DNA of 64,000 bases, taken from Prostheceraeus crozeri (Eukaryota; Platyhelminthes; Polycladida; Euryleptidae). The stretch is from positions 434,001 to 498,000 of the forward strand of contig CAJQUW010014359.1 of the NCBI GenBank assembly GCA_907163375.1. The letters are read 5' to 3'. This document shows positions 1 to 64,000 of this stretch, one piece after another (the first letter of the stretch is position 1; every line of letters starts with the position of its first letter). The notes beneath the pieces are model-generated. The model ran no database searches, was not told where the DNA came from, and saw only the letters and a program-made list of their open reading frames with translations. The position numbers and the translations under genes were made by a program.

Positions 1-124
1 GCTTGCAGCCTTCAATCATTTGTCTTTCTTCCTCTTCCTCTTTTTGTTGAAACTTTCTCTCAAGTTCCTTCTTCGTAGGAGTTGAGCTAGCAGGAGATGT
101 GAACGTCTCCTCTGTGTCAGACAT
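1..124 (-). CDS. Partial small acidic/coiled ORF at window edge
   Basis: An ATG at 122-124 on the minus strand opens a frame that stays open for 41 codons to the window edge. The visible product starts MSDTEETFTSP and becomes strongly charged, with E/K/Q-rich helix-forming sequence, so a coiled coil is likely. A TATA-like sequence on the minus strand (TATATAAA, about 156-166) lies about 35-40 bp upstream. It is divergent from the 280-618 gene and shares a 155-bp intergenic promoter with it. I do not recognise the family. Its place inside the sister element suggests an accessory gene of that element. Confidence 0.45.
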   Translation of the reverse strand, partial: MSDTEETFTSPASSTPTKKELERKFQQKEEEEERQMIEGCK

Positions 125-279
125 GACTATGATAGTGAAATGCAAAACACTCTTCTTTATATATGAGAATGATGCAGTGTGATTGATAAATGGCTGTCAC
201 CCAATGAGAGAGCACGAAGCAGGGAGAGAGAATCTATATAAGTGCGATGCAATGACCATTTCCTCATAATATCATTAAA
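125..279. promoter_or_regulatory. Divergent promoter of sister-element genes
   Basis: This 155-bp interval lies between two divergent ORFs. On the plus strand CTATATAAGTG at about 232-242 is a good TATA box about 40 bp upstream of the ATG at 280. On the minus strand TATATAAAG at about 157-165 serves the ORF ending at 124. CCAATGAG near 201-208 is a possible CCAAT element. No 5' UTR intron is evident, unlike the genes of the palindromic element. Confidence 0.45.
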
Positions 280-618
280 ATGGATACACCACCGAACGCC
301 TATGCCTTACTCATGCCCAATGCCCCTCGCAAGAGGCAAGTGAAAAGCATTTACGATGGTGAGGTCGAGCCGCTGCAGTTCAATGAGGAAATCATCATCA
401 TTTCCGACGATGAAGAGGATAGTAAAGATACAATCAGGGCTGCCTTCCTGAGTGTGTCTCCAAAGGACGTGATGATGGAGCGGTGTATTGAGACTCTCCG
501 GAGCTGGCTAGACATCTTCTCTCCTTCTAGTCAGCCCCGCAATCAAGAAGAGTTTGACTTAGTAGACGTCATGTACCGTCTTATTACAAAACGTATTGCT
601 TTTATTTCTTTTCAATAA
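280..618 (+). CDS. 112-aa protein with SUMO-interaction-like motif
   Basis: A complete ATG-to-TAA frame of 112 codons starts about 40 bp downstream of a TATA box. The stop codon overlaps an AATAAA polyadenylation signal (CAATAAATG near 613-621), which is compact, virus-like organisation. Residues 16-22 are basic (PRKRQVK), a possible nuclear signal. Residues 36-47 read EEIIIISDDEED, a run of four isoleucines followed by Ser and acidic residues, the textbook layout of a SUMO-interacting motif. The C-terminal half is predicted helical. I recognise no family. Inference: a nuclear accessory protein of the sister element that may interact with SUMO-modified host proteins. Confidence 0.55.
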   Translation: MDTPPNAYALLMPNAPRKRQVKSIYDGEVEPLQFNEEIIIISDDEEDSKDTIRAAFLSVSPKDVMMERCIETLRSWLDIFSPSSQPRNQEEFDLVDVMYRLITKRIAFISFQ

Positions 619-660
619 ATGTGTATTATGACAATGTTGTTTTTCCTCCATATAAACTAC

Positions 661-828
661 ATGGCTTCGAAAGGATCATCGAGTAAGCATAGTATCGATT
701 GGGAGCTATTGTTAGAATAAGATATCCTATCATCTAGACACTTAACACAGTTACTAGAAATCGTTCATGATATAAAACATGATTTAGGTGAATCACTTGA
801 AGCAACGTTATCTGAGAATGAGTCATGA
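661..828 (+). pseudogene. Small ORF broken by one in-frame stop
   Basis: An ATG at 661 opens a frame of 19 codons that ends in TAA at 718-720 and then continues open in the same frame for 35 more codons to TGA at 826-828. It begins MASKGSSSKHS, and after the stop the composition stays protein-like (leucine-rich, amphipathic). The simplest reading is a 55-codon gene with a single nonsense mutation. Function is unknown. It follows directly after the 112-aa gene in the same orientation. Confidence 0.35.
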
Positions 829-1041
829 GTTCTGCTTGTCACTCTTATACCACACGTATACAAAATCATTTTCTATCTTCTCTAATGGTATGATCCCTTT
901 TGATAGAAAAGTAGACCGATAGTAAATGTGTTAACTAACCCCATATCTAAATTCCTCCATTTATTTCCATTTCAAGATAAATACATTGCAAAACAAAGAC
1001 ATGTAGTATGTAGGTTTATTTATAATTGAATCACATATACT

Positions 1042-1296
1042 TTACAGCGAGGAAAAGTCAAGTGGAATAACCTCTAAGTCACTGTACACTTTATAACACC
1101 TTGGCCGTTTTGGTGCGTCGGGCACTTTTCTAACACGCGTCGTTTTTGGCGTGAATTCAGCATCAGTCCACACTACTTTTTCAATGACCACTTTCTTGCG
1201 GGACTCCTCCTCTTGTTCACGCTTGTCTTCATCCCACTCGTCAACAACTTCGAAAATTTTGAAGAAAATATTCATGGCTTCAGAAGAGTTTTCCAT
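1042..1296 (-). CDS. 84-aa charged protein of the sister element
   Basis: A complete minus-strand ORF with a TATA box (CTATATAA, 1349-1356 on the minus strand) about 55 bp upstream of the ATG and a CCAAT motif near 1380. The first half is acidic (DEWDEDKREQEEE). The second half is basic and proline/threonine-rich (TPKTTRVRKVPDAPKRP). The bipolar charge suggests a small nuclear or nucleic-acid-associated protein, but no family is recognised. It faces the 280-618 and 661-828 ORFs (convergent). No counterpart is seen in the palindromic element. Confidence 0.5.
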   Translation of the reverse strand: MENSSEAMNIFFKIFEVVDEWDEDKREQEEESRKKVVIEKVVWTDAEFTPKTTRVRKVPDAPKRPRCYKVYSDLEVIPLDFSSL

Positions 1297-1424
1297 ACTA
1301 GAGTGTTCGATCGTATAACGTGAATGAGAAGTGCTGCAATCGTTTCACTTATATAGTTATTTAACAATGAATTCCTCAACAACCAATCAGAATGATTCTA
1401 ATTTAGATGAAGATTCCTTTTTTC

Positions 1425-1945
1425 ACTTTATCAACCTGTGTTGCAGTAAAACTTTTACAAACCATGATACACTTTCTGACTAGACTTACGAATACAACGT
1501 CAATGATCAAACTTTACTTTTACAAACGTGTGTCACAGTAAAACTACTTGACTACACTAACTTTGGTTTTACAAACCATGTTACAGTTTCTGACTAGACT
1601 TACGAATAAAAAACGTCAATGATCAAACTTTATTTTCACAAACGTGCGTCGTAGTAAAATTATTTGACTACACTAGCGCTAACATTTATGGCATTTGTGT
1701 TTCATAAAACGCCATGATCAAACTTTCTAACTATACATCAACCTGTACTGCAGTAAAACCTTTATACAACATGATAAAGTTTCTGACTACACTAACTTTG
1801 CTTTTACAAACCATGATACAGTTTCTGACTAGACTTACGAATAAAACGTTGATGATCAAACTTTCTAACTATACATCAACCTGTGTTACAGTAAAACCTT
1901 TGTACGACACTGACAAGAGCTTGTTCTTTAACGAAGAGAGAAGTC
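1425..1945. repeat. Degenerate minisatellite, ~98-bp type unit
   Basis: Imperfect tandem copies share the words ATGATCAAACTTT, TATACATCAACCTGTG, CAGTAAAAC, AAACCATGATACA and TTTCTGACTAGACTTACG. The same repeat occurs at 17110-17350 and 23820-24130 in the palindromic element, downstream of gene A. Copy number differs between the two arms there, so the array expands and contracts. ORFs reading through it are chance frames. Confidence 0.7.
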
Positions 1946-2739
1946 TGTGACGTGTTGCGTGTGGCGCATGAATGTCCTCCCTTCATTCCATTCATCAATT
2001 CGTCTCCGTGATAGAGACAAGAAGAACTGATGGTTCATTCTCGCATGCTTGGCCAACTGTCGGGAAACAAGTGCAATGGAGATTTTATGAGGTAACCTGT
2101 GGCAGATAGCTAAATGTCGCCCTGGCGGTCAGAGTACAACGTTGAGACGAAACATTGCAAACATGACGCAGAGAGGTTTCACAAGGATTACCATTGCCCA
2201 CGTCCCGTGCAGCTACGGACTTCAACGCTGTCTCGAAATCACCCACAGGAAGTATCACACCGAAAATCGTGCACCGTCCATGACTTGATCGCCAGACATG
2301 AAAACCGGTGGAGTTGGTGAGAGGTTGACAGACTTTGATAGTAGCTTGATAGCAAGCCGTAGAGAGCTTGATTCACCAGCGTTTTGCAATGGAGATGTTT
2401 AGAGGCCACCCATGACAAGATAGCTAAGACTCAACCGATTGGCGTTCAAAGTGCTACGTTGAGAACTGTGTCAAATGCCCAACATGAGACATGAGTTGTC
2501 CCAGCGGTTACGGTCTAAACTATGACACACTCCCTTGCCACACTTATCACTACGGCATCGTCCGCCGTCCCGAAGGAACACCCTGCCAGTGGAATATTAC
2601 AGCAAAACTCTCCGTGTCTTGCTCGTTTTCAGTGAAAAGCTGCTTAGTCCATATGTGGCTCAGACATCATTAAAAATCATCTAGTTGACTTCAGCAGGGT
2701 CGAACACCCCAGAAAACCTCCAAAACTAGTGAATTTACA
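1946..2739. other. Rearranged remnant of gene A/C regions
   Basis: The interval starts with sequence matching the 3' flank of gene A (about 24128-24210), then breaks into short matches to several parts of the palindromic element. These include ACATGAAAACCGGT near 2297 (as at 26143), words of the gene C leader around 2130-2180 and 2490-2600 (for example CGCCGTCCCGAAGGAAC), and a TTGCTATCA motif on the minus strand at 2347-2355. No long ORF survives. I read it as decayed, rearranged gene sequence. Confidence 0.45.
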
Positions 2740-5067
2740 TTTTTCAACTTTTTAGCACTACTTATGAAATTTTATAAGTAGTCTATCACTTAGGGCAGGT
2801 CACTAGCGACCGAACCTTTTTTGAATCAAGTCAAACGGACTTGTAGAAGCAAAGTTACAAGCCTTTAAAGTTTTGGAGTCTTTTATGGCCTGGAGACGAA
2901 GGCCATCTCCTGGCGAACCTCTAAGTCTGACGCCTTAGCTGATATCAGCAATGAAATTTTCTAAGTCGGTTTCTACCAGAAACCCGGTTTTTCAGATTTC
3001 CAATGCTATCATCGGAGCTCCAGAGTTCACCTACCCCAACCCAGTCGGGAGGAGAACTGATTTCCACAAGCCGAGTTTCCACTTATATAGTGTGTGGCGA
3101 TCAGCTGATGACGTAATACCCATCATCCAAACACTAAAAACCCGTCTATCTCCGGTTCTAGTGCTCCGATTGAGGTGGAAATGTACCACTTCCATGTAGA
3201 ATTTGACGCTGAATCCGAATCTGGCCTCCGTTTTCCCATCCGATGCTTCGTTTTGGCTCTACAGCAGGCAGCCATCGCAAAAATTCTAACTCGTTTTTTC
3301 GAATGTTGAAAATTTTTCTCTCCGATTGACTTGAAACTCACCATACAGATAGAGAATTTCACGCTAATTTCAAATCTGAAATCCGTTTTCCAATCCGATG
3401 CTTCGTTTTGAAGCTACAGCCCAAAACGTCCAAAATTCTAACTCTGTCGTTTTTCGCCAATCTCCCAAAATCTGAAATGACGTCTCACATCTAAACGAAG
3501 ACAGATATGAACAAGCCGTTTGTTTCACTGAATTTGTCTCACTCCCAGCTTTCAAACGAGCTATGGCACGACAAAATCCGTCCACTAGAAGCCAAGATCG
3601 AAGCTAGCTGTCCCGAGGGGGGGGGAGGTCTTCAAAACATTTTCTCTCCGATTGCGTTCAAATTCACCATACCGATGCAGAATTTGACGCTGATTCCAAA
3701 TCTGAAATCCGTTTTCCCATCCGATGCTTCGTTTTGGCGCTACAGCCCAAAACGTCCCAAATTCTAACTCTGTCGTTTTTCGCCAATCTCCCAAAATCTG
3801 AAATGACGTCTCACATCTAAACGAAGACAGATATGAACAAGCCGTTTGTTTCACTGAATTTGTCTCACTCCCAGCTTTCAAACGAGCTATGGCACGACAA
3901 AATCCGTCCACTGGAAGCCAAGATCGAAGCTAGCTGTCCCGAGGGGGGACGTCAGCGAAAATTTTTTCTCTCCGATTGCTTTCAAATTCACCATACCGAT
4001 GCAGAATTTGACGCTGATTCCAAATCTGAAATCCGTTTTCCCATCCGATGCTTCGTTTTGAAGCTACAGCCCAAAACGTCCAAAATTCTAACTCTGTCGT
4101 TTTTCGCCAATCTCCCAAAATCTTAAATGACGTCTCACATCTAAACAAAGACAGATATGAACAAGCCGTTTGTTTCACTGAATTTGTCTCACTCTTAGCT
4201 TTCAAACGAGCTATGGCACGACAAAATCCGTCCACTAGAAGCCAAGATCGAAGGTAGCTGTCCCGAAGGGGGGGGGAGGTCTTCAAAACTTTTTCTCTCC
4301 GATTGCTTTCAAATTCACCATACCGATGCAGAATTCGACGCTGATTCCAAATCTGAAATCCGTTTTCCAATCCGATGCTTCGTTTTGGCGCTACAGCCCA
4401 AAACGTCCAAAATTCTAACTCTGTCGTTTTTCGCCAATCTCCCAAAATCTTAAATGACGTCTCACATCTAAACGAAGACAGATATGAACAAGCCGTTTGT
4501 TTCACTGAATTTGTCTCACTCTTAGCTTTCAAACGAGCTATGGCACGACAAAATCCGTCCACTAGAAGCAAAGTTGGAAGATCGGTGCCGAGGGGGGGAG
4601 GTCTGAACTTTTTCTCTCCAATTGAGTTGGGAAGAAGTTCCTAGACCCAACTTTGGCCAAAACGTCCGAATTTGCACTCCATTTTCCCATCCGAGGCCTC
4701 CTTCCTGTCGAAAAATGGACTTTCTCATCCCAAAACCTCCAACACCTGCCTTTTCCAACTCTGACGGTTTCTTGCCATTTTCCTCCCTAAACCCAAGAAA
4801 ATGAACCCAAACTGAGCTTTTCACTGCCTTTTTCTCACTTTTAGCTTTCAAATGAGCTATGGCACGACTTTCTACGATGTCTACAACCAAAGTTGGAAGT
4901 TTGGCAGGAGGGGGGGGGGAGGGACCCGTTTCCTCCTCACGGACCCATTCCTCCCAGCACATCCTTGGCCCTCTCCCTCACACTTCCTGCCAGAGGGGGG
5001 GGGCTGAGTCAGCCTGATGACTCAGCATTTCACATTTTGTCCTTGCGTCTGGAATATGCTTACTACT
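2740..5067. repeat. Terminal repeat zone of the sister element
   Basis: Homologous to 26270-27376 and, inverted, to 13578-15010. Going outward it holds an imperfect palindrome at 2757-2782 built on ACTACTTAT/ATAAGTAGT, a perfect 12-bp palindrome (GCTGATATCAGC, 2938-2949), a TATA-like site at about 3078-3086, at least four tandem units of about 325 bp (about 3300-4640; the word GACGTCTCACATC recurs near 3479, 3804, 4128 and 4456), and a distinct last unit (4640-4980) matching the units of the palindromic element. Unit junctions carry runs of 7-10 G. The zone ends TTACTACT at 5067. Confidence 0.75.
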
Positions 5068-6731
5068 ATAATGCATGATCGCGACCGCGGGCGCAGCGAA
5101 AAGAAAAGGATGAGAGGCTCATAAGTCTCCCACGGTCTTCCAAACTAAGGGCGAGGAATAATTCGATTTCATATAATCATCGATTCCACGTCATGATCCG
5201 GCACTATTCGTCAACACCAGAAAAAAAATTTTGAAAACACATAAGCTGTGTAATCTTTTATGACCTATCATCAATCTGTCAGCATTTCGTATTGCATGAT
5301 TCCTCCCAAGGCCAAGGAAATGCATATGTCGCTAGTCATGAAACACAAGTCAGATTTCAAGAATTCGTCTCCAAAGGGCTTCAAAAATTTATTTCAATTA
5401 GCTGTACTGAGAAGTTGGTAGAGCAGAGATGTAATAAAAGATGATGATATATGAACCACATGCATGTAGGCTTGTTACTAATTTTCAGAATACGAGAAAT
5501 ACACGACTCTCGAAATCCTAGTAACACGAGAAAAAGCGGAGAATCCAAATCTTTCACATAAGTATAAGAATAAAGAACGCAGAAGTCTTTATCTTAAATG
5601 CTTCAATTTTTCAAGATAATATCAATGCATTTTTGATAGTTCCACGGTTCCACTACAACAGTAAAATGTATGCCTATAACCATAAAGTGTAAACAATTTG
5701 CTTTTGAAAAAAAACGTTATGCCTGAAAGTGATATGGCCATCTAAATGGGAATAAACACTTCTAGTGATGGCATGTATATAGCATGTACATTACATATGT
5801 TGACATCTGCTAACGTCATTAATTTTGAGTCGAATATATGTCAGTAGTCTGGTACATACAACAACATATACGACATATGTGAGTAGATTTAAGTAGATTT
5901 ATGTCAGTAGATTATTAGCATCTCATTCTATTTTATGACATGGAAATATTTTTCGTCAATCAATCCATTCTTTAGATTACATGACAGCTGCCGAGAAAAT
6001 TGATTTTCGGTTGAGTAGAAAAGAAAATTATTCCTCATATTGAAGCTTCTGCTAAAGATCATCTCGTGCATGCAAAATTACAGATGATTCTCAGACCAGG
6101 AAGTAAATTACTTCTCCAGGAAGCAAATTACTTCAATGAGAAATGACTACTTCATTTGTGAAAGAAGCAAGAAAATCTGTTACCTTTTTTGGTTTCACAT
6201 AAATTGAATAGAGCTTTGATACCAAGTCTAAATAGTAATTGATTGACTCAATGTCGTCTTATATATATGACTATGCATGCCCTGTTCTATTGACATTCGG
6301 GCTGATGATTGCAAATACATGAAACTCGGAGTACCGAAAGTCAATTAGTTTTTCCATTGATTTTGGGTATATATTGGTAAAATTTTGGCAACAAATTATT
6401 TGTAAGACAAGATTGACAAAAAGTAAATCGCAATCAATTTTCGATAATTTCAGATAATCTTTCTCTGGTTCTCTATAAATCAATTTTACTTTTTGATTTG
6501 AAAACTTAACTGCTATTTTTGAGAACCATTTTAATATAATTATGACCGGCGCTTCGGATGCAAACATCATCCATTTTCAGGGTAAGTAGTTTGTGTGGAT
6601 TAAACTATTTGCAGATCATTCCTATAAAATTTAGATATCAAAATAACATGAAAAAGCTATGTGACAGGCATGAATAAAGTCAACAAAAGAAGTCATGGTG
6701 AAGTAAGTGAACAAGCATACATGTGGATAAG
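5068..6731. other. Intergenic, no supported feature
   Basis: AT-rich sequence with only short chance ORFs (for example a 99-codon minus frame at 6271-6570 with no recognisable motif). ATAATG at 5068-5073 is the candidate target duplication of the sister element. I see no RNA gene or transposon end. Confidence 0.5.
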
Positions 6732-7620
6732 TCATAGTAAAATCAATCGTCTCGTTAATCCCTGATCCTGTTTGTTTAGTGTTGGTTGATATTTCTTGAT
6801 TAGTAAGGCCTCTGCAATTTCCAGATCTTGTTGGGTGTGATATCTGGCCATGATTTTAGCGTCTTTGAGGATAGTTTGGTATCCAATTTTGATTTCTGTG
6901 TGGGTTTGTATGTGTTGTTTGATGGCACCTTTTGATACATCTTGTTTGCAGCGTTGAGTAAGTGTATTTGTCGTAAAACCGATGTATTGTGCAACGCCGT
7001 TACATGCGTTGTGTAGGCATGTGTATCGGTAGACAATATGGTGTGACTCATCACTTGCAGTTAACAATTTTGGTTTTAGTTCATCCTTTAATTTTCTCAT
7101 TTTGTAAAAGCATCGGATGCTTACTCTCAATCCCTGGTCGATCGGTTGAATATTTTCGTTTACGATTGCTTTTAGTCTCTTTTCTTCTGTTTTCGCATTT
7201 GTTCCCCATTGTCCTTGAAAATTGAATTGAACTGTTGATGAAGATTCTTCATTTTCCGTACTGAATTTTCGCTTGAAAAATTTTTGCACAGTATTGTCGA
7301 TCAGCGCTTGAGGATAATTACTGCTAATCAAAATTTGAGTGAAGTGTTGTACTTTTCGTGAAAAGAGTTCCCAATTAGACGAGATTTTACATGCACGAAT
7401 CAGGTACGATCGAACAACTGATTTTTTATACGTGTCTGGTCCAAAGCTGTCGTATCGAGGCAAAGTCCGGCGCAAGTTGATTTTTTGTAAACTGAAGTTT
7501 AAAATTTCGTACCACTTCTCATCACTAGAACATCAAGGAAGGACAGCGTGTCGTCTTTTTCTTTCTCGTAAGTGAAATTGAGGCAGGATTTGATTTGAAA
7601 TATATACTGTATATACATAA
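6732..7620 (-). pseudogene. Penelope-like retroelement, RT C-terminus + GIY-YIG
   Basis: The minus-strand frame to 6732 has the RT thumb/linker of Penelope-like elements followed by a GIY-YIG endonuclease core: YIGFTTNTL, then TQRC, and downstream AEALLIKKYQPTLN. Upstream, 7500-7600 in another frame encodes the end of the RT palm, including the FLDVLV block and SVYKK, interrupted by a TAA near 7495, with a frameshift near 7455. The copy is therefore a 5'-truncated, multiply broken retroelement. It belongs to a different lineage from the Penelope-like copy that hosts the palindromic element: the two share the architecture but little visible sequence. The open frame has no ATG start, consistent with a relic. 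Confidence 0.75.
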
Positions 7621-8772
7621 ATCACATTTCTTTTTGAGGAAGTTCTTCTCACGCAAGCCTACACAAGTTAACTTTGTCGTCATAAGCTTGTTATACTTCA
7701 CATCAGATTGCAATTTGGCGCAATCATGCGTATTAAGTGCAATAAATCGGTGCAAGACATTATTAAACATAACACAGATCGATTGTGTCCGTCTCATATT
7801 TGATCGTTCTTCCCACAACTGTCAGTTATTCAATCAAAGACTGCTTCATGAAGATAAGCATTGCATATCCTCACATTCAAGCTTACTATTGGCAAATTCT
7901 GCAATTTACTAGTATAATGATGTAGCTATTTATTTTGTTGTTTTCATAATAATTGAATATAAATTTTGATTGGCGGTCGTAGTTTTTTCTTGATACAAAA
8001 CACACAAGACTGTTGAGAGTTCGAGTAAATGGACGGAATTGCGATTTCAAACAAAAGCCTCCTCTGATTGGATTAATTTACTCTTAAGTCCCAATAATAT
8101 TGTAATAGAAGTTCATAACATTCAATAATTGATTTTACACTACTGTTTACGAAGAGTAGGCCCATATGAGACAAGAAAAAGAAGACATATGCGTTTTCAG
8201 CATCATATTTCATCGTGTTATTGAAATATTCATGGCTAGTGCTGTACTTATAGGCCGACATAATTCGACACATGTCTCTGCTTTTTGTGGCTTCGAAACT
8301 CTATGTTTAAGTGCATGATCTGCAACCTTTTCAATAAAATCAGAAATCAACCACCTTATGCTGCAGATAAGACATGCGGATGGCTCTTAAAACATGAAAA
8401 TTGCACGACTGAGTTCCAGAATGTCACCTAAAGAGATTGAGTTTGAATTAAAGCACCAATTTATCAATTCGCCAGTATAATCAAATAAGTCATCTATAAT
8501 ATACATACTATACAAAATTCAATATGCGATATGCAATGGGAAGAGATATAATAATGAAAACACATAACTTGCTGTCAATAAAGTACAAAAAGGGTAACAT
8601 AACAATTTAGTAAATCGGTAGGCTGACGATCATAAAATATTTCGTGTAAAATGTAAATCCATAATTTCAATTACAGTGAACCATTTACAATGACTTGAAA
8701 CTTGAAAATACCAATCAGAAACTCATGCAGAAATCCAGTCAGTACAAGGGCTGCAAACGAATGTGGAATGTT
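7621..8772. other. Intergenic, no supported feature
   Basis: AT-rich; ORFs here are short and unconvincing. The minus-strand ATTAAA at 8773-8778 just beyond this interval is a plausible polyadenylation signal for the membrane-protein gene. Confidence 0.45.
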
Positions 8773-8778
8773 TTTAAT
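8773..8778 (-). terminator. ATTAAA polyadenylation signal
   Basis: Minus-strand ATTAAA about 58 bp downstream of the membrane-protein stop codon. A common variant signal in a suitable place. Confidence 0.35.
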
Positions 8779-8835
8779 ACATATAAAATGTCATTGGATA
8801 AAATATAAGAAAGTTCCATTGATTTTCACCACACA

Positions 8836-9759
8836 TCAAATGTAAGATGGTTGGATATGTACGTCGCCTCCTCCTTGATCATAAGAGCCTCCTCCAACTG
8901 TGCTTAAGTCATCCTTATCTTGTCGACTGTAGTGCTCAGGAGGAAATGGGTCGTTCTTGCTTTCGATTTGGTCTAAATATTGCTGTTGCAGATGCAGCTG
9001 TCCGGCGTAATCGTGCATAGGTTGCGGTTGATTAACATTATGCTGCAGATTCCAGTGCCATGAAGAATTGGTCGTTTGATTGGAAGCTGGACCATAATCC
9101 ATTGGGCCATATGAGCCACCGTGTTGAGGCATCTTCTTATTTCTATTTCCAGGCTTCCATTCACAACATTCAACATGCCTCAGCTTGTATGCTTGGAAGG
9201 CAGATATAACTAGGACGGTTAACGAGCCAAGGATAACCAAAACACATTTCACAGTGAGATAGCCCTCACTTGATCTCAGAACCATGGCGATACCCATACC
9301 ATTGATTTCCCAGCCTGATAATCCAATACATAAGAGAGCAGCCGGAATGGACAACAAATTAAAGATGTAGTAGGTCATGGGATAGCATTCGCCGTCATAG
9401 CTTCCAGCAGCACATCCAAATGCGCCAGTGATCATGAACGAAATGCCACCAACAAATCCAGCACTGTAAGCACTTCCGTTCCGTGAAACAGAGAGACCAA
9501 TGAGCGCCAATACGAATATAAGAAGTCCCATGAAGATTTGATATGATCCAACCAAAACGTATGATTTTCCCAGTCCCTCATCTTTGGGCGGTCTTGAAAA
9601 CGGTAATTTGCGGTGAGGCATTCGAGGAATTGGATAGTGAGTTATAGTTGCTGGCTGCTGATAAGGCTGAAAATTTGGCGGAGCATTCAGAGAACTTTCA
9701 CTGTAGGCTCTGGTGTCCATAGGATATCCTATATTCGACTCAGATTTTTCTGAAGCCAT
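8836..9759 (-). CDS. Four-TM membrane protein, MS4A/CD20-like
   Basis: Uninterrupted 307-codon ORF with an ATG at 9757-9759. Four hydrophobic segments lie at about 67-91, 99-120, 128-150 and 168-191. Short loops and a cytoplasmic Pro/Gln-rich N-tail and Gln/Gly-rich C-tail flank them, the layout of four-span MS4A/CD20-like and related tetraspan proteins. Conserved-looking small residues in TM1/TM2 and a Cys pair in the loop before TM3 (GCAAGSYDGEC) fit that group. The C-tail carries a CC pair right after TM4 (VECCEW), a possible palmitoylation site, and a PPEHY stretch. A minus-strand ATTAAA at 8773-8778 lies about 58 bp past the stop. No introns are seen, so this may be a single-exon gene or a retrocopy, although the open frame argues it is functional. 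Ligand and role are unknown. Confidence 0.75.
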   Translation of the reverse strand: MASEKSESNIGYPMDTRAYSESSLNAPPNFQPYQQPATITHYPIPRMPHRKLPFSRPPKDEGLGKSYVLVGSYQIFMGLLIFVLALIGLSVSRNGSAYSAGFVGGISFMITGAFGCAAGSYDGECYPMTYYIFNLLSIPAALLCIGLSGWEINGMGIAMVLRSSEGYLTVKCVLVILGSLTVLVISAFQAYKLRHVECCEWKPGNRNKKMPQHGGSYGPMDYGPASNQTTNSSWHWNLQHNVNQPQPMHDYAGQLHLQQQYLDQIESKNDPFPPEHYSRQDKDDLSTVGGGSYDQGGGDVHIQPSYI

Positions 9760-10298
9760 GTTTTAAAAGTTAAAATACAAAACACACCAATTCCGGTTGC
9801 CAGCTATCTGTAGTCCACTACCTTATCATCCGCAAGATTTGTAACGACAGCATGAGCGATACGCACGGACAATTGTGTTAAAGCCGCGAACAACAATAGT
9901 GATGAAAGCTATTGTCTAAATGCACTGCCTATTGAGACTATTCAGCGATGACTCAACTGAACGACTGAAGCAATTGGCGTATGTCTGTGTTTGTCACCTA
10001 TTGATTTGCATAATAAATTCATTTCTCATACCCACTTGCACGTACACACGCATTCAGCACTCTTTCTCTGTCATACACAAACTGTCGCGCAATGCATTTT
10101 ATTCACTCGCATTTTAGTGCATTCTATTAAACAATGCAATCTACCGTAGGCTACTACTCACGAATATTTTGCAATACTTGATAAAAGTCAAATTATTATT
10201 TTGTGCAGAAATTATTCAGTTAATTCTGAGATTTGTAAATATCGGACAGAAGGATCCACTTTCCACAGTGCGCCAATTTTTATATTTGTCGGAGGATG
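9760..10298. other. Upstream flank of membrane gene, no clear motif
   Basis: This should contain the promoter and 5' UTR of the minus-strand gene. I see no TATA box at a usual distance and no ORF with support. Confidence 0.35.
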
Positions 10299-11554
10299 GT
10301 GAAGACTAGGGATCACAATCCCGGGATCCCTGGATTGAGGCAATTTTAGGGACAATCTTGATCCCGGGATTGATACGGAGAAACATTTTATGACAATTAT
10401 AGTGCACCGTCTTACCGTCTAGGTCGTAATGCTAGAGTAATACTAGAAAACGGGAAAACAATCCTAATTAGAGTTCATCAAATCTATTTACATTTCAGAT
10501 CAAAATTATGACAGTTCGCATTTGAGTTTACCATCAACATATACGGTGCAAATAATAAAAAAAGAACTGTCGGTTATTTGATCATAAAGTTGAATAGGAT
10601 TGTTGCAAGAATGAAGCCCGCCACTAATCTTTGTATCAATAATTCATCTTCCTTTTATCTAAGTCTTCGTCAAGCACCTCAACATATAATCATGGTCTGA
10701 TAAAGTCTAATCATAATCGAAAGTACAAGGTCATCGAATGTCTTGTTAGTTGTTGAAGTTCTAAAACCATACATAGAAAGTGTGAATGCATTGAACTCAG
10801 GCACACTATCATCGAAGGAAAGTTCATTCATTCGATATATATAATAATTTCTCTTGATAATACTTCATGCACGAGAACATAATATTCAAATCTTATTTTC
10901 TTCGATTATACAGCATGCAATTAGCATTTTCAATCAATTCATTTAACTTGTTTTGTTGAAGATATGCATGAACAATAGCACATGTCCATTTTACTATAAA
11001 GTATACAATAATGTATATTAGCAATTAATTATACTAAGCGACAACCTATAATCAATATACTTGTACCTTGTAGCGCATTTTCTGGATAAGCAATGCATTT
11101 AAATTACATCATTGCCACTTTTGAAGTGTGAATTCATGCAATGTGAGCAATTAGATTATATTTTCGTGTTCCAGACTTACTGAATTATAAAATAATTTGA
11201 TATTGAGTTGCATCCTCAGTTGAAAAATGGAAACATACCTAAATAGCTGCCATTTCATCCAATATCAGGAATCACCAGCAGGCCTAGTTTACACATATCA
11301 GCATCGACACAACTCCCTATTTAAAGTTGCAGCCATGCCCGGGTCAATTTGAGATTTGATTAATTATGTTAGTACAATACATAGGCAGCAAATAAATCGA
11401 TATAGTGAGCAAGTAGAAGGCGCCTACACGCATATGTACTGCATCCAGAACACTGGTATGCATGAAATATGGTTGACAATGCGATAGTACATTGAACTCA
11501 TTTCGGGATCCCGGGATCAGAAATAGTCCGGAATTTGTGATCCCTAGTGAAGAC
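10299..11554. mobile_element. Non-autonomous hAT element with 8-bp TSD
   Basis: The element at 10307-11546 (1,240 bp) is flanked by the direct repeat GTGAAGAC (10299-10306 and 11547-11554). Its ends are inverted: TAGGGATCACAA at the left and TTGTGATCCCTA at the right, with further inverted GGGATCCCGGGATC-type sequence just inside both. An 8-bp target duplication and short terminal inverted repeats are the hAT signature. The interior is AT-rich and has no transposase-like ORF, so it depends on a partner. Confidence 0.85.
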
Positions 11555-12651
11555 ACGCCAGTCGTGGCGAACATTGGAATCAAATAAATTCATAGCAGGG
11601 TTTGCAACCGGTCAGGTTTTGCTCAACGCAACCAGCAACCGATGTGGAATATCTCAACCCAAACGGCCGGTCGACCGGCCATTTTATTATGTCAAGTTTT
11701 ATCAATTACAAGGTCACGAATTATTCATGAATTAAGCTGCATCCTTTCCTGACGAATGTTTCATATACATTATAATTTCTATGTAAATCAGAGAATATAA
11801 TACATTGTATCCTCTTTTTAGTATAGTCTATTCAACAAATAATAACAGTAGGCCCTTCAGCTATTTAGACAGCTGTTATCAATCTGTGCACCGGTAATAT
11901 TTGCATGTATATAAAGAGAAGCTTATTAATTTAGCTTATGTAAATGTGAAATTCTTCTCTTTATATATTGAAGTTTGAACTTGTCCAATAGAGATCATCT
12001 CTTCAATTTATGAATCAAATCTTAGAATGAAATAATTTTGAATGTAGCCTAGCATGTAGCCTACCCGTGATTGTTTTTCCATGTTGCCCTGTAGGATTTA
12101 ACCTCTATGGATTTCGCATTAGAAAAACTTGGTCACGTAAGAATGAGCTATACATGTAATTCCTGCTAACTTCATAGGAATTACTGAATTGTAGGCCTAT
12201 ATGAATCAATATGAAACTGATTCGGGAGATACAAATTCTATCCATGTCAACTACAAAATACCATCAATGTGAGCTTCTTTAAGCTTGACTGAAGTTTCAA
12301 CACTGCTTGCAGATAACAAAGTAGTTGGATTTCCGAATTCACAGCAGATGTCTTGACTGATCGGATAGCAAGACAAGAGATTTGTCAAGCTTTACGGCTT
12401 GTCCTACAAACAACAGCTTACACAAGTCCCCCGTCATAGTCGATGTCAGAAGCATGACCAAATCAACTAACCACATCGGTCTATTTTTTAAACATGAAGC
12501 ATGGACCGATGCAGAAAGCAGAAATGCTCATATGGCCTTCTAGCCACAACTCAATTTTCGTGGCAAGATTAGTTCAATGCGATACTTTATCAGATACAGT
12601 ATGCATGCGGGCAATTGAAAAAGCCCTTTCACTGTGTCCGATGTGTCTGAC
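11555..12651. other. Intergenic with one hairpin
   Basis: No supported gene. It holds a CCGG-rich patch at about 11596-11690 (CGGCCGGTCGACCGGCC) resembling patches at 46056-46165 and 47380-47436, and a 14-bp perfect inverted repeat at 11908-11967. Confidence 0.4.
11908..11967. repeat. Perfect 14-bp inverted repeat
   Basis: TATATAAAGAGAAG at 11908-11921 is perfectly complementary to CTTCTCTTTATATA at 11954-11967, with a 32-nt loop. It could be the ends of a tiny MITE or a transcribed hairpin. No flanking duplication is obvious. Confidence 0.5.
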
Positions 12652-12900
12652 TAAGGCCTCTGTCACACAGGAAAGGCGTCTTCCATCTTCCATCCTCCAT
12701 TTGGGATTTCCCTTTAATTGCATGTAGAAAAGAATACAGCCAATCACACAGAAAAGTCATCAGTCACAAGTCATCTTCCATCTTCCATCGTCCGTCACGC
12801 TGTCACACAGAAAAAGTCATAAGGCATGAAATTATGCGGCTGGTGAAGTTCATTTCCATCAGGAGTCTTCCATCAGCCACGAATCTGTTCTAAAATTAGA
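12652..12900. mobile_element. MITE dimer, left part of copy A
   Basis: Starts with GGCCTCTGTCACAC at 12655, preceded by TAA (12652-12654). The matching inverted end is GTGTGACAGCGGCC ending at 28879, followed by TAA. A 3-bp TAA duplication and GGCC-start inverted ends suggest a PIF/Harbinger-type MITE (tentative). This part ends at CTAAAATTAGA (12890-12900), repeated at 28004-28014 as the target duplication of the Penelope-like element that split the MITE. Copy B at about 28281-28879 shows what an unsplit unit looks like. Confidence 0.65.
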
Positions 12901-13571
12901 TGAGATCGCTTTTAATGATCAAAGTTACCTCCAGATTAAGGGTGTTCCCATGGGATCACACTATGCCCCACCACTGGCAATCATATTTATGAACAGTATA
13001 GAAGAAAGAGCTATTGTTGCCATTAGCTCAGCTCAATTTTGATAACATTATTTATAAAAGATACATTGACGACATTATGATAGGTCCCCTCAAAAGAGAT
13101 TCTGACACTTTCGATTTAATAAGTACGACCTTTAATTCGATTGACAACAACATTAAGTTTACCGTGGAATCTCCACATACCGGTAAATTGAACTTCCTAG
13201 ATTTAACGGTTTGGACAAATAATGGAAAAATAACCCATAAGAAATATGTCAAAGAGATCTCCTTCGGTAATTCTCTTAAAAAAGATAGTTGGCTACCCAG
13301 CTTTGTAAAAACGAATTTTGTCCAACAAAAAGTTAATGACATAGAAATTCGTGGTAGTGCGACTTTGCCTGCAGAAGCTATGAAGGCAGACATTGAAGCG
13401 TGTAATAGTAATTTAAAATTGAACGGATATACTAACAATGACATAAGGAAGTGAAACAAAACTAAAAATAAACACAAATCAAATGATAGCACAAATAATA
13501 CAAAATCAATAAGTAGATGTACACTAAAGTTGCCGTTTGTCAGCGATAGCTTAATAAGAAAAATTAATTAC
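12901..13571 (+). pseudogene. Penelope-like RT, 5' portion (interrupted)
   Basis: 5'-truncated reverse transcriptase of a Penelope-like element. A first frame shows KGVPMGSHYAPPLA, the conserved block before the active site. After a frameshift near 13014 the frame shows YIDDIMI, the YxDD catalytic motif, then NFLDLTV. A TGA at 13452-13454 interrupts it. The same frame then runs open to 13571 (LPFVSDSLIRKINYN) and directly into the insertion site of the palindromic element. It continues in frame at 27383. One frameshift plus one nonsense codon make it a dead copy. Confidence 0.85.
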
Positions 13572-13577
13572 AACATT
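13572..13577. repeat. Target-site duplication AACATT, left
   Basis: AACATT directly precedes the AGTAGTAACC end of the palindromic element. The identical hexamer follows GGTTACTACT at 27377-27382. Removing the element and one hexamer restores a continuous Penelope-like reading frame, which independently confirms the insertion boundaries. Confidence 0.95.
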
Positions 13578-14480
13578 AGTAGTAACCCCATTGCAGGCGC
13601 AAGCCCAAAATGTGAAATGCTGAGTCAGCCCCCAACCCCCATCCCCACCCTCTGGCAGGCAGTGTGAGGGACATGGCCAAGGATGTGCTGGGAGGAATGG
13701 GTCCGTGAGGACGAAACTGTTCCCCCCCACCCCCTCCTGTCACACTTCCACCTTTGGTTGTAGAGATGGTAGAAAGTCGTGCCATAGCCCATTTGAAAGC
13801 TGAGAATGAGAAAAAGGCAGTGGAAAGCTCAGTTTGGACTCATTTTCTTGGATTTAGGGAGGAAAATGGCAAGAAACTGTCAGAGTTGGAAAAAGTCAGA
13901 TTTTGGAGGTTTTGGGATGAGAAAAGTCGTTTTTCGACATGAAGGAGGCCTCGGATGGGAAAATGGAGTGCAAATTCGGACGTTTTGGTCAAAGTTGGGT
14001 TTAGGAACATCTTCCCAACTCAATCGAAGAGAAAAAGTTCTGACCCTCACCCCCACCCCTTCCTGTCACACTTCCAACTTTGGTTGTAGAGATGGTAGAA
14101 AGTCGTGCCATAGCTCATTTGAAAGCTGAGAATGAGAAAAAGGCAGTGGAAAGCTCAGTTTGGACTCATTTTCTTGGGTTTAGGGAGGAAAATGGCAAGA
14201 AACTGTCAGAGTTGGAAAAAGTCAGGTTTTGGAGGTTTTGGGATTAGAAAAGTCGTTTTTCGACATGAAGGAGGCCTCGGATGGGAAAATGAAGTGCAAA
14301 TTCGGACGTTTTGGCCAATTTTGGGTCTAGGAACATCATCCCAACTCAATCGGAGAGAAAAAGTTCTGACCCCCACCCCCACCCCCTCCTGTCACACTTC
14401 CAACTTTGGTTGTAGAGATGGTAGAAAGTCGTGCAATAGCTCGTTTGAAAGCTAAGAGTGAGACAAATTCAGTGGAAAAC
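13578..14480. repeat. Left terminal tandem repeats (326-bp units)
   Basis: After the AG end and a CACCCC-rich patch, the word TTTGGTTGTAGAGATGGTAG recurs near 13751, 14077 and 14413, giving two full units of about 326 bp and part of a third. Units end in GA-rich sequence and C-runs (G-runs on the other strand). The right arm has one unit fewer. The 107-codon frames read through the units are repeat artefacts: they recur because the unit recurs. No gene is supported here. Confidence 0.85.
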
Positions 14481-14707
14481 ATGGCTTGTTCGTATCTGCC
14501 TTCGTTTAGATGTGATGCGTCATTTAAGATTTTGGGAGATTGGCGAAAAACGACAGAGTTAGAATGTTTATGAAAATCGCTCTAGCGGGTGAAGCAAGCG
14601 TCGGACGGGCAAACAGAGACTTGATTTGGAATCAGCGTCAAATTTGAGACAAATGATGTTTCGACCCCCAACCCCACCCCCCTCTTACCGATTGCATATT
14701 CACAGGG
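14480..14707. other. Subterminal unique segment, left arm
   Basis: Sequence linking the tandem repeats to the first TATA box, with a C-rich run at about 14665-14690 (CCCCCAACCCCACCCCCC), a potential G-quadruplex on the minus strand. It is homologous to the 3' part of the units in the sister element (CTGTCGTTTTTCGCCAATC in the other orientation). Confidence 0.4.
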
Positions 14708-14764
14708 TATATAAGAATGGGATCGGGAGAGGAATTTCACTAAGTTGAGAAACTGACTACAGGT
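14708..14764 (+). promoter_or_regulatory. Outermost promoter with leader splice donor
   Basis: TATATAAG at 14708-14715 is followed by about 47 bp of leader ending CTACAG and a strong 5' splice site (GTAAGT, 14763-14768). This matches the TATA, short leader, 5' splice site layout of genes A and C, so a transcript probably starts near 14740 and is spliced to a downstream exon, perhaps gene A. In the right arm the same donor reads GTAGGT (minus strand, near 26518), a weaker site. Just downstream lie the palindromes CCGATATCGG (14784-14793) and GCTGATATCAGC (14811-14822). Confidence 0.5.
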
Positions 14765-14810
14765 AAGTCGTTTCTCTTGAGTTCCGATATCGGACTTCTG
14801 ACTTTCCATT

Positions 14811-14822
14811 GCTGATATCAGC
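14811..14822. promoter_or_regulatory. Conserved 12-bp palindrome GCTGATATCAGC
   Basis: A perfect palindrome found in all three visible termini (2938-2949, 14811-14822, 26458-26469) although surrounding sequence has diverged in the sister element. It is possibly a dimeric protein binding site in the replication/transcription control region. Confidence 0.4.
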
Positions 14823-14977
14823 TAAGGTGTCAGACTTATAGGTTAGTCAGTATAGCATGACTGACCATTTGATGATAGTAGGCCGAAATCTTCAAACGGC
14901 TATAACTTTGCTTCTACAAGTCCTTTAGACTTGATTCAAAAAACATTCGACAGCTCTTGCTGTGCTGTAGGTGACAG

Positions 14978-15004
14978 ACTACTTATAAACGTTTTATGAG
15001 TAGT
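14978..15004. promoter_or_regulatory. Conserved imperfect palindrome on ACTACTTAT
   Basis: A 27-bp inverted repeat with arms ACTACTTAT and ATGAGTAGT around AAACGTTTT. It is conserved at 26276-26302 and in the sister element at 2757-2782. The arms repeat the ACTACT of the element ends. A binding site for an element protein is an inference. Confidence 0.35.
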
Positions 15005-15557
15005 ACTAAAATACTGAAAAATTTAAATTCATATTTAATGATAATAATTAAAGTTTTTGAATAAAAAGCAGTCGTTTATGAGTCTCTGTGACTTGGGTCG
15101 TTTCCTCTTGTAAATAACTCTACCGGTTTTCATGTCAAAACTGGGGCCCGGATACCAACACAGTGATATGACGCACGCTCTGTCCGCTCGAGGTTGGATT
15201 TGTGGGTCGAGGCCTTGGAGCTGGGATAAGATCCCCTCTGAGTAATGCCTGTAACGGATTCAAGAGCTTAACACCCAAACGGTTGCTGGCTTGCTATCAG
15301 GCCTTCTTCGTCTAGCCTCAGTAACTTAGGCTTGGCAACGTCTATCGTTTGTCATTGTAACTTGGTAAAAATGGGATGGTTACTGCAAGCATTGACGTCA
15401 AACCTTTTCGCGTCATAGGGGAATCCGTCTTTGTGTTGGGAGTTGGTAACAGAAAGCACGGTGACTGCCGATGCCCATACATGGTAAAACTGCTGTTGTC
15501 AAGTTAAAAGCATGACCAAATAAGGAAGGTCTGAATCATAGCTTTGTGCTCGCTGGG
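15005..15557. other. Non-coding upstream region of gene A, left arm
   Basis: No ORF with support. Contains ATGAAAACTGG-type sequence shared with the sister element and one TTGCTATCA motif at 15291-15299, the word that recurs in the leader introns of genes A and C. Confidence 0.4.
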
Positions 15558-15814
15558 TATATAAAGCGCGACTTTTCTCTAGTCTTCACTCCTGTTTCAA
15601 GTTACAAGACGAACGGTGAGTGCTCTGACAAGGTTTGCTATCAAACTTTGGGATTTAGGATAAAGCTAGGAATCATACTCTTTAACTTTGGTTGACGATT
15701 TTATTCCAACGTTTGCTATCAAATGTTTGATGACTTAGTCTTTCAATGCATATCAGCAAGTAGTATCCTATAAACACTTGCCATCAAATTTTACTCTATC
15801 TTTACAGAATCATA
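15558..15814 (+). promoter_or_regulatory. Gene A promoter and 5' UTR intron, left arm
   Basis: TATATAAA at 15558-15565; transcription start expected near 15590 (AGTCTTCACTCC). The leader exon ends at 15615 with donor GTGAGT (15616), and the acceptor TTTACAG ends at 15807, seven bases before the ATG. The 192-bp intron carries three TTG(C/T)(T/C)ATCAAA copies (15635-15645, 15713-15723, 15779-15789 with one change). The mirror copy is at 25466-25722 on the minus strand. Confidence 0.7.
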
Positions 15815-17075
15815 ATGACGAAATCAAGCAATGCAAAAATGTTGGTTGGCAAATGCAGTTGCGGCAAGATTGCCAGAGGTAGTGAGCTGAGGAAGCATAT
15901 TAAAGAGGGGACGGTGGACGTGCATATGAGAGAGGTGTTGTTGAGAGTGTGCGTCCATCATCGGGTGGTATGTGGGGAAGGGAATGAGGTGGCATTTATT
16001 AAGGATCACAACGAGTGTCCAAGTGGTAATATAGCTATGGCAGGGTTCAAGGAGTGGTTTGAGGGAGAGTTGTTGGAAAGGGAAGAGGTAAGGAAGGCGA
16101 TGGCAACGATTGAGGGCGTGGTTGGGGAGAAAGTGGTGACGAAGGCGAGTGATGAGAGTTCGAGTGAGGAAGTTGAGTTGAGAGCGGAAATGAAGAAGAA
16201 GGATGATGTTGATTTGGATAAGGTGATTAAGGATTTGTTTGGGGATATCGGTGATCTGGAGGGGGAGGGTGAGGAAGTGGGTAAGCCGATGGCAGCGTCA
16301 TCGCCACGGCGGGAAGAGGGGTGTGATACGGAGGCATTTGTTAGGTTGAAGGATCGTGTGATGGGTTTGGAAAGTGTAAATAGAAAAGTTTTGAAGGAGA
16401 ATGAAGAGCTGGTGGCGAAGGTTGAGGGGTATAGGGCAACGAGGGAAGAGTTGGAGAGTATGAGAAAGAAGGAGAAGGAATGGATGGCGGAAAGGAGCGA
16501 GTTGATGAGGAAGGCAGGTTTGGTGGAGAGTTTGCAAGCGAGTTTGTCGAGGAAGGATGAAGAGATAGAGCGGATGCGAAGCGTGGTGAAGGAGACGGAG
16601 GAAGTGAAGGGTATAAATAAGAGGTTGGCGGGTGAAGTTGAGCGACTGCATGAGTGTTTGAAGAGTAGAAAAAGAAGAGTGTATGAAGTCCATCTTCCCC
16701 TCTTTGAAAATAATATATGTGACGTCCCCACAATCACTGACGACCCTAATGTGACTCAGCAATGCTATGAGGGCGACAGAGTCCGGTGCCTACATATCAA
16801 TTTGAACATCACTGGAGAGCTGGAGGACTTCGTCGTCCGAAAAGTTCGGAAGAAGTTGCCCTGTAAGTTACTTCAACATCATCATTTCCTTGCCGCCTCT
16901 AATCTCCTATTCTTTTTCTTTCAGAGTGTTTGCAGAAGTGAGAGTGTCGGTGGACGGAGAACGACCCATGGGCTCTTTTAAGGGCCAACCTTCTAATGCA
17001 GCTAAAGCGGTCCCAAGCCCGCCACATATCTTCGGATATGGAATGCAGAGGGGAAGAAAAATGATGAAGGGATGA
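15815..17075 (+). CDS. Gene A, zinc-binding/coiled-coil protein (left copy)
   Basis: The ATG at 15815 lies just after a leader intron. The unspliced frame is 388 codons, but GTAAGT at 16863 and a pyrimidine tract ending TTTCAG at 16924 mark an intron near the end. Splicing at the next AG (16926) keeps the frame open to TGA at 17073-17075; splicing at 16924 creates an immediate TAG. Residues 14-68 hold C14, C16, H28, H37, C46, H48/49, C53, H65 and C68, a likely zinc-binding module. About 85-275 is E/K-rich heptad-like coiled coil with acidic stretches, followed by a short beta-rich region. A polyadenylation signal (AATAAA, 17328-17333) follows. The family is unknown to me; a nuclear or structural protein is possible. 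The nucleotide sequence is essentially identical to the right copy. A long antisense ORF is a shadow. Confidence 0.7.
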
Positions 17076-17109
17076 AACGGGAGGACATTTATGCGCCACA
17101 CGCAACATA

Positions 17110-17350
17110 TCACAGACTTCTCTCTTCGCTAGTGAACAAGCTCTTGTCAGTGTCGTCAGAAACTTTATCATGTTGTACAAAAGTTTATACTGCAACACAG
17201 GTTGATGTATAGTTAGAAAAGTTTGATCATGACGTTTATTCGTGAGTGTCGTCAGAAAGTGTATCATGGTTTGCAAAAGCAAAGTTTAGTATAGTCAAAT
17301 AATTTTACTACGACACACGTTTGTGAAAATAAAGTTTGATCATTGACGTT
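17110..17350. repeat. Minisatellite between genes A and B, left arm
   Basis: About 2 copies of the ~98-bp type unit (CGTCAGAAA, TATCATG, TGATGTATAGTTAG, TTTGATCATGACGTTTATTCG). The right arm has one more unit, and the sister element has a longer diverged array. The gene A polyadenylation signal lies in the last copy. Confidence 0.7.
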
Positions 17351-17629
17351 GTATGACTGACCGAACTCACAGCAGCACTAGAAAGTTTTAGAAGGTTTTA
17401 CTGCAAAGTGTAGATTGTCTTGTAACTTACTTTCAGTGTTAGAACGTTTTATTGGTGACAGTTGCCAAATGTTTCCCTTATTAGAGAAATTCATGGCTGT
17501 TAGATTCGCTTCATCAGGTTTACTAAAAGTAGTTTTCTACTGCAATGAGAGTTTAGAATGTTATAAATGAAAATAGTGTACACCACAGCATTAGAACGTT
17601 TAGCACAACACAAGTGTCATGAAAAATAC

Positions 17630-17635
17630 TTTATT
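17630..17635 (-). terminator. Gene B polyadenylation signal, left arm
   Basis: Minus-strand AATAAA about 35 bp past the gene B stop codon; mirrored on the plus strand at 23547-23552. Confidence 0.6.
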
Positions 17636-17667
17636 TGGTCTTTGATTTAACATCATTGAAACCCACT

Positions 17668-18096
17668 TTACCCACATAACTCACTTAAAGCAATGACAAT
17701 ATGCTTTATTTTATTCAGAAGCAAATGATCGCCGTAACCATGAAAGTTGTCCATACGAGAAATAATCTTCCGTAGATGTCGTGTATAAAACTCAGAAGCA
17801 TCAGTAACATATTCTTGTCCATAGGAACGAAATTGAAAATCAACACTTTCCGCTTCTTCACCTTCTGGAAAATGAATGTAATTGACATGTGCAATTAAGT
17901 GAGCCTTGATGAGACTGTCTTTGAAATAAGATATCAACTCCGCAAATATTTCTCGTGTGTAGTCTAAACATGCTTCAAATACTGTCTCCTCCTTTTGAAA
18001 CTCAAGGATGTAATCTTGTATTAAGCCTCCGAAGCACTCTTGATGAAAACGAATCGAGCAATCATCATGTTTCAATGTATTGACTTCAGGTGCCAT
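17668..18096 (-). CDS. Gene B, stand-alone paralogue of PolB N-domain (left)
   Basis: Complete 142-codon ORF, ATG at 18094-18096, convergent with gene A and divergent from gene C. The protein is identical in both arms. Aligning it by eye with the mid-part of gene C gives a shared pattern: a Lys in a helix, then an E-ES step (GEEAES versus TGEVES), a strand with FR/IR, a D..E...RH helix (DASEFYTRH versus DVNEWVERH), F followed by G, and a final I...I/V strand. This is the domain that in metazoan PolB-type elements lies just before the conserved LP...KKAVIN block. Gene B lacks the zinc fingers and the later block, so it looks like a single-domain paralogue, perhaps a partner or decoy. Function is inferred only from the resemblance. 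Confidence 0.7.
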   Translation of the reverse strand: MAPEVNTLKHDDCSIRFHQECFGGLIQDYILEFQKEETVFEACLDYTREIFAELISYFKDSLIKAHLIAHVNYIHFPEGEEAESVDFQFRSYGQEYVTDASEFYTRHLRKIISRMDNFHGYGDHLLLNKIKHIVIALSELCG

Positions 18097-18739
18097 GGTT
18101 GAGTTTATTGCTAAACATCATATTTGCCTAAGACGATTTCAATAGCGCGTTACAAATGTGTGTGCGCACATCGGGAACTCTAGCTTGTCTGTGATTGGAT
18201 GAGAGGTCTGATCCATTCACCACTTAGGAAAATCTTATAAAAGGCAGTGCACCAGCTCTGCTCTTCACATTTATCTTTCACAAGGTGAGTGTCGGTGAGC
18301 TCCTGCTATCAGGTTGTTTTGACTTGCTATCAAGTTCAATAGTCTCTTGCTATCACATCTTCTGCTCATAAAACATATCATCGCTGTAATACCTCCTTTG
18401 CTCGAGCGTTCCTTCGGGACGGCGGGTACTGCCGTAGAGGGATTGCGTTGCACGGGTTGTTCGTCGTTTGTTAGACCGAAACCTCTGAGCCGTTGCTCAT
18501 GTTGGGCGCTCGACTTCATACTCAACGTGACGCTTTCTCTCGCCAGGTCAGAGTACTTTAGCCATTCGACAAAGGTTAGTCTTTATGATATGGAGTAGAG
18601 GGAAATGTAATTCATTAGATGTCACTTCAATGATTGTTCCCAAACGTTGACTAGGCAAATGAAACGATTCTCATCTTTCCTTTTCAGTGATTGAAGTCTT
18701 ACTTATCTACCATTGATCATCTACAATCGACTATCTACC
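18097..18739. promoter_or_regulatory. Divergent B/C control region and gene C leader, left
   Basis: For gene C (plus): CCAAT on the minus strand (GATTGGAT, about 18193-18200), TATA box TATAAAAG at 18236-18243, start expected near 18265 (CTCTTCACA), leader donor GTGAGT at 18285. A possible internal UTR exon is 18547-18573 (after CTCTCGCCAG, before GTTAGT), with the last acceptor TTTTCAG at 18687. Three TTGCTATCA-type motifs follow the donor (18304-18311, 18324-18332, 18347-18355). For gene B (minus) no clear TATA is seen; a palindrome TGTGCGCACA at about 18158-18167 lies upstream. The two arms differ more here than in the coding regions. Confidence 0.55.
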
Positions 18740-20640
18740 ATGGAATTGACAAAAATTGAGAACTACCGCATTGCTGTCGAGATGGAGAAGGCCACCATCG
18801 AGCAATGTAAGTATTTGTATCAAGGTTGACTCTATTACTAACATCATTAGGGTAGTCATCCTCATTAAAATCAAGAGCCCCTCTCTTATTTTGTTCATGT
18901 TTAAACCGAATCCAAATTTTACCTCTTCTTATCTTTGCCGTCATTCTTTTTCAGTACATGAATGCATTCGTAATGGGGAACCCGTCCCCCAAGGAGCAAT
19001 CGGGCAAGCCTATGAGCGGCTCGGAAAGTGTAAGTATCCCCACCTATGAGAATTGGAATGTCATGTTTTAGCACTTTTGTATCCGTATAGTTCATTCTCC
19101 ATCATTATTATCTCCGCAACCTCTAATCTAATCTCTCTTTTCTCTCTACAGATATGGCGAAGAAAAAGAAGTGGGAGGAAGCCGCGAGGCGGAAATACCG
19201 CGAGGAATTTCCGGCCCTACCTTCCCGCTCACCTACCTCCGCCCAAGCTGCGACCCCTTTCTCGGGCATCGTTCTCGCCACACCTCCACCGCCACCAGCT
19301 CCGGTACCTGCGCCAGTCCCTGCTCCTCGCCATCACGTCCCTCCAACACCGAAGCCCAGGACCCTTCCACCCTCGGCTCGTGTCCCTCTCCTGCCTCCTC
19401 CGCGTCCATCCTTGCTGCCGGAGTTACAGTCCTTAGATGGTAAGTCATCGTGATTGGGAAATAGGGGGGGGGCTAAGACTTCAAACTTGAAATGTTGATC
19501 ATGTTACTAATCTCTTTTCTCTTTTTCTCAACAGATTTCGCGGCCTACCTCCTGGACGGCGACGTTCCCTACCGTCCCATCATCCCGGCATCACCACCAC
19601 CACCTGCAGCGGCCGACCTCCCTCTCCTCTCCGTGAAGTCGGTGGAGAGATTGTTGGAGCAGGAGGAGTTGGAGATCGTCGGAGAGGAGAGGGAGATGGA
19701 AGTCGAAGAGGAGGACTTTCGATGCCAGCGGTGTGACAGGGTCTTCGCCTCAGCCTACAGTTTGAGACGTCACACCGCTGGCCGTGCCTGCAGGGGAGGA
19801 AAGCGCCGACCGATCCCTCAACGGCCCAAGTGTGAAGGTTGTGGACGCACGTTCTACAACAGCACCAACTTGTGAGTCCACATCGAAGCCGGTTCCTGTG
19901 GCAGTGTGAGGCAACCACCGACAACAACAGGTAGGAAGCATCCTTCATCGCACGTCGGCTTTTCCTGTTCTTCGTGTCAGAAGACCTTTCCTACAGAGTT
20001 TGTTCTTTCTTCGCACACACTCTGTCAAACACATTCCACTGAGCTTTACACTGACAACAACGTCACTCTAAGGCTGAGCAAGTTTTCCCTTGAGAGGCTC
20101 GTTCGCGATTATGAGTTAGAAAGCTCTGAAGCTGTGCAGGACATTCATCCTTTCTTGATGAATCATATAGGCTTAATTCATCAAATGTTGGCGAGTTTAG
20201 ATAGATTTTTACTTAAGGGTATGTTCTATCTCACTGCTCGTTTCAATAAGGTAGACAGTAGCACGGGAGAAGTAGAGTCCACTGTGACCATTAGGATAGC
20301 CTCCTGTGCTGCTGATCTCATAGGTGATGTAAACGAGTGGGTAGAGAGACATGCGACCTATCTCGTCAGCAATTTAAATAAATTTGATGAAAGAGACAGC
20401 GGTCTGGTCTTTGATGGGATAGAGAAAGTAGACATCAAAATAAATCTTTTAGAAAATTTACAAGGGAGTGGTTGTTTCACTCTCCCCAAAGCACTGGCTG
20501 ACAAAAAGGCTGTCATCAATGTAGAATGTCAGTCCCAGTGTTTCAAGTATGCCGTCCTCTCCATTCTTCACTACAATGATGTAGGTAAGCATCGTCAAAG
20601 AGTCACCAAGTATTGTGAATGGAGAGGACGGCATACTTGA
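18740..20640 (+). pseudogene. Gene C, zinc-finger/PolB-N protein (left, nonsense)
   Basis: Four exons, all joined in phase 1: 18740-18806, 18955-19029, 19152-19439 and 19535 onward, each with GTAAGT donors and pyrimidine-rich acceptors. Exon 3 is basic at first (KKKKWEEAARRKY), then very Pro-rich. Exon 4 has two C-x2-C-x12-H-x5-C fingers, a third C2H2-type finger, the helix/strand domain shared with gene B, and a block reading LPKALADKKAVINVE, typical of the region before the polymerase in PolB transposons. Here a TGA at 19873-19875 stops the frame inside finger two, where the right arm has CGA, so this copy cannot make the full protein. The frame crosses the central spacer and ends by chance at 20640. 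Exonuclease and polymerase motifs are absent. Confidence 0.75.
20567..20616. other. Palindrome centre: 50-bp asymmetric spacer
   Basis: The left arm ends at CCATTC (20561-20566) and the right arm starts at its complement GAATGG (20617-20622). The 50 bp between are not palindromic and continue the left-arm gene C frame with family-like sequence (HYNDVG, RVTKY), so they are original gene sequence present only once. This is the loop expected if a strand folded back on itself at a GAATGG/CCATTC microhomology. Confidence 0.8.
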
Positions 20641-22442
20641 AACACTGGGACTGACATTCTACATTGATGACAGCCTTTTTGTCAGCCAGTGCTTTGGGGA
20701 GAGTGAAACAACCACTCCCTTGTAAATTTTCTAAAACATTGATTTTAATGTCTACTTTCTCTATCCCATCAAAGACCAGACCGCTGTCTCTTTCATCAAA
20801 TTTATTTAAATTGCTGACGAGATAGGTCGCATGTCTCTCTACCCACTCGTTTACATCACCTATGAGATCAGCAGCACAGGAGGCTATCCTAATGGTCACA
20901 GTGGACTCTACTTCTCCCGTGCTACTGTCTACCTTATTGAAACGAGCAGTGAGATAGAACATACCCTTAAGTAAAAATCTATCTAAACTCGCCAACATTT
21001 GATGAATTAAGCCTATATGATTCATCAAGAAAGGATGAATGTCCTGCACAGCTTCAGAGCTTTCTAACTCATAATCGCGAACGAGCCTCTCAAGGGAAAA
21101 CTTGCTCAGCCTTAGAGTGACGTTGTTGTCAGTGTAAAGCTCAGTGGAATGTGTTTGACAGAGTGTGTGCGAAGAAAGAACAAACTCTGTAGGAAAGGTC
21201 TTCTGACACGAAGAACAGGAAAAGCCGACGTGCGATGAAGGATGCTTCCTACCTGTTGTTGTCGGTGGTTGCCTCACACTGCCACAGGAACCGGCTTCGA
21301 TGTGGACTCGCAAGTTGGTGCTGTTGTAGAACGTGCGTCCACAACCTTCACACTTGGGCCGTTGAGGGATCGGTCGGCGCTTTCCTCCCCTGCAGGCACG
21401 GCCAGCGATGTGACGTCTCAATCTGTAGGCTGAGGCGAAGACCCTGTCACACCGCTGGCATCGAAAGTCCTCCTCTTCGACTTCCATCTCCCTCTCCTCT
21501 CCGACGATCTTCAACTCCTCCTGCTCCAACAATCTCTCCACCGACTTCACGGAGAGGAGAGGGAGGTCGGCCGCTGCAGGTGGTGGTGGTGATGCCGGGA
21601 TGATGGGACGGTAGGGAACGTCGCCGTCCAGGAGGTAGGCCGCGAAATCTGTTGAGAAAAGAGAAAAGAGATTAGTAACATGATCAACATTTCAAGTTTG
21701 AAGTCTTAGCCCCCCCCCTATTTCCCAATCACGATTACTTACCATCTAAGGACTGTAACTCCGGCAGCAAGGATGGACGCGGAGGAGGCAGGAGAGGGAC
21801 ACGAGCCGAGGGTGGAAGGGTCCTGGGCTTCGGTGTTGGAGGGACGTGATGGCGAGGAGCAGGGACTGGCGCAGGTACCGGAGCTGGTGGCGGTGGAGGT
21901 GTGGCGAGAACGATGCCCGAGAAAGGGGTCGCAGCTTGGGCGGAGGTAGGTGAGCGGGAAGGTAGGGCCGGAAATTCCTCGCGGTATTTCCGCCTCGCGG
22001 CTTCCTCCCACTTCTTTTTCTTCGCCATATCTGTAGAGAGAAAAGAGAGATTAGATTAGAGGTTGCGGAGATAATAATGATGGAGAATGAACTATACGGA
22101 TACAAAAGTGCTAAAACATGACATTCCAACTCTCATAGGTGAGGATACTTACACTTTCCGAGCCGCTCATAGGCTTGCCCGATTGCTCCTTGGGGGACGG
22201 GTTCCCCATTACGAATGCATTCATGTACTGAAAAAGAATGACGGCAAAGATAAGCAGAGGTAAAATTTGGATTCGGTTTAAACATGAACAAAATAAGAGA
22301 GGGGCTCTTGATTTTAATGAGGATGACTACCCTAATGATGTTAGTAATAGAGTCAACCTTGATACAAATACTTACATTGCTCGATGGTGGCCTTCTCCAT
22401 CTCGACAGCAATGCGGTAGTTCTCAATTTTTGTCAATTCCAT
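20603..22442 (-). CDS. Gene C, zinc-finger/PolB-N protein (right, open)
   Basis: Mirror copy of gene C with exons 22442-22376, 22227-22153, 22030-21743 and 21648-20603 on the minus strand, all splice sites retained. It has CGA where the left copy has a stop, so it stays open through all three zinc fingers and the PolB-associated N-domain, about 490 codons, then ends shortly after entering the central spacer (stop 20603-20605). The product would be a Pro-rich zinc-finger protein with the N-domain and part of the KKAVIN block, but no exonuclease or polymerase domain. Few residues differ from the left copy (for example E to K before the fingers, T to I in finger one). It could act as a DNA-binding protein without polymerase, or be non-functional. 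Confidence 0.75.
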
Positions 22443-23085
22443 GGTAGATAGTCGATTGTAGATGATCAATGGTAGATAAGTAAGACTTCAATCACTGAAA
22501 AGGAAAGATGAGAATCGTTTCATTTGCCTAGTCAACGTTTGGGAACAATCATTGAAGTGACATCTAATGAATTACATTTCCCTCTACTCCATATCATAAA
22601 GACTAACCTTTGTCGAATGGCTAAAGTACTCTGACCTGGCGAGAGAAAGCGTCACGTTGAGTATGAAGTCGAACGCCCAACATGAGCAACGGCTCAGAGG
22701 TTTCGGTCTAACAAACGACGAACAACCCGTGCAACGCAATCCCTCTACGGCAGTACCCGCCGTCCCGAAGGAACGCTCGAGCAAAGGAGGTATTACAGCG
22801 ATGATATGTTTTATGAGCAGAAGATGTGATAGCAAGAGACTATTGAACTTGATAGCAAGTCAAAACAACCTGATAGCAGGAGCTCACCGACACTCACCTT
22901 GTGAAAGATAAATGTGAAGAGCAGAGCTGGTGCACTGCCTTTTATAAGATTTTCCTAAGTGGTGAATGGATCAGACCTCTCATCCAATCACAGACGAGCT
23001 AGAGTTCCCGATGTGCGTACGCACAATTGTAACGCGTTATTGAAATCGTGTTAGGCAAAAATGTTGCTTAGCAATAGACTCAACC
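22443..23085. promoter_or_regulatory. Divergent B/C control region and gene C leader, right
   Basis: Mirror of 18097-18739. On the minus strand: TATA TATAAAAG at about 22939-22946, leader donor at about 22897, and three TGATAGCAA-type words (plus-strand view) at about 22827-22878. The gene B side has GTGCGTACGCAC at 23014-23025 where the left arm has GTGTGCGCAC, one of several local differences between the arms. Confidence 0.5.
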
Positions 23086-23514
23086 ATGGCACCTGAAGTC
23101 AATACATTGAAACATGATGATTGCTCGATTCGTTTTCATCAAGAGTGCTTCGGAGGCTTAATACAAGATTACATCCTTGAGTTTCAAAAGGAGGAGACAG
23201 TATTTGAAGCATGTTTAGACTACACACGAGAAATATTTGCGGAGTTGATATCTTATTTCAAAGACAGTCTCATCAAGGCTCACTTAATTGCACATGTCAA
23301 TTACATTCATTTTCCAGAAGGTGAAGAAGCGGAAAGTGTTGATTTTCAATTTCGTTCCTATGGACAAGAATATGTTACTGATGCTTCTGAGTTTTATACA
23401 CGACATCTACGGAAGATTATTTCTCGTATGGACAACTTTCATGGTTACGGCGATCATTTGCTTCTGAATAAAATAAAGCATATTGTCATTGCTTTAAGTG
23501 AGTTATGTGGGTAA
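23086..23514 (+). CDS. Gene B, stand-alone paralogue of PolB N-domain (right)
   Basis: Mirror copy of the 142-codon gene; the protein is identical to the left copy. ATG at 23086, polyadenylation signal AATAAA at 23547-23552. It faces gene A of the same arm across the minisatellite. See the left copy for the domain comparison with gene C. Identity despite changes in nearby non-coding sequence suggests recent duplication, gene conversion or constraint. Confidence 0.7.
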   Translation: MAPEVNTLKHDDCSIRFHQECFGGLIQDYILEFQKEETVFEACLDYTREIFAELISYFKDSLIKAHLIAHVNYIHFPEGEEAESVDFQFRSYGQEYVTDASEFYTRHLRKIISRMDNFHGYGDHLLLNKIKHIVIALSELCG

Positions 23515-23819
23515 AGTGGGTTTCAATGATGTTAAATCAAAGACCAAATAAAGTATTTTTCATGACACTTGTGTTGTGCTAAACGTTCTAATGCTGTGGT
23601 GTACACTATTTTCATTTATAACATTCTAAACTCTCATTGCAGTAGAAAACTACTTTTAGTAAACCTGATGAAGCGAATCTAACAGCCATGAATTTCTCTA
23701 ATAAGGGAAACATTTGGCAACTGTCACCAATAAAACTTTCTAACACTGAAAGTAAGTTACAAGACAATCTACACTGTGCAGTAAAACCTTCTAAAACTTT
23801 CTAGTGCTGCTGTGAGTTC

Positions 23820-24130
23820 GGTCAGTCATACAACGTCAATGATCAAACTTTATTTTCACAAACGTGTGTCGTAGTAAAATTATTTGACTATACTAAACTT
23901 TGCTTTTGCAAACCATGATACACTTTCTGACGACACTCACGAATAAACGTCATGATCAAACTTTTCTAACTATACATCAACCTGTGTTGCAGTAAAAACT
24001 TTTGTACAAACCATGATACACTTTCTGACTAGACTTATGAATAAACGTCATGATCAAACTTTTCTAACTATACATCAACCTGTGTTGCAGTATAAACTTT
24101 TGTACAACATGATAAAGTTTCTGACGACAC
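23820..24130. repeat. Minisatellite between genes A and B, right arm
   Basis: Same repeat as 17110-17350 but with one extra ~98-bp unit: the word TTTTCTAACTATACATCAAC occurs twice, near 23967 and 24060. This accounts for the 98-bp shift in mirror coordinates between genes A and B. Confidence 0.8.
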
Positions 24131-24204
24131 TGACAAGAGCTTGTTCACTAGCGAAGAGAGAAGTCTGTGATGTGTTGCGTGTGGCGCATGAATGTCCTCC
24201 CGTT

Positions 24205-25465
24205 TCATCCCTTCATCATTTTTCTTCCCCTCTGCATTCCATATCCGAAGATATGTGGCGGGCTTGGGACCGCTTTAGCTGCATTAGAAGGTTGGCCCTT
24301 AAAAGAGCCCATGGGTCGTTCTCCGTCCACCGACACTCTCACTTCTGCAAACACTCTGAAAGAAAAAGAATAGGAGATTAGAGGCGGCAAGGAAATGATG
24401 ATGTTGAAGTAACTTACAGGGCAACTTCTTCCGAACTTTTCGGACGACGAAGTCCTCCAGCTCTCCAGTGATGTTCAAATTGATATGTAGGCACCGGACT
24501 CTGTCGCCCTCATAGCATTGCTGAGTCACATTAGGGTCGTCAGTGATTGTGGGGACGTCACATATATTATTTTCAAAGAGGGGAAGATGGACTTCATACA
24601 CTCTTCTTTTTCTACTCTTCAAACACTCATGCAGTCGCTCAACTTCACCCGCCAACCTCTTATTTATACCCTTCACTTCCTCCGTCTCCTTCACCACGCT
24701 TCGCATCCGCTCTATCTCTTCATCCTTCCTCGACAAACTCGCTTGCAAACTCTCCACCAAACCTGCCTTCCTCATCAACTCGCTCCTTTCCGCCATCCAT
24801 TCCTTCTCCTTCTTTCTCATACTCTCCAACTCTTCCCTCGTTGCCCTATACCCCTCAACCTTCGCCACCAGCTCTTCATTCTCCTTCAAAACTTTTCTAT
24901 TTACACTTTCCAAACCCATCACACGATCCTTCAACCTAACAAATGCCTCCGTATCACACCCCTCTTCCCGCCGTGGCGATGACGCTGCCATCGGCTTACC
25001 CACTTCCTCACCCTCCCCCTCCAGATCACCGATATCCCCAAACAAATCCTTAATCACCTTATCCAAATCAACATCATCCTTCTTCTTCATTTCCGCTCTC
25101 AACTCAACTTCCTCACTCGAACTCTCATCACTCGCCTTCGTCACCACTTTCTCCCCAACCACGCCCTCAATCGTTGCCATCGCCTTCCTTACCTCTTCCC
25201 TTTCCAACAACTCTCCCTCAAACCACTCCTTGAACCCTGCCATAGCTATATTACCACTTGGACACTCGTTGTGATCCTTAATAAATGCCACCTCATTCCC
25301 TTCCCCACATACCACCCGATGATGGACGCACACTCTCAACAACACCTCTCTCATATGCACGTCCACCGTCCCCTCTTTAATATGCTTCCTCAGCTCACTA
25401 CCTCTGGCAATCTTGCCGCAACTGCATTTGCCAACCAACATTTTTGCATTGCTTGATTTCGTCAT
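24205..25465 (-). CDS. Gene A, zinc-binding/coiled-coil protein (right copy)
   Basis: Mirror copy of gene A with the ATG at 25463-25465, exon 1 down to 24418, the same GTAAGT intron and the same closely spaced alternative acceptors (mirror of 16924 and 16926), ending at 24205-24207. The 388-codon unspliced frame is identical to the left copy, as are all antisense frames, so the nucleotide sequence is unchanged over at least about 750 bp. It has the leader intron and TATA box at 25466-25722. See the left copy for residues and interpretation. Confidence 0.7.
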
Positions 25466-25722
25466 TATGATTCTGTAAAGATAGAGTAAAATTTGATGGC
25501 AAGTGTTTATAGGATACTACTTGCTGATATGCATTGAAAGACTAAGTCATCAAACATTTGATAGCAAACGTTGGAATAAAATCGTCAACCAAAGTTAAAG
25601 AGTATGATTCCTAGCTTTATCCTAAATCCCAAAGTTTGATAGCAAACCTTGTCAGAGCACTCACCGTTCGTCTTGTAACTTGAAACAGGAGTGAAGACTA
25701 GAGAAAAGTCGCGCTTTATATA
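25466..25722 (-). promoter_or_regulatory. Gene A promoter and 5' UTR intron, right arm
   Basis: Mirror of 15558-15814: minus-strand TATATAAA at 25715-25722, leader donor at about 25664, acceptor just before the ATG, and the three TTGCTATCAAA-type motifs inside the intron. Confidence 0.7.
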
Positions 25723-26515
25723 CCCAGCGAGCACAAAGCTATGATTCAGACCTTCCTTATTTGGTCATGCTTTTAACTTGACAACAGCAGTTTTACCATG
25801 TATGGGCATCGGCAGTCACCGTGCTTTCTGTTACCAACTCCCAACACAAAGACGGATTCCCCTATGACGCGAAAAGGTTTGACGTCAATGCTTGCAGTAA
25901 CCATCCCATTTTTACCAAGTTACAATGACAAACGATAGACGTTGCCAAGCCTAAGTTACTGAGGCTAGACGAAGAAGGCCTGATAGCAAGCCAGCAACCG
26001 TTTGGGTGTTAAGCTCTTGAATCCGTTACAGGCATTACTCAGAGGGGATCTTATCCCAGCTCCAAGGCCTCGACCCACAAATCCAACCTCGAGCGGACAG
26101 AGCGTGCGTCATATCACTGTGTTGGTATCCGGGCCCCAGTTTTGACATGAAAACCGGTAGAGTTATTTACAAGAGGAAACGACCCAAGTCACAGAGACTC
26201 ATAAACGACTGCTTTTTATTCAAAAACTTTAATTATTATCATTAAATATGAATTTAAATTTTTCAGTATTTTAGTACTACTCATAAAACGTTTATAAGTA
26301 GTCTGTCACCTACAGCACAGCAAGAGCTGTCGAATGTTTTTTGAATCAAGTCTAAAGGACTTGTAGAAGCAAAGTTATAGCCGTTTGAAGATTTCGGCCT
26401 ACTATCATCAAATGGTCAGTCATGCTATACTGACTAACCTATAAGTCTGACACCTTAGCTGATATCAGCAATGGAAAGTCAGAAGTCCGATATCGGAACT
26501 CAAGAGAAACGACCT
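25723..26515. other. Non-coding upstream region of gene A, right arm
   Basis: Mirror of 14765-15557: no gene; contains the 27-bp ACTACTTAT palindrome (26276-26302) and GCTGATATCAGC (26458-26469). Confidence 0.4.
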
Positions 26516-26572
26516 ACCTGTAGTCAGTTTCTCAACTTAGTGAAATTCCTCTCCCGATCCCATTCTTATATA
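26516..26572 (-). promoter_or_regulatory. Outermost promoter with leader donor, right arm
   Basis: Minus-strand TATATAAG at 26565-26572 and a leader ending CTACAG. The donor here is GTAGGT where the left arm has GTAAGT, so splicing may be weaker from this copy. Confidence 0.45.
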
Positions 26573-26699
26573 CCCTGTGAATATGCAATCGGTAAGAGGG
26601 GGGTGGGGTTGGGGGTCGAAACATCATTTGTCTCAAATTTGACGCTGATTCCAAATCAAGTCTCTGTTTGCCCGTCCGACGCTTGCTTCACCCGCTAGA

Positions 26700-27376
26700 G
26701 CGATTTTCATAAACATTCTAACTCTGTCGTTTTTCGCCAATCTCCCAAAATCTTAAATGACGCATCACATCTAAACGAAGGCAGATACGAACAAGCCATG
26801 TTTTCCACTGAATTTGTCTCACTCTTAGCTTTCAAACGAGCTATTGCACGACTTTCTACCATCTCTACAACCAAAGTTGGAAGTGTGACAGGAGGGGGTG
26901 GGGGTGAGGGTCAGAACTTTTTCTCTCCGATTGAGTTGGGATGATATTCCTAGACCCAAAATTGGCCAAAACGTCCGAATTTGCACTTCATTTTCCCATC
27001 CGAGGCCTCCTTCATGTCGAAAAACGACTTTTCTCATCCCAAAACCTCCAAAACCTGACTTTTTCCAACTCTGACAGTTTCTTGCCATTTTCCTCCCTAA
27101 ACCCAAGAAAATGAGTCCAAACTGAGCTTTCCACTGCCTTTTTCTCATTCTCAGCTTTCAAATGAGCTATGGCACGACTTTCTACCATCTCTACAACCAA
27201 AGTTGGAAGTGTGACAGGAAGGGGTGGGAGGGGAACAGTTTCCTCCTCACGGACCCATTCCTCCCAGCACATCCTTGGCCATGTCCCTCACACTGCCTGC
27301 CAGAGGGTGGGGGTGGGGGTGAGGGCTGAGTCAGCATTTCACATTTTGGGCTTGCGCCTGCAATGGGGTTACTACT
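26700..27376. repeat. Right terminal tandem repeats
   Basis: Mirror of the left terminus with one 326-bp unit fewer: the word CTACAACCAAAGTTGG occurs near 26866 and 27189. It ends GGTTACTACT at 27376. G-runs (GGAGGGGGTGGGGGTGAGGG and similar) mark unit ends and may form G-quadruplexes. Confidence 0.85.
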
Positions 27377-27382
27377 AACATT
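27377..27382. repeat. Target-site duplication AACATT, right
   Basis: Second copy of the AACATT hexamer. See the left copy. Confidence 0.95.
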
Positions 27383-28003
27383 CGTAAATACAAATTAGAA
27401 ATTAACTTTGTAACTACCGGAAATAAGAAACTGCGCCAGGCTTTGAAAAGAAAGAGTCCGTGTAAAAAACATAGCAATTGTGAAATCTGCGTAAAACTTC
27501 CTGATAAGTATAATTGTGATAAATCATGCGTTGTTTATGAATTTGAGTGTAAATTTTGTGATTCTAAATATATAGGAAAAACTGCTCGGCCGTTCCGTTT
27601 GCGGTATAACGAACATAAAAATAGCATCATCAAGCGTGATTGTCATAGCGCCTTGAGCGATCATATAAAATTTTGCATCCCGTGTACCAACATAGATAGC
27701 TTCAATATCAATTTCTTAAAGTGTGTGCATGATCCGATTGAGACAAGTTTGATGGAATCTCGTTTGATCGATTTTCGTAAGCCAGAATTGAACAGGCGTC
27801 ACGAGGGTGTTGTTGCACCTACTGTTAGAATCATTTAGTAAGGCAGTGACCAAGCGTCTGGACGCGAAACGTTTGCCGACTTTATCTGTATTATATTTTT
27901 ACTTAAACCTTTGTGTTTATTCGGCATTATACATATTTCGGGAGAGATTTGTGACGTTTTCCTTTTATTCATTATGTGCCTCCCGCCTCAAGCCATTACA
28001 TAT
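27383..28003 (+). pseudogene. Penelope-like element, GIY-YIG portion and 3' end
   Basis: Continues in frame from 13571-13577. A linker is followed by a Cys-rich segment (CKKHSNCEIC, then DKSCVVYEFECKFC) and the GIY-YIG core SKYIGKT, the Arg-rich helix RPFRLRYNEHK, and ESRLIDFRKPELNRR, ending at TAG 27836-27838. The CxxC-containing linker before GIY-YIG is normal for Penelope-like endonucleases. About 165 bp of 3' UTR follow to the element end at about 28003, where CTAAAATTAGA (28004-28014) repeats the 12890-12900 copy. This half has no internal stop. Confidence 0.85.
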
Positions 28004-28882
28004 CTAAAATTAGAACAAGTCTGAGGGAAGATATAGGAAGCTGTGATTTGCAAATTGAAGCAATCAAGACAGTAGTCATAGCAACGGTAAATAGTGAAAA
28101 ATAGTGATGACTGTATCGGAAATGGATTTCCCTAGTGTGACTAGACTGCGGTCGGTGGAAGATGGACGATGGAAAGCGAAAGACGGCAGAATCGTGTCAT
28201 CACGGCTTATGGAAGACGCCTTGTGAAGAATGTGCAAAGAGGTGAGTGACATGGGAGATGGAAGATGGAAGACGTCAGGCACACAGAATAAGGCGTGTTC
28301 CATCTTCCCTTTGGGATTTCCCTTTAATTGTGTGCAGAAAAAAATACAACCTATCACACAGAAAAGGGCATCAGCCACAAGCCATCTTCCATCTTCCATC
28401 ACGCTGTCACACAGAAAAAGTCATAAGGCGTCGTCCATCGGACATAAGGCACGAAATTATGCGGCTGGTGAAGTTTATTTCCATCTGCAATCAGGCACCA
28501 GCCGCAAGCACAGATTTAAAATTAGAAAAACAGAAGAAGTGACGTCTGAGGGAAGATGGAAGATATATGAATGAAGCTTTGATTTCGAAAGAGCGGCAAT
28601 ATATCCAATGTTTCAGGAAACAGCGCTTTCTTCACCATGTCGGACGAGGACGAGGATCAAGACAGTAGTCATAGGAACGGTTAATAGTGAAAGAAAATAG
28701 CGATGGCTGTATCGGAAATAGATTTCCCTAATTTGACTGCAGTTCGGGGAAGATGGAAGATGGACGATGGAAGGCGGAAAACGGCAGATGAAAACCTACT
28801 CATCACGCCTTATGAAGAATGTGCAAGAAGGCAAGTGACATGAAAGATGGAAGACACCTTATTCAGTGTGACAGCGGCCTAA
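28004..28882. mobile_element. MITE dimer, rest of copy A and complete copy B
   Basis: 28015-28280 is the right part of copy A and 28281-28879 is copy B, joined at a fused end (CACACAGAATAAGGCG). Copy B carries, without interruption, the sequences that flank the Penelope-like insertion in copy A: the left block (TTTGGGATTTCCCTTTAATT... near 28311) and the right block (GACAGTAGTCATAGGAACGG near 28661). Copy B reads TTTAAAATTAGA near 28514 where copy A has the duplicated CTAAAATTAGA. GGAAGATGGA-type purine repeats fill the subterminal parts. The right end GTGTGACAGCGGCC is followed by TAA. No transposase. Confidence 0.65.
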
Positions 28883-29880
28883 AATGTCTCTTTTGAATAA
28901 ACAATGTCTAACTCTGGATGAATGAAGTATTTCTAATCGCCTCTGATCAGAGTCTTTAATCAGTCCCTTAAAAATAGAGAAAGTATTCATGGTTACCTCA
29001 GCGACTCATGCCTCATGAAAAGTCTTAAGTGGGAAGCAGCAGATAAGTCATTAGTCACACAATTTTTAGCAAAGAATATCTTCAGATCATTTCATTTTCC
29101 ATCCTGCATGTGTTTATGCCTCCGCTTGGTTATCGGTATACGAAAATGTACTCAAAGACTCAAAGTTTCAGCTAAAATTTAATCAAGATGTTGTGCTTGA
29201 CGACAAAAAACGACTTGATTAAATGTATTTTGCTTCAAAGGTGAACGACCTGCATGACCTAGATAGGAATGATTTTACACTTACCGTGGTACTTCTCACT
29301 TAATCTCGGAAAACACATACAAATGTAATTTTTCTGAAAATATTAGCCTGCTTCCCATTGGATTTATGTGATTTCTCTGATCTTGTCTGACAAGAATAAT
29401 TACCGGATAGATCTCGACAGATGTGCAGTTTCGTAGCAGCCATAGGATGATACGTGAAAATTTCAATTTCGGTCTCGGGTTGACGGCCCGACCATCGGCC
29501 CGGTCTTGTGTCGCAGCCCAGAGCCATTACGAAGAACCGGGGCCGGAGCTGGAGCCGTGGTAAGTGGACCACGACTTCAAAACCCTGGTACAAACTGTCA
29601 TTGAACAAACCGGCATTCGTTTTTAAATGTGTCTAATCATTTGTAACTTTTTGCATGATCCTCGACTTTTCAACCGGTGCCCGTCTTCCGGTTGACACAA
29701 CTTGAACCCAATCCAAGCGGCTGCCAGCCTGATTCAAAGTTTGTAACTCCGTTACATTACTTTCATTATTGATCGATGGACTATATAACGTATAGTCGCA
29801 CCCTCGTGCAATTGGAACCTGCATGCAAAGACAATCCACTTTTAAGGACGGATCTTCCATATCACTTTCATAGTTCCTTT
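28883..29880. other. Intergenic, no supported feature
   Basis: No convincing ORF. A GC-rich patch at 29475-29575 (GGCCCGACCATCGGCCCGGTC) stands out from the AT-rich background but matches no element end I can identify. Confidence 0.4.
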
Positions 29881-30614
29881 GTACAAAGCAGGGATGCGGA
29901 GTCGGAGTCCCGGAGTCCTATCATTTTTGCTGGAGTCGGAGCCCTATCAAATGATAGGACTCCGGACTCCGGCTTATACCCGAAATATAATACAAACAAA
30001 TTATCTATCCTCGTGCATAGCTGTCACTGTCTTGATGTCAACTTTCTCCGTCAAACAAAAGTACGGAGACATTGTCGCATGAAAAGCTTGTAATAGCTGA
30101 TGGAATGAACCGTGAAAGTGAAAAAGGGTTGTCCTTTCACTCGGTGATTTAGTAGAGAAGACAATCCTTCCTAGCCTCGATCACACCTATACACACTAAA
30201 GGTCACGTCAGAGACAAAAATGAAATACTAGTTTGTTAAGAGAGCATTACCTCTTACCCTCACATTAATCGTGTGTCATCTCTCCTCCAAAGCGCAGATT
30301 AAAATCGAAAGTGCACTCATATTTTTTGAAGAAGGATGGGGAATTGTCCAGCTTGCTAGAGACTGGAGAAAACCGTGTGAAGCACACATGAACAAGATGG
30401 GAGGTGCCGAGTCGCATGCATCCAACTCAAAGCGACATTTGATAAAATGATTGATAATTGATACAGTAATAATCACGAAAGATAGGTTCAGGTAACCTAT
30501 AATGATCTATAATGCAGGTTACCAGTTTTTTTAAAAAAAACAAGACTATATTTACTTGCCACCCGGAGTCGGAGTCCTATCAAAATGATAAGACTCCGCA
30601 TCCTTGGTACAAAG
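29881..30614. mobile_element. hAT-type MITE with 8-bp TSD GTACAAAG
   Basis: 718 bp at 29889-30606, flanked by GTACAAAG (29881-29888 and 30607-30614). Ends are CAGGGATGCGGAGTC and, inverted, CAAGGATGCGGAGTC, with repeated GGAGTC/GACTCC words inside both ends. An 8-bp duplication with CA(G/A)GG ends is typical of hAT. No transposase ORF. Confidence 0.85.
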
Positions 30615-33600
30615 TACCGGTATCTCATGTATGCGAAAAGATATCTTCAATTCATTGCAGGTGTCTGAAATTCGGCAAGTCGGCATTTAGGATGAGCGAC
30701 TGATATGAAGCAACACTCATATCATTAAAATTATTGAAATTAGAAAATTGAGGGTCGGTTAAAATGACCGACCTTGAAAAGTTGGCTTCTTGGCTTGTTA
30801 AGGGTTAGGGAAGGATGCCTTATAAACCATTCAGATTAAATCGCATAAATCTTCTTAAGAATTAGCCGCCGATATTTCTTAGACAACGGAGCAATATTGC
30901 AGCAAGTTTAGCATTTGACTGAAATAATTAATATAGCAATTCCTTTGACTTTATTATTCTTCTTATATCTCTTTTATTTCCTTTTAATTCATCAAGTCAT
31001 GATCACGAGTTTCAAATTTGCTCAAATATTTCCACGGATATCATTTAGTGAAAATATGACATCAAATCATAGCAGAGCAACGCATTATAAAAATGCAGGT
31101 TAACGATTTTTCACAGACGTAGACAATCCAGGGAACCAACAGCGCCACCTGATGTTACCTCGGCAATATATTCCGTGCCGTATGATAAAATGTGTGCCAC
31201 ATTAGAATTTCCATGGATAATCAAAAGCCATGGATATCAACATCACGCAGGATATTCAAAAGCTCAATGATCACATGATTGTTTCAGCATGTACTATATG
31301 TTTCAGTCAAATGTTTTCATTGTCTTTCAACGACTGCATTCGAAGCATGTCATCATCCAAGCGCAAATCAATGTCAAGGAAAAGTTTTACACAATTGAAA
31401 AATTATTGCATGTGAGGATGTGGCATTGGATTTCATCAATTTCAAATTTTTCGGATGAAGCGTTGATTATTGGACGATTTAATTAATTGCTTAGTCTAAT
31501 TTGTGCGCAAGGTTCCTGGCAAGATTGGAGGTTAACATGTAAATATAATCTATGTGACAATATATACGCAAAACATTTATAAGGGCCGATTCTATTTCTA
31601 CAAAAATATATGGATGTCCAAATTTTCCGTAAATCAACCAAACATTTTTCTAATTGAGTCTCACATTTCGTTCAAATATGTACAGTGACAATAAAAGGTA
31701 GCAGGGGCTTTAAAATTTCTGTTTTTCCGAATTTTTTGAAGCCAATAGATTAAAACTTTGAGGTGATTCAGGTGTTGCTTCAACCACAGGCCTATTTATT
31801 GAAGAGCATTTTCGCTGATGCATTTGAAAGCTGATTTGATTTTATTAGAACATCAGAGATAGCTTCTTTCACAAGAAATCATTTCGGATATCCGTGCAAT
31901 GAAAGTAAGACTATTGATATCATCCTGAAGATGTTGTGAAAAACATCATTCATGCTCTGTTGAAAAGATTCCGCAACTTAACGAAAAATAACAAGACGGA
32001 ATGGCTTTTAATCACTATATCATGTTACACTCAGTAATCTTCTCACGCTATGTTCTAGACTGTTCGACATCGACTAAAACGTAAACCACAGATCAGCTGC
32101 ATGTAGAAAAGGCTTAATTGTTTGTTTATTGCGGTAACATTGACTGCTCCTTTAGGCCCATCAACGCTTTAATTTTATCATAACGTACGATCTGCTCTCA
32201 TCGGATGACACTGACAAATGATTGACATGTGCAGGTTCTTAAAAGTACTGTAGTTAAAATTAGGAATTGTTCGCCCACGTTAATCAAATCTAAAGATTCG
32301 GGGATTGTTCGTAAATAAAGTTTTCTATGAAAAGTAAAAGATTCTAAGATTCTGTGAAAATGTGTCGAAAATGTTGAGATATCATTTTCAAACCATATCA
32401 AGGTTCAAAATACTACTATATCATGTCATATTCTGACATGACTACACCGCTTATCGGAAAGTATCATGTTATGGGAGCTTGTTTGGACTCATTCGAAGGC
32501 AGCACAAGGAAAGTTGACTTGCTAATTATAACAGGCATCATAATGATGTGGCCGCTATATGTAGTTGGATATCTCGCCATTCTGCAACATTCTCCTATTG
32601 CCTGCTCACAGCCACGCGGCTCTGTGTGAACACGCATTTGGATGTGTCGTGTCCGGTGTGAATGAATATTTTTGCTTAGGTGACATGAACGAAATACTGA
32701 ACCTGAAATAAATACCGACCCCTGATCAAAAGAAGAAAAAAAAGATTGTTTGGACAAGACCTGACGCGATAGCTTCATTGCTGTACAGACGAAGTGAAGT
32801 AAAGTTACCGAATGGTGCTTGCTGCACTGCTGTAAGAAGTCATGCAAGCAATGGAGAAACTTGCGGTCTGTTGCAAATATTTGCACAAGATCGAGTAGAA
32901 CTTTCAATTTCAAACCTATTCAGTTCCGAGAACATTATCAGCTTAATGCAGTATGTTACTGTTTATCTTATATTAGTAGTATAAGTATTCAGTGTGCGAT
33001 AATGAATGACCATATTATTTGCGACGGCAATTAAATACGAAGGACATTTACAGAGAGTGAGAGGAGGCTAATACAGCCATGGTATAGGGATGACTGCAGC
33101 GATCCTCAACCGGGTTGCTTCCGAACACAAGGGTGCCACCGAAGGAATGCCACCGAGGCCGTTTATGCCTTGTTGACGCATGCACACAAATGCCTGCAGG
33201 TTAGGTGGTTAACCTATGTGTTATTTTATGTTACACGGCATGTAAGCCGATAGATGCAGTGTAGCCTATAGGCCAACCAACAGACGATCTTCGATGAAAT
33301 AAGGTCATTTAACCATGATCAAATACACAAACGTAAAGCTTCCGTAGTTTTAGTTAGGCCCATTCACATTTCATGATTCATAAAGATTCTAGAATTTTCG
33401 AATGGGAAATATGGTTCTTAATTGAAGCAAATTAGTGATGTGTATTGCAAACATTTACATGCACATGTCATGCACAGTATTTCAGCAGTCGTTATATCTG
33501 TGCTTTTGGATATATCCTATAGGATAGTTTTGTAAATGGTAAAAATTATCAATGATTATTACCCAAGCACCACCGGTAATTTAGAAGCGTCGACTTGATT

Positions 33601-34785
33601 TCAATCTAAATTTTTATTTATATCTCATAGATTTTCCCTATGTTAATTTGCATTCTGGCTAGCAGGGTTCGTTATTGTTATTTTTCTGGAATTTTATGTT
33701 GCCTCTGTTTGAAATCATCTTGCTACTCTATTACGGTTCAAAATGTGAATATCATGAATATCAAAATCATGAAACATCAATTGAAAATTTTTTATATAGG
33801 CAACTCAATAAAATGAGTCTTAATTAATATATTTACATGTTCATTCTTTCTGTAGGTGATTAATAATGCTCAAGTGGAGTAATGTGAAACATGGTAAGTC
33901 CATTTACCCAGTTGAAACAAAGTCAGAAAGCAAAATTTGACAGTGGTCAGTATTTGCACATCCGAAGTTGAAACAATCCATTGGATATTCCATTGACTAT
34001 AGGCCTATATCATGTTCGATATAAATGATGTTTCTCGATATTAAATGTTTTAACTTCCAGAATATTCCATTGAAACGATCTATTCTACAGGTCAGGGCTC
34101 CAACTGTCCAAAGTCAGTAAATGGTTTGCATAGCAATAGCAGTTCCCTTTAAATAAATATCATCATTTATACAGGGAAATAATTTAGTTTCACAGCAACA
34201 TGAAAGTCAAAGTATATAATCCTATTGCTTTATGATGCTAGAACTAGCATTATTTTGACTATATTGCCAATAGGAATTGCAGTTAGCTGCAACTTTAACA
34301 AGGTCTACTATATCATTTACATAGCACTTATATCAAATATTCTTATCATGAAGCCCAATATCCAAATTGAACGAAATAGTTCAAATTTTAGAAAATGACC
34401 TACATGTAAGTACTTTTGTTCTTAAGGATTTTTGGACAAATTGATGTATAATATAATGCATGGCTACTGCTGGACAGTCATTCAAAATACAAAATGGATT
34501 GGGAAGCCAAAATTTTACTTAAAAGCGCCTATTAAAAAAGCTAGATTCAAAAGATAACAATAAATTTTATGATTCCTTATGCTTATTCATTCATAACTTA
34601 AGGCATAGATTATTTTATCAACTATGTTTAGTTAGGCTAAGGCCTATACAAAAATTAACTGAAAAGACATAGGTAGCTAACAAAACGGTGTTATCATTGA
34701 TTCACAAGTAAGAACCAGAATATCTCTAACAGACACGATGCTTATTCATGTAGCATACTGAAACTACATAAACATCTAATTTCAA
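30615..34785. other. Long intergenic or intronic stretch
   Basis: About 4.2 kb of AT-rich sequence with no ORF I can support. A 149-codon minus frame at 32464-32913 and a 68-codon plus frame at 32423-32629 overlap each other and show no family motif. A word related to ACCTACATGTAGGTACTTTT occurs near 34397 and again near 38833 and 39201. Confidence 0.45.
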
Positions 34786-35412
34786 TCAAATCTTCTTATG
34801 ATGGAAGCGTCTTTTCAGCGGCATTCCTTTCTGAACGTGTAGGGCCCAGCAATCACGTGTAGTCGGAGCACAGATGGGGTAGTTGGAGCCACAGAGATCG
34901 CAGTAATAGCTGAAAATGGACATCCCTATAGCATATTAAAGGCAGTTATAATTAGTGAGTCCGAAGAGATGGAGCAGCTCTGAGAATGTCAATTCTCGAA
35001 AAGTGTTATCTGATTGTCCGGCGTGACGATTCGTGGATGGTATCATCACCTCTCTCATGTAGACTTGAGGAAGAAAGTGAAGAAAGGAGTCTAGTTCAGC
35101 GAAGTCCGAAAGGGAATCCATATTCAGTCGTGGTCCGTAGGATCGATTTCGTCCTCGTTCTCTAGGATCGATTGTCCATCCTCCTCTAGTCCATTCCTTA
35201 TCTTGCTCAACTTCCTCTGCATTTTCACTTTCCGATTCTTTAGAGCTTGAAGAAACGTCGGCCTCACTGTCCTCACTATCGTCAGAAGAACTTAACTGCA
35301 ATCCTTTCCTCCTAAGCCTTGCCTTCAGACTGTTTAGGTTACTCTTGCGGAAGAGACTGCTACTATTGACCTTCGCTATCCTTCTCTTCTTGCATGGAGG
35401 TTCTTGATAATC
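34786..35412 (-). pseudogene. piggyBac-derived gene relic lacking the DDE core
   Basis: Two exon-like pieces on the minus strand. The first begins after acceptor TTTTTTAG (ending 35413), carries an acidic Ser-rich N-region, then FLHFLPQVYMREVM and ELTFSELLHLFGL, the conserved N-terminal helix block of piggyBac transposases, and stops at 34936. The second begins after TTTTCAG at 34910 and encodes a Cys/His-rich C-terminus (YYCDLCGSNYPIC, then DCW, then H) ending TGA at 34786-34788, resembling the piggyBac C-terminal zinc domain. Only 27 bp separate them, so the whole catalytic core is missing, by deletion or because it lies in sequence no longer here. The retained splice acceptors suggest it descended from an intron-containing gene. 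Confidence 0.6.
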
Positions 35413-36199
35413 CTAAAAAAGAATGAAGTTGCGTTCATATGTTTAGACTAAATTCGTAAATCATTACAGCTTACACTTTTCGAATCCTCGTCCAAATCAA
35501 TTTAAATAGGCCTATAAACGTATAGAAATATTTGCAGCAGTCCTACTTGACCGAGTCGACAAATGCTGTTGTATAAACATTATTAGAATAGAACCAGTAG
35601 TCTATACAATGTATGAAACATGCTGTATGCATGCATTTTTATGATTTAATCATATTAATATGCCGTATTGTAGGCCTGCGACTCGTTTATATGAAAATGT
35701 ATGATCACAATCAATCAAGAAATAAAAAATTGACAAGGCATAGAGAGAGAAATTGCCCGTAGCCTCAATACTACGGCTACTTAATTTTATACATGTACAA
35801 CTAATAGTTTGCGTGATAGGCAAATAGGTAAGCAGACGTACAGAATTGATCGAATGCGGATGAAATCTCATAAACATTTCAATATTAATAATTGTGCATC
35901 AGATCCTCTGACTTTTGCTGCCACCAGGCGAATGGACATATCGCGTTCATCCTTATTAATAATGAAAGACAGAAATTATATAGAGTAGCAGATCGATAGT
36001 CAGTTTAAGCCACTTGCAATACTCGTACAATAGATCAGTTAGTTGCATACGGATGCACATACAAAGTATATACTGTATGCTCGTAAGTACGGCGTATAGC
36101 ATGTAGATGGAGCGCTAACTAGTATATCACAAGCTTGTGTAGTATATAGAGTAGACAGCATAAACGGTCACTTAGCTGCTTGGGCACATCATTGCTTTC

Positions 36200-36451
36200 T
36201 TATGTGAGATCTTCTAAGGGGGCGTCTGAGTAATTTCCATCTATATCCCATTGAATGCGTGCTTTCCTAGTATTCCAGTAATAAAATTCAACTGTACCAC
36301 ATATTTTCTGATACCCATCAGGAAGGTAGCTTGAGTAAGGAACTAAATCTTCAGGTCCGTCGAAGTATGTTTTTGTAACAGAAACCCTATCACCTTTCAC
36401 CAGAATTTCTTTGCTGCGCTTCTCACTCATTGTGGATAGGATTCGACGCAT
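36200..36451 (-). CDS. 83-aa ORF with SH3/KOW-like segment, PGBD-linked?
   Basis: Minus-strand ORF with ATG at 36449-36451. The segment GDRVSVTKTYF...ICGTVEFY...ARIQWDIDG...LEDL has the alternating beta-strand pattern (G-D-x-V, G-x-V, W-D-x-D) of small SH3-like/KOW or Tudor-like barrels. From memory, such a segment often precedes the transposase in piggyBac-derived proteins of marine animals. It lies about 0.8 kb upstream of the piggyBac relic in the same orientation, so it may be its first exon, although I see no clean donor before the TAA. Alternatively an independent small gene. Confidence 0.45.
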   Translation of the reverse strand: MRRILSTMSEKRSKEILVKGDRVSVTKTYFDGPEDLVPYSSYLPDGYQKICGTVEFYYWNTRKARIQWDIDGNYSDAPLEDLT

Positions 36452-36771
36452 ATGAGGACACTCACGAATACTATGCTATGGTGCCAACATAGCCATGATC
36501 GACAGAAGCGAATCACGACAACTTTGGCAGCCAATGAAATTACCCTTGTGTCCTTAGGGTAGAGGCGACTTTAGAATACAATACAACCTCGCGGGATCGC
36601 TTGGGACAGCCAGGTGAGATTCTGACATTGATATGAGTCACACAACAACGCTGACTTTTTGTTTCCTAACCTTCAAGGACGCGTGTGTGTTAATGAGATG
36701 TGACGGAAATGTGAAATGTACCTACATGTAGGCCATTTTCCCACAGCGCCATTCCTGTCCACAAATGCATA

Positions 36772-38192
36772 TACAGGGTGGTTGCAAAGTCGCTCCCTGA
36801 TTCTACTTAGCTATATTTTCGGAAGTATGTGGTCGTTTGATTGAAACTTCATATTTTAAGATTGTATGAGACCTGCCATTTCTTATGACAAATCATGAAA
36901 CTGTTCAGTTAATTAGAATGTGAGTAATGATCACCCCTCTGTCCGCGAAAGTTATCCGTTATCTTAATTCACTACATGCAATTTGATCACAAAATTGTTG
37001 ATTTTACTTACGAAATGTCGCCTACTTTAAGCATTGAAGACAGAGCAAGAATTGCCGCTAGATACGAGGTTTGGCAGTCTGTTGTACAAGTTCGACGATG
37101 GTGGAGATCCCAACATGGAAGACATTCAAATCTTGACCCTAAGACAATTAAGAACTGCTACCGCAAACTGACGACAACTGGCAGCGTTCTTGATTCCGCC
37201 AGATCTGGAAGACCTTCGACAAAGTCAGACGCGGATGTGGAACTGGTGAGGGAGATGTTTAACAGGAGCCCTTCCAAGTCAACAAGGCAAACTGCCCGTG
37301 AAAGTGGGATATGCCGTCACACTATCCTGAATGTTCTTCATGAGGATTTACGATACCGCCCGCGGAAGCCTCATTATGTCCAGCAACTGTTTCCGGAAGA
37401 CTGTGACAGACGGGTGGAGTTCTGTGAAACGATGCTGGCATGGTTTGAAGATTGCCCTGAGCTGAGTTCGAAGATTCTCTGGACAGATGAAGCCGTGTTT
37501 CGTGTGGGTGGCTTTGTCAACAGGCACAATTGTCACTATTGGTGTGAGAGTGATCCAAAGGAAATTACGGAAAGATGTCAGAACAGGCCGACAGTAACTG
37601 TTTGGTGCAGCTTGTCTTCAACAAGGATTCTTGAGCCATACATCATTCGTGATACAATGAATAGTCAACGATACTTGCACATGTTGGAGAATTTCGTTTG
37701 GCCAACAATTACTGAATGGGATGAAGCCCACGAATTAATTTTTATGCAAGACGGTGCTCCTCCACATTATGCACTAACAATGAGAACTTGGCTCGACGAC
37801 CACTTCCCAGGGCGTTGGATGGGTCGACGTGGACCAACAGATTGGCCAGCGCGAAGTCCGGATTTCACGCCATCTGATTTCTTTTTGTGGGGATGGGCCA
37901 AAGAGGAAGTATACAAAACTTCACCGAGGACCATTGACGAGCTAGAGAACAGGATCCGTGAAGTCATTGAAAATGTTCCTCCTGAATTCTTACGATCAGC
38001 AACGGAACAGGCATCGATAAGACTTAGACAGTGTATTCATAAAGATGGTGCACACATTGAATTGTAATTTTTTGAAGAAGAAAATGGCATGATTCATGGA
38101 ATAATATAAAATTTGCTTTGATTTCTTAGTACATATATTTCTTTGTTTTTAAGGCTTCTATAAATAAGGAGCTACTATCCAACCACCCTGTA
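36772..38192 (+). mobile_element. Mariner/IS630-type transposon, structurally intact
   Basis: 1,417 bp at 36774-38190 flanked by TA. Ends are CAGGGTGGTTG and its inverse CAACCACCCTG, so the inverted repeats are short (about 11 bp exact). It encloses one full-length transposase ORF (36976-38067). There are no internal stops and both ends are present, so this copy could have moved recently or still be active. Confidence 0.9.
36976..38067 (+). CDS. Mariner/IS630-family transposase, full length
   Basis: 363 codons, close to the usual 340-370 for the family. The N-terminal half is a paired-type helix-turn-helix DNA-binding region (SIEDRARIAARYE; later SGRPSTKS, a GRPR-type hinge). Catalytic motifs are WTDEAVF (D171), MQDGAPPHYA (D259) and WPARSPDFTPSDFFLWG (D296), with 36 residues between the second and third acid, all Asp. 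The WPARSPD...FFLWG block is typical of a widespread invertebrate mariner-like group. The ATG at 36976 is the first; M14 (MSPTLS) is an alternative start. It performs cut-and-paste transposition into TA. The unbroken frame is unusual among this window's transposons. Confidence 0.92.
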   Translation: MQFDHKIVDFTYEMSPTLSIEDRARIAARYEVWQSVVQVRRWWRSQHGRHSNLDPKTIKNCYRKLTTTGSVLDSARSGRPSTKSDADVELVREMFNRSPSKSTRQTARESGICRHTILNVLHEDLRYRPRKPHYVQQLFPEDCDRRVEFCETMLAWFEDCPELSSKILWTDEAVFRVGGFVNRHNCHYWCESDPKEITERCQNRPTVTVWCSLSSTRILEPYIIRDTMNSQRYLHMLENFVWPTITEWDEAHELIFMQDGAPPHYALTMRTWLDDHFPGRWMGRRGPTDWPARSPDFTPSDFFLWGWAKEEVYKTSPRTIDELENRIREVIENVPPEFLRSATEQASIRLRQCIHKDGAHIEL

Positions 38193-40593
38193 TGTGAAGC
38201 AATGATTGATTCAGACCACCTGATAATGTCGAACTGTAAACTCATGTAAAGAATTTCGGAAGTATGTTTCTTGAAAACTTATATTTATGTGATGATTGAA
38301 GAAAAAAGAGTCTTGTAAGATAGAATATTTGTCTTTTTTGTTAATTCATTTTGCTTAATATAGTTTGAAGTGAGAAAGCAATTATTTTAATAGCAGTATA
38401 GACGCATTATGTTCATATAAAAACAAATTTCCAAACAAATAAAAAGAGAATTCGATATTCTTCTCAAGTAGCCCCATATGTAGGTACAATTCTTACTAAC
38501 CTTTGACCCTTAGGAAATCAGATGAGAAATATAGGTACATGCAAATCCAGCTGTCCTAAATGCAAAGTTGTATCGCAGAATGTTATTTTTTAGATAAAAG
38601 TCATCTCAGTAGGCCATCTTCAGAAAAAAATTCGAAGCAAATTTAATTTTCGTATGAAAAGAAGCAGGAAGAATATTCAAAGCCCGATTATAGCGAAGTA
38701 TGAATTAGCTTTAGGCAAAGAAATTGCTTCATTATTTATTATTGGTATATCGTCGATGTTCTTATATTGAAAAGCAAGCTGACTACGGCTAGTAAGAAAT
38801 ATATCTTGACTAGATACCAATACATAAAAAATTACCTACATGTAGGTACTTTTCTACCGGTCTTCAAATAAATGTCATGGATTCAATATACTATGTATTC
38901 GTTAAATATTACAAATTTAGGTCAGGAATACAGTAAATTTCATCAGTACAGCAATAAAGTCACCTTTTTTTCAATGCTCACTTTTTCACAAATGCACAAA
39001 ACATCTAATTTTAGAATATTTTTCCTCGGAAAGATTCCAAGTACTATTTTTGAAATAAGATTGCTCGGCAAATATTTATTCAATAACCAAGAAATTGTAA
39101 CATAAGTTTTTTGGGTGTATTATCATTTTGGAACTCCTTTCATGTGCATAAAAGAAGCAGAGTTTAAGAATGACAGCCTTTTGAAAAGCAGTTAGAAAAG
39201 TACCTACATGTTGGTCACTTCTTGGTCAAATTATCCTTAAGTATATAGTACTTTCCATAAATCCAATTTTGTTTTAGTAAAAATAGTCCCTACTGCTGAA
39301 TTTGGTACTCAAGTTGAATGCGGATTTCAATATTAACAATATTAACTTATGATTAATATATCATGGTTATAATTAACTTAATTCAACCTGCATCGCCGAT
39401 AGAAAAAAATATTATCAAAGACTTCTGTGATTATAGATTGTGAGAAAAGCAAGTTGATGCAAAATCTAAAACGTCAAATTATGTATAGGACCTATGTTTC
39501 AAACGCTCAAAATCATCCTCATCAAAAAGGTTCAATGAAGGGATGGAATCAGTTCAGTTAACACTGCATCTATAATCGTCATAAGTTCACTTTGTCATAC
39601 AAAAACATGATTGAGCTTGTCAGAAATGGAAGACGCTTCACAATGAACCAGGAACTCGGCATTATTTTGTTTTTTAGGATAGGATAGGAAGCGTATATTT
39701 TTTCATAATAGGAATCGAAATACATGACATGTAATTAACACAATCAACACAGTGTGAGTTGCAAATAAGTTTGAAATTCAATATAAGTGAAACATCATGA
39801 AGTCATCTTTAGCGAAGAGAAAGCCTGCATCTTGCGGCACTGTTCATTTATGGCAAAATGATTAAATATAACAACGGCCGTTACCATCGACCGTTTCGAA
39901 GGCGCTGGACGCCGAAGGCCCGTCTGACCTGTTTAACTTTTTACTTAACTTTCAAGAAAGCATCGACCTAAACTAGGGGAGTTTTCTCTAACGCACTCTT
40001 ATTAATCAAAATGATCTCCCGACGACTGGTCAACTATGAATGTAAGTTTGTTTATATTGTAATTCAAAAACGATGTGATAATATTGTCTTTGTTGCATGA
40101 TTCAATAAATTGTATTGATTGAAATGGATTCAAACTAATATAGACATCAAAATAGATAATCTAGACATAAAAATAATAGAGACATCAGTGCAGTAATGCA
40201 ATGTGCATGAATTTTTTACCATCAAAATTGACATACTTTTATTTTAATGAAACTTTTTGAACTATTCCGCCAATTTTACTTGAACCCTGGCATGAAGGAT
40301 TGGTCCCCTAGATACTAGTTAGAATACATGAGTCGAAGGCAAATTTCAGACAAAGTTGTGATCATGAACTTCGCAGAATTGTTGTATTGAATGACAAAGC
40401 AAGCGGATTAAATTTTCTCCAAACCAGAGGAATTTTACACACTCACCGTTTTTGCGACGTTGCTCATGAAATGAGACTATACTTAGAGCGAGACCTACTT
40501 CTGAAAATGTGAGGAGGGGAGGAAGATAAAAGACGTACCAAGAAATCAATTTCATAAACGTGACACCACCTCGCACTATCAATGTCAGAGACT
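38193..40593. other. Intergenic, no supported feature
   Basis: AT-rich with no convincing ORF. Contains two ACCTACATGTAGG-type words (38833-38852 and about 39201), possibly parts of a decayed dispersed repeat. Confidence 0.45.
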
Positions 40594-41310
40594 ATTTTGA
40601 ATGGGCGCGTCTAAATACCACAAATACGCCAATACGCCACAAATACGACTAAATACAGCAAATACATTTCAGCCGCCACCAATACAGCAGAAATGCATTT
40701 TCCCTGCCACAGATAAAGCAGGATTGACACAAAAGCAACAAATCCTGCCACAAGTACAGTCTTACTGCTAGAAATATAAGCCACCATGGCCACAGGTACA
40801 CTGAAACTAACATATAGCCTATACAGTACAATCAATGCAAATTTGAAAAAACTTGAAGATTGCCACAAAGACTTCCCCAACACATTCCTTTTCCTACAAA
40901 TAGATTGCAACGTACCTTTTCATTGCCGACCCTGCTTCGGCTAATCTAAACTGCGCTTTTGTGGCAATGCAGAATTTTGAAATTTATATATATAGACATG
41001 ATTTCTGCAGAAACATGATTTAAGCACAAACTGGAAAGTTTATGTGGCGATACTGTGTTGGGGTAGTCTTTGTGACAATCTTCAAGTTGATTTAAATTTG
41101 CATTGATTGTACTGCATAAGCGTACTTGTGGCAATAATAGCTTCTATTTCTAACAGTAAAAATATATTTGTGGCAGGATTTGTTGCTTCTGAGTCAATCC
41201 TCCCGTATTTGTGCAGCATTTGTGCAGCATTTGTGGCGACTGAAATGTATTTATGGTATTTATTCGTATTTGTGGCGCATTTGTGATATTTAGACGCGCC
41301 CATTTTGAAT
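40594..41310. mobile_element. Fold-back MULE-type MITE, 9-bp TSD
   Basis: 699 bp at 40603-41301, flanked by ATTTTGAAT (40594-40602 and 41302-41310). Ends are GGGCGCGTCTAAATA and its inverse. The inverted repeat is very long: words such as AACTTGAAGATTG, CACAAAGACT and AGCAACAAATCCTGCCACAA occur in one half and, inverted, in the other, giving arms of about 300 bp, so most of the element can fold back. A 9-bp duplication and long inverted ends suit Mutator-like elements. CAAATAC repeats pack both arms. No transposase. Confidence 0.85.
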
Positions 41311-42219
41311 TTCCTGGCCGAGCTGTCTCTTCAGCAGTTTAGTTAGATAGATGCAATCTATGCAGCGTGTCTTTATTTACACCATGGCTTGAATTCAAGC
41401 CAACTCTTTATTTATTCAAGCAATATGCCTAACTTTCTAACCACTTGAAAAACACTTTCATAATAAAACATTATTTTGACGATTCTTAGATCATAAATTC
41501 AATTAATTCTCTGATTTGATCAGCAATTGTAGATGTTGTCGGAAATTCTTTGAAAGGTTGTAGCCATATATGTTTTTGCAATCTGTTGTCAATGTATTTA
41601 AATTGATGCCTAAGGCTGTTGTAATCTGGTGAATATCGAAGTTGAACTTCACAGAACATCAATGACAATATAGCCTACACTATTTTACATAAGTTGAAAA
41701 TTATGGAAGAATAGTTAATCGAACGTAGTCGGTTTTGAATTTTAGCATCTGAGCAGTTACTCCAAGTCATTGAAACTTATTAATGAAATGTTTAGTACCG
41801 TGAACTTTCTCGAAAGCTGAGATTGCGAAAATTGCGAAGGAGCTATCGAATTGCCCTTCCCCCATTTTCCACTCCGACAGTTAACGCGGTAAACCTACAT
41901 CCGCAGTAATTGAATGCTGATAGTTAGTACGGATCATAGCGATCTCGGACAAAATGAGTATAAGACTACATGAAATAGCAGAAGCTGCACTTCCATTTGC
42001 AATATTTTTGTTTTAAATCACCAAGATTGGGATAGTCATTGACTCTCAAAAATTTCCGATTTTTTGAAGAATGACCGGTAATTAATACCGGTCATCTTTG
42101 AATCAAAAAATGCCGGTGAATTTGCAACACTACTTTTAGGTACGAAATAAAGGAATGTTAAACATGTTTCTGCCTTTTAGAATTAATGGTCCGCGAACCC
42201 TCTCGCAGCCACAACTTGT

Positions 42220-44328
42220 GCTCCTGTGCAGGGCCCGCGGAACAATTTTTCACGAGGGGGGGGGGCATAAGATTTGTACAATACTTCATCTCAATAAGAT
42301 TGTATAGACATAAAAGATTCTGTTTATTAACAGTTTTCGCAATCACAATGTAAGCATTATTGATCTAAATCAGTATATTTATTTATTTTCTCTTTTTTTC
42401 TATCTATTTTATTATTTGATTTATGGTCATAGTGCAAAGTATAATCATGAAAGCTACTCATAAATCACAGACTTCGATAGAGGTTGAAGATGTATAAAAT
42501 TTGACGAATTGATAGACAAAATCTGTTGATCAAAGTGAACATCTTTCATGTGAAATATAACTAGTAACAATGCTCTGTTAGAAGTAATATAGTTGTATCA
42601 CATGTCTAATTGAAATTACTGCAGTTCATTGATCATCTTAAAAAAATCAATTCATTGCATAAATTTTAGTGATATCTTACTTCTCTGCTACACAATTATG
42701 CTTTATTTCCATGTTAAATGAAATGAAAGAAAAAGCAAGCAGTCTATTCAAAATTTCAATAACAAGTGCCTATAAGGGCTTTCAATATAATCTCATACTG
42801 ATCGTGATTATTATAAACAAGTGCTTGTATAACATTATATTTCGCACGGAAGAAATCATACGCGCTTGGAAGAGAACACTTTTCGTCGTTCATCTGTCTT
42901 GGAAATGAAATTGTCACATAAGTCATTCGTGTCGATGTTGTCGAGAAATGTCTTGTGAATATTGCACACTGCCAAAGCGGTAAGACGTTCCTGTCCCATG
43001 CTCCTTCTTTGCCAATCAGTCTTCGAAGGGTGCTGAACGTTCTTTCAGCACTAGCCACAGAAACAACAAATGTTAATAAGAGTTTTGCTAACCGAGTCAC
43101 CTCCGGAAAGAACAGCAGTGATGTCTCAGGACTTGATCTTAGCATCGCTAGGAATTCATCGAACGACGTCGGATTGAACTTGGTCTGCTTTGCCAGTTGG
43201 CAAAGTCTTCAGTTCATGTTGAAGGGCATCATCGTCGACTGTTGGGAAATACTCGCTTATCCCTGCTTTTTCTATTTCTCGCGCATTCTTTTCCACCTTG
43301 CATACATTGACTAAACTAAAACATTATGCATAGACATAACTAAAACGTTGTGCCACATTGAAATTTAGCTACATTTTTTATGCCGCAACTTGCACATCGA
43401 ATTGACATTCTTGCAAGGAGCATCTAGGTGTCTTCGAAAGCGTAAACTTTTGACTAATTATTTCAACATATTTAATCCTACCCTAAAGCTACCCACAAGA
43501 TGAGACGTGCCACCATCTCATGATCGGAGCTGCTGGGGCCGAGGTCTCTCACGTCGAAGTTAGTCGTAACTGCTTCCAGGAACGACATAGCGCCTGGGCT
43601 TCTGGAGCCGCTGAGGGGGTTACCCTATACCGCATTGTACCACCGATCTTGAGTGTGAAAACATCAATTTCATCATTTCATGCTGAATTTTATTTACCGT
43701 GAATTCAAGTCAAAGTGCAGAAAATCCGCTAAGCGTTTAACAAAATTTATATGTGCACGACACGATAGAAGTCAACTATGGTCTATCCTTTGATACATAC
43801 GTTATCCACCAACATTTAGGATATCTTGAGAGCGAATAGAATAGCGAGCACATGTTGTAAGCATTCCAATTGGTAAGCCACTTCACATGTGGGTGGACGG
43901 TCCATGGGTCGCACGGATTTGAAAGCACTTTGTCGACTTTCTTGCGTCAGAACTCGCAGAGTTGATGAGGAGAACATCTAATTCAAGTGCATAAAGTTGA
44001 ATATGTAATATCTCAGCAGTTGCCGGCAGCCAAAGCTGCAGTATCATAAATAAACACTTTGCGGAGGTGGTAACAATCCTTGGTTTCACATGTTTATGTG
44101 TTGATTAGCTTTCTGTCAGTGATGTAAGCGGAAATAATGCAGCGCGATAGAGGCCGTTTCATTTCTCGACTTTGTACTTAATAAAGAATTAGATTGCAAA
44201 TTATCATCAAAATGAATATTTTAACAGCTCAAATTTGAGGGGGGGCCAAACACACGTGGACCCGGCAAATTTTTCGAGGGGAGGCCAGGCCTCCCCTGGC
44301 CCCCCACTTCCGCGGCCCATGCTCCTGT
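42220..44328. mobile_element. hAT element with transposase relic
   Basis: 2,093 bp at 42228-44320 flanked by GCTCCTGT (42220-42227 and 44321-44328). Ends are GCAGGGCCCGCGGAA and, inverted, ATGGGCCGCGGAAG, with G-rich subterminal runs at both ends. It contains the decayed hAT transposase C-terminus at about 42756-43310 (minus). The 8-bp duplication and transposase remnant agree on hAT. Confidence 0.85.
42756..43310 (-). pseudogene. hAT transposase C-terminal fragment
   Basis: Minus-strand frame with FFPEVTRLAKLLLTF followed by SVASAERTFSTLRRLIG, the hAT C-terminal dimerisation signature (S-x-x-A-E-R-x-F-S-x-L). Just upstream, 43146-43310 encodes EYFPTVDDDALQ-type sequence in a related frame, separated by a stop. 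RNase H-like core motifs upstream are missing or unreadable. Truncated and dead. Confidence 0.8.
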
Positions 44329-45020
44329 CTCCTAGCTTGGATGCCCACCACTGGCTTAGAACTATAGCTACACAGTGCGATCGGTCCGGGCCGGATAAAT
44401 AAATTGCGAAATTGATCCATTCCAATTTAGACTAACATGGCTAGGTATGGCCATCAGATGTGGATTTTGAACATTATAGAGTTTGTTACAGCTTAAGAAG
44501 ATCTTCATAAGATTCAGCAATTAATCGACCACAATCCAGTTATACCATACGCATCACACATGGCAAACAGATATTCTCAATTCATTTTACTTCGGTAAAA
44601 TCCTACAGGTATTCCATTGTCATGCGTATCTTTCATTGTATTGCGACTCATCTGTGTACTCGGAGATTTGGAGTGATTTCTCCTAGGAAAATGACTCTTT
44701 CTACGCTTTTTCTCTCTTCCTTTTCTGGTCTTCCCAGACTGCTACCCAGTTGGTTGAACGTCACGCCACTGTATCCCAAACCGTGTGTCATGCGTGTGTG
44801 TCTGCGCGCTGCGATAACGCGCGCTTGTTCTCCCTTCTGTCCCAATCTCTCCGAAGACGATCCTCTCTATCTGCCAGTCTCCCTTCTTCCCAAACGTCGC
44901 ACAACTTTACCGGCATGCCTGTACGGGCCGGAGTGTACCTCAGGAAAAGGCGGGATTGCTGGGGGGCAGCGCATCGACAGGCACGCCGTCACATCTGCTC
45001 TCGACGCGTCCAGCTTCGTC
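44329..45020. promoter_or_regulatory. CpG-rich 5' region of the arrestin-domain gene
   Basis: From about 44750 the sequence becomes CpG-rich (TGCGCGCTGCGATAACGCGC near 44806) against an AT-rich background and includes GGCGGGA near 44950, an E2F/SP1-like word. No TATA box is evident. A 194-codon plus frame runs through this region, but its first 130 residues have no protein-like pattern, so I treat it as promoter and 5' UTR. Confidence 0.45.
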
Positions 45021-45150
45021 ATGGGCTGTGAGATGTCTCGTTTGTGTAACCTTCGGATTGCTCTTGACAACGGTCTTGCCGTGTATCAGCCGCGTGATTT
45101 GGTGGTTGGGACGGTGATCGCTGAAGTTACCGACGACTTAGTTGTTCATT
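45021..45150 (+). CDS. Arrestin-domain protein, first coding exon
   Basis: ATG at 45021 (or 45033), reading MSRLCNLRIALDNGLAVYQP, then a DLVVGTV strand. The pattern L-x-I-x-L-D-N-G-x-x-V-Y-x-P-x-D-x-V-x-G-x-V is the first strand pair of the arrestin N domain as in ARRDC proteins (alpha-arrestins), adaptors in receptor trafficking and ubiquitination. The exon ends at 45150 before a strong donor (GTGAGT at 45151). I could not find the second exon in the rest of the window; it may lie far downstream or have been missed. It is the first exon of a host gene whose intron would hold several of the transposons listed here, if the gene is intact. Confidence 0.65.
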
Positions 45151-47654
45151 GTGAGTATAAGTGGAGAAATAGGCCGGTTTTTGCATTTGTGGCTTTTAAA
45201 ATCTAAAATTGCACAAAATTACAAATTGACCACATTCTTTAATACCACTAAATCTCATTTGCGTCACCCATCCATGCTCTGATTGGAATCTGTAGACAGA
45301 ATTCTCACGCTATGTAAGCATCCTTCACTCTCCGAATAGTAGCCGTGGCTACTATTAAAATGTCCTATAGAGCCATGCCAATTTTGCAGAATATTAGGAG
45401 TTCTATTTTAGTACACACAATATTTATCGATGTTGAAGCTTATTATTGCAGCTATCGATTTCAAGAAAAATTAATCTTTTTTATTTCAACAACATCTGTA
45501 ATTTGCATTTCTATGGCCATGTCTGATTAATATGAGTATTATTGAATGTCTTTATCAGAGTGCTTGCCTGCCTGATCGTTATCTATTCATTGCAATTTGC
45601 GTCTAGCTCAATTCAATTTTATTCAATAGCTATTTCAATTTGGAAAAAATCAAGAAAACAGCCATCTGTCATCAACTTGTACATTTTTATTTGCTTGTCT
45701 TCACACCAGTGAATGAATGCCACGTACACCTTATCCACCCTACGGGGTGATGTTGTCATTATTCATGTTTTCACATCTCCGCATATTTTTACAGTGCAAA
45801 CTTGACATCGAATGTAATTTTTCGAGAAAAATTTCATATGCGTGCAATAATCCTTTAACATTAGTCTGAGTAACATTTAACTGATTTAGTCGATGTGGCA
45901 ATGAACACGTGGTTTTGATAAGATGAAATTCACTGCAAAATCGAAGCCTTATTTGAAAGATTAATTGAAGCAAAGGCATTCGGCAATAACTCATCAAAAA
46001 GTGGTAGAAGCAGAAAACGTCACAAGCTATTTATTCATGATTATATTCAACTGTGCCTACTCAGCGTTGGAACCGGCCGCCGACCCGTCAAATTTTGAAG
46101 ACCGGCTGGCCGGCTTAACATTACGCCAGCCGGTCGATTAATTTAACGAGACCCTTGTCGACCGTTGACGACATTCAGTCTAGAATAATTTGCTTAGTCA
46201 ATCATTACAACATTAAGTTATGTGAATGAAACATAATTTGAGAGCATCTACCACCGGTACACCAGATACAGTCTACACGTATGTTTTGTGACATGAATAT
46301 TGCAAACTGCTATTTAAACAGTTGAAAAATGATTGCTGGCAACTTATATGTGAACATGGTTCAAACCCTGCTTTATCAATTAGGTAGTTTCAAGAATCCT
46401 ATATTCCAACCTGTATGAATTTTGGAAGCATTGTGTATTCCTCAGCCTATCAATTGAAAAATTATTCCAGATCCTGAATAATTTCACTTCATGGGTTAGT
46501 TTATATAACACATGGAACTTAGAGATGCAATGAGTAATGGATTTTAATGCAACCAAGGGCCTATCACCCGAACATTTGACAGTAAATTGTGGACAATAAG
46601 ATAAGTTAACGGCACGTGATGAATTTTGATTGACGTTGTACAGGGATTGACACTCACTGAAATAAAGAAATTGATGACAACTCTGTCGAGCTCATTGTTC
46701 CAGACTCTTATACGTCAGCTAATGGTCGTCAATGTAAACTCAAAAGATCTGAATTTAAACTGTAGTGGAGAGAGTTCGCAATTGGCGCCGCAAATCACTA
46801 GAATTCCCTCACAAGTAAGGAAGTAAACCAATCACTTTAAATCACGTCTGTATGTCGCAGACAAAGCATTTGGTAACATCAGCACTCAGTCAGTGATCAA
46901 ATTGTTCATCTCAGAACTTTTATAGCTAGAAAATCTTATATTATATAATGGAACTTAGAATTTGTTGACCGCTTAAAGCTTTATTATGGAGGCGGTATGT
47001 AGATATATTATATGTAGACTACGCATATATTACGAGTATTATTGTATCAATTTTATTATCATATCAATGCCCGTTTGTGTCATTATTTGAATTGTCTGTC
47101 TTCAATTTGCTTGCGCTTGATTGACCTTGAAATGTAGCTAACATCATCATGAATTGTAAAGTGTGCCTACAACTCATTAGACTAGTAAGTATATAAATCA
47201 CTACGCATTACTACTCAAAGTTATCAAAGTGCGAATAATTGCATCGTATAATATTGTATTGCAATAGGCAACTCTCACTCATCCGGAGTACCGGTAGGCC
47301 TACCATTTGTGCATTTCATGTATTCTATGTGGAAATTCAATAAAGTCTACTGAACCTAATAATCTCTGACGATCAAAGCCTTAATCAACCGGTGCAGAGA
47401 CACCATCCACCGTCCCATCCCCGACCGGCCGGTTTTTAATACGCAGGAGAGCTCATGGCATTACATGCGAGGTACTATAGTCGAAGTTTAGTATTTACCT
47501 ACTTTATTATCAAACTTTATTTTAGTCAATCGCCAGAATATTTATGAATTACTGCTCTCACAATGGATACAGTTCAGTACATAGTTTATTACTGAATGCG
47601 TCATAAAATAAGTTGGATGTAGTGAAAAGACTAAATAGAACGTACAAAATGTTT
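45151..47654. other. Probable intron or intergenic, no supported exon
   Basis: AT-rich with no clear coding exon. CCGG-rich patches at 46056-46165 and 47380-47436 (ACCGGCCGG words), similar to one at 11596-11690, may be ends of a decayed hAT-like repeat, but no flanking duplications were found. Confidence 0.4.
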
Positions 47655-48022
47655 TTAAGCCGACTTTGTACAATGAGGTCATTTTGACTCATTATTTTTT
47701 TCCAGCATTAAAATTCGATTATTTTAATTTAATTAGACCAGGAATTTTTCTGAATCATGCTGTATTCAAGAAATTCTCAATTACTTTATGTTCATGTAGT
47801 TTGAAGATTCATCACTTGAAATAGGGCCTACATGTACATTGTACATGTACATTTGGTATAGAATATCAGTACATCTAAAATAATGATGGAATAAATTTCC
47901 CTTTTGCAAAATAAAAAATCGATTGTTCCAAGAATGTTATTATAATTATAAAAATATTTCATTATACTCTGGTTTTAGAATACGGGATCATACATATATT
48001 CTTCATGTAGTATTTAAACTTG

Positions 48023-49201
48023 TCAATCAGAAACACAATTTGAGCAGAGATGAATCGTGCGAGAGACGTGCTTTCCACAAACCCATTTTTGGCAAATGTC
48101 ACACTTGTTCGATGTTCTGTTTCGATTTGAGGAGTCACACATTTGGCAGTTTGCTCTTTTGCACGAATCTCGCCGTTGAAAGTTGTCACGATCTACCGCA
48201 CACAACGCATGGCGAACTGCAGGGTGTAAAGAGGAAGCTTCAGCGCGTTCTTGTTGGTGCCTTGAGATCAACTTTTTGCACAATTCGTAAATGAATTGGA
48301 CTCGCGTTTTTGGTTCAGAGCTGATATCACGTCATAAAATGAAAGCATTTAAAGCCGCAATGTCCAAGATATTGCAAAACACTCCAAGAGGCCACCGTCT
48401 CGACGCCATTTTGGTCGTGAAGTGACGCAACATTTGACCTACCGTGTCCACGCCTCCTTTGAATTTATTATAGTCCAAGATGATGTGAGGCTTTCTTTTC
48501 GGTGATTGGTCGACTGTATCACGAAAATTGTTCGAAGACAAGAGAACAACCACTTTCTTCCTTTTAGCAACGTAACTCACCAACACGGCATCCTTGTTTT
48601 CATGAAAAGCAAACAAGGACGAATAGAGAGGACGATCACCTTGAGTTAGTTCTTTTGGTATTTCCGTTCGATGCGATCTGATAATCCCCAAAAGCGTCAT
48701 ACCTCTAGCACGCAAAGTGCGAGCCAGTTTGAGAGATGTAAAAAAGTTGTCAGTAACCACCGTGCATCCCCTATTTCTGTAATCTTCGGTTAGTTTGAGA
48801 ACCACCGACTCACCAAGAGAGCCTTCCCTCACCTCATTCTCTTTTCCGAGATATGGATTCACAGAAAGTACGAAATGTGTGGAGGAATCGGCAGCAATCC
48901 AGAATTTTATTCCAAATTTTGAAGGTTTCTGCGGCATATATGGCAAGAATGAGCATCTGTTTCTTGATGGGAAGAGTTGTTCGTCAACCGTTATGCATTC
49001 ATGAGGCCAATAAAGGAGCGCTATGGCATCTTGAAAGAGAGTAAACACTTCCCTCACAGAGGCGAACTTGTCATTTCTGTAGCGTGCGTTCCGGGTAGAT
49101 TTATCATCGAAGCGTAAACCTCGCAAAATTGTCTTGAAGCGTTGAAATCCGTTGAAGCGTTGAAACGACACAAACGTCAGTGATACGTAGACAATGACCA
49201 T
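48023..49201 (-). pseudogene. piggyBac transposase, N-truncated, one TGA
   Basis: A DDE_Tnp_1_7-type transposase on the minus strand. Key blocks: TVDEQLFPSRNRC (D73 of the open part), VVTDNFFTS (D151), and DYNKFKGGVDTVGQ (D252), matching the three catalytic Asp of piggyBac. A fourth conserved Asp three residues after the last one (GGVDxxDQ in most relatives) is Gly here. After residue 289 a TGA (48332-48334) interrupts, then the same frame continues into a C-terminal Cys-rich domain (CQMC...CDICQKWVCGKH...CSNC) ending at 48023. The N-terminal exon(s) are not present next to it; Tc1 lies right upstream. The frame is otherwise open, so inactivation seems fairly recent. Confidence 0.85.
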
Positions 49202-49217
49202 GCCACTAACCTGTAAA

Positions 49218-50542
49218 TACAGATTGTTTCATAAAAAATGGATCACTCTTAAAAATCGCCTTAACTTCAACTTTGTCTAACTCCGCCAAACTTGAACGAA
49301 TTTCTCTGAAATTTGGAAGATATGTCAGTTGTGCTTACTAATATCATTGTTGGAAGTTTCAAGCATGAATATTGAGTTGTTTTCCTGTCATAGATAAAAA
49401 AGTAGTAGATAATTTGATCTTCATTTAGCAATGTTACACAAAATCATACCTCACTCTTATAAAATTACATTTGTTTCCTTTGTTATGTAATATGTTGTTC
49501 TACAAGTCAAAAGGTATGAAGCAAAACAAAAATAAAGAAAATCGGTCAATCAGAGCCAGTATAGCACCATTATTCATCAACAATAATGTAACTGCTGCAT
49601 GTGATTAACTGGACTTCATGTTCCATAGCTTCCTGACTTCGTTGCGCTGGTGTTGGCAGCACTCCTGATTGCTTTCAGCTAGAAATCTATCTCTTACCGG
49701 TTGAAAACAATACAAAGCACAAATGAACAATAACGAGATCGCATTCACAAAAGGCAATTCACAAAAGAGGGCTCTGGCCGTCCACGCAAAACATCCAAAC
49801 GTAGAGACCGCCTAATTTTGAGATTTGTTAAAGTTGATCCAAGTCTCTCGTTAACTGAGATGGCTGCACTAGACTTTTATACTAGACTAGACATTTACAT
49901 CGTCCCCGGGTACAAGGTGGTGCGACTCTACTGATTTGGGCTGGCATTTGGACCAATGGCCGCTCTGAACTTCACATACAGCAAGGAACCATGAATTCTG
50001 AACGCTATGTGAATGTTTTACGAATGAACATTGGCCAAATGACAGATCAACTTGGTGATCCATCGACTTGGTTATTTATGGATGATAATGCTACGTGTCA
50101 GAGGAGTAGTAGAATCAACTTATGCAAGTCTCAATTAGGGCTTAGGACATTATCTTGGCCAGCTCGTTCTCCTGATCTGAATCCCATAGAAAATGTATGG
50201 AGTATTCTAAAACGTAACGTTCGTCGTTCACTGCTACCTACAGATGGCGTATCACAACTTACGTCACTGTTAAAAAGAGAGTGGAGAAAGCTAGATCAGT
50301 CAAAAATCAACGATATCATCGAATCAATGCCTAGACGAATTGGTAATGTCATTGACAATAAGGGTAGGGCTACAAAATATCATCTTCTTAAGAACCGTTA
50401 CTGCATCATAGCTTATCAGATTATATAAGGACATTTAAATATATTAGGGACATGAAATAACATGAAAAATGCTTTCTGTATCATACTTATGTTTTATTTA
50501 GTCAAATTTTGGGATGATCCACTTTTTATGAAAAGGACTGTA
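49218..50542 (+). mobile_element. Tc1-type transposon nested in piggyBac
   Basis: 1,321 bp at 49220-50540 flanked by TA. The inverted ends are about 30 bp, with matches ATAAAAAATGGATCA at the left and its near-inverse TGATCCACTTTTTAT at the right. Contains a broken transposase (about 49750-50428, plus). It lies within the piggyBac copy just upstream of its open frame. Confidence 0.85.
49750..50428 (+). pseudogene. Tc1 transposase, decayed
   Basis: A short N-terminal remnant (SGRPRKTSKRRDR, then SLSLTEMA) is followed by a deletion and frameshift. The open part from 49991 gives NSERYVNVL, LFMDDNATCQR (second Asp) and WPARSPDLNPIENVWSILK (the SPDLNPIE box with the catalytic Glu), ending near 50428. 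The first catalytic Asp is lost in the deletion. Inactive. Confidence 0.85.
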
Positions 50543-51200
50543 CATACTTCTTCCTTGCTGACAAAATACACTTCTGAGCGTCAGTCTGTTTATATCCATC
50601 ACACAAGACAATATAGCTATACCAGTATGCAAATCTAGAAATTTACTTGTAACTTGCAATAGAAAGTTTGTTCTTGTGTCATTCTTACCTATAATAATGT
50701 AAAAAGTTTGTGCTTTTTGTGTTAGAAGCTGACGATGAAGTTCGTGTTAAGTGTTCGTGTCGTGTTGAGGCTAAATTTCCGAAGAACGCACACATCTAAT
50801 CTACAGATATTCGAAAACAGGCAGGTGAATCGTGCCTCCAAGGTTGACTGTCATCCAATCAGCGCCAGTCATCCAATCAGTGCTTAGGGACATAGAATAA
50901 TGCATAGATATCTTATTTTTTCAGTCTAGGCTGGGCATCAGCTGATTTTCAATGAAATTTTGAATGTAAAATTAGAAAATGTTAGCTTGAGTCAAAATGA
51001 CCTCATTGTCCAAAGTAAGTAAACTTTCTGGAATTCCTTTCACAGATGATATTGGGAGCTTAAAATTTTATCATTTATAATTGAGAGCACATCATGAAAT
51101 GTCAGTGAGTTTCATATGAAAAAAATGAGGATTTGTTGTTCTGTAGACATTTGAATTCCCAAATGAGTCTAAATGACCTCATTGTATGTTCTAGGGTTAA

Positions 51201-52754
51201 TAAAGTAGACATTAGGTCAAACAAAGTTAAGGTTTAGTGCTTCTCAGCATTAATCACAACATTGAGACTTTCTTTAATGTGATTATGTGCTTATAACAGT
51301 CGACTTAACAGGAAAAAAGCCAGCTTTAGACTGAAATGTTTTGCCAAAAATTTTAGGACCATTATGTAACTGTCAAGCATAGCAGGTTTTACCCTCATGT
51401 TCCCGGAGTTTTGCTGTATTCATTTATTGTATGTACTATGTATTTATGTATTCATTTGTTAGTCATTTATGCCTCTCCAAACGTGCTGTGGTTCTCAGGA
51501 GCTAGTTTTGCGCATAGCATCACTATACTAAGTGTCGCTTTCGAACAAATTTCGAAAGCTTTAATAAACTCAAGGCGTGATCCTGTTTCGTTAAATAAAC
51601 ATTTGGTCGAGTAATTACATTGTTTATGTAAATGCTACAAACACATAAACAGTTCTTAATTGAGAGGAGGGTTGTTTATTTTTTCTGTAGGACCGGCGAA
51701 TCTCGAAAATCAGGATCGTTTTCAACTGTGGTTCGAATCCGCTGAACTTTCCTTCGTAAACTTAAATGCCTATACTACGTTATTTCATCGGTATAGTTTT
51801 TGATAATTTCCGCTCTTTCAATAGTGGCTCCACAATGATTAATCAATAAAAAAAGTCTTTGATCCAACACTTTGCTTCATTTATCAATTTTTAAATAAAT
51901 ATCAAACAAAGTACTTAATAACATAGCTATTGAAATCCATCACAGAAGAATAATTGCCAATGAGATAGGGATGGGAATTCAAATCATCAATCTCTGGTTC
52001 AGAGAAGTTCTCATGAGTTTTAGGCGCACCGAGTTTAGAAAGTGTTTCAGATCGTGACCACAAGTCTTCGAACTCACGAGACTGAAAAATTTTGAAAAGT
52101 TTAACTGAATAAGGGAATCAGAAATGTTGATATCCTAAATCAGATCGAATACACAGTATTCTGATTGTAGAGAAGGGAAAGAGAAAGGATCGGAGTTATT
52201 GTTCGTGTATGGAGTGATGTGAGGACAAATTCAAGATGCAATGTTGGATGCGACGTCAATCATGAGAATGTCTCAGGATGATGGGATATTTCAGTCACGT
52301 GATACATATTCTAAGCGTGGGCAGACAGAGACATTATAAGGATTCAAAAGTTCTACCTGATAGATCCATAGATTAAGGCAGATTCATTGAGCATGATGAA
52401 ATTTTAAGTCAAGAAGTAATCAAATAGTCCATCAGCAGGTATAGTATGGTTGCTTTTCGAATTATGAAGTAGGCTTACCGACGGCGACAACTATACATGT
52501 ACGTACGTTTTATTATCTGTTGAATGAATGAGGCACGAATCTTAGTTAGTGGAGACATATAGTTCCAAGGCCATGATGCAAAACTACAGATGAGAAAATT
52601 TTAAAAGCAGTCATCTAAAAGTAGCTTTTAAAAAAAGTAAAGTAGACTTTTTGAAAGGAGTTAATGATACAGAAGACTCACAAGGCGGAAAATCGTTCCA
52701 TGATTGAGGGTTGCAGACGGTGAATCGTCATGGATGTAGACCATGATTAGAATG
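51201..52754. other. Intergenic, no supported feature
   Basis: No convincing ORF, RNA or transposon end. Confidence 0.4.
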
Positions 52755-52985
52755 CAGTGGTCAATCCTATCTGAATATCAGATGTGACTTCACTCATGCA
52801 CAGTATGAATGAAATCGGCCCAAGTCTGGACCCCTGAGGTACACCAATTGACACATGAAAAGACTGTGAGGTGGCATCACGAAATTTAAAACAAAGGTAG
52901 TGATTTTTCACGTAAGATTGAAACCAGTGATGGACAGTTTCACAAAGTCTAATGCCAATGATAGCCGTTTGAGCAGAATGTATTA
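52755..52985 (-). pseudogene. LINE reverse-transcriptase fragment
   Basis: The minus strand encodes WFQSYVKNHYLCF, then the RT block SIGVPQGSRLGPISFILC, typical of non-LTR retrotransposons of the CR1/Jockey type. Just upstream (about 52960-52985) HSAQTAII resembles the earlier HS-x-x-TAL block, but the FDxVDH block between them is missing, so there is an internal deletion. A short dead fragment. Confidence 0.75.
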
Positions 52986-53299
52986 CTGTATGTAGTATTA
53001 GTTACCTCCTTAAGTATATAATCGGCAATGATATATTTCATGTCTAAGAAGCAGCATTTCGCATAATTCATTGTGTTGATGAAGCATTGCATTCATTAGT
53101 TATATGAAATATTATATAAATCCTCTTTCCTGGATAACCGCGCAAGCAAGTCTACTCTTTTCCATATCTTCGCCCAGGAAAAGGTGCTTTCAGCCATCTT
53201 ACATCTTCCGAACAAACATTCATCAACAGACTGCTTACACATAGGCTGATGTACTCGCTCCATTCCTCATCCATCTGATGCAATCATCTCAGAGGTTGC

Positions 53300-54645
53300 A
53301 TTTCCAATCCGCTGGAAACTTGCTCAAGTGACACCAATTTCGAAGAAGGACTGAAGTGATCTTACTGACACTAGCTCCAGTCGCCCAATTTCCAATTCCC
53401 CAACGATATCTCAATTGCTTGAAAGGACTACTGCCAAGCGTGAGGACCTACCTTAATGCCCACAGTCCGTTACCACGCACTCAATCTGCTTGCAGTCCCT
53501 ACCATTTCACCGAAGCTGCGGCTCTTCATCTGCTCTCCGACATCCTGAGCTCTCTCGACAAATGAAACATTTCTCTCCTTGTTTCCCAGGATCTATCCTC
53601 AGCATCCGACAGCATTCATCACCCAGCACTCCTCCAAAGACTTAACACGACTTTCGGTTTCAGTGACACATCACTGAAGTGGTTTCACTCCTTCTTGACT
53701 GGTCGCACCCAATCTGCCGTCTCAGGTGGACATGGCTCACAAGCTGTTTAAGTGATCTCCGGGGTTCCTCAAGGCCCAGTACGCGGTCCCCTGACCCCTC
53801 CTTTTTCTCCCTCTACATATCCGACCTCTCCCGCTCCAACGAACAAATTGATCTCATTGTTTATCTGTTTGCTGATGACATTCAAGCTTGCGGTTCCTCC
53901 CGCTCACATCAAACTGACGAGTTGAGTAGACAAATTTCTTCCTGTCTCCATCTCTATGATGTGAACGTCTGGCTGAAGAGCAATCACCTACAGCTGAACG
54001 CGTCGAAGTCAAATGTGATATGGTTCTCGTCGTTTAAAGGGAAGGATCTCCCATTTGCCCCTGTATCCATCTGTGTCCATCCATCAACTCCTGTCTTCTC
54101 TCTGCGCCTCCTCGGTGTTATCTTTGATGACCCTCCTGACCTGCAACAGTCACATGTCTCGAACTATATCCACCTGCTTCGGAGTTCTGCGTCAAATAAG
54201 ATCAATTCGAAGATCTATCTCTCGTTCCCTCACTATCAAGCTTATTGTGTCACTGTTTTTTAGCAGACTCGACTATTGCATCGCTTCCTTGGCGGGCATA
54301 CATTAGTCTACGCTGGGACGCTTACAGAATGTAATCCATGTCGCTGCCGTCTGGTAGATTCTCTGTCACGTTACTACGACATCTCACCCTCACTAAAAGT
54401 ACTTCGTTGGCTCCCTATTGAAGATCGCATTCAGTGCAGACTTCCCTCTCTAGTTATCTGTGCCTTCATAACCGTGCTTCCTCGTACCTCGCTGATCGCC
54501 TTGACTTCGCATTCAACTCCTTCACACATCCACTCGCCCCCGCTCCTCCTTCTCACTGAAACTCATCTCACCTATATCCCGTGGCCGCACTCTTGTTTAC
54601 TATCATTTTCGATTACATTCAATAACGGCAATAACATGCAATAAC
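53300..54645 (+). pseudogene. LINE (CR1-like) reverse transcriptase, degenerate
   Basis: Spread over at least three frames: SRPISNSPTISQLLER (RPIS block), KWFHSFLTGRTQSAV, GVPQGPVRGP, then YLFADDIQACG (the YxDD active site in its LFADD form), NHLQLNASKSNVIWF and RLLGVIFD, followed by the C-terminal region with NRASSYLADRL. Several frameshifts and stops (for example TGA near 53562 and TAA near 53748). A dead non-LTR retrotransposon copy, probably CR1 superfamily, with no EN domain visible upstream. Confidence 0.85.
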
Positions 54646-57600
54646 GGTGCCCTTAACATCTTGCTACATGAACACGAGTAAGTCTGATACAAATTCTCTA
54701 AAATAGGTTTATGTATGACAGCATTGACATTGATAATAGACCATAATTTATGCCTTCGTTTGAAAGCATTTGGGCAATACTGCAAGTTGCACGCAACACT
54801 CAGACTTGAAGAATCACAGAAGGAGCAGGTATTGGCAATGGCAGTCCTTGCAGCCAGCAAGTATTTGCAGTTTTGTTCTTTATTTGCTTTCAAAATGAAA
54901 AAAATAGTGAAGCTTCTTGCAATAGACTAATAGTTCACAACACGGGTAACAAGTTTAGTAGCTTTTGAAAAGTTAGATAGCAAGCTAAAGGAAGGGCTCA
55001 TCCATCAAAGCGGATATTTTGTACACTCGGTAACAGTGGAGAGATCGATCGCTTCGGACGAAAGGGCAATGGGACAGGTGTCATTAAAAATTATTCTATC
55101 GAGGGGACAGCTATTGGCTGCACACTTTTGCTTCAGGCTGTCAGTTGTCATTTCGAGATAAATCTTACCAATTGGGGTTTGGAGATCGCAGGACTCGTCG
55201 GAAGACTTCAGAAGTTCTAAGGTGTGTTGTGTTGGTCACGTATTGAAGGAGCTTCTCTGGAAAGGTGGTGTTGTGCATATTTAGCCCTACCTTGACTAAT
55301 CATTGTGCAACATAGGAACCATCTGCCTTTCTTTTGGCATTTAAATTGTCTTTCGACTATTGTTTGGGATGCAGGCCATATAAGCATAGGTTGGATAGCT
55401 GATCCGCAAATAGAACTTTGAGATATCGGATGCAAACCTCCCTTATGCACACCATGTTTACTGGCATCCATAGTGCCATCCATAATTCTGCATCACGGAC
55501 ATTATAATACTTTTGTTTAGTTCTAAAATGCTAAAATCGTCAACGTCACACATATTGACAACCTGAGACCATATTCAAAGTACAATTTTAATAATCCTCG
55601 CTTATACTTAAGTACTACTGTCAAGCTTGCTATTTAGTATTAGTTAGCTACTTAGTATTTAGTTGTGTAGCATACTGTTACTTATTCAAGTACATGGGAA
55701 TAATCTTCAATTAGCACTCAGAGACTCTAAAGATGCTGACTCAAATAAACTAGCATGTGCACTCAAATTCCTTTCTCAAGTACGCTAATGTATATTATCA
55801 TCTTTTGCTGAAGTACATAAATCCCATCTTCAAGATACAAAGATCATCCATTATGGTTTGCTCATTTCAGTATGAAAGATTAAATCTCGGAGCAAACCTG
55901 CTAGCGGAAATGTGTGATGAATAATACCCTGCTGATACTATTAAAAAATGATAATGATAGTGTTTCTCAATTTATTCTTATCTCTTCAATCGGTTGGACT
56001 CAAAGCAACGTCAATTAAGACAGAACAGCGTATTGTAAATATTGTTCACAATTTATCACATGGAATTCGTTTTTCTGAAGATTATCGCAAGGCAATCAAT
56101 TTCATCATCTTAGTGTGAAGTCTACAACAACTCGTACATGCATTTTCATAAACTGAATTAAAACAGCAAAATGATAATTCATCATAAAAATGATTTGTAG
56201 GCTTTAATGTTATTAAAGTGCCGAAAAGTTCGTTGTTTAAAGTCTATTTGGATGGCTACTTACAATTCATTCACCCATTTTATGGGCCTACATTCACATT
56301 CGAATGGATGCTGAAGATTTCCCGCTAGGCCTTAATTCTCTGTCAGGAACCATCCCAGGTCCATTGACCCACAGATCCATGGGTTTCATCCCAATGGCCA
56401 TTCCTGTCGAAGGTAGCGTTCGTTTACCAGAAGTTTTGCCCACTAGCTCCCATAAGACATGATCTCCCAGTTCAAAAATTAATAAACGGATCATCCACTC
56501 GATTGAAGGATTTCGCACGCATATCACTGTAGGCTCAAAATCGATTTTGTGTTAATTATGAAACAATGATGACGCCTCTCAGTCGGTACTGAATTAGAAA
56601 TCCCAGTAATCAAATAAAGATTCAAACAACAGTATTCAAAGGCTATCTTTGATGGTGTACATTCTTATAATGCATCTTTTCATCCATCGTTCAACCACTC
56701 TATGCTATTCTTGTGTATACTGTCAATTACTTGTAGTCCTCAAACATAAATTATTTTTAATTGAAAATAACATAGTCATGAAGATTGTCATAGTACGTGT
56801 ATGTAGTCTCTGTTAATTGAACTTCCTCAATCGCTGCCAAGACCTCGTCACTCAGGTCATATCTCGCACTGTTTCAATTTTTGTAATATCACAAGTAAGT
56901 AATACCTTCCAAATATATCAATCTCTTGCGGTGTCAGTCATCATATTTTGTAAAATATAGTCTTAAATCTTAATCCGCAAATATGCATGGTGTCTAGAAA
57001 TATCCTTGTAAAAGATTATTGCGCGTTCGAGATCAAACCGAAATTTATTAATCCTTTCCTGCTGTTTGACAACAAACCACAGACGATTATCCTCTAAATT
57101 GAAATTAATTTTCATTTTCTGACAGCGTGCTTCAAATGTGATTGAAAATGACATGGTTTACATCAGGCAGACCTGCGTCTCTAATGAAAAAAGGAAAAAG
57201 TTTATCGTTGAATTGTTTAAGAGCTGCATGCAGTAATCAGGTTGACAATGAAGATAATAATGGCTCAGTTAGATATTTTTTCACTTTTCATTGTTGATAC
57301 ATTTCGATTGAGATTCTATTTTCGTGCAACTTATATATTCTTTTTTTCCAATCCATCTGTTGCACGAGATAGTGTTGTAATGCAACTAGGGTTTCACAAG
57401 AAATCAAATTTACGATATCAAGTTACCTATCAAGATGTAGTCCCATATTTTTGCAAAATTCCGAAACAAAAGTATCATATATACATTGTGTTCGTGCAGA
57501 TATTCTATCTGTCCCATACTCTTCTCTTCATAGATCTTCTATCTCAAACGAAATGCCATGCCCATTGAAAAGATATCTCATGCAAAAGCATGACTTGTGC

Positions 57601-58171
57601 AAAGTAGGTATATAAGGGACTTGTGAGACTTCATTTACACAATATGTAGACTGAACACATTGTATGCATGGAATTCACTTCCTTAATATGTCCAGATGGA
57701 AATGTTAAACGGTTTCAGAGTCTGATTGATCTGTTGAACAAGAATTCAATAATATGCATCTGACGATCAATTTAGTATAGATCATTGGCTAATTAAACAC
57801 AAATAATTAAATTTTGATGAGACCCTGTCCTGATGAGAACTAAAGATTTTCGATTGCTTCGTAAATGTAATTTTGTTGTGACCATTGGATGAACCAGTTA
57901 CAAAAAAGTAGAACTTAAGTTTGTCAGTCGTGACCGATGACTAAGTAGAAATGTGAAATCTTCAGCATGCCGACACTTATTCCACACAACGCCTCACTAT
58001 GCACAGGAAAATAGCGAAATACAAAGGAAGTGGATATTGTATAACAACGTGACATTGGTTGATAAATGGAAAATACTTCAAGAAAAATGAAATATATAGG
58101 GTATTAGAAGTGCTTGTGACACAGCTATTAGGTGAGCATTATCAAATATATTGGAACTATCGGCACTTACT
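54646..58171. other. Intergenic, no supported feature
   Basis: About 3.5 kb, AT-rich. Minus-strand frames at 55217-55483 (88 codons) and 56294-56527 (77 codons) are somewhat protein-like but I recognise neither and see no splice context that confirms them. Confidence 0.4.
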
Positions 58172-58435
58172 ACACTGTGAACTGTATACTGTAAATATCC
58201 GTTAAAATTAGCATCTAAAATTAGTTTCACGGTTTTTTTACAGTCTGAACTGTAAGTATCAGTGAAAACAGACGCTTGCTTTATCTGATATAGATGAAAT
58301 TTAACTGTTACGTCATCACTCATCATGTAGTGACGTCATAATTTTTACAGATATCTACGGATATTTTCTGTGAAGCTTTCCTGTGAAGTTTAACGGTTAT
58401 TTAAGCTGTTTTTAACGGTGTACAGTTTACAGTGT
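58172..58435. mobile_element. Palindromic MITE, ACACTGT ends
   Basis: 264 bp with inverted ends ACACTGTGAACTGTA / TACAGTTTACAGTGT and further inverted words inside (CCGTTAAAA). The centre (about 58310-58340) is itself an inverted repeat with ACGTCATCACT and AGTGACGTCAT, which includes a perfect CRE (TGACGTCA). No obvious flanking duplication, so the superfamily is unassigned. Confidence 0.6.
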
Positions 58436-58721
58436 GCAATGCAAATAGGGCCTACGATGCATTAATATTTCTTCATTTGAATCTGGTTACTATTATGGGT
58501 TTCACACTGCAGCTAATGCTAAAGGTATATGCTTAATTTAGGGCAAATTCGGCTATAGTGGACAATACTGGACACCCAATCAGTCTAAAGTGGACATTAA
58601 TCAAGGTAAAGTGGACACTTCATCTCACTGCCATTAGCCATATTTCGACACAAGATGGACTTCGTAACTTACTCATCAACAGAAATGCTAGTATAGACCC
58701 ACTTTTTTGGGTATTTAGCCT

Positions 58722-59080
58722 ACATGTTGGGCGACTTTAATCGTGTTAATATCGATGACTTTCGTATTTCATTTGGGCTTGAAAATGTAGTTCGTGAAGC
58801 AACCAGATCTGATGCTATTTTGGATATGATGCTGATTCCTGATGTTTATGTCTCTCATTATTCCCAGCCTGCTGTGCTTCCTCCTCTCGGTGCCAGTGAT
58901 CATTGCCTTATTCTTTTGAGCCCTCACAAAGAATTTGTATTCGAATCTCGATGCACAGAAGTATTCGATCTAAGAGCCTCAAACATGAACGTTTCTTTGT
59001 CATCTCTTTTGAATATAAACTGGGAAAATATTCTGGATGACCTAGACTTGAATGAAGCATGTGATCTATTTTACAATATA
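58722..59080 (+). pseudogene. LINE ORF2, endonuclease end (5'-truncated)
   Basis: Starts abruptly at LGDFNRVNIDDF, the GDFN motif of the apurinic-like endonuclease, followed by EATR...LDMML and GASDHCLIL, the SDH box with the catalytic His. The frame is open until the mariner insertion at 59081 and resumes in frame after it at 60486. The 5' truncation in mid-EN is normal for LINE insertion by target-primed reverse transcription. Confidence 0.85.
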
Positions 59081-60487
59081 TCGGGCTCCGCAAAAAAAAC
59101 TTCGCATTTGTACTGACCTGTTTTTCTGGTTGTATGTCATGCCTTATTTGTTGTCCATTCTGTCCTAGAGGGCATAATTATAGCAATATTATAGCATGGA
59201 TTACTATAACATAGCTTTTGTTGCTACCTAGCATAGCATAGCAAGCTTTGTTTTACATGTATCTATTCAATTTCATTTTCATCATTAGTCAAATTGGTCT
59301 CTCTACACCTCGATGTCATGGCTACAGCAGATTTCAAGCAGGATCATTTGTACTTTTTCATTGACACCTTGCAAGCAAATGGCTTTTCGTGTGCACAAAT
59401 GCGTACGTTACTAGTTCAGCGTTGGGGAGAAGAAAATGTTGTAAGCACTCGTCGGATACAACAAGTTGCCAGCGAATTTTCCGAAGGAAAAAGATATTCA
59501 TTTAAGAGAAAATCAGGGTCTGGAAGACCACGTACGAGCACTTCTACCTAAAACGTAGAACTAATTCGTGAGAAATTTGAAGAAAATAATCGCTTATCAT
59601 GCAGTGATTTGAGCCGAATTACGGGAATTGACTGTGATGCTGTGAACCGAATTTTGATCAGAGATTTGCATAAGAAGTCTGTATGTTGCAAATGGATACC
59701 ACATGAACTAACTCAACAAAATAAAGAAACAAGAATTGAGTGTTGCCAAACTATGATTGAAAGATATTCAAGAAGAAGATCCAGAGAAAATGTTATTGTT
59801 ATAGACGAAAAGTGGGTATACTTCAAGGATATTCCAGCTAAAGAGAACAACCGAGCCTGGGTTGATAGTGCGGGAGATAGACCTGCTGTTGCGAGGAGGA
59901 TAATTTCCGATCGCAAAGTGCTGATCATACTGGCATCAAATTACTCCAAATCAATGCATTACCTTGAGGTATTGCATGATGGAGCATCAATTAACTCTCA
60001 ACGATACATTGATTTCTTAGAAAACATGGCATCTGAGTTTGAAAGTGAGTTGCCTAGGTGGGAGATGGTTGTTCAACGCGACAACGCTCGGCCTCATGTT
60101 GCTCGTTGTGTTACTGAATGATTTGAGACCCAACACATGTCTCTACTGAAGCAGCCTCCATACTCACCAGACACAAACTTGATGGACAGATTCTTATTTA
60201 GAAATTATGAAGTGTTCAGAAGGGGACATGACTTTGAAAATTCACATGAAATTCACCACAATTTTCGTCAATACATGGATGCCATGATGAGCAGCAAGCT
60301 TCTTAAAGAACTTGAAAATTTAATTCTTCATTTGCAAAGAATCGTTGATGCAAATGGAAATTATGTTCAATAGTCACTTTGTCACTGTGTTGTATAGTTG
60401 CAACAATTACAATATCATGACTTGTCTTAAATTACAATGTAATCTGTTTTCATATGAAAAGCGAAGTTTTTTTTGCGGAGCCCTATA
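59079..60487 (+). mobile_element. Mariner-like element inside the LINE
   Basis: 1,405 bp at 59081-60485 flanked by TA. Inverted ends of about 26 bp share GGGCTCCGCAAAAAAAACTT. Its removal restores the LINE reading frame through ACAATA/TTAAAT. It contains a transposase with only two stop codons. Confidence 0.9.
59318..60373 (+). pseudogene. Mariner transposase with two nonsense codons
   Basis: A single frame of about 350 codons from the ATG at 59318 with TAA at 59549-59551 and TGA at 60119-60121 but no frameshift. The N-terminus has a helix-turn-helix type region ending SGSGRPRTS. Catalytic blocks are VIDEKWVYF (first Asp), VVQRDNARPHVA (second Asp) and PPYSPDTNLMDRFLF, where the third Asp may be in SPD or in the MDR position. 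The second stop lies between the second and third acids. Recently inactivated. Confidence 0.85.
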
Positions 60488-62474
60488 TTAAATAACGCTC
60501 TCTCTTATATACCGAAGGATATTGTAAAAAATCGTTCTTTGATAAGCCGTGGATAACGAAAACCATCAAAGTAATGATTAACGAGCGCTACAAGACTTAC
60601 ATAGCAAAGGATTGGACATTGTTTAACCATTATAAGGAGAAGGTGAAAAGCCATATATATATAAAGCCAAATCAGAATGGAGTAAATCTTTTTTGACTCG
60701 ACGCTCTATATGGGATATTTTTAAAATTGTGAACAAAAATGGTGTTGAAGACAAGGATTGGTTGTCCAAAGTCCATCCTAAGCTTCCAATCTCCAAAGTT
60801 ATAGAGAAAATGAATCATAGTCTTGCCGAACATTTCGTTGATGAACCTGCTGTTGACTTGCAGATCGCTGCCTTTACTTGCCCAGAAGCTGCGACTTTCC
60901 CTCCCTATCTTGTCGAAAGGTATCTCAAAGGTGTGAAGCCTAAGGCATCTTCCGGCCCTGACGTTATACCGCAGATTATATGGTCAAAGTTTTCTTCAGC
61001 GTTGGCAGTACCCATTACAATCATTTTCAATAAATGCCTCGCTGAGGCGGATGTTCCATTGATATGGAAAAAACCTGACATTTTACCTCTGCCTAAGTCA
61101 AATCCCCCAAAATGTGATAATATCCGTCCAATATCATTATTACCTGCACGCATTTTTGAAAAGCGGCTGATGTGTACATTGAAAGATCAATTTATCTCGA
61201 GATTTGAATCTAGTCAGTATGGCTATAGACCAAAGAGCTCGACTACTTGTGCTTTAATAGATGTTGAAAACTTTGTCACATCTTCTCTTCAGGAAAGTGA
61301 TATCATAGCCTGTCATGTACTGTCTCTAGACTTGTCGAAAGGATTTGACAGAGTATCACACTGTCTCCTTCTGAGCAAGATGATAAGATATGGCTTTGAC
61401 GATTTCACTGTGAAATTCATTAGTAACTATCTTTCAGAACGGCTTCAGCGTATTCGATGGAACGAGCACTGCAGTGATTATATCCCTGTCAAGAGTGGTA
61501 TTCCCCAAGGTTCTTCTATCGGCCCTTTGACGTTTGGATTTTTTCTGTCTGATTTGACACTTGATGGCCATGGTGATGTGCTCTTATGCAAATATGCTGA
61601 TGATATTATCATTATTGGAAAAATAAAAAATGATTGTACTGATACTCCAGTTTCATCTGCTTTGAGAAATGTACTTCAATGGATGGATGACAATAAAATG
61701 AAAATCAGTTGGTATAAGTGTCAGCAGATGCTCATTTCTCACCGAGATGTAAATCATTTATCACGATTAATGATCCCAGGTATTCAAATCGTTGACAAGT
61801 TACGCTTCCTTGGTGTAGTGTTGGATGCGAAAACTTGATTGGAGTTTTCACATAAGCTTAATTTCAAAGAAAGCATCATCAAGAATTTTCGTGCTTCGAA
61901 GCTTAAGACCTTTTTTATCGACTGTTGATCTTGTGACCATTTACAATAGTTGTCTTCGATCTATCCTAGAGTATGCAGCGCCACTTTTTGTTCGTTTGAA
62001 AAAGAAAGATGAGCACGTGTTAGAAAACATACAGCGCAGATCTCACAAAGTGATATGTGGCTCTTCGAATTGTCAATGTGTTCATTTTCTTCCTCTAAGC
62101 TATCGTCGTCTGATACTTGGTGTCAAATTGTTTACTTCTCTCGTTGAAGACTCAGAGCATCCACTACATCACTTAGCTCCTCAAGTATTACAGTATTCTG
62201 GAAAGTTTCGCATGCCAGTAAGCACCTTAGCAATGAGAAGGAACTGCTTTATTGTCACAATGATTAGGCTATTGAAAAGTGGTTTTTTGTAATCTAGGTT
62301 TTTTTGCGTACTTCCGTCAGCTTTGAAATGTGTCTTATTATTATTGTGTCTTAATATTTTTTGCTTTGTTATGTTGTATTACGAAATCTTATGTGTTGTA
62401 CCTTGACTTTTAGCCTCACGATTTCCATTATTGAGGCATTCTGAAATATACGCTTATTATTATTATTATTATTT
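60486..62474 (+). pseudogene. LINE ORF2, reverse transcriptase and 3' tail
   Basis: After a short linker (KPWITKTIK block near 60550, with a frameshift just before it), a 381-codon frame holds the full RT: KPKASSGPDVIP, IRPISLLP, LSLDLSKGFDRV (first catalytic Asp), SGIPQGSSIGPLTFG, LCKYADDIIIIG (YADD) and RFLGVVLD. A frameshift near 61830 leads into the C-terminal part (SILEYAAPLFV, ENIQRRSHKVI) that stops at 62290-62292. The 3' end is a (TTA)n tail at about 62453-62474, a LINE-like simple-repeat terminus. CR1/Jockey-type non-LTR retrotransposon. Two frameshifts make it inactive. Confidence 0.88.
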
Positions 62475-64000
62475 AGAAACTTATGTGTGTAATATACATG
62501 GACCTGCAAGCGCATAAAACACAACAGTTTGTATCAATCACATTCGACCAAACTTCAATAAACCGGCAACCATGATATATGCTATTCATAGCCTATGAAC
62601 GTATCCTAACATTTTCCCTTTATTCAGCTTGATCAGTTCGAATCATCTATATGTTGGCTATTCAACCTGGTATTTGGCCTGACATGCACATGTACATAAT
62701 TCGCGATAAATAAAAACTTTCTATGAACAACAATGTAGTAAAGTGTATGCAAGTCAAGTAATCCATCAGCATGCTAGTTAGCCCTTCCAACTTGATTTGT
62801 GAACGTAATTATAATTTTATTTGAGAATCATGCAAGATCATGAAATTGTCTCATGTTTACCACTATTGTCATCAAGAAGGATAAGTAAATGGCAAAAATA
62901 GTAGTAGTCGTTCCGTAGAAGTTGAGGACCGCCGATCCACGACTGGCTCATTTTCCAGTTCATTAGACTTAAAGCCAACTATGTTTTGATGGCCATGAGA
63001 GTGCTAACTTCAAATCATTGTCACTATTCTCTGTTTTATTTATAGATATTGAAGATCCCCTAATTTCAACTGGTTCATTTTCTTGATTACTAACCTTAGA
63101 ATTTAACTAGGCCTACATGGAGGGCTGTCAGATTTAATTGATGAATTCAGATCACTGTCACTGTATCTAGGTTTATTTTTGACCTGTATTTACATATTTA
63201 TAGTTCTAATATGTCTAGAAGTGCATTTCTTAGGCTATGATAGGCTTTAGGACTACATGAGCAGCCATCAGACTCAAGAGATAAATTCAAATCATTATCT
63301 CTATCTTAAGGCCTATTCATTTCTGCCATAACATAGATCTCTTCCGGTCCTGCTCCGAAATTGCTTAATGCAGATCAAATGCCTGTCTGAATCCCGATAT
63401 GGCATCTTGTGGAGCACAAAATAGTATTTGTCGGGACCCTTCTGAATTTATGAAAATTTCTCTAAACAGCAGCTTGTCTACAGCTATATGCAGGAGTATC
63501 GAAGTGCGAGGAATCATGAAATGATAATAGAACAAGCATGCTGCCCGACAAATTAGCAATCCTCCCCTGTATTTTGTACACAGTTAGCCTGCATAGCTAT
63601 GAGAGATGTTTTCGTACAGAAAATTGCTTCATCTGAATTATTAAGCGGAAATTACCTAGACTATGAAACAGAAATATGATTTGCAAAATACTCGCATCAA
63701 TTAAATTATGTGCGTAAAACGCTATAATCAAATAAAAATACGAACATCATGGATTTCAAAGGTACTTAAATGTTGTCCAGCTAATTTTACTGATTCAATT
63801 TCGTGTATAAGATAATGGCGTGATTATTGATAGTTGTTCATAACGTGGCTGTCATCATTGCGTTGAAGTTCTGGAGTTTTTGCTCTCTTCCTTCGCCGCT
63901 TGATCTGTTTGCTCATTTTTGTATTCCGCAGTGTGATAATATCTACGGCATGCTGATACTCATGTTTTTCCTAATCAAGCATAGCACTAATGCATTTTTC
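62475..64000. other. Intergenic, no supported feature
   Basis: AT-rich with no supported ORF or repeat structure up to the window end. Confidence 0.45.

Follow-up and report, generated by a model that had tools for sequence, protein, structure and literature searches.

A palindromic insertion in Prostheceraeus crozeri and its probable origin by fold-back of the polymerase segment of a Polinton-like family

The locus studied here raises the question of how an element whose two ends are one and the same terminus came to lie in an animal genome. The window, the whole stretch of 64,000 nucleotides that was analysed (GCA_907163375.1, contig CAJQUW010014359.1, positions 434,001 to 498,000), contains an inverted repeat with arms of 6,989 and 6,760 bp around an asymmetric centre of 50 nt. 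The arms were 99–100% complementary in blocks of 3227, 2353, and 1044 nt, far above chance. The termini are of the AG...CT type (AGTAGTAAC...GTTACTACT), and the element is flanked by a 6-bp target duplication, AACATT. Joining the flanks without the insert gave one uninterrupted Penelope-like reading frame that spans the site of insertion; the palindrome is a clean insertion into a Penelope-like element. The arm lengths, coordinates, duplication, and ends given in an initial annotation of this DNA were recomputed from the sequence and agreed, and the palindrome is real as first described. Its description as an inverted dimer of one element end also held, as the arms mirror each other and end in the same terminus. 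The features are listed in Table 1.

Table 1. Features of the palindrome and its insertion site (positions in the window).
Feature	Position	Strand	Remark
Interrupted Penelope-like element, left part	13002..13451	+	Reverse-transcriptase-like by eye; no Pfam match
Target-site duplication AACATT, left	13572..13577	.	Joined flanks form one continuous Penelope-like frame
Left arm	13578..20566	+	Polymerase segment, left ~7 kb (TIR, genes A and B, PolB N-terminus)
Terminal inverted repeat (TIR) proper	13578..14644	+	As in the parents; ~1.07 kb, with 326-bp tandem repeats
Gene A, left copy	15815..16981	+	388 aa; coiled-coil by eye
Gene B, left copy	17668..18096	-	142 aa
Cluster of arm differences	18105..18186	+	10 differences in 82 bp, 9 private to the left arm
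Gene C, left copy	19492..20616	+	Zinc-finger and N-terminal part of PolB
Fold-back junction	20561..20622	+	CCATTC, 50-nt loop (20567-20616), GAATGG, then back along the opposite strand
Gene C, right copy	20603..21550	-	Ends at the fold-back
Right arm	20617..27376	-	Left arm inverted
Gene B, right copy	23086..23514	+	
Gene A, right copy	24299..25465	-	
Target-site duplication AACATT, right	27377..27382	.	
Interrupted Penelope-like element, right part	27443..27835	+	GIY-YIG domain (PF01541, E 2.4e-4, 21.8 bits, below the cut-off of 22.6)

The window element codes only for genes A and B and a truncated gene C, each present twice; no polymerase or integrase coding was found in it. The left copy of gene C differs from the right copy by a premature stop and a 1-nt indel. 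Gene B resembles the N-terminal region of a PolB relative. Weak matches of gene A to SMC-like and effector-like proteins were far below cut-offs and were taken as coiled-coil noise.

The parent element was found in the same genome. It is 17–18 kb long, has the order TIR-A-B-PolB-TBP-TIR, in which TBP is a TATA-binding protein gene, with two further gene B paralogues, and its right terminal repeat is homologous to the left over approximately 1.07 kb. Two parent elements (C4236 and C14037) were followed end to end as separate stretches, and both have unique centres. Outside the window, gene A was located on the polymerase side at 10 loci. The seven examined at both ends all had both ends, and six had a perfect 6-bp duplication; in C12398 the duplication is imperfect at one end and one end is degraded. 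The left arm showed 98.5% identity to the parent copy L033 over 2317 bp. The window copy is only the left 7 kb of this polymerase segment, taken twice. The 6-bp duplications, long terminal inverted repeats, AG...CT ends, and PolB of the family support the Polinton-like identity that had been proposed.

Gene C runs on into a 1364-codon PolB frame in C14037; it is the N-terminus of the parent element's polymerase. The PolB query piece had relatives at 51–65% identity, and PF03175 was found in 18 of the 120 relatives listed (of 1819). The piece itself scored below PF03175, and solved structures gave no match to the piece or to its alignment. To judge from these matches, a family B polymerase, predicted to be of the protein-primed type, is carried on the polymerase segment only. 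Its N-terminal region is conserved, includes a conserved Cys, and had no domain match; in adintoviruses the corresponding region of PolB is an OTU-like domain. Searches with tblastn found no integrase or capsid-type genes inside C4236 or C14037. The initial annotation had stated that everything beyond the start of gene C (polymerase, integrase, and capsid genes) was gone. This is correct in that the window copy ends in the PolB N-terminus, but this molecule did not lose integrase and capsid genes: both parents lack them, and they lie on a second kind of element. The full-length copies with a unique centre that it had suggested looking for exist and carry PolB, but the integrase is not inside them. 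Its second ground for refutation, a palindromic centre common to all relatives, does not apply, since these copies are not palindromic.

The break itself was compared with the parents. In all five parent copies read at this point (L033, L034, and L050–L052), CCATTC-50 nt-GAATGG is present and the sequence continues straight on; the window copy departs from them exactly there, turning back. Among the 40 scored of 1205 junction candidates, the window was the one full match and the other 39 matched only to the turn. An inverted gene B pair occurred in the window only, among 40 scored hits on 38 contigs (2092 candidates). By both measures the palindrome is a one-off among the scored copies. Pairs of 6-bp inverted repeats with loops of 10–100 nt occur about once per 32 bp in the window arm, so the presence of such a pair is no evidence in itself; what counts is its exact coincidence with the break. 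Mirror arms, one natural terminus, and a short loop of 50 nt at a native inverted microhomology are what a snap-back product has, and the snap-back type of origin first suggested is supported. Published fold-back junctions are described with a spacer and 2–8 bp of inverted microhomology (PMC3907307), or with 4–14 bp stems and in some cases larger loops (PMC7467729).

The differences between the arms showed that they share one origin. The arms differ by 35 substitutions and two 1-nt indels. A 326-bp repeat is present in three copies in the left arm and two in the right, and a 98-bp repeat has one copy more in the right arm than in the left. All 34 polarised sites show the family state in one arm and a private or rare state in the other, and these sequence comparisons show that both arms derive from one molecule. 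The arms probably gained private mutations after insertion, and a 2.3-kb stretch without any substitution suggests that sequence was exchanged between them.

We consider it probable that the window element belongs to a Polinton/adintovirus-like family of two parts and is a fold-back product, an inverted dimer of one end (~7 kb, left) of the family's polymerase segment. The parent, the terminal repeats with 6-bp duplications, and the 6-bp inverted repeat that parent copies already have where the window copy breaks off are observed. In the proposed course, protein-primed copying would start from the left terminus, and the growing strand would halt in the polymerase gene. The 3′ end of the strand would then anneal to itself through GAATGG/CCATTC, and synthesis would return to the left terminus, giving a hairpin. 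Copying of the hairpin would yield a linear palindrome of 13.8 kb with the left terminus at both ends, which the integrase from the capsid-type segment may have inserted as it does normal segments. Snap-back or symmetric defective genomes are known in linear protein-primed DNA viruses such as adenovirus. They share with the window one natural terminus at both ends, mirror arms, a short unpaired loop, and the loss of internal and opposite-end sequence. Such genomes are replicating DNA, whereas the window palindrome is a genomic insertion with a target duplication. That a palindromic DNA was itself the substrate, integrated as such by an integrase acting in trans, was the inference of the initial annotation and is still the reading we favour, although fold-back repair of an integrated copy with resolution in the right repeat could have given the same structure.

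This last course is the strongest alternative, and we rate it as rather unlikely. A normal polymerase segment would have been inserted with the AACATT duplication, and the palindrome itself would never have integrated. A break in the polymerase gene would have been resected and folded back on the same microhomology, the left half copied inversely, and the product resolved in the right terminal repeat. The junction signature is the same as that of chromosomal fold-back inversions, and the parent's right repeat, homologous to the left over ~1.07 kb, is a ready resolution site; the target duplication is compatible with both histories. Chromosomal fold-back inverted duplications, as described in PMC3907307 and PMC7467729, also have a single-copy spacer and a short native inverted repeat, but here both sides are bounded by element termini and a 6-bp duplication. 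Conversion in place requires three events, namely a break, a fold-back, and a resolution restricted to the last ~1 kb, with no flank copied. The 40 scored gene B hits contained no second case, though one case alone does not separate the two histories.

Divergence along the arms bears on the same choice. Over all differences, the outer terminal repeat (8/740) and the central arm (26/3470) were similar (p = 0.36), which is what equal ages of palindrome and insertion would give, and this speaks against conversion in place. The outer repeat looked older when the 10-difference cluster was removed (8/740 vs 16/3390, p = 0.06); with the cluster counted as one difference, p was 0.11. Four differences fall in the outermost 147 bp, compared with 31 across the remaining ~6530 aligned positions (p = 0.007) and with 4 in the 594 that follow (p = 0.05). 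Results such as these would be compatible with a palindrome that arose in place once the element had been inserted. The outermost repeats are largely alike within each element, so left and right repeat variants are uninformative on this point.

Long palindromes are a known class of artefact, and here a fold-back read of chimeric origin or the collapse of a region could have produced one. We hold this to be very improbable. The substitutions and unequal counts of two tandem repeats argue against an artefact from a single read, as do the polarised differences, each private or rare in one arm; moreover, two different flanks restore one frame, and a family terminus with the 6-bp duplication stands at both ends. 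Least probable are two elements lying head to head or a naturally palindromic family, a reading prompted by the capsid-type elements, which have gene A in both terminal repeats: the single-molecule pattern of arm differences, with no state shared with a different subgroup, rules out the former, the unique centres of both read-through parents and the junction unique among those scored rule out the latter, and no element terminus occurs in the 241 bp of the centre read.

The second kind of element is also 17–18 kb long in the copies read through, with the same termini and gene A but no polymerase; it carries the integrase and capsid-type genes. Gene A lies within both of its 3.4-kb terminal repeats. 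Its integrase matched PF00665 (E 1.3e-12) and, as a C-terminal chromodomain, PF00385 (E 1.6e-7), and a C48-type protease match was found. No PolB was found inside the capsid-type element C7883 with tblastn. Perfect 6-bp duplications flanked four of the five capsid-type elements examined; the right end of C8514 was absent from the stretch examined. Two candidate capsid proteins, named by eye, had no Pfam, PHROGs, or NCBIfam match, and one of them matched no solved structure.

Three elements (C7883, C4236, and C14037) were read through for gene content, and eight further ones were assessed by ends and size only. None of the three combined PolB with integrase or capsid-type genes; taken together, they fall into two kinds of molecule that have their termini in common and complement each other in essential genes. 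No contig was shared between the 40 best capsid hits (of 788) and the 40 best gene B hits (of 2092), which is a weak test. One locus, C9192, was suspected from spacing to be a polymerase-capsid fusion, and reading showed two neighbouring polymerase segments of different age. With the integrase and capsid genes on a second kind of element with the same termini, the family looks bipartite, judging by gene content: a polymerase segment and an integrase/capsid segment that share termini and gene A. The chances seem to us about even for the joint claim, namely a bipartite Polinton with a ~17.5-kb segment for PolB, TBP, and gene B paralogues and another for integrase, protease, ATPase, and capsid, each with separate 6-bp duplications, and a window element that is a snap-back genome integrated by the other segment's integrase.

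The family resembles Polintons/Mavericks as described in PMC8097293 in its 6-bp duplications, terminal inverted repeats, AGT-type ends, and ~17 kb unit, and in having a family B polymerase, an rve integrase, and capsid-type genes. It differs in that the polymerase and the integrase/capsid-type genes are on separate elements of about equal size. With adintoviruses, as presented in the preprint PMC11071296, it shares an rve integrase with a C-terminal chromodomain, a C48-type protease match, and a PolB N-terminal extension. Unlike them, the three read-through elements never hold PolB together with virion-type genes, the TBP gene is in the polymerase segment, and gene A is within long terminal repeats. 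The same preprint reports genomes in which adenovirus-class virion proteins occur without recognisable PolB and integrase, as well as the converse combination with other virion proteins; there is thus precedent for losing or exchanging PolB, integrase, and virion modules. Split genomes are described in bidnaviruses and segmented densoviruses (PMC11071296, PMC10267136), and bidnaviruses carry an adintovirus-type PolB (PMC11071296). These viruses have parvovirus-type capsids and are not rve-integrated double-stranded segments of ~17 kb. Bidnaviruses have single-stranded DNA.

Searches of IMG/VR gave no confirmed relative of genes A, B, and C, the gene C alignment, the PolB piece, the PolB alignment, or the capsid-type protein. 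Genes A–C could not be identified with PHROGs, in which only gene C had short zinc-finger matches, and NCBIfam had no match for gene A (genes B and C were outside that run). Scans of the window with Rfam at gathering cut-offs and with a tRNA search found nothing.

Protein-primed replication and a viral phase are both assumed for Polintons, but neither is easily observed. The same terminus at both ends of the palindrome is the expected product of strand-switching on a linear template and would thus be indirect physical evidence for protein priming. If the favoured reading is true, the palindrome is the genomic fossil left when a protein-primed DNA virus made an error in replication. Polymerase and integrase/capsid genes on two separately inserted elements would be an unusual Polinton layout. 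If it is true genome-wide, a Polinton-like lineage has a split genome with trans-complementation for both replication and integration, which bears on the relationships among Polintons, adintoviruses, and bidnaviruses. Polinton screens that demand PolB and integrase in one element would miss such split families. A second, older, related element end is present at positions 1-5067 of the window.

The palindrome described in the initial annotation was recovered as a near-perfect inverted repeat spanning 13578-27376, with the termini AGTAGTAAC and GTTACTACT and the 6-bp duplication AACATT on either side. Joining the flanks gave a single reading frame, comprising a reverse-transcriptase-like part, the insertion point, and a GIY-YIG part. 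A single stop interrupts this frame before the insertion point, and from that stop onwards the frame stays open across the join. The palindrome has therefore interrupted a Penelope-like element, leaving a clean 6-bp duplication. The label Penelope-like was assigned by eye and from the GIY-YIG match in the right flank (21.8 bits, slightly below the Pfam cut-off of 22.6). A 74% direct repeat (12653-12900 and 28269-28526) flanks the interrupted element on either side, and is perhaps a piece of that element or a short dispersed repeat.

Positions of the annotated features (window positions unless a contig or fetched stretch is named)
Feature	Position	Size	Remarks
Left arm	13578-20566		
Right arm	20617-27376		
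Unpaired centre between arms		50 nt	
TATA-binding protein gene	L033 (C4236) 6492-7031		Within polymerase segment; PF00352, E 2.9e-22
Capsid-type element, read through	C7883:343591-361309		3.4-kb terminal repeats including gene A; GGTGGG duplication
Long open frame	36931-38064		Resembles mariner-type or piggyBac-type transposase or LINE reverse transcriptase (by eye; one list for three frames)
Long open frame	48335-49228		Same list, by eye
Long open frame	60636-61835		Same list, by eye

The search of the flatworm's own genome covered 2.05 Gb in 14,165 contigs and returned many relatives (for gene A, the best 40 of 1811 candidates were scored). In contigs C4236 and C14037, the arm sequence does not stop at the palindrome centre but runs on into a polymerase gene, whose frame is uninterrupted for 1364 codons in C14037 and broken in C4236. 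The best relatives of an 886-residue polymerase piece shared 51-65% identity with it, and the PF03175 DNA polymerase B domain was present in 18 of the 120 listed; the piece itself matched only PF02945 in Pfam and had no match in the Protein Data Bank. Minus-strand genes lie downstream of the polymerase, among them the TATA-binding protein gene and two gene B paralogues, and the far end is a terminal repeat of ~1.07 kb. Besides the window, polymerase-side gene A was located at 10 loci; of these, seven elements were examined at both ends, and two of the seven were also read inside. The seven elements measured 16.9-18.4 kb by end coordinates. Perfect 6-bp duplications flanked six of them (CAGATT, GATGTC, CATACT, TACAGC, TCCGTG, and TTTGTG), and one end of the seventh (C12398) was imperfect. 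No integrase, protease, ATPase, or capsid-type gene was detected by tblastn inside the C4236 and C14037 elements; one integrase match in the fetched stretch L035 falls outside the polymerase element. The interpretation in the initial annotation was right in kind, and full-length relatives with PolB in a unique centre do exist, but its view that integrase and capsid genes had been lost was wrong, as these two parents lack them. Contig C9192 carries a close pair of polymerase segments at 59001-74000 (L061, L062), which differ in age (about 88% and 96% to the references). On C4699, two gene B matches with one orientation and a spacing of 13.5 kb (25443-26628 and 38983-40168) are possibly tandem polymerase segments.

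In all five parent copies covering the turn (L033, L034, and L050-L052), the native polymerase gene reads CCATTC, 50 nt, and GAATGG, and then runs on. The window is native up to GAATGG and continues as the reverse complement of the sequence before CCATTC. A departure of the window from the native gene was also suggested by a protein alignment, in which two relatives reaching that place keep a Trp. This junction has the form expected if a 3' end annealed on a short inverted repeat and was then extended. Such 6-bp inverted pairs abound in the arm, where 217 have a loop of 10-100 nt, and the weight lies in the break falling exactly on one. Published chromosomal fold-backs are alike, with a spacer and inverted microhomology of 2-8 bp in PMC3907307, and stems of 4-14 bp, in some cases with larger loops, in PMC7467729. 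The initial annotation had proposed a search for further palindromic copies. Among the best 40 of 1205 candidates, the window alone matched the 126-bp junction over its whole length, and the 39 others matched just to the turn. Of the best 40 of 2092 candidates for the gene B region (38 contigs), the window alone has this region as an inverted pair.

Outside the centre, 35 substitutions and two 1-nt indels separate the arms. A 326-bp repeat has three copies in the left arm and two in the right, and a 98-bp repeat has one copy more in the right arm. The differences are unevenly spread: none falls in 2,324 bp (14766-17090), by our estimate a much longer gap than 35 evenly spread differences would leave, and ten are packed into 82 bp immediately upstream of gene B (18105-18186, or 22996-23077 in the right arm). 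Nine of the ten are private to the left arm, with none of them seen in the 11 loci available for comparison, and the cluster may be a mutation shower or a patch from some other source. We polarised 34 of the 35 positions against related loci of the same genome (14051, which borders the repeat gap, was omitted), with 2 to 38 loci per site, some being overlapping pieces of one element, and 12 sites resting on two loci. One arm had the family majority state at 34/34 sites, while the other state was absent from the compared loci at 30 sites and present in one locus at 4; 23 private states were in the left arm and 11 in the right. Since one arm keeps the family state at every polarised site, the two arms were copied from a single molecule and mutated apart later.

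A second element kind has gene A as inverted pairs 12.4-12.8 kb apart in six contigs (best 40 of 1811 candidates), compared with 8.5 kb in the window. Between its terminal repeats, the C7883 element encodes an rve integrase with a chromodomain, a C48-type protease, a RING protein, and a weakly matched ATPase (every match below cut-off). It also encodes proteins resembling major and minor capsid proteins, which were named by eye and had no match in any library searched. No polymerase, TATA-binding protein, or gene B was found in it by tblastn, a gene B paralogue giving just an 18-residue match in the terminal repeats; one polymerase-segment gene has a capsid-element counterpart (34% identity over 101 residues). 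With C13432 left out of the end counts, four of the five capsid-type elements examined at their ends, C7883 included, had perfect duplications (GGTGGG, GATGAA, CATAAC, and TTTGTG) and measured 17.3-18.3 kb; for C8514, no right end was found within the stretch fetched. When classed by what follows gene A, 30 loci out of 40 matches comprised 12 polymerase-side loci (two being the window), 7 and 10 at the two capsid-side ends, and a single further locus (L022), in which polymerase-side sequence extends just to 17600. In L016 (C13432:53881-58080), penton-side sequence leads straight into gene A and a repeat of the left part, and a further gene A copy lies 6.3 kb upstream in the same orientation; L016 is a rearranged capsid-type element.

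Most simply, the two kinds form a single family in two parts that have their termini in common. Possibly, both kinds are deletion derivatives of an unseen element of ~27 kb, or the family is a capsid element with a satellite. These surroundings outrank the palindrome in interest, as a split Polinton genome is possible. No palindromic or bipartite Polinton was found in the literature searched, among the titles and abstract openings listed, and a term search of PMC11071308 and PMC8097293 gave neither 'palindrom' nor 'segment'. According to PMC11071296, some genomes encode virion proteins of the adenovirus class yet lack any recognisable PolB or integrase, and bidnaviruses, which are segmented, bear an adintovirus-type PolB.

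We infer that fold-back priming during protein-primed replication produced a hairpin, which would have become a linear palindrome and may have been inserted by integrase supplied from a capsid-type element. Snap-back defective genomes occur in adenovirus. We consider it fairly probable that the element was inserted as a palindrome. Conversion in place, with the palindrome formed after insertion, is an unlikely but serious alternative, under which a greater age would be expected for the outer repeats than for the inner arms. Pooling all differences gave no such age signal (outer repeat 8/740, inner arm 26/3470, p = 0.36), but p fell to 0.06 without the ten-difference cluster and to 0.11 when that cluster was taken as a single difference. 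Differences are denser in the outermost 147 bp than in the remainder of the arms (4/147 vs 31/6530, p = 0.007) and, less clearly, than in the adjoining 594 bp (4/147 vs 4/594, p = 0.05). End against end, this outer stretch has 0-3 differences in the seven polymerase-type elements and C7883, and 5 in 149 in the window by the alignment used for this comparison. Exchange between the inner arms could also yield a difference-rich outermost stretch.

The window also holds an older related element end at 1-5067, which is 77-85% identical to the outer arm, has the terminus ...TTACTACT at 5067, and runs off the left edge. Since its ORF at 256-615 shares 65% identity with a capsid-side gene of C7883, this stretch is probably an old capsid-type segment.
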